This document shows positions 1-64,000 of a stretch of DNA of 64,000 nt, piece by piece (within the stretch, counting starts at the first letter, position 1; each line of letters opens with the position of its first letter). Source of the stretch: Lamellibrachia columna (lineage: Eukaryota; Annelida; Polychaeta; Sabellida; Siboglinidae); contig OY759273.1 in assembly GCA_963662155.1 (NCBI GenBank), forward strand, positions 375,501 through 439,500, in the 5' to 3' direction. The position numbers and the translations under genes are program-made. The notes beneath the pieces were generated by a model that saw nothing but the letters and a program-made list of their open reading frames with translations, made no database searches and was not told where the DNA came from.

Positions 1-2346
1 AGTACGGCAGGGATATTAACTAAAAGATTCTCTGATCATCAGCCATACTTCATGATTTTAAGCATTACCCAAAAAACAGTACGTCCTCCTAAATATGTAA
101 AAATAAATATATTAAGCACAGAGGCAATGCAGAATGTTAGACATGAAATTAAATCAGATGACATTTACAACAAGCTTAATAAAATCCCAAATGCTAATTC
201 AAATTTAAATTATGATATAATATCTAAAGAAATTTTACGGTCTAAAAATAAGCACATGCCAGGTAAATTAGTAAAATTTGATAAATATAAGCATAAAAAT
301 TCTACATGGATTACTCAGGGTTTGCTCAAATCAATCCGGTACCGAGATAAACTTTATAAACAATTAAAATTAACTAACCCAAATTCACCGAACTATGAAA
401 CAATTAGCATTAACCTTAAAACATATAATGGAATATTAAAGACAGACATTCATGCAGCAAAACAAATATATTTTGAATCATGTTTTAATATGTTCAAAAA
501 CGATATAAGAAATACTTGGAAAACTATAAATGATTTTCTCTCTAAGACAAAAACACAAAACAAATTTCCAACATTCTTTAAAGAAAATGATGATAAAATA
601 TCAGATAAAAAAGATATTGCTAATAAATTTAATATTTTTTTCACAAACATAGCTCAGACTATTGCAAATGATATTAAATATGATGGCAATAAAAATTATA
701 GTTATTATTTAAATAAACACATAAATACGGTACTTAAATTTCAGAATATTGATGAGGAAACTGTAAAGAAAACTATACAAAGTCTTCCTACAAAAAATAG
801 TTGTGGATTTGATGGTATTTCTTCAAAATTAATAAAAATAATTGAACCTGCTATAATTAAATAATTAACCATATTAATAAACCAAGTGTTAAACACAGGA
901 ATTTTTCCTGATGAACTCAAAATTGCCAAAGTAATTCCTATATTTAAGAAAGATGATCCTACATTATTTAAAAATTACAGGCCCATTTCTCTACTTCCAA
1001 CGATTGCTAAAGTAATAGAGAAAATAATTTTTTCTCAGTTATCATCATATTTCAATGATACTAAACTGCTTTTTGATAATCAGTACGGTTTTAGACTTAA
1101 CCACTCAACTGAATATGCTGCACTAGAACTAGTAGATAGAATTGTAATGCAAATGGATAAAAATGACGTTCCAATTAACATATTTCTCGATCTCTCTAAA
1201 GCTTTTGACACAATTGACCACACAATTTTATTAAACAAATTGAGATATTATGGCATTGATGATGCAGGTCTACTTCTGTTAAAAAATTATTTAAGTAATC
1301 GGAAACAGTATATTGAAATTGAAGAAATAAAGTCTGAAATTCTTCCAATAACAGTTGGTGTCCCACAAGGTTCAATCCTTGGGCCATTGCTATTTATCAT
1401 ATATATAAATGACTTCTCACAAGCTAGTAGCATATTTAAATTTATAATGTATGCAGATGACACAACATTATTTAGTACTTTAACATCTTTTAGGGATAAT
1501 ACACAAGATAACACAATTGAATCTGTAATAAATGCTGAACTTTCCAAAGTTGTTGAATGGTTAAAAATAAATAAACTATCACTAAATAAAGCTAAATCTA
1601 AATATATGATTTTTCATGTCCCCAGTAAAGGTATACATTCCCTTACACTTAACATAGATAATACAAATATTGAAAAAGTGGATGAATTTAATTTCTTAGG
1701 GTTAATCCTGGATTCAAATTTAAATTGGAAAAAACATACAGAAAAAATAGCTAATAAATGTTCAAAAATGATTGGCATATTAAATAGGCTAAAATATGTT
1801 TTGCCTCTAGAAATAAAAAAATTGTTATATAACTCATTAATATTATCACATATAAACTATTGTATTATGGCATGGGGATACAAAGGAAACAGATTAATTA
1901 AAATTCAGAAAAGAGCTGTTCGTATAATAACTTTAAGCGGATATAATTCACATACTGAGCCACTTTTTAAGCAACTTAATTTGTTAAAGATAGAAGATCA
2001 ATTAAAGTTACAAGAATTAAAATTTTACTTTAAATACATCCATAGACACTTACCTGTCTATTTATTAAACTGGCAGATTACTCCAAATGTTAATATACAC
2101 CTTCATGACACTCGGAAGTCTAAAAATATACATACTGCCAGAACTAACCATGAATTTGCAAAAAAATGTCTTAAATATAATTTGCCATTCATTATAAACC
2201 ACACTTCTGATATAGTGAAAGAAAAGATATATACTCATAGCCTGCGAGGCTTTACAATTTATGCAAAAAACTTTCTTCTGGAAACATATAAAGACACATG
2301 TACACTTCCAAACTGTTATTCTTGTCACCAAAATCAGCAATGCTAA
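1..2346 (+). pseudogene. LINE A ORF2 (endonuclease C-terminus + reverse transcriptase), one in-frame stop
   Basis: Visible reverse transcriptase landmarks in order are NYRPISLLP, FLDLSKAFDTIDH, VGVPQGSILGPLLF and the catalytic YADD in FIMYADDTTLF. A C-terminal region with a Cys-rich end (LPNCYSCHQNQQC) follows. The frame is the same from base 1 to 2346 and is broken only by a TAA at 862-864, between the endonuclease-RT linker and the RT fingers. There is no frameshift, so this is a young copy. The start is outside the window. The single stop suggests it is non-autonomous unless the stop is a sequencing error. Confidence 0.85.
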
Positions 2347-2673
2347 TTGTTCATTAATGGATGGAAACTCTTACACACATTTGACCATATTAACATGTAT
2401 AAAAAAAAACACTTACTGCCAGATAAAATCCACATGCTTGTATAATTGAGATAGACATGTAATTAAAAAGGCCAACAAAATAAAAACATTATTAGTCATA
2501 ACTGGGGTGGCTCCTATGATAGCGACAGTATGTCTTAATGGGAGCCACTGATCCCTACTTGTTTTAACATTAAAGATGTATGCACACCAGTATTATTATA
2601 TATGTGCATATATTTTATTTGTGTTGATGCATATCTCTATTGTTTCATTATTTGTTATTTTTTTGGGGTCAAA

Positions 2674-2699
2674 AATAAACTTCTTGTTCTTGTTCTTAT
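2674..2699 (+). promoter_or_regulatory. Poly(A) signal and 3' tail of LINE A
   Basis: AATAAA at 2674-2679 is followed directly by CTTCTTGTTCTTGTTCTT. A short simple-repeat 3' tail is typical of this LINE supergroup and fixes the element's 3' end. Confidence 0.55.
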
Positions 2700-2805
2700 C
2701 ATACTATAAAAAGACATCCACTTTTAAAAACTGAACAGTTACACATATGACAAGAATTTGTTATTCTATATCACTCACATATATACTTATATGTTTGTGT
2801 TCCAG

Positions 2806-2841
2806 CAGTCGAGGGACGCCGGTCGGCAGTGTGAGCAACAT
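2806..2841 (+). CDS. NCX: NCX exon (36 nt), cytosolic loop upstream of CBD1
   Basis: The acceptor TTTGTGTTCCAG and donor GTAAGT both match consensus. Phase is 2 to 2, and the frame reads [11 protein letters not shown] with the last codon split. A second AG three bases downstream (CAGCAG) makes a tandem NAGNAG acceptor, giving 36 or 33 nt. I assign it to NCX because it is on the same strand and its phase joins exactly to the exon at 7708. It has no recognisable domain. Confidence 0.55.
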
Positions 2842-5800
2842 GTAAGTGTTTCTCTCCTTCAGTCTGTTGTGGCACATCAGTATTTGAAGGCTGCTTTTGT
2901 TCTTGGAGTTGGTTAGTTAACTTAGGTGCAATGATATTCATCTTTTGAAAGGGTATGCTTGGAGTTCTCTGACTCTAGTTTGTTCTTGGAGTTGGTTAGT
3001 TAACTTAGGTGCAATGATATTCATCTTTTGAAATGGTATGCTTGGAGTTCTCTGACTCTAGTTTGCATATTTTGTTCTTGGAGTTGGTTAGTTAACTTAG
3101 GTGCAATGATATTCATCTTTTGAAAGGGTATGCTTGGAGTTCTCTGACTCTAGTTTGTTCTTTTGTTCTTGGAGTTGGTTAGTTAACTTAGGTGCAATGA
3201 TATTCATCTTTTGAAAGGGTATGCTTGGAGTTCTCTGACTCTAGTTTGTTCTTTTGTTCTTGGAGTTGGTTAGTTAACTTAGGTGCAATGGTATTCATCT
3301 TTTGAAAGGGTATGCTTGGAGTTCTCTGACTCTAGTTTGTTCTTTTGTTCTTGGAGTTGGTTAGTTAACTTAGGTGCAATGATATTCATCTTTTGAAATG
3401 GTATGCTTGGAGTTCTCTGACTCTAGTTTGCATATTTTGTTCTTGGAGTTGGTTAGTTAACTTAGGTGCAATGATATTCATCTTTTGAAAGGGTATGCTT
3501 GGAGTTCTCTGACTCTAGTTTGTTCTTTTGTTCTTGGAGTTGGTTAGTTAACTTAGGTGCAATGATATTCATCTTTTGAAAGGGTATGCTTGGAGTTCTC
3601 TGACTCTAGTTTGCATATTTTCATAACTTAAATAGATTGTAAAGCACATTATAAACTGCATTTCAAACAGTCAAGATGGGCATGGTGCTTTGAGACAAAA
3701 ACACATTAAATAGTAAGTCAATCAACCAATTTTTCATTATTTTACATATATATTATAGTATTTGATATAAATATTACATTATTTACAGAACTATTAAATT
3801 ACAGAAATAGTACACCATTTTACAGAAATAGTAATATTTTGCATAACCATTACACTATTGAACATAAATAGTACACATTATTTTACATAAGCACTAGGTT
3901 ATTTATCATGTAATATTGTATTATGAACTTCTCTACTTTGGCACAGATGATTTCTCTTTTAAGTCAACAGTCATGCTGTGTTTGATTGAAGGCAGAAGGC
4001 TAGAGCTACCAGTTTCCAAAATGGTTAATGAATATTTGGTCACAAATACATAGGAATTACAAATTTGGCTGGTAGAGTATTATTATTACTAAAATGAATA
4101 TAGTGTCTTATGTCTGGGACCAGCCAGTTCATAGGAACACCCAGTCATTTAACAACATCCATGCAGTCATGGGAACCATTACTAGGTATAGTTAAAAGTG
4201 TAAATTAAAATAAACAAATAGAAATAGACTACTATACAAATAACAAAATATATAATAAATAACTAAAATGCATGTTCATAAAAATGTCCTCATTCAAAGT
4301 TGAAAATAAGCAAGTGTGTCTATATGTCTTATATGTTCTGACAAGGAGTTCCAAAGTATTGGTGCGGACACTGTAGAGTAGATTCTGCTGTTTATCATGT
4401 GATAGTTTGGTTAATTATGAGGAAGGAAATGTTGATTTAATATGTTCATGAATATGTTCAACAAAGAAGGCAGAATGTTTTACTGAGCCAGTTGTGTGAT
4501 TCATCCAGTAATATGAAATACCTGCATCGTTGGCCTGAAAGGTATTAAACACCTGCAGACAACAACAGGAGCACAGTTCCAAGTAATGAACACTCCATGC
4601 TTCAGTGGGTAATGAAGTTACCTAATGTTTGCAGGTTGCTAAGTTACACCAATAGGTTATGGTGAGTCTCTTAGGGCCCCATAAATCATTAAGAAATATG
4701 TGAATTAGCAACTGAGAGTGCCGAGACAACAGGCCTCGCCTGAGTGATTCGAATGAAACCGTGTGAGATCTCTCATTAACTTCATTGAACGACAAATCTT
4801 TCTCCTCCATTTTAATTGAAATTCTGAGAAGCTGTAAAGGAGCGTGAATATGTAAAAACAAAATATTTTTTATTTCTCAGAAGGGCAGGTTACACATGCA
4901 TAGATGAATAATCGATGTACTCTGGATAAGCCAACAGCTTCATAGGTCACTTGCCGTCTGGAGTTTTTGCTTTGGAAGGCAATCTTGTTAAATCTCGTTA
5001 AAAATATGAAAACCAAGTCATGGGCAGTTCCACGATGTCGGACATACATTTCAGACATTTTATCCATGCACTGCATGCTAGGATAGAAAGTACCACAACT
5101 TTTTTCTGCCATATGCTATAGGAACCATCCTATAGTCATTCTAGACATACATTTGAAAAACATGCATGGTGTCGGACGTACTCACACGAACCTGAATTTT
5201 CCACCTGAGTAAGGTGATGTCCAAATCTCTGTGATGTGTGAGGGCATATTGAAAATGTTATGTTATATGCTGATAGGGCAGGACTTCATCTCTTGACTAC
5301 ATCTAATAAAATTTTGTGTCTGTTGTACACTGAAGAAATAGAGAATAGTTTGTCTGCTGTCGGATGTTCATTTTTTGGTGTCGGACGTGTGCGTGTGAAA
5401 TACAACATAACAAGTAGATCAAATACAACATAACAAGTAGATCAAATACAACATAACAAGTAGATCAAATACAACATAACAAGTAGATAAAATGATGCTT
5501 ATATTTTCTAAATAAGGTAGACAAAACACACTTTTGAGCTTAGATTGAATCTTCTATATAAATGTTGACACTTAAAATCCAAAAAATTGATGCTGTCTAC
5601 TGTCCAGACAATGACAGACAAGACCTTAGATAAAATGCACCAGAACAAACTGCCAGGACGGCCAACAACAGTTGGTGCATCAATCAACATTCACCTTGAT
5701 TTCTCCACTTGTCATGTTAAAAAAAATCTGTGACCTCACCGTGGAAATCTACCCCTTCAAACTTCACAACAACCCTGTCACCTATATTGACTTCGATTTC

Positions 5801-8800
5801 CTGATGCACTTCTGTCATGCATCCACAATTTCTATGTAGTAATGGTATCAATTAATGGTATCAATTAATGGTATCATTACTATCATCCAAAGCATCGTCA
5901 CTAATTGTTATTCTGTTAAGTCCCGTGAATCAGATGTATCAGCAACCAGCATGCACTTATTCTACCAATTCCATCTACAATGCCCTTGTCATGTGATGGT
6001 GGTCATGTGATGTTGCTGAACAATTCCAGCTCAGTGTCATGGCATTTTTTTCTTCCCACAGGTGGAGGTTTGAGACTAGGAATCTATGTTTAAGAACTCC
6101 ATCTGAGAATGCCAAAATCATGGTCTTGATATAAATTTGGATACTTAGCCTTCAAATGCATGAAGAGTGTATCCACAAATTCATTAAGCTTGGTGTGCTG
6201 TAATTCACCCGAGACAATGGCATAGCTCTCGGCCTCAGTGATTCCACTATTTGTCCATGCATAGGCAGTATAGAGTGTGGCTTGGGTGTAATTTGACAAT
6301 CCACACATGGCAAAAGAAAGATAGCCACTCCCCACCAGATTACAGGAAATAATGTTGGAGAGCAAAGGCCAGTGATATTATAATGTCTTAGATTATAATG
6401 TCTTAGATTATAATGTCTTAGATTATAATGTCTTAGATTGCTGTTTCAAACCCATTTACACACTGTATTAGGTTATCATTGTCTTCTTCAATGGTCTTTT
6501 ATTGTGCCCCAATTGAATTTGGGTTTAGTCAGTGTAATTAGTTCCAAATGTTTATGCTAATCCAATTATATGGATTAAGAATGGCTGACATTGATAATGT
6601 TTATTAACATCACACAGAAATTACATAAACATTTATATTTTGTTAAAAGGTTGAATCCAATCAGCATGGTGTATGGTGTCGGACATATGGGGTGTTGGAT
6701 GTATGGTGTCAGACGTACATTTTTGACATACGTCCAACACCACAACTTATTGCATATTCAGTAAAAAAAAAAATATTTGTTTGTTCAAACAAATAAAATT
6801 AACATTATATCTCGGTTAGTAAAATCTTGCAACCATCCAACATCAGTGGATGTTAAAAAAATTAATTTTTGTGGTTTCGGACGTACATGGGTAACATACT
6901 CATTACTGATTTAATTAAAAGTTGGTTTAAAATATACCTAAAATATTTATATCATCATTATCATGTAAATTAACTAAGTATATGTTTGGAAATAAACTCC
7001 ATAAAAAGTAATAAGCCTACTTTTAAATTAAAGTAGATATAGTGAAAAAAATGTAATGGAATTTTTCATAAAATATATTGTCATGTCATTAGTTGCATTA
7101 TAAATGATTACATGAGATCTGTTGAAAATGGGTTAATGTGATATCTGAAACTTTGGATTATTACCTTCCAAATGATACCACACTTGCCCCATTTGAACCA
7201 GTTTATAAAACTGACATGATGGTTTACCTGAATGTGGAACTGCCCTCATACAAGCCAGACTGCAATGAGGAGCCAGACCACAACGAGGAGCCAGACCACA
7301 ACGAGGAGCCAGACCACAACGAGGAGCCATACCGCAAGAGGAGCCAGACCGCAATGAGGAGCCAGACCACAATGAGGAGCCAGACCACAATGAGGAGCCA
7401 GACCACAACAAGGAGCCATACCGCAATGAGGAGCCAGACCACAACGAGGAGCCAGACCGCAACGAGGAGCCAGACCACAATGAGGAGCCAGACCACAATG
7501 AGGAGCCAGAACGAAACAGAACAGACATTGTTCTCATGTCTATTTAGATTATAAATTTATTTATCTGTTTATTGCATTGCATTTATGTAAATGATTAATT
7601 AGTTGCTAAGTTTGACATGGCAATTACCTCTCAAGAAGTCAAGAATCTCTTCAGTCCATTCAACGGATTGTATTGTTGAGTCACTGAACACAAAGATTTG
7701 TTGACAGGATGTCCACCATGCGAGGGTCACAGAGTCTCATCAGACAGGACTCTGAGGAACATTTCATCCACTCGAGGTAACACATTGATTATTGTCTCTG
7801 CATTCATCTGCTTGTTAGCTGTTTCTAATCACCTGGTTGTGGTTTCTCTAAACCTTACAGGACTGATGGCGTCCTCCTGCATGTGTTCACCTAACATATT
7901 AACTTATGGATGCTTCAACAGTCTACAGTTGTCAGAAGTTTATGAGGTTTTAAAATCAATTCAGTGAATGATCAACAACTCGCAGAAAACATTGCTGGCT
8001 AGACACTGACTGGTGTTCTCTGACACATAGTGTCATAACACACTGACGTGTCATGTCATGAAACACTGATATGTCACATCATAAGACACTGACATGTAAC
8101 ATAACACACTGTGACATGTCCATCATGACACGCTCTGACATGTCACTCCAGAACACACTGACATGTCACTTCATACTTTATAGCACACTGTAACATGACA
8201 CAGTCTGACATGTCATGTGGTCACATTGACACTAGGATGTCGATCGTCGCAGCCTAACTGTATGAAAACTACCCAGTTCTTGTCCATAATTATCATGATT
8301 TTCTCCACATTTTCCATCAAATGAGCTTCATTTTATGAAGAAAGTTTATTTTTCATGAATCCCAAAATATATATAGCTGTACTACTTAATTTGCTTTTGC
8401 TAACGCTATGTTACCGATTGTGCTTGTTGCTAGGGATGTGCTACTTATTGTGCTTGTAGCTAAGGATGTGCTACTTATTATGCTTGTTGCTACGGATGTG
8501 CTACATATTGTGCTTGTTGGTACGGCTGTGCTACATATTGTGCTTGTTGCTACGGCTGTGCTACGTATTGTGCTTGTTGCTACAGTTGTGCTACTTATTG
8601 TGCTTGTTGCTACAGCTGTGCAATATATTGTACGTGTTGCTTGGGCTGTACTACTTATTGTGCTTGTTGCTAGGGCTGTGCTACTTATTGTGCTTGTTGC
8701 TAGGGCTGTGCTAATTATTGTGCTTGTTGCTAGGGCTGTGCTACTTATTGTACTCGTTGTTAGGGCTGTGCTACTTATTGTGCTTGTTGTTAGGGTTGTG

Positions 8801-11800
8801 CTACAAATTTTACTTGATGCTAGGGCTGTGCTACTTATTTTGCTTGTTGCTAGGTCTATCTTACTTATTGTGCTTGTTGCTAGGGCTGCGCTATGCATTG
8901 TGCTTGTTAGGTCTGTTGGCATGACATTTTAGCATTTATTAACATAACAGTTATTGTAAGCTTGATAAGTTAGTTACCTGGTACTTGATAAGTTAGTTAC
9001 CTGGTACTTGATAAGTTAGTTACCTGGTACTTGATAAGTTAGTTACCTGGTACTTGTTGATGTGATTTTTTGTGTGCAGATGGTTCAGTGGTAATTATGC
9101 AACAAGTTTGTTTATCCCTGGATTACCTGCACTGTCCTTGATGGCACCTGCTTATTGACCGTATATATCATGATTGATATACACAAATAATGTCAACTTA
9201 TTTTCTTTGTGCTGATTGACGTGTTATTTTGAATAGAGGCTCTAGTGGTGATGTGGCAACTAAGTTTACGAGTAATTTTAAGCACACAATTTTAAATATT
9301 ATAGTAAGTGCTTGCGTAACTGGTTATTTTACTGAATTGTTAAAAAAAATTGCAATTCATTATTGGAGTCGTTATTTAAGAATAAGGAAACAGTAAGATT
9401 TTGTTGTCAATAAATGGTGAACATATGATACAGGTGCATGGATAGAGGCAGTAGAAGTTCTACCTGGCAAACAGTTTTTCACAGATCGATGTCTGGGGCT
9501 AAATGGCATGCATCGGTTTAATGTGTGTCATAATGGATGTTTTGAGAAGGCACCTTAGTTGCTGATCAGTTAATCAACTTGTTGATTGTCAGGTTGTTAT
9601 CTGTCATTTGTGTATAAGCTATGTGCCATGTATAAGCTATGTGCCATGTATAAGCTATGTGCCATGTATAAGCTATGTGCCATGTATAAGCTATGTGCCA
9701 TGTATAAGCTATGTGCCATGTATAAGCTATGTGCCATGTATGCAACTCCTCGGATTATTTCTTTGTGTTTATGCCCATTGTTTAACAACAACAGCTGACA
9801 TACACACACATGCCCGCATGCACGCGCGCGCATGCACACACACACACACACACCTCATTAATGATATTGTATATTTGTACACAATTGTTGGTGTTTTATT
9901 TTATGCAGGCTAATTGATGTGTACTTTTATTTGAGCAGGAATGCTAACATGATATAGACTTGTTATGATTAAAACATTTCTCCCATGGTGCCATTTCACT
10001 TGGTGTATGTCTAGGGCCTTTCCTGTTAGGACAACCTCCACAACATTTCTCCCATGGTGCCATTTCACTTGGTGTATGTCTAGGGCCTTTCCTGTTAGGA
10101 CAACCTCCACAACATTTCTCCCATGGTGCCATTTCACTTGGTGTATGTCTAGGGCCTTTCCCGTTAGGACAACCTCCACAACATTTCTCCCATGGTGCCA
10201 TTTCACTTGGTGTATGTCTAGGGCCTTTCCCGTTAGGACAACCTCCACAACATTTCTCCCATGGTGCCATTTCACTTGGTGTATGTCTAGGGCCTTTCCC
10301 GTTAGGACAACCTCAACATTTTATCACTAATGTTACCAGTAATTTGTTATATCATCCTTGATTTACAACAATTCGCCCCATATTGTGAGCAAATCGGGCA
10401 CACAGTTGCATTTGCAAGTTTCTAAGACATGATTTTTTTGCTGCTAGAAAGCTACATTTGTATCTTGTTTTTCATGAACTAGCTTTTGATAATTTATTTA
10501 ATTACCTTTAAGATATTTCATCTTGCTAGACTTGTTTCAGAAGTTTTATTACGAAAGATCATTTTAGTTTCACTAGGGTTGTCTTTAAAGGAACTGATCT
10601 AATGGGCCCAGTGTTTCACTAGGATTGTCTTTAAAGGAAGTGGTCTAACAGGCCCAGTGTTTCACTAGGATTGTCTTTAAAGGAAGTGATCTAACAGGCC
10701 CAGTGTTTCACTAGGATTGTCTTTAAAGGAAGTGATCTAACAGGCCCAGTGTTTCACTAGGATTGTCTTTAAAGGAAGTGATCTAACAGGCCCAGTGTTT
10801 CACTAGGATTGTCTTTAAAGGAACTGATATAACGGGCCCAGTGTTTCACTAGGATTGTCTTTAAAGGAACTGATATAACGGGCCCAGTGTTTCACTAGGA
10901 TTGTCTTTAAAGGAAGTGATCTAACAGGCCCAGTGTTTCATTAGGATTGTCTTTAAAGGAAGTGATCTAACAGGCCCAGTATTTCACTACGATTGTCTTT
11001 AAAGGAACTGATCTAACGGGCCCAGTGTTTCATTAGGATTGTCTTTAAAGGAAGTGATCTAACAGGCCCAGTGTTTCATTAGGATTGTCTTTAAAGGAAG
11101 TGATCTAACAGGCCCAGTGTTTCACTAGGATTGTCTTTAAAGGAAATGATCTAACGGGCCCAGTGTTTCATTAGGATTGTCTTTAAAGGAACTGATCTAA
11201 CGGGCCCAGTGTTTCACTAGGATTGTCTTTAAAGGAAGTGTTCTAACGGGCCCAGTGTTTCATTAGGATTGTCTTTAAAGGAACTGATCTAATGGGCTAA
11301 GTGTTTCACTAGGATTGTCTTTAAAGGAAGTGATCTAACTGGCCCAGTGTTTCATTAGGATTGTCTTTAAAGGAACTGATCTAACGGGCCCAGTGTTTCA
11401 CTAGGATTGTCTTTAAAGGAACTGATCTAACGGCCCAGTGTTTCACTAGGATTGTCTTTAAAGGAACTGATCTAACTGGCCCAGTGTTTCACTAGGATTG
11501 TCTTTAAAGGAAGTGGTCTAACAGGCCCAGTGTTTCACTAGGATTGTCTTTAAAGGAAGTGATCTAACAAGCCCAGTGTTTCATTAGGATTGTCTTTAAA
11601 GGAAGTGATCTAACAGGCCCAGTGTTTCACTAGGATTGTCTTTAAAGGAACTGATATAACGGGCCCAGTGTTTCACTAGGATTGTCTTTAAAGGAACTGA
11701 TATAACGGGCCCAGTGTTTCACTAGGATTGTCTTTAAAGGAAGTGATCTAACAGGCCCAGTGTTTCATTAGGATTGTCTTTAAAGGAAGTGATCTAACAG

Positions 11801-14800
11801 GCCCAGTATTTCACTAGGATTGTCTTTAAAGGAACTGATCTAACGGGCCCAGTGTTTCATTAGGATTGTCTTTAAAGGAAGTGGTCTAACAGGCCCAGTG
11901 TTTCACTAGGATTGTCTTTAAAGGAAGTGATCTAACAAGCCCAGTGTTTCATTAGGATTGTCTTTAAAGGAAGTGATCTAACAGGCCCAGTGTTTCACTA
12001 GGATTGTCTTTAAAGGAACTGATATAACGGGCCCAGTGTTTCACTAGGATTGTCTTTAAAGGAACTGATATAACGGGCCCAGTGTTTCACTAGGATTGTC
12101 TTTAAAGGAAGTGATCTAACAGGCCCAGTGTTTCATTAGGATTGTCTTTAAAGGAAGTGATCTAACAGGCCCAGTATTTCACTAGGATTGTCTTTAAAGG
12201 AACTGATCTAACGGGCCCAGTGTTTCATTAGGATTGTCTTTAAAGGAAGTGATCTAACAGGCCCAGTGTTTCATTAGGATTGTCTTTAAAGGAAGTGATC
12301 TAACAGGCCCAGTGTTTCACTAGGATTGTCTTTAAAGGAACTGATCTAACGGGCCCAGTGTTTCACTAGGATTGTCTTTAAAGGAAGTGTTCTAACGGGC
12401 CCAGTGTTTCATTAGGATTGTCTTTAAAGGAACTGATCTAATGGGCCAAGTGTTTCACTAGGATTGTCTTTAAAGGAAGTGATCTAACTGGCCCAGTGTT
12501 TCATTAGGATTGTCTTTAAAGGAACTGATATAACTGGCCCAGTGTTTCACTAGGATTGTCTTTAAAGGAACTGATCTAATGGGCCAAGTGTTTCACTAGG
12601 ATTGTCTTTAAAGGAAGTGATCTAACAGGCCCAGTGTTTCATTAGGATTGTCTTTAAAGGAACTGATCTAACGGGCCCAGTGTTTCACTAGGATTGTCTT
12701 TAAAGGAACTGATCTAACGGGCCCAGTGTTTCACTAGGATTGTCTTTAAAGGAAACGGGCCAAGTGTTTCACCTTTTTATGTTGTCATAAAATATGTTAT
12801 TTCTCTTTTAAATCTCATTTTGCTCATAAAAGAATGGTTGACTGGGAAAACACATGTAATGGAGTTTATTATAATATTAATTATAAGTAGCACATAAAAC
12901 GTGGTGGAATTTGTCCATTACATTGACACTGATTGACATTGACACTTATTAATGAAGAAATAAGTGGAAAATACTTAGAAAAATTACATAAATGTATTGA
13001 TAAAATCTTCTTGTAGAAATGACATGATTATCTGAGTGAGATGGCCCATCATAATCAGTCATATAATCTGTCATATAATACAATAATGAGTGTCTTTGTC
13101 TTTGCTGTGCTACTTACCCCGCCCCCTGCCACCATCAGATTCAAGTAAGTGACTCTTCTTTCTACCCTCATCTCTGTATATAATAATGTGAATATTTTCC
13201 GTAATGTTAATGTGAAAGCAGTGCCAAAAAAGTTAAATTAATGTCTTGAAAAACATGTTTCCTCATCTAGATGGGTACATCGTTTTACACAAATATAATT
13301 TTCATAATGAAAAGGGTGATTACAATGGTAGGGAACTTATGAGTTGCATATTTTGGCTGTGTTGGTGGTTTCTCCTAGCATAAGACAAGAACTTGATGTG
13401 CTACAGTTGGCATATCTGTGGATATGAAACAGTTGACTGTGTTTGTTTTGCAGTCATAGGTTTTCTGTATCATGAGTGGCCATTGATGCTAACCGACTGA
13501 CTCTAAAGACTGCAGTGTTAAAATGATTGACATCTTAATATAGATGGAAAGGGTTGATTTCTTGATTAGCCAATGGCTTCTTAGACCATACCTTCTGTAG
13601 CATTTGATGACAATCTAATTCAATCTAGTTAAAACTGTCTGTGGCCTGCCACTGCTGCTGCAAATAAACCATGCTATGAACTCATCAACTGGAGGAGCTG
13701 ATGATTGGTTCACTTCAGCCAGGGAGGATGTGATGTAATGATATAGTCCATAGCCAGGTCTGCCACATTGTTGAAATATGTATTTTTACTTGAAATTCTG
13801 TATAAAGCCATATAAATCTGAATCACGTAACATGCCTACAACATGATTGATTACCCAATTATACCTACCTGGCACATCAAACAAAATCTGTTAGTGTTTG
13901 CCAGAAATCTGTCTAACATCAAAGGTATTTGTTCTTTGACTTCTACAAATTATTCGTATCATTTTATATAAGTGTGATTAACACAAGAATGTATGTGATT
14001 TATCACGATTTTTCCTTTTTAAGCTAATCTGTATTACAATGGGATACGGCCGTATTCCTCCCCAAATCCACATTGTATGTGGGACATCCATAGAAAGTAA
14101 CAGGTTGTAATATCCCTGCCATTGTTTGTCCCCCACGGAGGCTGGGATCCATCTATGACTGGGATCCTTCCCCCTACCAGTGAAGGGAGAGAGATCTGAC
14201 TTGTGGTGGGTTGTAGGTTCAGACACGCAGCCATCCGCTCCTTGCTCGGAGGCAAAAGGAAAGTTATAGAACCTAAACACCACATGGTAGACGTTGTTAG
14301 CATCGCAACGCAGAATAAGGCTATCACACCCCCTAGGGGTAAGTACAGCGCAAGACCATTGCGCCCCCTAAGGGTAAGAACATGTTCTTTAATAATATTT
14401 CAATAGTCAAACTTGTCTGAACTAATTCCAATGAAAGGCTTAAATAATTATGTTACCTACTTTAAGAACACCTTGGCACAATGGCTGATCTATATCATTC
14501 ATGATTATAATCATGTTGATAATATTAAGTAGGATCAAATGTTCAGCTTTTTATTTAGTTGTTTGTTTAATTTGTTACATGTTATGCAAGGAAATATAGT
14601 TTTCTTAGTAGGAAATTAATTTAAGTACTTAGTTTTTACTCTCGATGAACATATAAAACATTTATATAGACATTTAGTATATTTATTCAATGGAACACAA
14701 TTTAGTATTTATTGGTAATATTTATCATCACAAGCACATAAAATATGTGTCATTAACTACTACAAGTATGTAGTGACTAAGAAAAGTAGAATATTTGTTT

Positions 14801-14963
14801 TCACAGAATTAACATTTTGCAGATATGATAAAATAAATACATAAAAATATTGCTACCGACATGAATTATTTGAAGTTTTGTAGCTTATGTAAATTTGAAA
14901 TGTGACCTAAATTTCTTAAGACAACTTTGACATCAACACCATTTCTGGGTAAGTTTAAGGAAT

Positions 14964-15020
<57 letters not shown>

Positions 15021-18000
15021 TTTACCCAGAATGACTTCAGATGAAAAATGTTTGTCTCTGTTTTTGGTGTATATGACTTGAATGTTGCATTCTTTCAGAA
15101 GAAATGTTTGGCAAGTTTACGTTTTCGGCCCCATCCTATTCGATTCTGGAGAGTGCTGGCGTCTTGCAGATAGATGTGATATTCCACAGGAGAAGGACAA
15201 GGTAGGTTCCTGAATAGCTCTGTGAGAGAGATATGTCATATTTTATGAGACAAACCCCTGCAGATAGATGTGATCTTCCACAGGAGAAGGATGAGGTAGG
15301 TTCCTGAATAGCTCTGCGAGAGAGAGATATCATATCTTATGAGACAAACCCATGCATATGTTACTTGAAATACCCTATATGCACATAGGGTATTATTGTG
15401 GTCTAAATAGCACTGCGGAATGCACCAATGTTATCGCCTAGCTGTGCGCAGTACCCACGGAAGCTGGTGCATGTCACAGCACTAATTGAACCACAAAAGT
15501 GTCCTAAAATGCAATATTTGCTAATCATATCTAAACTTTTTTGTGCACCTAAGCTGATGCAGTATGATGGAATGAATGTTTCGGGATATGTAAAACAAGA
15601 TAAGAACGAAACATAAAGTCGTAATACTAAGTACCACATAGATGCAAGATTACCAATATATCATATTGGTTAACATCTTTAATTATTTTCAACAGTTTTC
15701 TTTTGATTCCGTCTAAGACAAACTGGTCAACCCAGAGTGTCCCTCTCGGCACTAAGCAGGTCAGTGACCTGGGTACCCTTTCACTAAGATTTTTATTAAC
15801 TCATTAGCGTGATTTTTGCTCCTTAGGCTTAGCTATGATCAAAACAGAAAAGTGCGTTTCACTAAGAATAAATCATAGAAACTCCTTAAAACACTTCTTA
15901 AACGATGAGGTTAGATCGCTCAAAAGCAAAACATATCCGTCATAAATAGTCACATTTGCCTACTTCACTTTGACTCCACTTTTACGTAGACATCCAGTTT
16001 TTTACAGCCAAATAAGTTTTTAAAGTGTGAGTAATGAATAGTTTGTAAATTATGGCTTTTTTCTACAGCGTCTATTTTACAGTACTAATGTTGAAAAGTC
16101 ATTGTGTGCCCTGTTTTACGGCACCGCGAAGGTCAAAGACAGAAGTTGTTCGCAAAACATTTCATATTCAATTCAACCTCAGTTGTATCTAACCAAAACC
16201 TGTATATTTGAATACTCAATGACACAACTTTACACCTCAGTTGTATCTAACCAAAACCTGCATATTTGAATATTCAATGACACAACTTTACACCTCAGTT
16301 TAACAAGATTTAACAAGATTTGCCATCCAAGCCAAAGGCCCAGATGGCAAGTGGACAAGGAAGCCATTGGCTTATCGAGAGTCCAACAATGTTCATCTAC
16401 TTATAACCCGCCCTCCTGAGATATGTGTCAACCTTGTTTTTAAACATATTCACGCTACTAGCAGTTACAAAATCTGTAGAAAATTTCTTCCTTTCATTTA
16501 TTGTCCTCTGTGAGAACGAGTGCTTCCTGATGTCCAATCTACATTGATCCTTTACTAATTTTACCTCATGTCCTCTAGTTCTGCTATCCTTCTTAAGTGA
16601 GAAAAACATATTTCTATCAATATTTTCATACCCATTCAATATCTTAAAAACTTCAATCTGATCTCCTCTTAACCTTCTTGTCTCTAGAGTTGTTAAACCA
16701 CATTCTTTCAGGCGTTCTTTATAACTAAGGTCTCTCAGTTCTGGAATAATTTTAGTTGCTCTGCTTTGTACGCGTTCAAGCGTATCTATATCCTTCTTAC
16801 GATATGGTCTCCATGCTTGTATACAGTATTCTAAATGAGGTCTAACTATTGCGTTATACAGAGGTATAATTAACTTTTTTTCTTGTATGTTATGTTTCTT
16901 CTAATCAATCCAAGAATTTGATTACCATTTGAAGCTGCAATACCACACTGCTCTGAAACTTTCATATCAGCGCTTATTGTAACTCCTAAGTCCTTTTCTT
17001 TTACAGTAGTACCCAGAACAGTATCTCCCATTTTATAGTTTACATCCAAGTTCCCATGTCCTGTATGTAGGCATTTACATTTCCCAAAATTGAACAACAT
17101 CTGCCATTTCTCAGACCATTTCACTAATCTGTCTAGATCGTTTTGTAAATGTTGTTTATCACCATCAGTATTAACCTTTCTAAAAAGTTTTGTGTCATCC
17201 GCAAATTTCAGTATGTTACTTGTTATACTGTCGTCCAAGTCATTGATATATATTAAGAATAATATAGGTCCTAATACTGATCCTTGAGGTACCCCACTCA
17301 AAACCGATTTCCAATTTGAAACTTCTCCATCTACTACAACTCGTTGTCTTCTGTCAGTCAGCCATTGTTCTATCCAGTCAGTTATGCTGTCCCCGATACC
17401 ATGGGCTTTTAATTTAAGTAGTAATCTTTGATGTGGCACTTTGTCAAAAGCTTTCTGAAAATCTAAGTAGATAATATCTACTGGCTATCCCACGTCTATC
17501 CACTTAGTGATTTCTTCCAAAAAACATAACATATTTGTTAAGCATGACCTCTCTTTAAGGAATCCATGTTGAGTTGTATCTAACCATAACCTCAAAAACT
17601 CATCAAAACACGTGTCACAGAAATAGTGTCCTCTGTGACACCTCGTCTTATAAACTTATACTTTTTATCTTCACCTAGTGAGCAAATAATTCAAATATGT
17701 TTGAAAAGTGTTCGATGCAACGTATTATCAGCCACTTTTGGACAACTTTTTCTATTTATTTTGCCCAATTGTGCACACTGTGGAGCCTATGATGTAAAAT
17801 TCAATCATTAGCTTATGATTGATTTAATGAGCATCTTAGTGAAACGCATTTTGAAAACTCTCTTAAAAATCTATGATGGATTCTGTTTTATGATGGGTTC
17901 TCCTAATGAGCTCATTATTTTAGTGAAACATTCCCCTGGTCACTGTTCATGTTGTGCTATTGTCCAGGTTGTGTAATCATTATTTTAGTGAAACATTCCC

Positions 18001-21000
18001 CTGGTCACTGTTCATGTTGTGCTGTTGTCCAGGTTGTGTAATCATTATTTTAGTGAAACATTCCCCTGGTCACTGTTCATGTTGTGCTGTTGTCCAGGTT
18101 GTGTAATCATTATTTTAATGAAACATTCCCCAGGTCACTGTTCATGTTGTGCTATTGTCCAGGTTGTGTAATCATTATTTTAGTGAAACATTCCCCAGGT
18201 CACTGTTCATGTTGTGCTATTGTCCAGGTTGTGTAATCATTATTTTAGTGAAACATTCCCCAGGTCACTGTTCATGTTGTGCTATTGTCCAGGTTGTGTA
18301 ATCATTATTTTAGTGAAACATTCCCCAGGTCACTGTTCATGTTGTGCTATTGTCCACGTTGTGTAATCAACATAATATTGCACTTTGTAAACTCGACTAC
18401 TGGGAAAAAAGTGTTCTAGTGTAATGGCAGTGAGAGTTGACGTGGCCCTTCCTGCCTCAGTTCCTCGTAGTAGCTGCGTGTCATTTGAATCATCTGGTGC
18501 GTGCTAATTGTGCTGCCATGACTCGGATGTATTTGTGAGACTCTTCAGTTAATTAAACATAAATCAATGAGGGTAATTAGTAGGTACAGCCATCGGCATC
18601 TGACGAAATAAGACGCCATTCAATCTTGTGTGGGTGACAAAAAAGAAATAATTTATTTGTAAAAAATTCATATTCTAGCTGGTATTTATCAGTGAAAAAT
18701 ATGTTTTTACATGCAGTGTTTTAGAATAACTCTTCATATGTGCAAGCATGCATTCTTGGGCATACCTGCATGTGAAAATGCTCTGAAGGTTTTTTCCAAG
18801 TATCAGTTATAAAGTATAAATACCATAGTCAGGGCGTGGTTAGCAAAATTGCACTTATTTGGCAGAGCACGAAAAGGGGAACCACAAAATTTTCCAACGC
18901 CCACAGGGTGCTCAAATGTTGGCAATATTGAGCTGATGAGAATATAAACCCCAAAGTTTTCTTACCATAACAGTAGCTTTCAGCATTTTTTTGTGTAGGT
19001 ATTCCAGGAATGATTACGCTTCTTTTGATATCTAGCATGTCATAGTAGGTTAATTTGTTTACAATTTTACGATCGATTTAATCCTAGTGAAAATCGGAGT
19101 TGTGTACAAATTTTCTACATGCGGGTTCTGATGTGCATGGGTGATTTCAGAGTCCCAATGTGTACCACTGGCCACCTCTTCACATCAGTGTCAAACAAAA
19201 ACTAATAAAGGTATTTTAATTATTGTTTTCCTTGAATGCAGTTAATATAACAATATTTTGGATTCATGTGTTTACAACTTTTAATAATGCATGAGGTGAA
19301 ATAACTCTTTATTGGTTATTCCAGTATCTCTAACACCAGACCCCATTTGCAGCACCATGTAATATGAATTTAAGTTAGTATAGTATACCGATACATAAGT
19401 TAGTATAGTATACATAAGGTGAATATGCAGATGATGATATTAGAACCTTCTAAGACATATATAGTGAAAGGAATATTTTATTTGCAATTTTAGGAGGTTT
19501 TTCACACAAGAGCACCTGGTCAATTGTATCCATACTTTGGACACTTCTAGAAATCTAATCCAGATAGTTTTCACCAATCGTTTTCAAACTTTGTTCAACC
19601 AATGCCTTCTGGAAACCCCCATACATTTTAGCAAGGTGGTGTCAAGAAACTGTCCAGCGAAGATGACCACTACATGGTTATCTACTGTGATGACCAGGGC
19701 TACCATTGCACCCGGTTCTGGAGCATGCATAATGTGGACAACAGTAGCTGTGTTGGCTTTAGTTGAGGAAATAGTTCTGTGTATACCGCATTAACACCAT
19801 TCAATCTATGGAACCTTTAAAAGTGCATATCTCAAGCTTTGCCAGTATTCCGCTCACTAACATCGAGACATCATATCCACATTCAGTGTCAAGGGCGAAA
19901 GGTCAGGCATGGAAATCATAATGAAGAAATAATAGAGACCTTCCTTTACCTGGCATTCATTTACCTAAGCATACCTTTGATGTAATCTAACTACAACAAC
20001 TCTGATGTCTTCCAATGTATTAAGACGACAAGACATCTGAGTAGCATCAACGAAGCTAGAATGGACCCCTTCTGTCAGATACACCGCACGTGTGTATATA
20101 TTTCCTCCCACTAAGATAACACACACATAAGCATTATCAGTTTAATAATAAATTATGCCTAAATAACATTTGATCATCTATGTGTTCATGCCACAAACAG
20201 TAACCTTTTTCAGGATGCCCTGCTTCAACAAGTCATACGGGCTGTTTACCAAGCCAGAGTCTGGGTTATCTAACATCAGATAAATGCTATGGTGTCTTCT
20301 AGGAAGGCACATTAGCATCCCTTTTGGATGACACTTCCTGACGTGTCAGGTGCTCTTTTGTGAAGAAAAAATGCTGCAATTGCAAATATACAAAAGCATA
20401 TAAAATGGAATGCACCGCATTCTGCAAGGACAAGTGTGACATAAACTGTTGTCACATTGATACATTGACGTTCCTTTCTTTAGTGACTCCACCATATCAG
20501 TGGCACTGCTTGCATTGTCATAGGGGGCACTAAACTGGTACAATCGGAACTCCAAAATCGCCAGTGCACACCAGAACCCACCTGTAGGAAATGTGTACGT
20601 AACTCAAATTTCACTAGAATTTGATCGATCGTACAATTGTCAAAAAGCAACCTGCTAAGACATGTTATACATCAAAAGAAGTGCTAACATTCCTGGAATA
20701 CTGATGCAAAATAATGAGAAAAACAATTGTGACGGTAACACAACTTTCACAAAAAAACCTGGGGGTCGTATTGTCATTGGCCCAATATTGCCAAAATTTT
20801 AGGGCCCCTTGGGTGGTCTGAAAATACTTTTTTGTGTGGCTTCTCTTTTAAATCAATTAGTATAACCTAAGGAAGCCACATAAAGATTTGGTGCTTTTGT
20901 CTGCCAAGTAATTATAATCAACAAAAAGTTACCTAACCACCCTGATTATTGTGTCTTAAGTATGAGACATCAACCACCATAATGCCTTTCACTTGTTACA

Positions 21001-24000
21001 CTTGTATGTCATGTTGTGATCAACTTTTGTCTTTCAAATAAGACATCAACCACTGTAAGGCCTTTCACTTGCTACACGTGCATGTCATCTTATGATCATC
21101 TTGTGTTTTTCAAATAAGATATCAATCACTGTAAGACCTTTCAGTTGCTACACATGTATGTCTTCTTGTGATCATCTTGTGTCTTATAAATGAGACATCA
21201 ACCTTTGTAAGACCTTCCACTTGTTATGCTTGCATATCATCTTGTGATAATCTTGTGTCTTTCAAATGAGACATCAACCACTGTAAGACCTTCCACTTGT
21301 TATGCTTGCATATCATCTTGTGATCATCTTGTGTCTTTCAAATAAGATATCAATCACTGTAAGACCTTTCAGTTGCTACACATGTATGTCATCTTGTGAT
21401 CATCTTGTGTCTTATAAATGAGACATCAATCACTGTAAGACCTTTCAGTTGCTACACATGTATGTCATCTTGTGATCATCTTGTGTCTCTCAAATGAGAC
21501 ATCAACCTTTGTAAGACCTTCCACTTGTTATGCTTGTGTATCATCTTTTGATAATTTTGTGTCTCAAATGAGATATCAACCATGGTAAGACCTTCCACTT
21601 GTTATGCTTGCATATCATCTTGTGATCATCTTGTGTCTTTCAAATAAGATATCAATCACTGTAAGACCTTTCAGTTGCTACACATGTATGTCATCTTGTG
21701 ATCATCTTGTGTCTTATAAATGAGACATCAATCACTGTAAGACCTTTCAGTTGCTACACATGTATGTCATCTTGTGATCATCTTGTGTCTCTCAAATGAG
21801 ACATCAACCTTTGTAAGACCTTCCACTTGTTATGCTTGTGTATCATCTTTTGATAATTTTGTGTCTCAAATGAGATATCAACCATGGTAAGACCTTCCAC
21901 TTGTTATGCTTGCATATCATCTTGTGATCATCTTGTGTCTTTCAAATAAGATATCAATCACTGTAAGACCTTTCAGTTGCTACACATGTATGTCATCTTG
22001 TGATCATCTTGTGTCTTATAAATGAGACATCAACCTTTGTAAGACCTTCCACTTGTTATGCTTGCATATCATCTTGTGATAATCTTGTGTCTTTCAAATG
22101 AGACATCAACCACTGTAAGACCTTCCACTTGTTATGCTTGCATATCATCTTGTGATCATCTTGTGTCTTTCAAATAAGATATCAATCACTGTAAGACCTT
22201 TCAGTTGCTACACATGTATGTCATCTTGTGATCATCTTGTGTCTTATAAATGAGACATCAATCACTGTAAGACCTTTCAGTTGCTACACATGTATGTCAT
22301 CTTGTGATCATCTTGTGTCTCTCAAATGAGACATCAACCTTTGTAAGACCTTCCACTTGTTATGCTTGTGTATCATCTTTTGATAATTTTGTGTCTCAAA
22401 TGAGATATCAACCATGGTAAGACCTTCCACTTGTTATGCTTGCATATCATCTTGTGATCATCTTGTGTCTTTCAAATAAGATATCAATCACTGTAAGACC
22501 TTCCACTTGTTATGCTTGCATATCATCTTGTGATCATCTTGTGTCTTTCAAATAAGATATCAATCACTGTAAGACCTTTCAGTTGCTACACATGTATGTC
22601 ATCTTGTGATCATCTTGTGTCTCTCAAATGAGACATCAACCTTTGTAAGACCTTCCACTTGTTATGCTTGTGTATCATCTTTTGATAATTTTGTGTCTCA
22701 AATGAGATATCAACCATGGTAAGACCTTCCACTTGTTATGCTTGCATATCATCTTGTGATCATCTTGTGTCTTTCAAATAAGATATCAATCACTGTAAGA
22801 CCTTTCAGTTGCTACACATGTATGTCATCTTGTGATCATCTTGTGCCTCTCAAATGAGACATCAACCTTTGTTATGCTTGTGTATCATCTTGTGATAATT
22901 TTGTGTCTCAAATGAGATATCAACCATGGTAAGACCTTCCACTTGTTATGCTTGCATATCATCTTGTGAACATCTTGTGTCTTTCAAATGAGATATCAAC
23001 CACTGTAAGACCTTCCACTTGGTATGCTTGTATGTCATCTTGTGATCATCTTGTGTCTTTCAAATGAGATATCAACCACTGTAAGACCTTCCACTTGGTG
23101 ATCATCTTGTGTCTCTCAAATGAGACATCAACAATTGTAAGACTTTCCACTTGTTATGTTTGTATATCATCTTGTGATCACCTTGTGTCTTTCAAATGAG
23201 ACATCAACCACTATAAAGTATTCCACTTGGTAGGGGAGACCGGGGTTAGTTGTAACACAGTTGTAACAGACGTACTACAGACAAGACTAATAATACAAAT
23301 TATTTTGCAAGGTAACATTATTTTCATCAACATTTTTATGCATGCTACATGTGATATTACGTGGATCTGTTTTAAAGAGGAGAAAAAAACGGTAGTTTCT
23401 TACACTTTCGCTTGTTAAGGGTTTGTAAATTACTTATAATATGCTACTCTTCTTTGGAAGTTCTCGTCATGAATATATCCTCTATTCTCTGCAAAGGCCA
23501 TTAAGCAGTGTTTTAAATATGTTTAATATAATCACAGGTGTGGTGAACGAGGTGGTGCTGTGGCAAGTTGTAGTATTTTCCTGGTCAAATTGTAATTTCA
23601 CAGTATCATGCACAAAATGTTACTCGGGAGAGACAAAATGTTGGGAAAGTGCCATCCATTGTAAATTGGATGGCGATTAATAAATGTTTTGTAATTAATA
23701 TATGTTTCTATTCGGATCTGCCTATTACTTTTTTATATATAAGTATTTTATGTTGGGCCTATTACGTCTTATAAGCTAGTCAGCAATTTTGTTTAGCTAG
23801 ATCTGTATTAACACAATTCAAAGTCATTAATTTTGTATACTGGTATATGTTACATTTTGCCTGGATGGTAAAACATATATGTTACAACTTGCCCTGCTAG
23901 ATGTTGCAACTTGCCAGGCTTCAGGATAAATTGTCTTTAGGAGACCTCATAAAATGTATCATTGTGCAAATGAGTATTGCATTAAGCATTTGTTTATGAC

Positions 24001-27000
24001 CCTGCTATCTGCAGGAGACATTTGCGGTTTCGTTGGCATTGAAAGAGTTTCAATCTGGTAACAATTGGAATAGCAATCCGGAAATATGCTGTTTTTGCCC
24101 CGGTGTCCCCTACACTTATTTGTTATCTTGTGATCTTATGGAATCTGCTTATAGTGTCAAACCTCCACTCTATAATATAATAATAACGTGTATGGCGCCT
24201 ATAAGCATAATCGTGAACAGGGATGCATAAAAGTCATTATCACAACGAGGGACAACCGAAGATTTATGGTGAAGTGCAATTTGGAATAAATGAATCTTGG
24301 TATAATTATTTGTTATTATATAATCCTGACAAAGCTAATTTTGTCACAGAAATTACAATGAAACACGATTCAGCTGAAAACCCAGTGATGATGACATTTT
24401 GTGCAGTTTTTACTTTATAAATAACCCAGTTGCCATGGTAGTGCGTGTCAGTAGAATTTGCTGCCGTGGTTTATAGCTAGCTATGCTCAAAGTAGCCTTT
24501 GAAGTGTCTAATCTGGGCCAAATCTTGCCAGCGACTTTTGTGATATGTACAGCTAATCAACATGGCATGACATTATGTGTGTGTGTGCATGCGTTTATGT
24601 GTCTGTGTGTGCATGCATGCTTGCTTGCGTGAGTGCGTGCGTGTTTTCGATACTGGAGAGACTGACTTTGTATGAGCTGTGGTGAAAACATGTTTCACCT
24701 GGCCCAAGACATGCAGTAGTATCATCATATCATCATGTGGTATCATCATATCATCATGTGGGATCATCATATCATCATGTGGTATCATCAGATCATCATG
24801 TGGTATCATCATGTGGTATCATCATGTGGTATCATCATGTGGTATCATCATATCATCATGTGGTGTCATCATGTGGTATCATCATGTGGTATCATCATAT
24901 CACGTGAGTTGATATAATTATGATCATGACTCAGAATGACATGGAAGTGGATGTAAAACAGTTGAGTTTTATTTGCTAATAATATCATGAATAGATGAAA
25001 TTCATAATTTAGTTGCGTAAATCTCGCGAGGTCGTGCTAAAATTTATTCGCTGTCACATACTATCTGCTTGGTGTATCTGCGCGAGCCGGTAGTTGACAT
25101 CAATTAATGAATGACATAAACATACAACTACACTAATAGGTACTGCAGTTTCTGCCATAAAATACTAATGTTCACGTGCAAAAGCGGCATTTTTGTCATG
25201 AACCATTTTCCCTGGCTGGCCCTGATGAAGCAGAACCTGGTAAAACACGAAATCAGCCATCCAAAGACCCTAGGGCCGTCCAGTGACCCTAGGGCCGTCC
25301 AAAGACCCTAGGGCCGTCCAATGACCCTAGGGCCGTCCAATGACCCTAGGGCCGTCCAATGACCCTAGGGCCGTCCAAAGACCCTAAGGCTGTCCAAAGC
25401 AGAGATGGATGAGTGAAGACTCTAGGACTGTCCAAAGCAGAGATGGATGAGTGAAGACTCTAGGACTGTCCAAAGCAGAGATGGATGAGTGAAGACTCTA
25501 GGACTGTCCAAAGCAGAGATGGATGAGTGAAGACTCTAGGACTGTCCAAAGCAGAGATGGATGAGTGAAGACCCTAGGGCCGTCCAAAGCAGAGATGGAT
25601 GAGTGAAGACTCTAGGACTGTCCAAAGCAGAGATGGATGAGTGAAGACTCTAGGACTGTCCAAAGCAGAGATGGATGAGTGAAGACCCTAGGGCCGTCCA
25701 AAGCAGAGATGGATGAGTGAAGACTCTAGGACTGTCCAAAGCAGAAATGGATGAGTGAAGACCCTAGGGCCGTCCAAAGCAGAGATGGATGAGTGAAGAC
25801 TCTAGGACTGTCCAATGCAGAGATGGATGAGTGAAGACCCTAGGGCCGTCCAAAGCAGATATGGATGAGTGAAGACTCTAGGACTGTCCAAAGCAGAGAT
25901 GGATGAGTGAAGACTCTAGGACTGTCCAAAGCAGAGATGGATGAGTGAAGACTCTAGGACTGTCCAAAGCAGAGATGGATGAGTGAAGACTCTAGGACTG
26001 TCCAAAGCAGAGATGGATGAGTGAAGACCCTAGGGCCGTCCAAAGCAGAGATGGATGAGTGAAGACTCTAGGACTGTCCAAAGCAGAGATGGATGAGTGA
26101 AGACCCTAGGGCCGTCCAAAGCAGAGATGGATGAGTGAAGACTCTAGGACTGTCCAAAGCAGAGATGGATGAGTGAAGACTCTAGGACTGTCCAAAGCAG
26201 AGATGGATGAGTGAAGACCCTAGGGCCGTCCAAAGCAGAGATGGATGAGTGAAGACTCTAGGACTGTCCAAAGCAGAGATGGATGAGTGAAGACTCTAGG
26301 ACTGTCCAAAGCAGAGATGGATGAGTGAAGACTCTAGGACTGTCCAAAGCAGAGATGGATGAGTGAAGACCCTAGGGCCGTCCAAAGCAGAGATGGATGA
26401 GTGAAGACTCTAGGACTGTCCAAAGCAGAGATGGATGAGTGAAGACCCTAGGGCCGTCCAAAGCAGAGATGGATGAGTGAAGACTCTAGGACTGTCCAAA
26501 GCAGAGATGGATGAGTGAAGACCGGACATGCCAAATCTACCGGTTTTCCCGGTAGACTACCGGTTTTTCACCTCTTCTACCGGTCTACCGGTCGGTAGAA
26601 CATTTCTACCGGTTTTTGCGATTTTGGGGGATATTTTCCTCATTTTATCCGTAAAATCGGTACCGTTGAGTGAAAAATCTCGACTTTCCGTCAGCCTCGA
26701 TTCCAATGATATCGCAGCTACGTGCCATCATGATCTCTGCTATATAAATATAGCAAGTATAACTCCCCGCCATCTACAATTTTTAATCATTGATCGCTAG
26801 TTTCGCTATGGCACGATGAAGCGTGCCTCGGCGGCTAAGCCGCGGGCACCGCCTAAGTCTAAGAAGGCGAAGTATGCCAACGCATACAAGGTTGCCTTCG
26901 AGGCCGATTTTCCGTGGGTCGGAAAAAGTTCGCGATCGACGAACCATGCCGTTTTCCATTTTGTGCAATCGGTACTTTTCCATTGCGTCTGTCCATTTAG

Positions 27001-30000
27001 GCAATTGATTATGATTACTGAATGTACATTATTACTTAGTAGTCATTATAAAAAATGGTTGACTGTTAGTGTTATACACCACTTATGGAGTAACGAGGAA
27101 TGCACTATTGCAGTAATGGCGGATTGGTGGCTATGCCTACGGCTACGGCTACGAATTTCTTTTGCCTTTTGCCTTGAACGTCCAAAGCAGAGATGGATGA
27201 GCGAAGACCCTAGGGCCGTCCAAAGCTAACCTGGCTGGCCCTAATGAAGCAGTACCTGGTAAAACACGAAATCAGCTAGAAGCGAGCTAAGGAACTGGCA
27301 CAGGTTCGGGTCTGGTGGAGGTCTTTTAAGTGGAGGATAACTGCAGCGATGCACCCCACGTATGGAAGCTGAAGGATGGTGTCCCACTTTTGTGCATAAA
27401 AACACACAAATGTTGTATAATTTTTTTATGACCTAAACACTGACTATAAACAAAAAGCCTCAGGCATTCCCAGGAAAATCTCTTTAGCTTTTATTGATTA
27501 TACTGGCAGAAGTTATTTGTTTAAGCAGCACATTTTAAGACAACAGGTATAGGGCTGATTCTGTCCCGGCTATCTTCATTCTACTGGCCGATGTTATTTG
27601 TTTAAGCGGCACATTTTAAGTATGTATGTCTGTACATGTGTAATTACAAGCTTACAGATAAATTATCTTGCACCTAAAGTTGGGTGTTTACCCAAGTAGC
27701 AATTGATGTATTGAGATGATTTTCTGTTGCAGCTCTCCAGAAGGCAACTCTGGGGTAAGTGAACACTTTCAGTCTCTACGTGGAGGTTGACTTACACATG
27801 ACCCAACTGGTCCACCAGCAGTGTCTTCAGTAGTTGGGTCCAATATATGGCCAGTTGAGTCCAATAAATGGTCTGTAATGTGCCTCACCTGGTCAATTTA
27901 CATATTTTACAAGTTGACTGTCTAATTAATCTCTTCTACAAGTGGCCCATTTGAGTCAGTATTTTTTATCCCAGGTTACCTGGCACGGCCAAAGCATTTT
28001 GTTTTAAATTTGTTCAGTCAGACGACAAACAGAATTATGAATTCCTGTTTGAAATGTTGCCAGTCACTCAGTCAGGCTGCACACAGAATAATGAATGCCT
28101 GTTTGAAATGTTGCCAGTCACTCAGTCAGGCTGCACACAGAATAATGAATGCCTGTTTGAAATGTTGCCAGTCACTCAGTCAGCCTGCACACAGAATAAT
28201 GAATGCCTGTTTGTAATGTTGCCAGTCACTCAGTCAGGCTGCACACAGAATAATGAATGCCTGTTTGAAATGTTGCCAGTCACTCAGTCAGCCTGCACAC
28301 AGAATAATGAATGCCTGTTTGAAATGTTGCCAGTCACTCAGTCAGGCTGCACACAGAATAATGAATGCCTGTTTGAAATGTTGCCAGTCACTCAGTCAGC
28401 CTGCACACAGAATAATGAATGCCTGTTTGAAATGTTGCCAGTCACTCAGTCAGCCTGCACACAGAATAATGAATGCCTGTTTGAAATGTTGCCAGTCACT
28501 CAGTCAGGCTGCACACAGAATAATGAATGCCTGTTTGAAATGTTGCCAGTCACTCAGTTAGGCTGCACACAGAATAATGAATGCCTGTTTGAAATGTTGC
28601 CAGTCACTCAGTCAGGCTGCACACAGAATAACGCCAGTCATCATCATGTGTTGTGTCTGCTATTGCTATTTGTTTTCCTCTAGGCTGACATTAGTGGAGT
28701 TGTGATTGTAGTGTTCTATGGTGCCGCCACCTAGTGGATTATCTGGAACCTGAGTTGTATGTCCCCTACACTACATGTGATGAACTCTTGTTGTTTCACA
28801 TGGCCTACACTATGGGGGGAACCCAGAGCTACCAAGTGAACTCTTGTTGTTTCACATGGCCTACACTATGGGGAGAACCCAGATCTACCAAGTTAACTCT
28901 TGTTGTTTCAAATGGCCTACACTATGGGGGGAACCCAGAGCTACCAAGTGAACTCTTGTTGTTTCACATGGCCTACACTATGGGGGGAACCCAGAGCTAC
29001 CAAGTGAACTCTTGTTGTTTCACATGGCCTACACTATGGGGAGAACCCAGATCTACCAAGTTAACTCTTGTTGTTTCAAATGGCCTACACTATGGGGAGA
29101 ATCCAGAACTACCAAGTGAACTCTTGCGTGTTTCACATGGCCTACACTATGGGGAGAACCCAGAACTACCAAGTGAACTCTTTTTACTAAATACTTTTTA
29201 CTGGTAACGAAGTAGTTTTATCTAAAGTAACGCAACGTTTTACATTTTACCCAGAACTACCAAGTGAACTGTGGGGGGAACCCAGAACAACCAAGTGAAC
29301 TCTTGTTGTTTCACATGGCCTACACTGTGGGGGGAACCCAGAACTACCAAGTGAACTCTTGTTGTTTCACATGGCCTACACTGTGGGGAGAACCCAGAAC
29401 TACCAAGTGAACTCTTGTTGTTTCACATGGCCTACACTGTGGGGAGAACCCAGAACTACCAAGTGAACTCTTGTTGTTTCACATGGCCTACACTGTGGGG
29501 AGAACCCACAACTACCATGTGTCACACATTTGGCGTGAAACTCCTGCATTTGGCTTCCATCCATTCCTTCCACTATCTGTAAATCTTATGCATGTTGGCC
29601 ATTTCAATCAATAATTAATACAAATATTATTTCCAGTTTCATGTTGATACACTGGTATATTATTTCCATATATGTGTTGATTTATGTTATTTCCATTAAT
29701 TTCCGCTGATAGTACAGAGCGTCCAGTTTGTTAAATTTATTGTCAGTGATATCCCGTTCAGATTCGTTCATGAGTTGGTGCTATGGCAGTACTAATTAGG
29801 GGTCTATATGGCATCATTTATAAAGATAGAGATAATGAAATGTGTGTCAGTTCATCAATGTTTTGCAGTGTGTAAAAGAAGCCTGTTGTCCCCGGTAGAA
29901 ATTTCAATGACTAGAAGTGCTGACACCTGTTGGGAAACTGGACACCCTTTTCCCGAGTTTGGATCCGCCCTTGATCTCAGGCATGATCTCAGGCATGATC

Positions 30001-31579
30001 TTGGCAGCCGTGTGAACCCGTGAGGGGTTACTCTAGAATGTTTGACACGCGAGGCTGGCTTGTAACACATAATACATGTTTGTCAACACAACTTGGCAGC
30101 CGTGTGAACCCGTGAGGGGTTACTCTAGAATGTTTGACACGCGAGGCTGGCTTGTAACACATAATACATGTTTGTCAACACAACTTGGCAGCCGTGTGAA
30201 CCCGTGAGGGGTTACTCTAGAATGTTTGACACGCGAGGCTGGCTTGTAACACATAATACATGTTTGTCAACACAACTTGGCAGCCGGGTGAACCCGTCAA
30301 GGTTGTTCGTCCACTGCCAGCCAGATCCTGTGCCAGGAAGGTGGTGCTTGGATGACAGTTATTTAGTTCCATTTCCAGAATTGTAAATTTGCGAACAAAC
30401 CACTGATTTGTTTCTGGTGTTGACCCAAGCAAAACCACTGATTTGTTTCTGGTGTTGACCCAAGTAAAACCACCAAGTAAGTAACTTGTGAGCTAGCAGC
30501 GGTTTTACGATGAACATAAAAAACTTAATTTTTTATTTCTTGAACAAGATTGCACTTCAAAGTGATAAGCTCCAAGTTGCAAGTGGACAAGGATGCCATT
30601 GGCTTATCGAGAGTCCAACAAATTCTTTTTGATGTGTAACCCGCCCTGATCAGAAATCTCATATTCACACTGCTAGCATTAAAACAATCAGTAGATAATG
30701 TATTCTATTAATCAATCATCCTCTGTGAGAACAAGTACTTTCTCATATCGGATTGTTCTTTTACTAATGCTCCTTGGGCAATTTTTTTCACCCCACTTTG
30801 CCTGTGTCTTTCGGAAAAGACACTAAGAGCCGTTGGTCCCTTCTATCTGGTGCCAGGGGAAGTAAAAGATCCCACAGGGAAATGGAAAAAACCTCTTGTG
30901 GACTCAGTGCACCTCATAGAGCTGGTGGTCTTGTTCTCTGAACTCACTACTACCTCCCAGTGTAGCTGTCAACTGTAGAAGGAGTATCTCATAAAGCATC
31001 AAGCTACTTTGTGGTCTATTGTTATGTGCCCCCTTTGTACCCTCTTGTTATGTACCCACTTTGTGCCCTCTTGTTTTGTGCCCCCTTTGTGGCGTCTTGT
31101 TTTGTGCTATCTAGTTCTGTGCCCCCTTTATGCCCTCTAGTTATGTGCCCACTTTGTGACCTCTTGTTCTGTGCCCACTTTGTGTTTGAAGCATATATTT
31201 CTGTCAATATTTTCGTAACCATTCAATGTATAAAAAGCTTCTATTTGTTCTCCTCTTGAACTCTTGACCTCCTGGTCTTTAGAATTGAGTTCATTCCTCG
31301 TCTGTAGAACGGAGACTCAGTAAAGAACGGCAATGCACAGACACTGCCCAGAGACCCGGAGGACACCAGCATGGGGGACACGGGGACAGGGGACATGCTT
31401 CGGGGGACAGTCTCAGTTGAGTTCGAGACAAAGGAAGGGTCGGCCAGGTTTGACAAGGACCTCAAGTTTTGCAAAGGACTATTGGCAAGTGGCGCTAACA
31501 ACTTTCAGCGTGAAATAAGGTCAAATTACAAAGCTTTGTCATTTGGAAAGGAGAACCAATGAAAGCTGTTGAACATCAA

Positions 31580-31645
<66 letters not shown>

Positions 31646-31828
31646 TATATATATATACATTGCCAGCCAACATACATACGTATATATATATATATACATA
31701 TTCATATATGTATATATACATATGTATGTTGGCTGGCAATGTGTATATATATATATATGCATATATATATGTATATATATATATATATATACATTTGTAT
31801 GTTGGCTGGCAATGTGTATATATATATA

Positions 31829-31897
<69 letters not shown>

Positions 31898-34800
31898 TTG
31901 TATGTTGGCTGGCAAGGGCAACCGAAAGGGCAGCAAAACTGTCCCCACTGTTGCAGTGAGACAGTAACGCAAAAGTGCTATCACACACACATGTGTCTGT
32001 GTGCATGTGTGTGCATGTGTGCATGTGCATCCGTGCATGCGTGTGTGTATGTCAGCTGTTGTTGATAAACAATAGGCACTAGTTTAATTCACACAGTGCA
32101 TAGGCAACAATTCACATTCTCAATTCTGCTTTACATAACAACCTCCAATAAACACAAAGAAATAATCCCAGGAATTTCATTCATGGTTGATAGCTTATAC
32201 ATAAATGACAGATAGCAACCTGACAATCAACAAGTTGGTTAACAAGTTATCAGCAACTAAGGTGCCTTCTCAAAACATCCATTATAACACACATGAAACC
32301 AATGCCATTTAGCCCCAGACATCGATCTGTGAACAACTATTCGCCAGGTAGAACTTCTACTGCCTCTATCCATGCACCCGTATCATATTTCTACTGCCTC
32401 TATCCATGCACCTGTATCATATTTCTACTGCCTCTATCCATGCACCTGTATCATATTTCTACTGCCTCTATCCATGCACCTGTATCATATTTCTACTGCC
32501 TCTATCCATGCACCTGTATCATATTTCTACTGCCTCTATCCATGCACCTGTATCATATTTCTACTGCCTCTATCCATGCACCTGTATCATATTTCTACTG
32601 CCTCTATCCATGCACCTGTATCATATTTCTACTGCCTCTATCCATGCACCTGTATCATATTTCTACTGCCTCTATCCATGCACCTGTATCATATTTCTAC
32701 TGCCTCTATCCATGCACCTGTATCATATTTCTCACCATTTGACAACAAAATCTTACTGTTTCCTTATTCTTAAATAACGCCTCCAATAATGAATTGCAAA
32801 CTTTTTGGACGATTTAGTAAAATAACCAGTTACGCAAGCACTTGTTATAATATTTTTTTTAATGTACTTAAAAAGCTAATAACTCATAAATTTTGTTGAT
32901 GTTGTATTAGAATTTCCCCCAAATTAGACATACACTGTAATACTTTGATGAGACAGTCAGGTATGTAATACTTTGATGAGACAGTCAGGTATGTAATACT
33001 TTGATGAGACAGTCAGGTATGTAATACTTTGATGAGACAGTCAGGTATGTAATACTTTGATGAGACAGTCAGGTATGTAATACTTTGATGAGACAGTCAG
33101 GTATGTAATACTTTGATGAGACAGTCAGGTATGTAATACTTTGATGAGACAGTTAGGTATGTAATACTTTGATGAGACAGTCAGGTATGTAATACTTTGA
33201 TGAGACAGTCAGGTATGTAATACTTTGATGAGACAGTCAGGTATGCTAATTAAACAACCTGTATTATCCCCTTATGTATTAGTGTAAGAAATACAACGTA
33301 CCCGTATCTCATGTGTGTAAATAAACCATAGATAAAATGTAAATAAACCACTATATTTAATTACCATGCTTAGTTACAACTTCATCGTTTCATTACAGTT
33401 ATGATGGCATAAATATGTCTCACATATGTAGACCTATAAAAGTTGTGCTCTGATGTGTTCACTTGTTATAACTGCAGACTGAATACTTGATGAATGTTTA
33501 TGTAACGTGTTATTTAACCCATTAGAGTCCGCAAAGGCCGCGGCCGGCCGTTCTGTGCAGTCCTGGAACAGCCGCCACCGGCCACATACAGAACCCTCTA
33601 TTAAAAAAAATCCTGGCGATTAACTACTGAACTAAACAGTACCAAATTTTTACACACCCTAGTGGATACATTTTGCAACAACATTAACTCGTTACGTGCA
33701 TGTGTTGCCCTTTTGGAAATCTTGATTTTCATCGGTTTTGTTCACGCCATCTCGAAAATTTTTATTTCTATATGATAAAATATGGTGTAACCTGAAAAAT
33801 AACCACAAGAATTTCATAATTTTTTCAGTGTTGCAAAGCTAAAATATATAGCTTCTTCGCTGGGTTGCAAGGGTTATAGCAGGGGTCACTGTCAAATGTC
33901 AGTCGCAAGGTAGAATAACTTTCAAAGTTTTAACAAACTTACTATTTTGTCTTTGCAAATTGTGAACAAATGTCAACATTTTATTAATATATCCTATTTC
34001 TATGTGTACAGGCAGGTGGAGAAATTACTACTCTTCAAAATAAACACAACTTGTAATTGTCAATATTGAATAGTTTTTTCTACATATTTCTAAACACAAG
34101 GAAGTAAAATCGCTCAAAATTTGCCAGAAATCCTGGGAACAGGGGAATATGTTTTTATAAAATGCTGGGGCCTAATGGGTTAATTACACTAGTGTTTACG
34201 GTACCGTTGCCTACAACTAAAATATGTTTGTTTCCTAAAAAAAATAACAAATATTTGTCTGATTATACATTACGTAGACATTAAATAGATCTTGTTCTGT
34301 TGCCCATGTCTAGGAGTTCAAGAACACAGAGAGTATCAAGACCATCTCAATACCCATCATCAATGACAACCAGTACGAGGCTGATGTTGACTTCTATGTG
34401 ACTCTGAAGAATGCCCGCGGATTAGATGCTTCAGTCGGTGACCCCAACATTGCTAGAGTGACCATCATTGATGACGACGGTAAGATCATGGCAACATTTT
34501 AAACATTCTTGTGTAAATTCACAGCGATGTATTTAATAACCAACAGACGAGGCTTTCTAAACAGATGAGCCCTCCTCTGTGCGCATTCTTGTCTTTTTTC
34601 ATAGTCTCCAGTTCCTGAGGATATAGATGCCATAGAAGTTAATTATTATTGTGAATGTCGACCAGCAACAGAGAACACCAAACCTACCCTACTCGTTAGT
34701 GGAAGGATGTGTAATAACAACAGATATATAAATAAATGTTTATAGATATTGATTACCAGTTAAGGTTGACTTTTGCAGTCTTGCATGAATGTTCAATACA

Positions 34801-37800
34801 CCTATGGTTAGGGTTAGGAAAATATTTATGGAAGTATTTTGTTTCACGTAAGGAAGATAGAAGAACTAGAGGACACCAAGCAGCGTTAATGAGAGAACAG
34901 TGTACCCTTGATATAAGACGGTACTCATTCTCACAGAGGACGATAAAGGAATGGAACAAATTATCTACAGATTGTAAATGTTAGCCGAGTGAATATGTTT
35001 AGAAACAAAGTTGTCAAATATTTCAGAGGGGCGGGTTACACATAGATGAAAATTTTTTTACTCTCAATGAGCTAACAGCTTCCTTGTCGACTTCCTATCT
35101 GGAGATTTAGATTTGGATAGCAATCTTGTTAAATCTTGTTAAACCAAACAGAGCCGGGAGAGTTCCAGTTTGACCAGTCGTCCTACTACGCTGACCCCCG
35201 GGCAGGGAGTGTCGCATTGACAGTGATCAGAGAGAAGGGATGTGATGGCAATGTGTCTGTCGAGTACAGCACAATGTGAGTATTCATCCATATGTTGACT
35301 AGATTCTGTTGTATGCGATAGACAGGCACAGTGTATTGTGTGCTATGACATTGATGCAGTTAAGGCTCGGCAAAGGGAGTACCTGGAATAGATTCTGTTG
35401 TATGTGACAGACAGACACAGTGTATTGTGCGCTATGTCATTGATGCAGTGATGGCTCCGCAAAGGGAGTACCTGGAATAGATTCTGTTGTATGTGATAGA
35501 CAGACACAGTGTATTGTGCGCTATGACATTGATGCAGTGATGGCTCGGCAAAGGGATTACCTGGAATAGATTCTGTTGTATGTGATAGACAGACACAGTG
35601 TATTGTGCGCTATGTCATTGATGCAGTGATGGCTCGGCAAAGGGAGTACCTGGAATAGATTCTGTTGTATGCGATAGACAGACACAGTGTATTGTGCGCT
35701 ATGTCATTGATGCAGTGATGGCTCGGCAAAGGGAGTACCTGGAATAGATTCTGTTGTATGCGATAGACAGACACAGTGTATTGTGTGCTATGACATTGAT
35801 GCAGTTAAGGCTCGGCAAAGGGAGTACCTGGAATAGATTCTGTTGTATGCGATAGACAGACACAGTGTAGTGTGCGCTATGTCATTGATGCAGTGATGGC
35901 TCGGCAAAGGGAGTACCTGGAATAGATTATGTTGTATGTGATAGACAGACACAGTGTATTGTGCGCTATGACATTGATGCAGTTAAGGCTCGGCAAAGGG
36001 AGTACCTGGACTAGATTCTGTTGTATGTGACAGACAGACACAGTGTATTGTGCGCTATGACATTGATGCAGTTAAGGCTCGGCAAAGGGAGTACCTGGAA
36101 TAGATTCTGTTGTATGTGACAGACAGACACAGTGTATTGTGCGCTATGACATTGATGCAGTTAAGGCTCGGCAAAGGGAGTACCTGGACTAGATTCTGTT
36201 GTATGTGACAGACAGACACAGTGTATTGTGCGCTATGACATTGATGCAGTGATGGCTCGGCAAAGGGATTACCTGGAATAGATTCTGTTGTATGTGATAG
36301 ACAGACACAGTGTATTGTGCGCTATGTCATTGATGCAGTGATGGCTCGGCAAAGGGAGTACCTGGAATAGATTCTGTTGTATGCGATAGACAGACACAGT
36401 GTATTGTGCGCTATGTCATTGATGCAGTGATGGCTCGGCAAAGGGAGTACCTGGAATAGATTCTGTTGTATGCGATAGACAGACACAGTGTATTGTGTGC
36501 TATGACATTGATGCAGTTAAGGCTCGGCAAAGGGAGTACCTGGAATAGATTCTGTTGTATGCGATAGACAGACACAGTGTATTGTGCGCTATGTCATTGA
36601 TGCAGTGATGGCTCGGCAAAGGGAGTACCTGGAATAGATTATGTTGTATGTGATAGACAGACACAGTGTATTGTGCGCTATGTCATTGATGCAGTGATGG
36701 CTCGGCAAAGGGAGTACCTGGAATAGATTCTGTTGTATGTGATAGACAGACACAGTGTATTGTGCGCTATGACATTGATGCAGTTAAGGCTCGGCAAAGG
36801 GAGGACCTGGACTAGATTCTGTTGTATGTGACAGACAGACACAGTGTGTTGTGTGCCATGTCATTGATGCAGTGATGGCTCGGCAAAGGGAGGACCTGGA
36901 CTAGATTCTGTTGTATGTGATAGACAGACACAGTGTATTGTGTGCCATGTCATTGATGCAGTGATGGCTCGGCAAACGGAGGACCTGGACTAGATTCTGG
37001 TGTATGTGATAGACAGACACAGTGTGTTGTGTGCAGGGTTGTTTGATTTAAATCATTTGATTTAAATCATTGATTTAAATCATGATTTAAATCATTGATT
37101 TAAATCATGATTTAAATCACTCAAAAAAAAAAAATGTATCGCTGATTTATATGAATTTAGCACAAACAATTGTTTACAAGCATTGAGATCAACACAGTCT
37201 TGTATGTTTTTTAATACAAAACCACAAAGTGTGCACACTTGTGTAGCTGTATTGACACCAGATAGCCTGACAGTCAAATATTTTATGACATTGTGTATGT
37301 CTGAGCTATTCCCTTTTTGAATGCAGTGAAGCCACACAAAGTTGTCTTCCAGAGGAAGTATCTTTTCAAGTCAGAAGCCCTGAGTTAAAGTCCACTTAGA
37401 GCTTGTGCTAGTTGTTCCCAATTCAGTATGTTGACTCAAGTGAGACAGTCTGGGCTACCATTGTTTAATACTGTACCAGTTTGCAGTCTGGTTAGAGACC
37501 CTTAAAGTACTACACAGGGCCCTGGACAGGTTCTAATCCACCCTCTCAGCAAACAATAATTACCACTGCTACAGCCACAGACACACAGCTTGCTTTCCTT
37601 TCCAAGACAGATTATGCAACTACAGGAGGTGTGGCCATGTGGACATTGTCTAATGTCTTTACGTAAGCAAAAATCATGTACCCTCTGTTAAGACAAGTAC
37701 CTAGATCGATTTGAATAGAACACATTTGAAAGGGTTTATAAATACATCAACATCTATATAAAATTTATTAATGTCTATATACCAGATTTAAAAAAAATCA

Positions 37801-40800
37801 AATCAATAAAAAAAAATTTTTTTAATCTGATTTCAATAAAAAAATCTTATTTAAATAAAAAATCTTATTTAAAAAAAATCATTATTTTTTTCAACCCTGA
37901 TTGTGTGCTATGTCATTGGTACAGTAATGGCTTGGCAAAGGGAAGACCTGAACTATATTCTGTTGTATGTGATAGACAGACACAGTGTATCGTGTGCTAT
38001 GTCATTGGTACAGTGATGGCTCAGCAAAGGGAGGACCTGGACTAGATTCTGGTGTTGACTATGAGGAGGTGCATGGAGTGCTACAATTCCAACACTGTGA
38101 GGCCAAGAAACAAGTGATACTGAAGATGAACAAGGACTCTCTTGTAAGCATCTCAACTGTACTTTTTCCTGCCCTTTTTTGTTATAGTTATTCAGCTTTT
38201 TTATGCAAATTGTTCAATATGTTTATTTTTAATCCAGTTTATTCAGTTAGATTGGCCCACTATTTTATACAGTTTAGTCCCTGTGATTGTCCAGTTTAGT
38301 TTAAGCACCAGACAAGATAATATGCTCATATTGTTGTCACAAGACATGAGACAAAGCTCATATTGTTGTCACAAGACATAAGACAAGGTGCTTATATTGT
38401 TGTCACAAGACATGAAACAGAGCTCATATTGTTGTCACAAGACATGAGACAAAGCTCATATTGTTGTCACAAGACATAAGACAAGGTGCTCATAGTGTTG
38501 TCACAAGACATGAGACAGAGCTCATATTGTTGTCACCAGACATAAGACAAGGTGCTCATATTGTTGTCACAACACATGAGACAGAGCTCATATTGGTGTC
38601 ACAAGACATGATACAAGATTATTGTATTGTTGTCACAATATATGAGACAAGGTGCTCATATTGTTGTCACAAGACATGTGACATGGAAAGCAGAGCTCCC
38701 AACAGCTACTATTTAACAAGACAAGATCAAACAAGATTACTATCCAAAGCAACAAATAATGGACGTCCAACAATTGTCCATGTTTGTAGTCTGCCCTTGT
38801 CAGGTATCTGTCAGTTTTGTTGGTGGTTGCGTAGTCGCATTGATTCAGTTTACAGTGCATGTGCTAAGGCTATATGAAGTAATGACACCATGAAGATTGA
38901 TGTGATATCTTGAATCAGGCCTACAGAGAGTAGACATGTGTAATGTTGGTTGGACAACTTGGCCAGTGTTTTCTTGACTGGACCATCCCATCATTCAAGG
39001 ATGCTGGTTCTTGCAGGGAAGCAAGAATCTGTTGGTGACGTTACGGAACCCAAGCATCGGGGCAAAGATAGGGAAGAACAGTGCAGTGATGGTCACCATT
39101 ACGTCAGGTACTGGCAGCTGAAAACACAATTACTCACAACAATCCTACTAAGAGCGTTGGTCATACAAAGGTAGCCCCAGATCCTTTCTCAATAAACAAC
39201 ATTTACAGTGTTAGCATAAAATGATGTGAATACATTTCCTTAAATTTAGTTAAAGTGAATGTACATTTGATAGTGAACCATTCTGATGATTTTCAAGTTT
39301 AATAAAGCATTTGAGTTGGATTATTCCAAAGTGTTTGTTGTAAATGTCCACTATTTATTATAGATTACTAATAGACTACAATGGTGAACATTCACTGCTA
39401 AGTAGTTGTACCAATATTTTATTATATATAATATTCAAGAATGTGTTCTGTTCCAATGAACGAACAATAACAAACCACGTGCAAAAATTATTACGGTTAC
39501 TGTAATTACACAGCTACGCCCTTTGTGAACGTACAATCATAAATATGGCGCAGCAAAACCCGCTGCATACTTACAACATAAAAATAGACGGAAACCCCCA
39601 AACTGGAATGTTACATACAATGCTCTCAGTTATCATAAGCTGAAGGAAACTTGCCTCTGTCGTCATTCACTACAATGACAATTTCAATGAAAACGATTTA
39701 TTTCAATGCGAACACAAGTGTTAACAAGCAGACGCATGTGTCAATGGTGAATGTTACCATGTCGAACCATCACATTAAAAACCTGAAATATCTGGACATT
39801 TTTGCATACAAACACATTGATGTTTACGTGAACGTGAAGCTAAGATTTCAGCCTTTCTAATGATAGTCTTTAGATGGCACCATTTTAACATGCACTTAAA
39901 CTAGTAAGGAAATAATCTGCTGCATCACCAGTCCCCCTAGTGGGCTGTCGCATTCAAGTGTCTGAGACAGATAATGATATGCATTGATAACAAATCCTCT
40001 GGAAAAATAAATGATCCTAAGTGATGTCATTATATCCTATTCCAATGAATGCCTTCAGACCCCCTGGCAGAACGATTGGCCAACGTGATGGGGGATGAAG
40101 AGGAGATTACATGGAGTGGTCAATTCAAGAGGTCAGTGCAAGTGATGTGGTTGTTGTATAGTTTGGTGTGTCCTGCATTGGTAAATCTTCAACAACAATA
40201 CTTCACTATTACTACACAACAACAATGCTTCATTATTACTACACAACAATTATACTGCACTAATACTACACAACAATGATACTGCACTAATACTACACAA
40301 CAATGATACTGCACTAATACTACACAACAGTACTTCACTAATACTACACAGCAACAATACTTCACTAATACTACACAGCAACAATACTTCACTAATTCTA
40401 CACAACAACAATACTTCACTAACACTACACAACAACAATACTTCACTAACACTACACAACAACAATACTTCACTAATTCTACACAACAACAATACTTCAC
40501 TAACACTACACAACAACAATACTTCACTAACACTACACAACAACAATACTAACACTACACAACAACAATACTTCACTAACACTACACAACAGTACTTCAC
40601 TAACACTACACAACAACAATACTTCACTAACACTACACAACAACAACAATCGACTTCCGGAATCTTGGTGCAGCAGCGACTTGAAATTGGTGTAGAGAAT
40701 TTACAGAAAAAAGTGCAATATCGAATAGATTAAGTATTACTATTGCATACATATTACACATTAACGTATTATAGACATATATTAGATAACAGTTTTTGTT

Positions 40801-43800
40801 AACTATTAGTCAGAGGCAGGATTTTAGAGTAAGTTAGTTCCGGACTCCGACAGGGAAATCAATAAGCGTTAATAGGGTTGTTTACCATTCGAAAATTTAG
40901 ATAGCATAGTGAATAGTCAGAAACAGTGGAATATTGGTTGGAATAAGTATTACTTATACACATATACTATATATGTACCCAAACTTCCTATAGACATATA
41001 TTAAGAAACTGTTCTTGTTAACAGAGGCAGTATTTTTCCCGGACTCAAATTCAACGAGCGATAATTGGGAGTTTGTTTACAGGTCGTGAATTAAACAGGT
41101 GTACCAAACTATAGTATATATTGTTTAATATATATTAGTGATACATTTACATAAATTACATACATAAGGTAATATCTGACATAGTTGTAGTAAATGATTT
41201 CGTTAAAAAGGAATTAACAGCAGGATTTTAGCATAAGTTGGTTTACACTGACTTCGTTGTTTTGTTTACACAGAGTTCTCCGTATTCGCTAAGTGGCAGG
41301 CTCTTTCTTTGCTCGTGCGAGCTTAGTAGAAAATACATAGTTAGCAAGTATATTAGCCTAAAGTGTTCTTTTGGACACAAAAACAGCCTTATTCAAGGCA
41401 AACATAGCAATCAGATTAAGTCTAAATTTTGTGATAGCGCCGTGCAAACGGCAGGTAAAGGCCACCAGGCATTTAATATGCAGCAGTTGTAGCAATTGGG
41501 TGGACTTCGTCAAGTCCAGGTGTGAGAAGTCCTGGGCTGAGTTTCAGGCGGATAGTTTTAGTTTTGAGTTTAGGTGATGTACGAGGATGAAGGAACTTGA
41601 GGTGGAGTTAGAACTGCTGAGGCTTGTGGCAGTGGTGGGAAGGGAGCAGGTGGGTTGTGCCAGTGGTTCTAGTGGGGGGACAGTGGATAAAGTGGGGGAA
41701 GACGACGAGAGAGATGCTAGGGAGAGCTCACCTCAGCCTGGGAGGAGGTTGAGAGGAGGTAAGGTGACAGGTTGTAGGGAGACAGGACGGAAGGAGACGG
41801 GACGTAGGGAGACAGGTTGAAAGGAGACGAGAAGGAAAGAAATGAGAGGGAAGACAAATGGATCGAAGGAAGGGGGAGTGGGGGAGACAGTAGCGAAGGA
41901 GTCGAGGGGGGGAGGAGACAATAGTTAAGGTGATGGGAGTGAGGGAGACAGGAAGTAGGGTGTCAGGAGGGAAGGCGACGGGAGCGCAAGTTAGCCAGGA
42001 GACGGGAGGGAAAAGTGACATGTGGATGTGTGAGAGAGAGCCTGATAGCAGTCTGCCACCAACTGACAAGGCTGCAGGACAGAATGTGATGGAGGGGATA
42101 GATCGGAAAAGCTATTCCGAAGTAGTGATACAGGGGTGAGAAAGAGAGTGAGGGTGTTTGTGGGGGACTCAATAGTTAGGAAGACCGACAGAGTCTTAAA
42201 CAAGGGAGAGGACGTTGTACTTTGCTTGCCTGGGGCCAAAATAGAGGTGATAACTGAGAGGGTAGAAAACATCGTGGGTTCGGGCAAGGGTGGATCTGTT
42301 TTAGTACACGTAGGGACAAATAACGTAGAGAGGGAGGGTACAACTGCCATAGTTAGGAAATACAGGAATTTGGTCAGAACACTAAAGCAGATGCGGGTTG
42401 AGCAGGTAATACTGTCAGGGATTCTACCAGTAATAGGAAGGAGGGGTCATAGATAGCAAAATTGCCGGGGGATGGCAGTTGACATGCTAGTCAAGAAGCT
42501 ATGTAGGGAAGAGGAAGTGGGTTTTGTGGGGAAGTTTTGTTGGAAGGGCTGATATGTATATGAAGGATGAGCTTTATCTAAGTGGAAAGGGGGCAGTAGT
42601 ATTTGCGGATGGACTGAGAGCAGCAGTAGACAGTGGCATGGGTAGCATAACAAATATTTTTGGTAGTAAACACTATTTAAACTAGAAGTGCAGGGGGGTT
42701 ACTTAGAGATGCGTCAAGCAGGACAAGAAGCCACTAGTACAGATAATGTCCGAAATGTCCGAAAAACTTGTCTGAAGCAGGTTATAGATGCATGTGTTTA
42801 AATGCTAGGAGTATAGTAAATAATAAAAACGAATTAAACATTATTGTAGAAGATATTGACCCTCACATAATTGGTATAACTGAATCATGGGCCATCACAG
42901 ACATTACAGATGCTCAATTAGGATTGACAGAATATGTAATGTTTAGGAGAGATTGAATAGGAAGAAGGGGAGGGGGAGTTATTTTATATGTTAAAGAATC
43001 TATTCAGGCTTATGAAATAAAATTAGAAAGGGAATCAGATTACGATGAAGCTGTTTGGTGCAAAATAGTTTCAGGAAATTCAAAATTAACTATTGGATTA
43101 GTTTACCGAAATCCAAACATAAACGAAGAGGATAACACAAAAATGCAAAATGCTATAAAGGAAGTTAGTAAAGGGGAATGTATCATAATGGGAGATTTTA
43201 ACCATGGACACATACAATGGAAATGTCTAGAGAGTACAGGGGGTGAGGAACAACAATTTCTATTTTTAATTCAGGAGAGCTTCCTTACTCAGCATGTGCT
43301 ACAACCAACCTGGGGAGAAAATGTATTAGATATAGTTTTATCATCACAAAGAGAATTAGTGGACAATGAAAAAAAATACATGAACCATTGGGTAACAGTG
43401 ACCACAATCAAATACATTTTTACATCAATGTAAAATCAAAAAGTAAAAATCAAAAACATAGGAGAAACTTCCACAAAGGTAACTATGAAGATATGAGAAA
43501 ATACTTAGCAAAGCTAGATTGGAATAACATGCTGATGAATAAGTCCGCCATTGCATGTTGGAATATTCTAAAATATGAAATTGAGAGTATCATCGATAAA
43601 TTTGTTCCCTTGAAAAAACAAGGAAAACGGTCTAGAAAGAAACACTTGTCAAAAGAAGCTATTAGAAAAATAGTGTTTAAGCAAACTTTGTGGAGGGTTT
43701 ATAGGCGTACCAGAAAGGATGAAGACTATGCAAATTACAAAGAGGCACTTAACCTAGCTACAACTGAAACTAGAAAATCTAAAAGAAGCTATGAGCAAAA

Positions 43801-46800
43801 AAAACAACAGGGGAAACATAATTTCAGACGGGTTTCAAATGGCAGCTCAGTTTTTACCACAGAAGATATCGGCTCACTTCCAGTTCCATGTACTAAATTT
43901 GAGGGCAATAAATCAGAACATTTAGGGCAGTTATTTGTAACTCCTGAAATTATAGCAAACAAAACTAAGAAGATGAAAGATAATAAATCACCTAGAGTTG
44001 ATGGGATACCACCAAAACTGCTTAAGGAAATTGTTGAGCAATTTAATACGCCACTTCCAAATTTTTTAACTTGTCACTAGAAGAAGGAATAGTTCCTTCA
44101 TAATGGAAAGAAGCAAACATTACGCTGCTATTTAAGAAGGGATCGAGGAACAAGCCAGAAAATTACAGACCACTGAATTTAACATCAGTTGTATGTAAAT
44201 TACTTGAAACATTAATTAGAGACCACATGGTGGAATTCCTTGTAAAACATAATTTAATAAATACATCTCAACATGGGTTCCTAAATCAAGGTCGTGTCTA
44301 ACCAATCAATGTTTTTTTGAAGAAATTACAAAGTGGGTAGATGACGGGTCACCAGTGGATGTTGTCTACTTAGATTTTCAGAAAGCTTTCGATAAAGTGC
44401 CACACCAAAGATTGATACTTAAACTAAAAGCCCATGGTATAGGTAATGATGTAATCAACTGGATAGAAAAGTGGCTTACACACAGAAGACAGAGAGTAAT
44501 AGTAGATGGTGAGATTTCAAACTGGAAATCGGTTTTAAGTGGGGTACCACAGGGATCAGTATTAGGCCCTATACTGTTTTTAATATATATAAATGATTTA
44601 GAAGATGACATATCTAGCAAAGTACTCAAATTTACAGATGACACAAAAGTATTCAGAAAGGTTACAAATAATACAGATAAACAAAGTTTACAGGATGATC
44701 TAGATAAATTAGTTAAATGGTCAGAAAAATGGCATATGTTATTCAATTTTGGTGTAAATGTATACACATAGGACATGGAAACATGGATGAAGAATATACA
44801 ATGGGGGATGCTGTACTAGGTAGAACCACACAAAAAAAGGACTTAGGACTAACATTTAGTGCTGACATGAAAGTTTCAGAGCAATGTGGGATTGCCGCTT
44901 CGAAAGGAAATCAAATTATAGGGCTAATTAGGAGAAGTATCATGTATAAGGAGAAACAGCTAATTGTACCCCTGTACAAAGCAATAGTTAGACCACATTT
45001 GGAATATTGTATTCAAGCATGGAGGCCGTATCATAAAAAGGACATAGATAAGCTAGAAAGAATACAACAAAGAGCAACTAAAATGATTCCAGAATTAAGA
45101 GACCTTAGTTACGAAAGTCGCTTATTACAATGTGGTTTGACAACACTAGAGACCAGGAGACTAAGAGGAGACCAAATAGAAGTGTTTAAAATAGTGAACG
45201 GTTATGAGGATGTTGATAGGAATATGTTCTTCAAACTTAAAGAAGGCAGTAGAACCAGAGGTACTCTTTCTCACAGAGGGTGATAAATGAATGGAACAAA
45301 CTGCCAAATGATTGTGTTAATGCTAGTAGTGTGAATATGTTTAAAAATAGAAATGAAATATATTTGATAAGGGCGGGCTACACATGGATGAGAAAATTGT
45401 TCAACTCTCGATAAGCCAATGGCTTCCTTGTCCACTTGCCATCTGGAACTTGTTGTATGGGATGGCAATCTTGTTAAAAACAACAATACTGCACTAATAG
45501 TACACAATAACAATACTTCATTATTACTACACAATAACAATACTGTACTAATACTACACAACAACAATATTTCATTATTACTGCACAATAACAATACTGT
45601 ACTAATACTACACAGCAATAATACTTCACTAATACTACAAAACAAGAATACTTCATTATTACTACACATCAACAATACTGCACTAATACTACACAACAAC
45701 AATATTTCATTATTATTACACAATAACAATACTTCACTAATACTACACAGCAACAATACTTCACTAAATCTACACAACAACAATACTTCACTAATACTAC
45801 ACAGCAACAATATTTCACTAATACTACACAACAACAATACTGCACTAATACTACACAACAACAATACTGTATTGATACTACACAACAACAATACTTCACT
45901 AATATTACACAACAACAATACTTCACTAATACTACACAGCAGCAATACTTCACTAATACTGCACAACAACAACACTGCGCTAATACTACAACAACAATAA
46001 TACAGCACTATTACTACACAACAACAATACTTCACTAGTACTACACAACAAGACCAGATGTCCTCAGATTGAGCCAATTATTTAATGTTAAAAAAGTTTT
46101 TTATTAAATAATGTATGAGTTGTGCAGCTAGCATGCATTGTATTTATATTATTATGTTTACATGTCATGCTTGATATTTGTCTGTTTTGAAAGTTTGTAT
46201 AAGAGTTTCTTATACCTCAAAAGGGTTCAGTTGGAAACTATGAAAACATTTTCATTTTAGTAGTATTGTAGCAATGTTAGTGGCACCTTTGATATAGTCC
46301 CTAAGTGTTTCCCTCTCCTCCAGTGCAATGGTGTTGGAGCCAGAGCAAGACGAAGATGGCAACGACCTCCCTCTGTCCGGGCTCGACTATGTGCTTCACT
46401 TCATCTCCTTCTTCTGGAAAGTCATATTTGCTTTCATTCCTCCCAGGTAGGTTGTCATTACTCCCAGGTAGGTTGTCATCCCTCCAAGGTAAGTTGTCAT
46501 TCCTTTCAGGTAGGCTGTCATTCCTCTCAGGTAGGTTGTCATCCCTCCCAGGTATGTTCTCATTCCCTCTGGTAGGTTTTCGTCCCTCTCAGGTAGACGG
46601 TCATTCCTCTCATGTAGGCTGTCATCCATCCCAGATAGGTTGCCATTGTTACCAGGTAGGTTGTCATCCCTCCCAGATAGGCTGTCATTCATCCCAGGTA
46701 TGTTCTCTTTCCCTCTGGTAGGTTGTCATTCCTCCCAGGTATGTTATCATTTCCCCCAAGTAGGTTGTCCTTCCCCAGGTAGTGTGTCATCCCTCCCAGG

Positions 46801-49800
46801 TGTAGGTTGTCATTCCTCCCATTTATGTTGTTATTTCCACCAGGTATGTTGTCATTCCACGGGTAGTTTGTCATTCTTCCCAGGTAGGTTGTCATTATCC
46901 ACCAGGTAGGTTGTCATTGCCCCAGGTAGGTTGTCATCCCTCCCAGGTAGATTGTCATTTCTCCCAGGTAGGTTGTCACACGTGCACGCGCGCACACACA
47001 CGCATTTATAGTGTTTATTCGGAGTAGTTTTGGCAAATGCAGTAATGATTAATGGTGACTTTCAATACACTGAACAATGACTGCTTGAAATCATATTGCA
47101 TTACATTTTGTAGTATATATCCATTTCAACAACTCCGAAAAATTCATTAGAATTCAATTAATTAATAATTCCAAATAATACTCTGTTCTACTGGTCCACC
47201 TCGATTGTGCATATCCCATGATTATCGGCAAACTTCAGTTTTGTGATATGACTGATGACATGGGTTTACATTCAGTCGGTGATTTCTATGTGAAAATCCC
47301 AATGTTAGTCCTTCTATACACTTTGTCATCCACAATTTTCAGTATGTTGCTTGTTACATTATCGTCAAAGACATTGATATATATTATGAATAATAAAGGT
47401 CCTAATACTGATCCTTGTGGTACCCCACTCAAAACTGATTTCCAGTTTGAAACCTCCCCGTCAACTACAACACGCTTTCTTCTGTCAGTCAGCCAATTTT
47501 CTATTCAGTCAATTATGCCGTTCCCGATAGTATGGGCTTTTAATATAAGTATTAATCTTTGGTGTGGCACTTTGTTGAAAGTTTTCTGAAAGTCTAAGTA
47601 GATAATATCTACAGGTGATCCCTCGTCTATCCACGTAGTGATTTCTTCCAAAATTACATATTTGTTAAGCATGACCTCACTTTTAGGAATCCATGTTGAG
47701 ATGGATTTAATAATCTTTGCCTAACAAGGAAGTCCACCATATGGTCTTTAATTAACCTTTTTAATAATTTACAAATGATTTATGTTAAACTCACTGGTCT
47801 GTAATTATCTGACTTATTTCTCAAACACTTTAAATAATGGTATGATGTTTGCTTCTTTCCATTCAAAAGGAACCACTCCCTCTTTTAATCAAAAGTTAAA
47901 CTCTTTTGCAAGTGGTATACTAATTTGCTTTACCGTTTCCATTACTAGTTTTGGCGGAATTCCATCCACTCCAGGTGATTTGTTATCCTTCATTGCCTTT
48001 ATTTTCTTAGCTACCATTTCTAGAGTTACAATTAACTGCCCTAAATAGTCCGATTTAGCCTCCTGAAATTTAGCATCTTGGACTGGTAATGAACTAATAT
48101 CTTCTCTGATAAACACTGAACTGAAGTATCCATTTAGATATTCCAACATTGAAAAACCTTGTGATATTATATTTCCAGCACTGCCTTCTAGTTGTCCAGC
48201 TTTGTCTTGTATGTTTTGTTTACTCCTGACATAACAAGTCTTGCTGTTATCTTTATGTTACATGCTCAGTTTTGCTCATAGCTTCTATTATATTGTCTAA
48301 TTTCAGTTGTAGCTGCATTAGGTGCCTCTTTGTAATTTGTGTAGTCTTCATCCTTTCTGGTACGCCTATAAACCCTCCACATAGTTTGTAGTCTTCATCC
48401 TTTCTGGTACACCTACAAACCCTCCACATAGTTTGTAGTCTTCATCCTTTCTGGTACACCTACAAACCCTCGACATAGTTTGTAGTCTTCATCCTTTCTG
48501 GTACACCTACAAACCCTCCACATAGTTTGTAGTCTTCATCCTTTCTGGTACACCTACAAACCCTCCACATAGTTTGTAGTCTTCATCCTTTCTTGTACAC
48601 CTACAAACCCTCCACATAGTTTGTAGTCTTCATCCTTTCTGGTACACCTACAAACCCTCGACATAGTTTGTAGTCTTCATCCTTTCTGGTACACCTACAA
48701 ACCCTCGACATAGTTTGTAGTCTTCATCCTTTCTGGTACACCTACAAACCCTCCACATAGTTTGTAGTCTTCATCCTTTCTGGTACACCTACAAACCCTC
48801 CACATAGTTTGTAGTCTTCATCCTTTCTGGTACACCTACAAACCCTCCACATAGTTTGTAGTCTTCATCCTTTCTGGTACACCTACAAACCCTCCACATA
48901 GTTTGTAGTCTTCATCCTTTCTGGTACACCTACAAACCCTCCACATAGTTTGTAGTCTTCATCCTTTCTGGTACACCTACAAACCCTCCACATAGTTTGT
49001 AGTCTTCATCCTTTCTGGTACACCTACAAACCCTCCACATAGTTTGTAGTCTTCATCCTTTCTGGTACACCTACAAACCCTCCACATAGTTTGTAGTCTT
49101 CATCCTTTCTGGTACACCTACAAACCCTCCACATAGTTTGTAGTCTTCATCCTTTCTGGTACACCTACAAACCCTCCACTTAGTTTGTAGTCTTCATCCT
49201 TTCTGGTACACCTACAAACCCTCCACATAGTTTGTAGTCTTCATCCTTTCTGGTACACCTACAAACCCTCCACATAGTTTGTAGTCTTCATCCTTTCTGG
49301 TACACCTACAAACCCTCCACATAGTTTGTAGTCTTCATCCTTTCTGGTACACCTACAAACCCTCGACATAGTTTGTAGTCTTCATCCTTTCTGGTACACC
49401 TACAAACCCTCGACATAGTTTGTAGTCTTCATCCTTTCTGGTACACCTACAAACCCTCGACATAGTTTGTAGTCTTCATCCTTTCTGGTACACCTACAAA
49501 CCCTCCACATAGTTTGTAGTCTTCATCCTTTCTGGTACACCTACAAACCCTCCACATAGTTTGTAGTCTTCATCCTTTCTGGTACACCTACAAACCCTCC
49601 ACATAGTTTGTAGTCTTCATCCTTTCTGGTACACCTACAAACCCTCCACATAGTTTGTAGTCTTCATCCTTTCTGGTACACCTACAAACCCTCCACATAG
49701 TTTGTAGTCTTCATCCTTTCTGGTACACCTACAAACCCTCCACATAGTTTGTAGTCTTCATCCTTTCTGGTACACCTACAAACCCTCCACATAGTTTGTA

Positions 49801-52800
49801 GTCTTCATCCTTTCTGGTACACCTACAAACCCTCCACTTAGTTTGTAGTCTTCATCCTTTCTGGTACACCTACAAACCCTCCACATAGTTTGTAGTCTTC
49901 ATCCTTTCTGGTACACCTACAAACCCTCGACATAGTTTGTAGTCTTCATCCTTTCTGGTACACCTACAAACCCTCGACATAGTTTGTAGTCTTCATCCTT
50001 TCTGGTACACCTACAAACCCTCCACATAGTTTGTAGTCTTCATCCTTTCTGGTACACCTACAAACCCTCCACATAGTTTGTAGTCTTCATCCTTTCTGGT
50101 ACACCTACAAACCCTCGACATAGTTTGTAGTCTTCATCCTTTCTGGTACACCTACAAACCCTCCACATAGTTTGTAGTCTTCATCCTTTCTGGTACACCT
50201 ACAAACCCTCCACATAGTTTGTAGTCTTCATCCTTTCTGGTACACCTACAAACCCTCCACATAGTTTGTAGTCTTCATCCTTTCTGGTACACCTACAAAC
50301 CCTCCACATAGTTTGTAGTCTTCATCCTTTCTGGTACACCTACAAACCCTCCACTTAGTTTGTAGTCTTCATCCTTTCTGGTACACCTACAAACCCTCCA
50401 CATAGTTTGTAGTCTTCATCCTTTCTGGTACACCTACAAACCCTCCACATAGTTTGTAGTCTTCATCCTTTCTGGTACACCTACAAACCCTCCACATAGT
50501 TTGTAGTCTTCATCCTTTCTGGTACACCTACAAACCCTCCACATAGTTTGTAGTCTTCATCCTTTCTGGTACACCTACAAACCCTCCACATAGTTTGTAG
50601 TCTTCATCCTTTCTGGTACACCTACAAACCCTCCACATAGTTTGTAGTCTTCATCCTTTCTGGTACACCTACAAACCCTCCACATAGTTTGTAGTCTTCA
50701 TCCTTTCTGGTACACCTACAAACCCTCCACATAGTTTGTAGTCTTCATCCTTTCTGGTACACCTACAAACCCTCCACTTAGTTTGTAGTCTTCATCCTTT
50801 CTGGTACACCTACAAACCCTCCACATAGTTTGTAGTCTTCATCCTTTCTGGTACACCTACAAACCCTCCACATAGTTTGTAGTCTTCATCCTTTCTGGTA
50901 CACCTACAAACCCTCCACATAGTTTGTAGTCTTCATCCTTTCTGGTACACCTACAAACCCTCGACATAGTTTGTAGTCTTCATCCTTTCTGGTACACCTA
51001 CAAACCCTCGACATAGTTTGTAGTCTTCATCCTTTCTGGTACACCTACAAACCCTCGACATAGTTTGTAGTCTTCATCCTTTCTGGTACACCTACAAACC
51101 CTCCACATAGTTTGTAGTCTTCATCCTTTCTGGTACACCTACAAACCCTCCACATAGTTTGTAGTCTTCATCCTTTCTGGTACACCTACAAACCCTCGAC
51201 ATAGTTTGTAGTCTTCATCCTTTCTGGTACACCTACAAACCCTCGACATAGTTTGTAGTCTTCATCCTTTCTGGTACACCTACAAACCCTCGACATAGTT
51301 TGTAGTCTTCATCCTTTCTGGTACACCTACAAACCCTCCACATAGTTTGTAGTCTTCATCCTTTCTGGTACACCTACAAACCCTCCACATAGTTTGTAGT
51401 CTTCATCCTTTCTGGTACACCTACAAACCCTCCACATAGTTTGTAGTCTTCATCCTTTCTGGTACACCTACAAACCCTCCACATAGTTTGTAGTCTTCAT
51501 CCTTTCTGGTACACCTACAAACCCTCCACATAGTTTGTAGTCTTCATCCTTTCTGGTACACCTACAAACCCTCCACATAGTTTGTAGTCTTCATCCTTTC
51601 TGGTACACCTACAAACCCTCCACTTAGTTTGTAGTCTTCATCCTTTCTGGTACACCTACAAACCCTCCACATAGTTTGTAGTCTTCATCCTTTCTGGTAC
51701 ACCTACAAACCCTCCACATAGTTTGTAGTCTTCATCCTTTCTGGTACACCTACAAACCCTCCACATAGTTTGTAGTCTTCATCCTTTCTGGTACACCTAC
51801 AAACCCTCGACATAGTTTGTAGTCTTCATCCTTTCTGGTACACCTACAAACCCTCGACATAGTTTGTAGTCTTCATCCTTTCTGGTACACCTACAAACCC
51901 TCGACATAGTTTGTAGTCTTCATCCTTTCTGGTACACCTACAAACCCTCCACATAGTTTGTAGTCTTCATCCTTTCTGGTACACCTACAAACCCTCCACA
52001 TAGTTTGTAGTCTTCATCCTTTCTGGTACACCTACAAACCCTCGACATAGTTTGTAGTCTTCATCCTTTCTGGTACACCTACAAACCCTCGACATAGTTT
52101 GTAGTCTTCATCCTTTCTGGTACACCTACAAACCCTCGACATAGTTTGTAGTCTTCATCCTTTCTGGTACACCTACAAACCCTCCACATAGTTTGTAGTC
52201 TTCATCCTTTCTGGTACACCTACAAACCCTCCACATAGTTTGTAGTCTTCATCCTTTCTGGTACACCTACAAACCCTCCACTTAGTTTGTAGTCTTCATC
52301 CTTTCTGGTACACCTACAAACCCTCCACATAGTTTGTAGTCTTCATCCTTTCTGGTACACCTACAAACCCTCCACATAGTTTGTAGTCTTCATCCTTTCT
52401 GGTACACCTACAAACCCTCCACATAGTTTGTAGTCTTCATCCTTTCTGGTACACCTACAAACCCTCCACATAGTTTGTAGTCTTCATCCTTTCTGGTACA
52501 CCTACAAACCCTCCACATAGTTTGTAGTCTTCATCCTTTCTGGTACACCTACAAACCCTCCACATAGTTTGTAGTCTTCATCCTTTCTGGTACACCTACA
52601 AACCCTCCACATAGTTTGTAGTCTTCATCCTTTCTGGTACACCTACAAACCCTCCACATAGTTTGCTTGTACAATATGTTTCTATTAGCTTCTTTCACAA
52701 GTGTTTCTTTCTAGACCGTTTTCTTTGTTTTTCAAGGGAACAAATTGATCAATGAGTTAGCGATACAAGCATTAATCATCTAATTTTACCTATTAATTAA

Positions 52801-55800
52801 TGTTTATGTAACATTTTTCTGTTGGCATAAGTACACACACATAAGTACACACACATAAGTACACACATATAAGTACACACACATAAGTACACACACATAA
52901 GTACACACACATAAGTACACACACATAAGTACACACACATAAGTACACACACATAAGTACACACACATAAGTACACACACATAAGTACACACACATAAGT
53001 ACACACACATAAGTAAACACACATAAGTACACACACATAAGTACACACACATAAGTACACACACATAAGTACACACGCTATTAAACTTTGTGTACAAACT
53101 GAAAAAGCAGTTTAGCTAGTGCCTGGTTTTTATTCCCTTTAATCTACAACAAAGTCTGTATACACACTTAGATATCTGTATTGTGCCAACTGTTTCGTGG
53201 AGAACCAGCTAATCCTAAGTTCTGTGTGTATTGCCTTTGTTTGTGCAACTTAAATTTCATGTAATAATTTATTAATAAGACACTTCCTAACCATCTACTA
53301 TTGTCATGTTACATGAATTGCCCGCTGAAGTATATGTTTTGTGTTTTAGGACATACCTGGGGGCGTGGCCTACGTTTATTACATCACTCCTTGGGATAGG
53401 AATGTTGACTGGCCTGGTTGAGCAGGTAAGTCACTTCTCGGCAGAGTAATCCCACAGACATGCCACATCTTGTGCATTTCCCCCATGCGATATGTATTTT
53501 GGAAGGTATAGAGCCATTTCCCATTTTTATTTCGGACTAGTTTCAAAAGGAAAAATCGTGATAAAGGACATATTTTCTTGTGTTCATTAGACAAGTATAA
53601 AAATTCATTTATCACCCTCTGTGAGAAAGAGTACTTTCTCATGTCCAACCTACACTGCTCCTTAACTAATGCTGCTTCGTGTCCTCTGGTTCTACTGCCT
53701 TCTTTAAGTTTGAAGAACATATTCCTATCAACATCCTCATAACCATTCACTATTTTAAACACTTCTATTTGGTCTCCTCTTAGTCTCCTGGTCTCTAGTG
53801 TTGTCAAACCACATTGTAATAAGTGACATTCGTAACTAAGGTCTCTCAATTCTGGAATCATTTTAGTTGCTCTTCGTTGTATTTTTTTACTATCTTGTCT
53901 ATGTCCTTTTTACGATACGGCCTCCATGCTTGAATACAATATTCCAAATGTGGTCTAACTATTGCTTTGTACAGGGGTACAATTAGCTGTTTCTCCTTAT
54001 ACATGATAGTTCTCCTAATTAGCCCTAGAATTTGATTTCTTTTTGAAGCAGCAATCCCACATTGAAACTTTCATGTCAGCACTAAATGTTACTCCTAAGT
54101 CCTTTTCTTGTGTGGTTCTACCTAGTACAGCATCCCCCATTTTATATTCATCGTCCATGTTTCCATGTCCTATGTGTATACATTTACACTTCCCAAAATT
54201 GAATAACATTTGCCATTTTTCTGACCATTTAACTAATTTATCTAGATCATCCTGTAAACTTTGTTTATCTGTATTATTTTTAACCTTTCTGAATACTTTA
54301 GTTTCATCTGCAAATGTGAATACTTCGCTAGATATGTCATCTTCTAAATCATTTATATATATTAAAAACAGTATAGGGCCTAATGCTGATCCCTGTGGTA
54401 CCCCACTTAAAACCGATTTCCAGTTTAAAATCTCACCATCTACTATTACTCTCTGTCTTCTGTGTGTAAGCCACTTTTCTATCCAGTTGATTACATCATT
54501 ACCTATACCATGGGCTTTTAGTTTAAGTAACTATCTTTGGTGTGGCAGTTTATCGAAAGCTTTCTGAAAATCTAAGTAGACAATGTCCACTGGTGACCCG
54601 TCATCTACCCACTTTATAATTTCTTCAAAAAAACATATGAGATTTGTTAGACATGACCTTGCTTTTAGGAACCCATGTTGAGATGTATTTATTAAATTAT
54701 GTTTTACAAAGAATTCCACCAATTATCTGGCTTGTTTCTTGATCCCTTCTTAAATAGTGGCGTAATGTTTGCTTCTATCCATTCTGAAGGAACTATTCCT
54801 TCTTCTAGTGACAAGTTAAACAATTTTGCAAGTGGTGTCCTAATTTGTTCAACAATTTCCTTAAGCAGTTTTGGTGGTATCCTATCAACTCCAGGTGATT
54901 TATTTTTGTTTCGTCTTCTTAATTTTGTTTGCTATCATTACAGGAGTTACAAATAGCAGCCCTAAATGTTCTGAATTATTGCCCTTAAATTTAGTAAATG
55001 GAACTGGAGGTGAGCTGATGTCTTCTGTGGTAAATACTTAGCTGAAATACTCATTCAGGACCTCTGTCATTTGAAACCCGTCTGAAATTATGTTTCCCCT
55101 GTTGTTTTCCAGTGGTCCGACCTTATCTAGAACTTTCTGTTTACTCCTTACATAAGCATAGAAACTCTTCAATGTAATTTTTTATATTACCTGCCAACCT
55201 TTTTTCAAAGGTTCTTTTAGATTTTCTAATTTCAGTTGTAGCTAGGTTAAGTGCCTCTTTGTAATTCGCATAGTCTTCATCCTTTCTGGTACGCCTATAA
55301 ACCCTCCACATAGTCTTCATCCTTTCTGGTACGCCTATAAACCCTCCACATAGTCTTCATCCTTTCTGGTACGCCTATAAACCCTCCACATAGTCTTCAT
55401 CCTTTCTGGTGCGCCTATAAACCCTCCACATAGTCTTCATCCTTTCTGGTACACCTATAAACCCTCCACATAGTCTTCATCCTTTCTGGTACGCCTATAA
55501 ACCCTCCACGTAGTCTTCATCCTTTCTGGTACGCCTATAAACCCTCCACAGTCTTCATCCTTTCTGGTACGCCTATAAACCCTCCACATAGTCTTCATCC
55601 TTTCTGGTACGCCTATAAACCCTCCACAGTCTTCATCCTTTCTGGTACGCCTATAAACCCTCCACATAGTCTTCATCCTTTCTGGTACGCCTATAAACCC
55701 TCCACATAGTCTTCATCCTTTCTGGTGCGCCTATAAACCCTCCACATAGTCTTCATCCTTTCTGGTACGCCTATAAACCCTCCACAGTCTTCATCCTTTC

Positions 55801-58800
55801 TGGTACGCCTATAAACCCTCCACATAGTCTTCATCCTTTCTGGTATGCCTATAAACCCTCCACAGTCTTCATCCTTTCTGGTACGCCTATAAACCCTCCA
55901 CAGTCTTCATCCTTTCTGGTACGCCTATAAACCCTCCACATAGTCTTCATCCTTTCTGGTACGCCTATAAACCCTCCACATAGTCTTCATCCTTTCTGGT
56001 GCGCCTATAAACCCTCCACATAGTCTTCATCCTTTCTGGTACGCCTATAAACCCTCCACAGTCTTCATCCTTTCTGGTACGCCTATAAACCCTCCACATA
56101 GTCTTCATCCTTTCTGGTACGCCTATAAACCCTCCACAGTCGTCATCCTTTCTGGTACGCCTATAAACCCTCCACATAGTCTTCATCCTTTCTGGTACGC
56201 CTATAAACCCTCCACAGTCTTCATCCTTTCTGGTACGCCTATAAACCCTCCACATAGTCTTCACCCTTTCTGGTACGCCTATAAACCCTCCACATAGTCT
56301 TCATCCTTTCTGGTACGCCTATAAACCCTCCACATAGTCTTCATCCTTTCTGGTACGCCTGTAAACCCTCCACATAGTCTTCATCCTTTCTGGTACGCCC
56401 ATAAACCCTCCACATAGTCTTCATCCTTTCTGGTAAGCCTATAAACCCTCCACATAGTCTTCATCCTTTCTGGTACATCTACAAACCCTCCACATAGTCT
56501 TCATCCTTTCTGGTACGCCTATAAACCCTCCACATAGTCTTCATCCTTTCTGGTACACCTATAAACCCTCCACATAGTCTTCATCCTTTCTGGTACGCCT
56601 ATAAACCCTCCACATAGTCTTCATCCTTTCTGGTGCGCCTATAAACCCTCCACATAGTCTTCATCCTTTCTGGTATGCCTATAAACCCTCCACATAGTCT
56701 TCATCCTTTTTGGTACGCCTATAAACCCTCCACATAGTCTTCATCCTTTCTGGTATGCCTATAAACCCTCCACATAGTTTGCTTAAACTCTATTTTTCTA
56801 ATACCTTCTTTTGACAAGTGTTTCTGTCTAGACCGTTTTCCTTGTTTTTTCAGGGAACACATTTATCGATGATACTCTCAATTTCATAATTTAGAATATT
56901 CCAACATTCAATTGCGGTCTTATTGATCACCATGTTATTCCAATCTAGCTTTGCTAAGTATTTTCTCATATCTTTATAGTTACCTTTGTGGAAGTTTCTC
57001 CTATGCGTTTTTTATTTTTACTTTCTGATTTTACATTGATGTCAAAATGTATTTGATTGTGGTCATTGTTACCCATTGGTGATGATTAAACTATATATAA
57101 TACATTTTCTCCCCTGGTTGGTTCTAGCACGTGCTGAGTAAGGAAGCTGTCCTGAATTCAAAATAGAAATTGTTGGTCCTCACTCCCTGTGCTCTCTAGA
57201 GATTTCCATTGTATGTGTCCATTGTTAAAATCTCCCATTATGATACATTCCCCTTTACTAACTTCCTTTATAGCATTTTATATTTTTGTGTTATCCTCTT
57301 CGTTTATGTTTGGACTTCGGTAAACTAATCCAATAGTTAATTTTTTATTTCCTGAAACTATTTTGCACCAAACAGCTTCATCGCAATCTGCTTCCCTTTC
57401 TAATGTTATTTCATCAGCCTGAATAGATTCTTTAACATATAAAATAACTCCCCCTCCCCTTCTTCCTATTCAATCTCTCCTAAATATTACGTAACCTGTC
57501 TATCCTAATTCAGCATCTGTTATGTCTGTGTCGGCCCATAATTCGGTAATACCAATTATGTGAGGGTCAATATCTTCTACCATAATGTTTAATTCGTTTT
57601 TCTTATTTACTATACTCCTAGCATTTAAACACATGCATCTATAACCTGCTTCAGACATGTTGTGTCTTGCACACGTTTTGTATTGTACTATATCTTGCAA
57701 CACTTGTTTTGTATAATATTGTATCTTGCGACACTTGTTTATATTACATTGTTTTGTATTGTGCTATATCTTGCAAAACTTGTTTTGTATAATTTTGTAT
57801 CTTGTGACGCTTGTTTTGTATTATTTTGTATCCTGGGACACTTGTTTTGTATTTTGTTGTATCCTGGGACACTTGTTTTGTATTATATTGTATCCTGGGA
57901 CACTTGTTTTGTATTATGTTGTATCCTGGGACACTTGTTTTGTATTATATTGTATCCTGGGACACTTGTTTTGTATTATATTGTATCCTGTGACACTTGT
58001 TTTGTATTATATTGTATCCTGGGACACTTGTTTTGTATTATATTGTATCCTGCGAAACTTGTTCTCCTCAGCTGGCCAAGCTACTGAGCTGTGTAATAGG
58101 TCTGAAGGCGTCTGTGGCTGGCATCACCATCGTGGCTCTGGGCACCAGTCTACCAGACACCTTCGCCAGTCGGACAGCCGCTCTACATGATCAGTACGCT
58201 GACGCCTCCATTGGCAACATCACAGGTCAGTGGCAATCTACCTCTTTTATCATATTTAAGCTTGTGACGTTTCATTCAGATGGCATATATACAGAGATGC
58301 CAAGTCTTCTGCTTTATTGGAGCAAAAATGTATCACCAAACCATAATTTCAAGTTAATAAAAATAAACTTTCCGATTTCTAATTCAAATATACTGGTGAA
58401 CTTTGATTAGAGTTTTTATTTAAATATCTAAACGACTGGCCCAATGCATCTCGAAACTTAAAATATTTCAGAAGTGCGTGTTACACATAAATGAATAACT
58501 ATTGGATTCTCGTTCACTTGCCATCTGGGTTTTTTGCTTTAGATGGCAATTTTGAAACATTGTGCTTGCTAAAAATTTTACAGTTAATATTGCAAATGTA
58601 ATATGAATGTAACAGTAAAATGTGTGCATTGTACCTGACCATGTGACCAGCCATGTGACCTGCTGTCTGCAGGCAGTAACAGTGTGAACGTGTTTCTGGG
58701 CCTGGGTCTGCCGTGGGTCATCAAGGCCATGTACAAGTTGGCCAAGAACAAGACGTACACAGTATCCACGAACAACCTTGCACAGTCTGTCCTCGTCTTT

Positions 58801-59380
58801 GTCATTGTCGGCACGATCTGTCTCATCATCCTAGTCCTTCGACGGCGGGTCAGTGCGCTTCTTCATTTGTCCGAGGGTGACCATGAATAATAGTAATAAA
58901 CATGCGGTAAACCTTATAAAATATGCAAATAAATGCATTTAAAATACCACTAGTAATAAAAATTATTTAAAATAAATACAGCAATAAAATAGTGTAGAAT
59001 TGCTAAATAAGGAAATAGCTAAATAAATATATTAGCTGCTAGTAATAAGAATTATAACAAAATTAATATAGCACAATAATTATAAATTATAGCAATAATT
59101 CTAATAAATAAATGTATATGTATGATTAATAATAATCAACAATTTAATAATTTAGTAAAATATTTGTTATAGTAATAGTTTAAATGATAAAATGTATTGG
59201 TAAAATGTGAGGTATATTATTATCATGATGTGTTGTCTGCTGCAGTTTGTAGGAGGTGAGCTCGGAGGCAAGAACAAGTTTGTGAAGGTGCTCACTGCAT
59301 CATTCATGATCTTTCTCTGGGTCATCTACATCGCGCTCTCCTCCATCAAGGCCTACAATCCTGATGTGTTGCCATGGTGA
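2806..59380 (+). CDS. NCX: Na+/Ca2+ exchanger (NCX/SLC8 family), 3' half of gene, multi-exon
   Basis: This is a plasma-membrane antiporter that exchanges Na+ for Ca2+. Exons with matching splice phases give about 555 codons: a cytosolic loop segment, CBD1, CBD2, a linker and the C-terminal membrane half. Diagnostic residues are IDDDE at the end of CBD1, [13 protein letters not shown] and [19 protein letters not shown] of the alpha-2 repeat, and [18 protein letters not shown] for the first C-terminal helix. The chain ends at a TGA at 59378-59380. The N-terminal membrane half and alpha-1 repeat are missing and should lie upstream. Introns range from about 0.4 to 12.5 kb and consist mostly of tandem arrays and transposons. 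CBD1 carries an extra loop of about 45 residues. CBD2 seems to lack the acidic cluster seen in Ca2+-binding relatives. Family identity is certain; orthology to a particular SLC8 paralogue is not determined. Confidence 0.95.
2896..3622. repeat. Minisatellite, 84-93-bp unit x 8
   Basis: The unit contains GGAGTTGGTTAGTTAACTTA and CTTGGAGTTCTCTGACTC. Units differ mainly by a short linker (TTTGTTC or TTTGCATAT). It lies 55 bp after the donor of the exon at 2806. Confidence 0.95.
3623..4837. other. Intron, no gene seen
   Basis: AT-rich. At 3725-3895 there are degenerate repeats around ACAGAAATAGTA and ACATTATTT. The rest is apparently unique with no supported coding signal. Confidence 0.6.
4838..5003 (+). 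mobile_element. CR1 fragment H, 3' end only
   Basis: It matches the CR1 3' region seen at 45330-45478: GTGAATATGT, GGGC-GGTTACACAT, a GATAAGCCAA-CAGCTTC relative, CACTTGCC, and the terminal GGCAATCTTGTTAAATC. It is strongly 5'-truncated. Confidence 0.8.
5397..5490. repeat. Tandem repeat, 23 bp x 4
   Basis: The unit is AAATACAACATAACAAGTAG plus ATC. Copies are nearly identical. Confidence 0.95.
6090..6365 (-). pseudogene. Unrecognised coding-like fragment in the 5.0-7.1 kb element
   Basis: A 91-residue open stretch includes [20 protein letters not shown] and [20 protein letters not shown]. It has balanced amphipathic composition unlike the random shadows nearby. A second minus-strand stretch at about 5718-5830 ([20 protein letters not shown]) looks like a small beta-barrel fold. 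I do not recognise the family; transposase-derived is a guess from context. Confidence 0.3.
6377..6438. repeat. Tandem repeat, 15 bp x 4
   Basis: The unit is ATTATAATGTCTTAG; copies are identical. Confidence 0.95.
7254..7508. repeat. Minisatellite, 18 bp x about 14
   Basis: The unit is GAGGAGCCAGACCACAAC with CCGCAA and CATACC variants. Although 18 bp is a multiple of three, the reading shifts midway (EEPDHN to RSQTTM) and no splice signals bound it, so it is not treated as coding. Confidence 0.93.
7708..7776 (+). CDS. NCX: NCX exon (69 nt), cytosolic loop upstream of CBD1
   Basis: The acceptor is GATTTGTTGACAG and the donor is GAG|GTAACA. Phase is 2 to 2. The frame encodes [19 protein letters not shown] followed by IHS. 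The Ser residues in RGSQS and RQDS lie in basic contexts that could be kinase sites (inference). In NCX proteins this position is the regulatory loop before CBD1. The next firmly supported exon (15099) needs phase 1, so at least one exon of length 3n+2 must lie between them. Confidence 0.55.
8015..8225. repeat. Degenerate repeats of CACTGACATGTCA
   Basis: About ten loosely spaced copies of ACACTGACATGTCAC-type sequence contain the palindrome TGACATGTCA. Confidence 0.75.
8405..8925. repeat. Minisatellite, 30 bp x 17
   Basis: The unit is built around TGCTTGTTGCTAGGGCTGTG followed by CTACTTATTG. It is moderately diverged, with the most regular copies at 8660-8780. Confidence 0.95.
8961..9055. 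repeat. Tandem repeat, 23 bp x 4
   Basis: The unit is CTTGATAAGTTAGTTACCTG plus GTA. It ends about 25 bp before the candidate microexon at 9080. Confidence 0.95.
9080..9090 (+). CDS. NCX: Candidate 11-nt NCX microexon (copy 1)
   Basis: A good acceptor (TTTTTTGTGTGCAG) is followed by 11 nt and GTAATT. With phase 2 in and phase 1 out it supplies exactly the phase change needed between 7708-7776 and 15099-15201, without a stop, reading R-W-F-S-E into EMFGKF. A related copy lies at 9237. This is inference from splice phase only; no transcript evidence is available. Confidence 0.3.
9237..9247 (+). CDS. NCX: Candidate 11-nt NCX microexon (copy 2), possible alternative
   Basis: This is a diverged repeat of the 9080 microexon with about 55 bp of shared flank (TTGACGTGTTATTTT here, TTGATGTGATTTTTT there). 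The acceptor is TTTTGAATAG and the donor GTGATG, which is weaker. Phase and length are the same, reading R-G-S-S-E into EMFGKF. The two could be mutually exclusive, or one could be dead. Confidence 0.22.
9287..9850 (+). mobile_element. Dispersed repeat element, copy A
   Basis: The sequence matches the reverse complement of about 31985-32860. Shared blocks include AGTGCTTGCGTAACTGGTTA, ACAGATCGATGTCTGGGGCT, GATTGTCAGGTTGTTATCTG and CAACAACAGCTGACATACAC, ending in a CA-rich microsatellite. No ORF, TIR or target-site duplication was found. The architecture of conserved ends, an internal minisatellite and a terminal microsatellite resembles Helitron-like non-autonomous elements of molluscs (inference). 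Confidence 0.75.
9611..9738. repeat. Minisatellite inside element copy A, 18 bp x 7
   Basis: The unit is TGTATAAGCTATGTGCCA. Copy B of the element holds only one related segment (ATAGCTTATACATAAATG in its orientation), so the expansion is specific to copy A. Confidence 0.95.
9822..9852. repeat. Microsatellite (GC/CA-rich)
   Basis: CGCGCGCATG is followed by a pure CA run at the end of element copy A. Confidence 0.9.
9972..10318. repeat. Minisatellite, 69 bp x 5
   Basis: The unit includes ACATTTCTCCCATGGTGCCA and GTATGTCTAGGGCCTTTCC. It is open in several frames only because 69 is a multiple of three. Copies are over 97% alike by eye. Confidence 0.95.
10565..12770. repeat. Satellite-like array, 46 bp x about 48, with higher-order structure
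   Basis: The monomer is GTTTCACTAGGATTGTCTTT, AAAGGAAGTGATCTAACAGG and CCCAGT. Variants are CACTAGG or CATTAGG, GAAGTGATC or GAACTGATA, and CAGG or CGGG. The same order of variants recurs with a 368-bp (8-monomer) offset around 11510 and 11880, showing block duplication. Confidence 0.96.
13139..13144 (+). CDS. NCX: Candidate 6-nt NCX microexon
   Basis: The six bases ATTCAA sit between a pyrimidine-rich acceptor (CCCCCTGCCACCATCAG) and a perfect donor (GTAAGT). Being a multiple of three it would not disturb the frame at any position. This is speculative; the strong paired signals are the only evidence. Confidence 0.2.
14966..15017. repeat. (AT)n microsatellite
   Basis: About 26 uninterrupted AT dinucleotides, 80 bp before the exon at 15099. 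Confidence 0.97.
15099..15201 (+). CDS. NCX: NCX exon, start of Calx-beta domain 1
   Basis: The acceptor is TTGCATTCTTTCAG and the donor AAG|GTAGGT. Phase is 1 to 2 over 103 nt. It encodes [20 protein letters not shown] followed by [12 protein letters not shown], the first two strands of a Calx-beta fold (F-x-F...Y...E-x-x-G-x-x-x-x-x-V). Its 3' end and donor are duplicated just downstream (15264-15352). Confidence 0.85.
15170..15352. repeat. 94-bp tandem duplication of exon end plus splice donor
   Basis: Unit 1 starts inside the NCX exon (ATAGATGTGATATTCCACAG) and runs through the donor into the intron. Unit 2 starts at 15264 and repeats 32 exonic nt, the donor GTAGGT and 60 nt of intron with about 90% identity. 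In the second copy the upstream CCCCTGCAG could act as an acceptor, giving a decoy 32-nt exon with an early stop. Confidence 0.92.
15353..15760. other. Intron, no gene seen
   Basis: Apparently unique sequence. Small overlapping open stretches on both strands at 15403-15639 have no domain signal. Confidence 0.5.
16178..16293. repeat. Tandem duplication, 58 bp x 2
   Basis: The unit begins CCTCAGTTGTATCTAACCAA. The same GTTGTATCTAACCA sequence reappears on the other side of CR1-E at 17573, marking the pre-insertion site. Confidence 0.9.
16316..17577 (-). mobile_element. CR1 fragment E (antisense), nested
   Basis: It starts at the CR1 3' end (reverse complement of AATCTTGTTAAATCTTGTTA) and extends to the RT fingers, where it is 5'-truncated. 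It carries RT motifs (see 16870-17439) and the 3' UTR block GGGCGGGTTATAAGTAGATG-like. It sits inside the 15.76-17.95 kb TIR element. Confidence 0.92.
16870..17439 (-). pseudogene. CR1-E reverse transcriptase fragment
   Basis: The 189-residue open stretch has [35 protein letters not shown] and the catalytic FADDTKLF, then [20 protein letters not shown] of the post-RT region. It is truncated at both sides relative to a full CR1 ORF2. The downstream frame continues at 16397-16639 after a disruption. Confidence 0.92.
17912..18365. repeat. Minisatellite, 65 bp x 7, seeded at a transposon end
   Basis: Each unit contains the right terminal inverted repeat (ATTATTTTAGTGAAACATTC) plus about 33 bp of flank (TTCATGTTGTGCTATTGTCC). 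So the junction of transposon and host was copied in tandem. Confidence 0.93.
18370..18880. other. Intron, no gene seen
   Basis: Unique-looking AT-rich sequence between the 65-bp array and the long-TIR element. Confidence 0.5.
18885..20845. mobile_element. About 2-kb element with long (about 300-bp) inverted repeats
   Basis: The left arm (about 18885-19180) and right arm (about 20510-20845) are reverse complements at roughly 70-75%. Shared pieces are TTGGCAATATTG, TATTCCAGGAATG, CTTCTTTTGAT, ACGATCGAT, TCTAGTGAAA/CCTAGTGAAA and GGGTTCTG-TGTGCA. The 1.3-kb interior holds only short unrecognised open stretches (19537-19794 plus, 20346-20555 minus). It is a fold-back or TIR DNA transposon; the family is not known. 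Confidence 0.7.
20945..23225. repeat. Array, 76 bp x about 30, with higher-order blocks
   Basis: Monomer pieces are TCATCTTGTGTCTTTCAAAT, GAGACATCAACCACTGTAAG and CTTCCACTTGTTATGCTTG. Diverged monomer types recur in the same order with about 302-bp spacing (for example near 21339, 21640, 21942 and 22170-22472), so four-monomer blocks were amplified. Confidence 0.95.
23233..24110. mobile_element. Non-autonomous DNA transposon with GGGGAGACCGGGG ends
   Basis: The left end GGGGAGACCGGGGTTAGTTG and right end GCCCCGGTGTCCCC form an imperfect TIR, both flanked by TA (candidate target-site duplication). The interior repeats GTTACAACTTGCC-like motifs and has no transposase. It is about 880 bp, inserted at the end of the 76-bp array. 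Confidence 0.75.
24113..24571. other. Intron, no gene seen
   Basis: Mostly unique. Two short open stretches (24033-24420) show no domain. Confidence 0.45.
24572..24645. repeat. GT-rich simple repeat
   Basis: Impure GTGTGTGC/GCATGC run. Confidence 0.85.
24718..24903. repeat. ATCATCATGTGGT repeats (13 and 21 bp)
   Basis: Mixed 21-bp (ATCATCATATCATCATGTGGT with one base variants) and shorter 12-13-bp units, about 12 copies. Confidence 0.93.
25262..25395. repeat. Tandem repeat, 19 bp x 7
   Basis: The unit is GACCCTAGGGCCGTCCAA plus one or two variable bases. It shares its core with the 38-bp array that follows. Confidence 0.93.
26523..27178 (+). mobile_element. Non-autonomous transposon with ACCGGT palindromes and zinc-finger-like ORF
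   Basis: It interrupts the 38-bp array. The left subterminal region carries many CTACCGGT/ACCGGTAG palindromes. Its GC-rich middle encodes the start of a BED/TTF-type zinc finger (see 26816). Left end CGGACATGCC; the right end is near GCCTTGAACG. No clear TIR. Confidence 0.6.
26816..27007 (+). pseudogene. N-terminal fragment of a zinc-finger transposase-like protein
   Basis: The start reads [20 protein letters not shown], then [20 protein letters not shown]. The pattern basic stretch, [YF]-x-x-x-F-x-W-[LV] and NHA-x-[FC] is what opens many TTF/BED-like zinc fingers of hAT-type and domesticated proteins. The expected Cys after NHAV is Phe here and the zinc-ligand region ends soon after, so it is broken or a captured exon. 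Codon GC content is higher than its surroundings. Confidence 0.45.
27223..27732. other. Intron with a small duplicated segment
   Basis: At 27490-27620 a stretch with CTGGC-GA-GTTATTTGTTTAAGC and CACATTTTAAG occurs twice. Nothing else is recognisable. Confidence 0.5.
27733..27754 (+). CDS. NCX: NCX microexon (22 nt), loop of CBD1
   Basis: A strong acceptor (TTTTCTGTTGCAG) and donor (GGG|GTAAGT) bound 22 nt, phase 2 to 0, encoding S-S-P-E-G-N-S-G. It joins the phase-2 end of 15201 to the phase-0 start of 31308 exactly. Its flexible Gly/Ser-rich product lies in an extra surface loop of CBD1. Confidence 0.75.
28020..28640. repeat. Minisatellite, 54 bp x 11
   Basis: The unit is GTTGCCAGTCACTCAGTCAG, GCTGCACACAGAATAATGAA and TGCCTGTTTGAAAT. 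GGC/GCC variants alternate. The long ORF across it is a consequence of the 54-bp period. Confidence 0.96.
28797..29515. repeat. Minisatellite, 56 bp x about 12
   Basis: The unit contains GAACCCAGAGCTACCAAGTG and TTGTTTCACATGGCCTACAC. It is broken at 29187-29262 by a unique 75-bp segment. Confidence 0.95.
29516..29989. other. Intron, no gene seen
   Basis: Unique-looking sequence; nothing supported. Confidence 0.5.
29990..30296. repeat. Minisatellite, 92 bp x 3.3
   Basis: The unit starts TTGGCAGCCGTGTGAACCCG and includes TTACTCTAGAATGTTTGACA; copies are almost identical. Confidence 0.95.
30400..30475. repeat. Tandem duplication of about 37 bp x 2
   Basis: AAACCACTGATTTGTTTCTG followed by GTGTTGACCCAAG occurs twice. 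Confidence 0.9.
30590..31283 (-). mobile_element. CR1 fragment F (antisense), itself interrupted
   Basis: 30590-30775 matches the CR1 3' end (AAGTGGACAAGG, TGGCTTATCGAGAGTCCAAC, TAACCCGCCCT). 31195-31283 matches the next upstream CR1 part (CTATTTGTTCTCCTCTTGAA, CTCCTGGTCT). About 415 bp of other sequence lies between, including the array at 31015. It ends about 25 bp before the NCX acceptor at 31307. Confidence 0.85.
31015..31190. repeat. Degenerate repeat, about 26 bp x 7
   Basis: Copies of TGTGCCCCCTTTGTGCCCTC and TTGTTATG within CR1-F. Confidence 0.85.
31308..31484 (+). CDS. NCX: NCX exon, middle of Calx-beta domain 1, with GC splice donor
   Basis: The acceptor is TTCATTCCTCGTCTGTAG. The 177 nt are phase 0 to 0. 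The first about 40 residues ([19 protein letters not shown] onward) are a loop not usual in CBD1; [20 protein letters not shown] and CKGLL are Calx-beta strands. No GT donor fits. The only placement that keeps phase and homology (CKGLL | EFKNTES) uses TTG|GCAAGT, a GC-AG intron. An antisense CR1 fragment ends about 25 bp upstream of the exon. Confidence 0.85.
31583..31895. repeat. AT-rich microsatellite with inverted GTTGGCTGGCAATG blocks
   Basis: Long (AT)n tracts are separated by ATTGCCAGCCAAC (31661) and its reverse complement GTTGGCTGGCAAT (31728, 31802, 31902). This is a strong cruciform-forming region. Several ORFs of alternating Tyr-Ile across it are artefacts. Confidence 0.95.
31985..32860 (-). 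mobile_element. Dispersed repeat element, copy B (inverted relative to copy A)
   Basis: Reverse complement of 9287-9850, about 80-85% alike in shared blocks. It carries an extra about 85 bp (32075-32150) missing from copy A and a different internal minisatellite (32365-32735). It starts in a GT-rich microsatellite next to CAGCTGTTGTTG. Confidence 0.78.
32365..32735. repeat. Minisatellite inside element copy B, 34 bp x 11
   Basis: The unit is TTTCTACTGCCTCTATCCAT then GCACCTGTATCATA. Copy A contains this segment once (around 9431-9465, opposite strand), so the expansion is specific to copy B. Confidence 0.96.
32938..33244. repeat. Minisatellite, 28 bp x 11
   Basis: The unit is TACTTTGATGAGACAGTCAG plus GTATGTAA; copies are nearly perfect. 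Confidence 0.97.
33245..33513. other. Intron, no gene seen
   Basis: Unique AT-rich sequence. Confidence 0.5.
33518..34179. mobile_element. piggyBac-type MITE (662 bp)
   Basis: It is flanked on both sides by TTAA (33514-33517, 34180-34183). The ends are CCCATTAGAGTCCGC and GGGGCCTAATGGG, sharing an inverted CCCATTAG. TTAA duplication with CCC...GGG ends is the piggyBac hallmark. A GC-rich block (CCGCGGCCGGCCG) lies near the left end. No transposase. Confidence 0.88.
34314..34479 (+). CDS. NCX: NCX exon, end of Calx-beta domain 1
   Basis: The acceptor is TTGCCCATGTCTAG and the donor G|GTAAGA. The 166 nt are phase 0 to 1. It encodes [20 protein letters not shown] followed by [17 protein letters not shown] and ARVTIIDDD. 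The terminal acidic triplet and the IINDN...D-x-D segment correspond to the Ca2+-coordinating face of CBD1, so Ca2+ sensing may be kept here, though Asn replaces Asp at one or two positions. Confidence 0.93.
34810..35142 (+). mobile_element. CR1 fragment G, 3' end, directly upstream of a splice acceptor
   Basis: It matches CR1 from the end of ORF2 (AAGAACTAGAGGACACCAAG, CTCACAGAGGACGATAAAGG) through the 3' UTR (GGGCGGGTTACACATAGATG) to CAATCTTGTTAAATCTTGTT. Its end is about 9 bp from the CBD2 exon at 35152. Confidence 0.9.
35152..35275 (+). CDS. NCX: NCX exon, start of Calx-beta domain 2
   Basis: The acceptor is AAACCAAACAG and the donor AT|GTGAGT. The 124 nt are phase 1 to 2. It encodes [20 protein letters not shown] then [19 protein letters not shown], the first strands of CBD2. 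The 3' end of a CR1 copy stops only about 9 bp before the exon, so the branch and pyrimidine region upstream is transposon sequence. Confidence 0.93.
35300..38013. repeat. 89-bp array x about 20 copying an NCX splice acceptor and exon start
   Basis: Each unit has 38 nt equal to the start of the exon at 38014 (TGATGGCTCGGCAAAGGGAG, TACCTGGAATAGATTCTG) and 51 nt of the intron before it, ending CATTGATGCAG. Nineteen units precede a hAT-like MITE (37034-37899) and one more follows; the real exon is the last member. Some units have GCAGTTAAGG in place of GCAGTGATGG. Confidence 0.96.
37034..37899. mobile_element. hAT-like MITE (866 bp)
   Basis: Perfect 8-bp terminal inverted repeats CAGGGTTG/CAACCCTG, flanked by 8-bp GTTGTGTG and ATTGTGTG (one mismatch). 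The subterminal zones are arrays of the palindrome GATTTAAATC (left) and degenerate AT runs (right). The interior has no transposase; the minus-strand open stretch 37092-37337 has no domain. It inserted after the 89-bp array had formed. Confidence 0.88.
38014..38143 (+). CDS. NCX: NCX exon, middle of Calx-beta domain 2
   Basis: The acceptor is TCATTGGTACAG and the donor CTT|GTAAGC. The 130 nt are phase 2 to 0. It encodes [20 protein letters not shown] then [20 protein letters not shown] and DSL. It aligns with the D-G-T-A...D-[FY]-E...G-x-L-x-F core of CBD2, but the acidic stretch after the IxVxVID strand is replaced by KMNKDS. It is the last and intact member of an 89-bp array that copies this exon's acceptor and first 38 nt. 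Confidence 0.93.
38312..38690. repeat. Minisatellite, about 33 bp x 11
   Basis: The unit is TCATATTGTTGTCACAAGAC plus ATGAGACAAAGC or ATAAGACAAGGTGC. Confidence 0.93.
39017..39107 (+). CDS. NCX: NCX exon, end of Calx-beta domain 2
   Basis: The acceptor is CTGGTTCTTGCAG and the donor CAG|GTACTG. The 91 nt are phase 0 to 1. It encodes [20 protein letters not shown] then [10 protein letters not shown], the last two strands of CBD2. Confidence 0.9.
39108..40058. other. Intron, no gene seen
   Basis: Unique AT-rich sequence. A 69-codon open stretch at 39651-39860 shows no splice context or domain. A missed phase 1-1 NCX exon here cannot be excluded. Confidence 0.45.
40059..40131 (+). CDS. NCX: NCX exon, linker after CBD2
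   Basis: The acceptor is AATGCCTTCAG and the donor AAGAG|GTCAGT. The 73 nt are phase 1 to 2. It encodes [20 protein letters not shown] then GQFK. The W-S-G-Q-F pattern matches the conserved W-x-x-Q-F just before the second membrane half of NCX proteins. The linker seems several tens of residues shorter than in vertebrate NCX, so either it is compact or an exon of phase 1-1 was missed in 39108-40058. Confidence 0.85.
41371..42640 (+). pseudogene. CR1-B ORF1: Cys-rich finger and SGNH/esterase domain
   Basis: The first part (41371-41577) has closely spaced Cys residues in [20 protein letters not shown], like the PHD-type finger of CR1 ORF1. A purine-rich hinge with degenerate GGAGACGGGA repeats follows (41750-42010). 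42136-42456 holds [12 protein letters not shown] (SGNH block I, catalytic Ser) and [11 protein letters not shown] (block III, GxN). An in-frame TGA at 41575 and a stop at 42454 break it. Confidence 0.8.
42768..45385 (+). pseudogene. CR1-B ORF2: APE endonuclease and reverse transcriptase, broken
   Basis: Endonuclease motifs are [42 protein letters not shown] and [12 protein letters not shown] motifs are [54 protein letters not shown] and FTDDTK (the family has FADD; the catalytic DD is kept). Breaks include TGA at 42954, a frameshift near 43385-43430, a stop near 44080 and a frameshift near 44750. The segment [20 protein letters not shown] at 43681-43740 is the ancestor of two large arrays further on. 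Confidence 0.92.
46041..46323. other. Intron end before exon 46324, no other feature seen
   Basis: Unique sequence running into the pyrimidine tract TTTCCCTCTCCTCCAG. Confidence 0.5.
46324..46446 (+). CDS. NCX: NCX exon, first helix of C-terminal membrane half
   Basis: The acceptor is TTTCCCTCTCCTCCAG and the donor CCCAG|GTAGGT. The 123 nt are phase 2 to 2. It encodes an acidic stretch ([10 protein letters not shown]), then [20 protein letters not shown], a strongly conserved NCX membrane helix. Its last 12 nt plus donor are the seed of the about 20-bp array that follows at once. Confidence 0.95.
46435..46978. repeat. About 20-bp array x 26 copying an NCX exon end and splice donor
   Basis: The unit CATTCCTCCCAGGTAGGTTG plus T contains the last 12 nt of the exon at 46324 and the first 9-10 nt of the intron. 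Most copies keep CAG|GTAGGT or CAG|GTATGT. Copies are diverged (for example CCAGATAGG, CTGGTAGG), so the array is not brand-new. Confidence 0.95.
46979..47321. other. Intron, no gene seen
   Basis: A short CGCG/CACA run at 46980-47002, then unique AT-rich sequence. Confidence 0.5.
47322..52755 (-). mobile_element. CR1 fragment C (antisense), expanded internally by a 47-bp array
   Basis: 47322-48339 is antisense RT and pre-RT sequence, 3'-truncated inside the RT (47338-47589 reads the palm with [10 protein letters not shown]). 52661-52755 is the continuation (reverse complement of the CR1-B stretch around 43600-43690, AAACGGTCTAGAAAGAAACA-like). The 4.3-kb array between has grown from a segment about 60 bp long in CR1-B. 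Confidence 0.92.
48340..52660. repeat. 47-bp array x about 92 derived from CR1 ORF2
   Basis: The unit is TAGTTTGTAGTCTTCATCCT, TTCTGGTACACCTACAAACC and CTCCACA. Its reverse complement is the CR1 sequence for [14 protein letters not shown]. Three monomer types differ at CTCCACATAG, CTCGACATAG and CTCCACTTAG. Their order recurs in blocks (658-bp and about 845-bp offsets). Confidence 0.97.
52829..53078. repeat. Minisatellite, 14 bp x 18
   Basis: The unit is TAAGTACACACACA. It ends 270 bp before the NCX exon at 53350. Confidence 0.96.
53350..53425 (+). CDS. NCX: NCX exon, membrane helix
   Basis: The acceptor is TGTTTTAG and the donor CAG|GTAAGT. The 76 nt are phase 2 to 0. It encodes [20 protein letters not shown] then GLVEQ, matching the helix before the alpha-2 repeat (family pattern ...SLLxIGxLTxxxxDLA). 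Confidence 0.93.
53602..57662 (-). mobile_element. CR1 fragment D (antisense), expanded internally by a 40-bp array
   Basis: It runs from the post-RT region (53602) through the RT ([17 protein letters not shown] at 54300-54420, read on the minus strand) and pre-RT to the array at 55270-56778, then the endonuclease to ORF2's start ([20 protein letters not shown], near 57660). Both ends are truncated. It is the longest antisense CR1 besides fragment C and fills most of the intron between the NCX exons at 53350 and 58072. Confidence 0.92.
55270..56778. repeat. 40/38-bp array x about 38 derived from CR1 ORF2
   Basis: The unit is CATAGTCTTCATCCTTTCTG then GTACGCCTATAAACCCTCCA. A two-base-shorter type (CCACAGTC instead of CCACATAGTC) is interspersed. 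It has the same CR1 origin as the 47-bp array but different unit length and base variants (GCCTATAAACC here, ACCTACAAACC there), so the expansions are independent. Confidence 0.97.
57662..58060. repeat. Minisatellite, 31 bp x 12, reaching a splice acceptor
   Basis: The unit is GGGACACTTGTTTTGTATTA then TATTGTATCCT. The last partial copy (GCGAAACTTGTT) runs straight into CTCCTCAG, the acceptor of the alpha-2 exon at 58072. Confidence 0.94.
58072..58225 (+). CDS. NCX: NCX exon, alpha-2 ion-binding repeat
   Basis: The acceptor is TTGTTCTCCTCAG and the donor ACAG|GTCAGT. The 154 nt are phase 0 to 1. It encodes [20 protein letters not shown] then [18 protein letters not shown] and [14 protein letters not shown]. 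The G-T-S-x-P-D-T-F-A-S signature contributes to the Na+/Ca2+ coordination site of all NCX proteins and is fully conserved, so the transporter is probably functional. Confidence 0.97.
58452..58562 (+). mobile_element. CR1 fragment I, 3' end only
   Basis: It matches the CR1 3' UTR: ATATTTCAGAAGTGCG, GTTACACATAAATGAATAAC, TCTCGTTCACTTGCCATCTG and GATGGCAATTTTG. It lies in the short intron between the exons at 58072 and 58673. Confidence 0.78.
58673..58848 (+). CDS. NCX: NCX exon, end of alpha-2 repeat and next helix
   Basis: The acceptor is CTGCTGTCTGCAG and the donor CGG|GTCAGT. The 176 nt are phase 1 to 0. It encodes [20 protein letters not shown], a short extracellular or loop segment, and the hydrophobic helix [18 protein letters not shown] ending in RRR. 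The pattern G-S-N-x-V-N-V-F-L-G is characteristic of NCX. Confidence 0.97.
58849..59245. other. Intron, AT-rich, no feature seen
   Basis: Strong runs of AATAAATA/TAATAAT-type sequence; no array and no gene. Confidence 0.5.
59246..59380 (+). CDS. NCX: NCX last exon, C-terminal helix and stop
   Basis: The acceptor is TTGTCTGCTGCAG. The 135 nt include the TGA at 59378-59380. It encodes [20 protein letters not shown] then [20 protein letters not shown] and VLPW. The G-G-E-L-G-G motif and last hydrophobic helix match the C-terminus of NCX. The 3' UTR begins at 59381. Confidence 0.96.
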   Translation, partial: FVGGELGGKNKFVKVLTASFMIFLWVIYIALSSIKAYNPDVLPW

Positions 59381-60362
59381 TCAAGGCCTACCTGTTTCGT
59401 CTGACATTGCAATGGGAAAAAATGATGTTGCTATGTAGATATATATTTATATAAATATTTAAGGTTTAAACTTTCCGTTGCCCTGCTGCCTCACCAGATG
59501 GCAGGTGAACCAGCCGGGAGCAAGGATGTCACCTTTTCATGCAGTTTCTGGGTCAATCCTTCCTGGATATGTCTGTTAAAACTGATCTATTGCACAGTGT
59601 TTATGAGCAACTTATGACGATATGGATGTAGTACATGCAAGTCCCATGACTTTTTTTAATGAATGAATGAATGTGTATTCAACAACAAAAACAACAACAA
59701 CAGCTGCTGCTGAAGGGACATAGCTGAAGTCATACAACTTATAAGGTGCTGTGCCCTTCTCAAACTAAATAAATACAATACAAGTAAAATATAAAGTACA
59801 AAATAGCATTTTCAATTCACTTATAGATTTATTACAGTGGCGCTTGTGTTATTAACAATGGTTTTCATGCAAACTTTATTCTTAGAAAACAATTATATAT
59901 ATCAAATTCATTTGGCCTGTCAAGTTTCGTCAGCCTGGAATATTAAAAATACAAATGTACTCTTCATCTGTATCTCTGTCGGCGAATTACATGTGAAATG
60001 GTGTTCCTGAGTTGAATCATCTGCATCTTGGCCCAAAGAAACAAGTACGATTTGTGATTGTGAGTGACTGCCTGGATATGTATATATAGATACATACACA
60101 GACAGATGCATGTATAAATTATATGTAAATACTTTTATTTTATTGCACTGGGTGAACAATTGTCCATTTTATACAGCATGATGTCTTCAACACAAATTAT
60201 GATCCATTGCTGTGATAGGGGTCTTCAGTTGTTGGTTGTCAATTTAAGTTTTAAACTGTACCTGTTGTGAGCCCAAGGTCATGTGACACAAGAAGATAGA
60301 GGCTGAGTGAGTCAGTCAAAGTATATTTGTAAAAAATACCAACAGTTTCTTGAGAGATAATC
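59381..60362. other. NCX 3' UTR and downstream flank
   Basis: It starts after the NCX stop with a short repeat of exon sequence (TGATCAAGGCCTACCTG copies ATCAAGGCCTAC of the exon). A CAACAACAGCTGCTGCTG stretch lies at 59690-59715. No other gene is recognisable. Confidence 0.5.
59768..59773 (+). promoter_or_regulatory. Candidate NCX poly(A) signal
   Basis: AATAAA lies about 390 bp past the stop codon, the first canonical hexamer I noticed. The region is A-rich, so it may be chance. Confidence 0.25.
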
Positions 60363-60675
60363 GCCATGTCAAATATTACATTCCAAGAAACCGGAATGTC
60401 GGTCCATTCAAAGTTCTTTAATAATCACCATGTCAAATATTACATTCCAAGAAACCGGAATGTCGGTCCATTCAAAGTTCTTTAATAATCACCATGTCAA
60501 ATATTACATTCCAAGAAACCGGAATGTCGGTCCATTCAAAGTTCTTTAATAATCACTATGTCAAATATTACATTCCAAGAAACTGGAATGTCGGTCCATT
60601 CAAAGTTCTTTAATAATCACCATGTCAAATATTACATTCCAAGAAACTGGAATGTCAGTCCATTCAAAGTTCTTG
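60363..60675. repeat. Minisatellite, 64 bp x 5
   Basis: The unit contains the inverted repeat ACATTCC-(8 nt)-GGAATGT and TCCATTCAAAGTTCTTTAAT. Confidence 0.96.
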
Positions 60676-61079
60676 AATGTTGTTCATCATTCATTCGTGC
60701 AAACAGAATTGTTACTTTCACTGTGAACCAGTATAACACTATCAAGTGTTCTTTTGTACAAATGTGTTATAGGATGTGCACGGTTAAACATTAATTTTAC
60801 AAATACATGTACATATTTCAGGTGAAACGCTACCGTCTCACTCTTTGTAAATGTGTTATTTTTCAGAAAGGAACAATTTTGCACAGATCAGAACAAATGA
60901 TCTAGTGTCCATTGAATTCACATTTTATTTATATGTTTTTGCCAATTATGTAACTATGGCAAAGATGACTATTTAAGGGTTCATTGGTGTCTGTTCTACC
61001 AGTGGTTACACAAGTAAGCTGATGTTAGATTGCAGTCCAACTTGCGGCATATTGCATCATCCTTTGGGCTGCGTTTATT
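60676..61079. other. Intergenic or 3' flank, no gene seen
   Basis: Unique-looking sequence; nothing supported. Confidence 0.45.
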
Positions 61080-61215
61080 CAGGCGGGCCATCTTTATTTT
61101 GGTGGGCTGTCTTTATTCTGGTGGGCTGTCTTTATTCCGGCGGACTGTCTTTCTTCTAGTGGGCTGTCTTTATTCTGGTGGGCTGTCTTTATTCCGGCGG
61201 GCTATCTTTATTCTG
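61080..61215. repeat. Minisatellite, 18 bp x 8
   Basis: The unit is GGTGGGCTGTCTTTATTC, with GGCGGGC variants. Confidence 0.95.
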
Positions 61216-61345
61216 GTGGGCTGCATGTTGGACTATTTTGTTACAAATAGGTTGGTCATATGTTGTATTCCATAATAATTTATAGGCTACTTTTGTTATT
61301 AACTCCCTGCCACACAATGAAACGTCCTTTGTTGAACACTGCATT

Positions 61346-61866
61346 AGTCATGAGCGGTAATAAGTAACTTTGTTACTGGATAGGTTTGATGCTGCGTGTC
61401 TGCTAATACGACCAGCGATTAGTCATGAGCGGTAATAAGTAACTTTGTTACTGGATAGGTTTGATGCTGCATGTCTGCTAATACGACCAGCGATTAGTCA
61501 TGAGCGGTAATAAGTAACTTTGTTACTGGATAGGTTTGATGCTTCGTGTCTGCTAATACGACCAGCGATTGTCATGAGCGGTAATAAGTAACTTTGTTAC
61601 TGGATAGGTTTGATGCTGCATGTCTGCTAATACGACCAGCGATTAGTCATGAGCGGTAATAAGTAACTTTGTTACTGGATAGGTTTGATGCTGTGTGTCT
61701 GCTAATACGACCAGCGATTGTCATGAGCGGTAATAAGTAACTTTGTTACTGGATAGGTTTGATGCTGCGTGTCTGCTAATACGACCAGCGATTGTCATGA
61801 GCGGTAATAAGTAACTTTGTTACTGGATAGGTTTGATGCTGCATGTCTGCTAATACGACCAGCGAT
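61346..61866. repeat. Minisatellite, 75 bp x 7
   Basis: The unit includes GTCATGAGCGGTAATAAGTA, ACTTTGTTACTGGATAGG and CTGCTAATACGACCAGCGAT. Confidence 0.97.
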
Positions 61867-62162
61867 TGCTGCATGGTGCACTGTTGGAAAATTGTTTTAT
61901 CTACTATATTTTGATTACTTGAACACATTGAGACCATATAATTAATACCTTTACATGTTTTGTATGCATTAATAGTTAATAACCCATCGTCAGTGTACTA
62001 TTAATGTGAAGATAGTTTTGATGTGAACAAATACAATTTGTTTTTCCATGCAAATACAACAATAAAAATGCACACAACATTGATAAAGTTATTATTTCTT
62101 AATCTAGGTGCATAATTACGTTTTATCACATGGGTAAATGCTACTGATAATGGGTTGTCTGT
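61867..62162. other. Unique spacer between two arrays
   Basis: AT-rich; nothing recognised. Confidence 0.45.
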
Positions 62163-63138
62163 GGTGATGTGCGCTGTCCTGCACGGTGTGGCGTCCAGTG
62201 ATAGACGCTGTCCTGCACGGTGTGACATCCAGTGATAGACGCTGTCCTGGACTGTGTGACATCCAGTGATAGACGTTGTCCTGCACGGTGTGACATCCAG
62301 TGATAGACGCTGTCCTGGACGGTGTGACATCCAGTGATAGACGCTGTCCTGGACGGTGTGACGACCAGTGATAGACGCTGTCCTGCACGGTGTGACATCC
62401 AGTGATAGACGCTGTCCTGCAAGGTGTGACATCCAGTGATAGACGCTGTCCTGGACTGTGTGACGTCCAGTGATAGACGCTGTCCTGCACGGTGTGACGT
62501 CCAGCGGTAGACGTTGTCCTGCACGGTGTGACATCCAGTGATAGACGTTGTCCTGCACGGTGTGACGTCCAGTGATAGACGTTGTCCTGCACGGTGTGAC
62601 ATCCAGTGATAGACGTCCTGCACGGTGTGACATCCAGTGATAGACGCTGTCCTGGACGGTGTGACATCCAGTGATAGACGTTGTCCTGCACGGTGTGACA
62701 TCCAGTGATAGACGCTGTCCTGCACGGTGTGACATCCAGTGATAGACGTTGTCCTGCACGGTGTGACATCCAGTGATAGACGCTGTCCTGCACGGTGTGA
62801 CATCCAGTAATAGACGCTGTCCTGCACGGTGTGACATCCAGTGATATATGCTGTCCTGCACGGTGTGACATCCAGTGATAGACGCTGTCCTGCACGGTGT
62901 GACATCCAGTGATAGACGTTGTCCTGCACGGTGTGACATCCAGTGATAGACGCTGTCCTGCACGGTGTGACATCCAGTGATAGACGTTGTCCTGCACGGT
63001 GTGACATCCAGTGATAGACGTTGTCCTGCACGGTGTGACATCCAGTAATAGACGCTGTCCTGCACGGTGTGACATCCAGTGATAGACGCTGTCCTGCACG
63101 GTGTGACATCCAGTGATAGACGTTGTCCTGCACGGTGT
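62163..63138. repeat. Minisatellite, 34 bp x about 29
   Basis: The unit is GACATCCAGTGATAGACGCT then GTCCTGCACGGTGT. The 34-bp period rotates the reading frame, and the minus strand has no stop in any phase of the unit, so three overlapping ORFs of over 320 codons appear. They are artefacts. Confidence 0.97.
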
Positions 63139-63471
63139 GAAGTCAAGTGCAATAAAAATCTGTATCGCACTGTTATGCATGCACTCCGAAATAATTAAAA
63201 CGCTTGGCTATGATTGTTTTTCTGAATACCTGTAGCTAGTAAAACGCATTGAACAGTCCCAAGGACTGAATACAGCCCTATAGAAGAAATAAGAACATAC
63301 ATTTTACCTTTAGCAAGTTACCGTTTTGTTGCAATAAGTGTGCACTCGTTGCTTCAGAAAGTTGTATTGGGCTCGCTTAATACAACATTCTGAAGCAACA
63401 AATGCATAAAACCCAGTATCGTTCAGTAAGTGTAAGATAAGATGCCTCATATTCCATTTTCCGAGATGTGT
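63139..63471. other. Unique spacer
   Basis: GTTGCTTCAGAAAGTTGTAT at 63350 and an inverted relative (ACATTCTGAAGCAAC at 63384) form a short hairpin. No gene. Confidence 0.45.
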
Positions 63472-63605
<134 letters not shown>

Positions 63606-63729
63606 CGGCGTTTGGACGTTTAGGCCTTGTTCAATGTAAGTAGGCCTACATATACCTGAGTGCGTATGAGAGCGCCTATATAAGCGTTCACGTGTCTGCC
63701 AGAGTGTGCGTCAACGACTTCGTGGCAGT

Positions 63730-64000
63730 TTGTTTGTTTGTGAGTACACAAGCATGTATGTGTGAGCCTGTGTTTATGTCTGTGAGTACACAAGCATGTA
63801 TGTGTGAGCCTGTGTTTATGTCTGTGAGTACACAAGCATGTATGTGTGAGCCTGTGTTTATGTCTGTGAGTACACAAGCATGTATGTGTGAGCCTGTGTT
63901 TATGTCTGTGAGTACACAAGCATGTATGTGTGAGCCTGTGTTTATGTTTGTGAGTACACAAGCATGTATGTGTGAGCCTGTGTTTATGTTTGTGAGTACA
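63730..64000. repeat. Minisatellite, 42 bp x 6.5, continues past window
   Basis: The unit is TGTGAGTACACAAGCATGTA then TGTGTGAGCCTGTGTTTATG plus TC or TT. Confidence 0.96.

What the first reader, a model, noticed from the sequence alone, without database searches (positions are those of the whole stretch)
35300..38143. Minisatellite built from a splice acceptor and the first 38 nt of an NCX exon, about 20 copies upstream of the real exon
Seen: the 89-bp unit equals 51 nt of intron ending in CAG plus the first 38 nt of the CBD2 exon at 38014. The true exon is the final member of the array. Every copy offers a decoy 3' splice site, and a GTATGT follows shortly after, so pseudo-exons are possible. 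Reading on from a decoy reaches a TAG in the next unit, so mis-splicing would truncate the protein. Inference: the cell must ignore about 20 near-identical acceptors, or use them to tune the amount of functional exchanger, with copy number as a variable.
Basis: partly seen in the sequence, partly recalled or inferred. Interest (0 to 1): 0.9.

Follow-up and report, generated by a model that had tools for sequence, protein, structure and literature searches.

The report
Tandem copies of an exon's edge
In a tubeworm's sodium/calcium exchanger gene, a stretch of DNA straddling the start of one exon has been copied about twenty times into the neighbouring intron; decoy exon edges of this kind were already known from lancelets and humans, and here they look like a side-effect of repeat-rich DNA rather than a control device.

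Summary
An 89-bp unit (51 nt of intron ending in CAG plus the first 38 nt of the exon at 38014) is repeated from 35300 up to the exon. An 866-bp hAT-like element (37034-37899) interrupts it; 20 decoy acceptors precede the true one. The gene is an SLC8/NCX-type exchanger of an annelid: its alpha-1 exon is 98% identical to a Lamellibrachia satsuma protein. All 20 decoys would truncate the protein, 7 at once and 13 after 28-40 residues. The kind is known. [quoted passage not shown] human CBS carries two. In this gene 41% of intron bases lie in arrays, and junctions are not enriched in them: 3 of 23, against 8.8 +/- 3.2 for shifted positions. Two more junctions of this gene and two clear ones in other genes carry the same structure. 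Best reading: neutral minisatellite expansion that swelled a short intron, decoys ignored in splicing. Copy-number tuning is untested and unsupported. New are the phylum and the copy number.

The parts
35152..35275 (+). upstream exon, first part of the second Calx-beta domain (CBD2); donor AAT|GTGAGT
35276..35299 (+). the only non-repeat part of the intron, 24 nt including the donor
35300..37033 (+). 89-bp tandem array, 19 full units with 19 decoy acceptors plus a partial unit
37034..37899 (+). 866-bp hAT-like insertion; 8-bp inverted ends, target duplication GTTGTGTG/ATTGTGTG
37900..38013 (+). remaining units right of the insertion: decoy acceptor at 37925 and the intron part of the last unit, ending in the true acceptor GGTACAG
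38014..38143 (+). true exon (130 nt), second part of CBD2; its first 38 nt are the exonic part of the repeat unit; donor GTAAGC
39017..39107 (+). next exon, completing CBD2
15166..15353 (+). second boundary duplication in the same gene: 94 bp x 2 across the donor of exon 15099-15201 (86 of 94 identical)
46432..46978 (+). third boundary array in the same gene: 21 bp x 26 across the donor of exon 46324-46446 (TTCCTCCCAG|GTAGG); 16 CAGGTA including the true one

Best explanation
This is a boundary-spanning minisatellite ('mirage') in the intron inside the CBD2 region of an NCX (SLC8-type) gene of a vestimentiferan tubeworm close to Lamellibrachia. A short intron (with one copy of the unit it would be 84 nt: 24 + 60) and the first nucleotides of its downstream exon were duplicated in tandem, plausibly by slippage between two copies of TAGATTCTG, one at the left edge of the array and one inside the exon (inferred). 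Unequal exchange and block duplication then multiplied the unit to about 21, and a hAT-like element landed in the array. The last copy stays the real exon edge because only it is joined to the rest of the exon. Splicing most likely ignores the decoys, because only the last acceptor lies upstream of a full-length exon with a working donor (exon definition; inferred). The array has no special job and persists because it is tolerated.
For: Unit equals intron end plus exon start. TAGATTCTG stands at 35300 and at 38043 inside the exon. Units 3-7 and 11-15 match at lag 8 with 1,0,0,0,1 differences, against a mean of 3.8 at lag 1: a recent block duplication. The unit beside the exon is the most divergent (8 differences from the consensus, against 0-6 in the 19 left-hand units), as reported for amphioxus globin arrays. 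Minority cells are 28 of 722 in the exon-derived part and 31 of 969 in the intron-derived part: no sign of coding constraint. Arrays of period 10 or more cover 17,491 of 42,798 intron bases but 52 of 1,484 exon bases, and junctions are not enriched in arrays. The same structure recurs at two other junctions of this gene and in other genes. Published cases appear to splice normally or prefer the distal copy.
Against: No RNA data were available. True and decoy acceptors are nearly alike from -20 to +3 (1-5 of 23 differences) and equally pyrimidine-poor (0.53 against 0.47-0.53), so nothing local explains why decoys would be ignored. Four single-strand folds gave no unusual structure (z-scores 0.05, -0.43, 0.87, 0.98). 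Neutrality rests on one genome and 19 copies, too few to exclude weak constraint.
Confidence: 0.83

Rival explanations
1. Regulated decoy array: a fraction of transcripts splices to decoy acceptors or includes 40-nt pseudo-exons, is truncated or degraded, and so the array sets the amount of working exchanger.
For: All 20 decoys keep an AG acceptor and all give a premature stop; a 40-nt pseudo-exon joined to the true exon also stops in all 19 copies tested. A 31-bp repeat with 16-21 copies in human CBS, placed at exon 13-intron 13, is listed with raised homocysteine and, by the title of a cited paper, with reduced CBS activity. In C. elegans one minisatellite is over-represented near alternative splicing regions (PMC4039745, abstract).
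Against: No sign of constraint on the copies; boundary arrays are not enriched at junctions; amphioxus relatives appear to splice normally.
Confidence: 0.07
2. Intron birth: the duplication itself created this intron, as proposed for amphioxus globins and reported for a potato gene.
For: The array plus insertion make up 99% of the intron. An NCX-like paralogue on C6 reads through this position without an intron and lacks about six residues here. Duplications crossing an intron-exon boundary can make introns.
Against: A one-copy version is already a plausible 84-nt intron. A metagenomic relative (P0003) ends exactly at STM, as this exon's frame does at its donor (ATG-TGA), which suggests the same donor and an older intron; its DNA was not seen.
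Confidence: 0.07
3. Assembly artefact: the copy number, or the array itself, is a misassembly.
For: Long arrays are error-prone; only one assembly was seen.
Against: Copies carry distinct variants in an ordered pattern, the insertion has its own target duplication, and arrays occur in the other stretches read.
Confidence: 0.03

Closest known systems
Amphioxus 'mirages' (Adh3; globins BflGb6 and BflGb9; PMC3087553: abstract passage, section 16 whole and other passages; the Adh3 paper itself, PMC117041, is not held)
   Same: Minisatellite-like tandem duplication of the intron 3' end plus exon 5' part (BflGb6), or of a donor side (BflGb9); the authentic exon edge at one end of the array; edge copies escape homogenisation; decoy AG/GT signals.
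   Different: About 21 copies here against 6 and 3 in the two BflGb6 haplotypes; an annelid; interrupted by a transposon; three such structures in one gene.
Lancelet PGBD5 and troponin C boundary repeats (PMC3902484, one passage)
   Same: Tandem repeats that include splice sites; described as not disturbing mRNA splicing.
   Different: Other genes and phylum; PGBD5 copies are described as 60- and 108-bp imperfect repeats, the latter a triplication.
Human CBS 844ins68 and 31-bp VNTR (PMC2630376 and PMC1395315, passages)
   Same: [quoted passage not shown] the VNTR is placed at exon 13-intron 13 with 16-21 copies.
   Different: Two copies only in the first, a donor-side repeat in the second; human alleles with reported phenotype associations.
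Potato RdRp intron gain by tandem duplication (PMC4974935, abstract and outline)
   Same: A duplication crossing an intron-exon boundary, with formerly exonic sequence now in the intron.
   Different: A tandem duplication after which a new intron arose; no array.
Earthworm metallothionein exon 4 duplications (PMC12783039, passages)
   Same: Annelid; exon duplications absent from the final transcript, minisatellite-like repeats in the gene.
   Different: Exon copies, one of them reversed, rather than a boundary array.

Membership tests
Boundary-spanning minisatellite ('mirage') | Repeat unit comprises intron and exon sequence across a splice junction | tested here: met
   51 + 38 nt, base-by-base alignment
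Boundary-spanning minisatellite ('mirage') | Tandem, head to tail, ending in the authentic exon edge | tested here: met
   contiguous once the insertion is discounted
Boundary-spanning minisatellite ('mirage') | Concerted turnover inside the array, edge copies diverged | tested here: met
   lag-8 block identity; most divergent unit beside the exon
Boundary-spanning minisatellite ('mirage') | Normal splicing despite decoys | not testable with these tools
   no RNA data
Boundary-spanning minisatellite ('mirage') | Length instability between haplotypes or individuals | not testable with these tools
   one assembly; only an internal block duplication was seen
SLC8/NCX Na+/Ca2+ exchanger gene | Calx-beta regulatory domains plus alpha-1 and alpha-2 exchanger repeats | tested here: met
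   Calx-beta; NCX1 chains best in PDB; alpha-2 exons at 58072 and 58673; alpha-1 exon upstream
SLC8/NCX Na+/Ca2+ exchanger gene | Being the single canonical NCX of the animal | tested here: inconclusive
   an NCX-like paralogue lies on C6; most invertebrates are said to have one canonical NCX and some extra divergent copies (PMC2408596, passages)
hAT-like DNA transposon (the insertion) | 8-bp target-site duplication and short CAG-type inverted ends | tested here: met
   7 of 8 bp match, 8-bp inverted ends; the hAT pattern itself is recalled
hAT-like DNA transposon (the insertion) | Dispersed copies in the genome | not tested
   no copy search was made

The most novel reading that the evidence does not exclude
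In vestimentiferan tubeworms boundary-spanning minisatellites are a pervasive way for short introns to grow, and in this NCX gene the 20 decoys are a heritable, length-variable sink: a share of pre-mRNA splices to them and is lost, so array length sets exchanger dose between individuals.
Probability: 0.06. Interest if true: 0.8.

Novelty: new member of a known kind. Interest (0 to 1): 0.34.

Why it matters
It takes a structure described mainly from lancelets into a distant phylum, and suggests that decoy exon edges are an ordinary by-product of minisatellite-rich DNA. With about 20 near-identical acceptors upstream of one true exon it is also a natural test of what lets the spliceosome choose the right copy, and of how introns grow.

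Tried and rejected
Considered and rejected: chance similarity (at least 15 of 38 mismatches elsewhere in the window on either strand); the source being an amphioxus (no GFP-family match, itself weak because no control rang either; decided by 98% identity to a Lamellibrachia satsuma protein); RNA structure masking the decoys (four folds); a known RNA family (none at gathering scores); enrichment of arrays at junctions (3 of 23 observed; 3% of 9,143 shifts give 3 or fewer, so if anything the opposite). The first run of that test had three exon ends off by 1-3 nt; the rerun with mended ends gave the same result. TRF itself shows 2 of 23; the third, at 38014, was added by hand because TRF stops at the insertion.

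Led nowhere: relatives of the CBD2 exon in the protein database (only the window's own); genome-wide prevalence from kinase loci (PF00069 did not complete); phylum marker families PF14830 and PF16915 (not completed); NCX family PF01699 (did not complete; exons were found by local tblastn instead). In the PDB search 1 of 16 matched sequences was not an exchanger but a designed PPR protein. Against a uniform picture: one 10-kb stretch (L019) has only 153 bases in arrays, and 25 of 31 Calx-beta coding matches elsewhere have no array within 40 nt. Paper searches that named annelids, tubeworms or the exchanger beside minisatellites listed no boundary minisatellite in a tubeworm or in an NCX gene; I saw titles and abstract beginnings (15 of 396 papers listed, 8 of 8), and passages of PMC9921365 and PMC2408596, and only open-licence papers are held.

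Full report
What is there. The array of 89-bp units begins at 35300, 24 nt after the end of the exon 35152-35275, and runs to the exon 38014-38143. Aligned on its acceptor, each unit is 51 nt of intron ending in CAG plus the first 38 nt of the exon. The exonic parts of the 20 decoys differ from the true exon at 1-6 of 38 positions, whereas elsewhere in the window nothing comes closer than 17 mismatches on the + strand or 15 on the - strand. Nineteen decoy acceptors lie left of an 866-bp insertion at 37034-37899 and one lies right of it. The insertion has 8-bp inverted ends and an 8-bp target duplication with one mismatch; joining its flanks restores a normal unit, so the array was once unbroken. 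The array and insertion together make up 99% of the 2,738-nt intron; with a single unit the intron would be 84 nt long. A search of the whole genome with the exon and its acceptor matched only this locus (8 places listed, a lower bound).

What gene. Splicing 34315-34479, 35152-35275, 38014-38143 and 39017-39106 in phase gives a 169-aa protein with a Calx-beta match of 92 bits. Its best solved relatives are NCX1 chains; 15 of 16 PDB matches are exchangers and one, a designed PPR protein, is not. That exon is 98% identical over 181 aa to a protein of Lamellibrachia satsuma and 92% to one of Ridgeia piscesae, so the window comes from a vestimentiferan tubeworm (Annelida, Siboglinidae; for the lineage). 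A second NCX-like gene lies on C6; which of the two is the canonical exchanger was not settled. PMC2408596 (passages) notes that most invertebrates have one canonical NCX and that some carry extra divergent copies.

What the decoys would do. From the upstream exon, 7 of 20 decoys give an immediate TAA, 12 of 20 a stop 40 residues on at the start of the next unit, and 1 of 20 a stop 28 residues on inside the insertion. A possible donor 40 nt into each copy is GTATGT in 13 of 19 and GTATGC in 6 of 19 left-hand copies; a 40-nt pseudo-exon joined to the true exon stops in 19 of 19. Decoy and true acceptors differ at 1-5 of 23 positions, are equally pyrimidine-poor, and four single-strand folds show nothing unusual. 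Local sequence therefore does not tell them apart. The context does: only the true acceptor is followed by a 130-nt open exon with a GTAAGC donor. That exon definition makes the choice is inference.

How it arose. TAGATTCTG stands at the left edge of the array and inside the exon at 38043, which would permit slippage duplication of the stretch between. Units 3-7 repeat as units 11-15 with 1, 0, 0, 0 and 1 differences, a recent block duplication. Minority letters are about as frequent in exon-derived cells (28 of 722) as in intron-derived cells (31 of 969), and 7 of 19 left-hand copies carry TTAAGG in place of TGATGG. Nothing suggests selection on the copies.

How special it is. Arrays of period 10 or more cover 24,616 of 64,000 bases of the window, and in this gene 17,491 of 42,798 intron bases and 52 of 1,484 exon bases. 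Circular shifts predict 8.8 +/- 3.2 of 23 junctions inside arrays; TRF shows 2, and the acceptor at 38014, beyond the insertion where TRF stops, makes 3; 3% of shifts give 3 or fewer. Junctions are not enriched; if anything they are spared. The two others are the donor at 15201 (94 bp x 2) and the donor at 46446 (21 bp x 26). In seven further 10-kb stretches chosen for Calx-beta matches, 6 of 31 coding matches have an array within 40 nt. I read four of these six: one clear donor array (L015, 72 nt of exon plus 19 of intron per 91-bp unit), one clear acceptor array (L020, 17 bp), and two weaker cases. Array density is uneven: 153 to 6,214 of 10,000 bases in 12 stretches.

Prior art. The 2010 amphioxus globin paper (PMC3087553; section 16 whole and other passages; [quoted passage not shown] its authors say that Adh3 data and their globin RT-PCR suggest no interference with regular splicing. 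PMC3902484 (one passage) adds PGBD5 and troponin C. [quoted passage not shown] A potato gene gained an intron through a duplication crossing an intron-exon boundary (PMC4974935, abstract and outline). In an earthworm, duplicated metallothionein exons are absent from the final transcript (PMC12783039, passages).

Intron birth was considered. The NCX-like paralogue on C6 has no intron here and lacks about six residues, PGLDSG, but a metagenomic relative ends at the same three residues as this exon's frame does at its donor (P0003), and an ordinary 84-nt ancestor suffices.

Verdict. New, as far as the searches named in Tried and rejected go, are the phylum, the number of copies and the recurrence within one gene. 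Functional tuning is possible but has little in its favour beyond the existence of the decoys and the human CBS association.

Noticed in passing
window 46432-46978: The 21-bp donor array repeats a pyrimidine tract plus CAG|GTAGG (16 CAGGTA including the true donor), so many units resemble a recursive-splicing (ratchet) site; about 26 copies in a row. The ratchet consensus is recalled.
   Followed up: partly
window 15166-15353: 94-bp duplication across the donor of exon 15099-15201; reading past the first donor meets TAG at once.
   Followed up: partly
L020:957-1400: Donor of a Calx-beta exon followed by a 27-bp array (about 58 copies) in which units carry a pyrimidine tract and CAGTAAGT.
   Followed up: partly
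L015, reverse complement 1867-2473: Donor-side boundary array of 91 bp x 5.9 in another Calx-beta gene, 72 nt of exon per unit.
   Followed up: partly
window 40190-40646 and 45479-46051: The same 27-bp array unit lies on both sides of a stretch with reverse-transcriptase-like reading frames (about 42.5-45.3 kb), as if a LINE-type element had landed in the array. The LINE reading is by eye, not by a family search.
   Followed up: no
window 31352-31484: This exon appears to end in a GC donor (TTG|GCAAGT), judged from frame and homology.
   Followed up: no
window 38014-38060: The exon start encodes five to six extra residues (around PGLDSG) absent from the NCX1 chains and from the C6 paralogue, lying within the part shared with the repeat unit.
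   Followed up: partly
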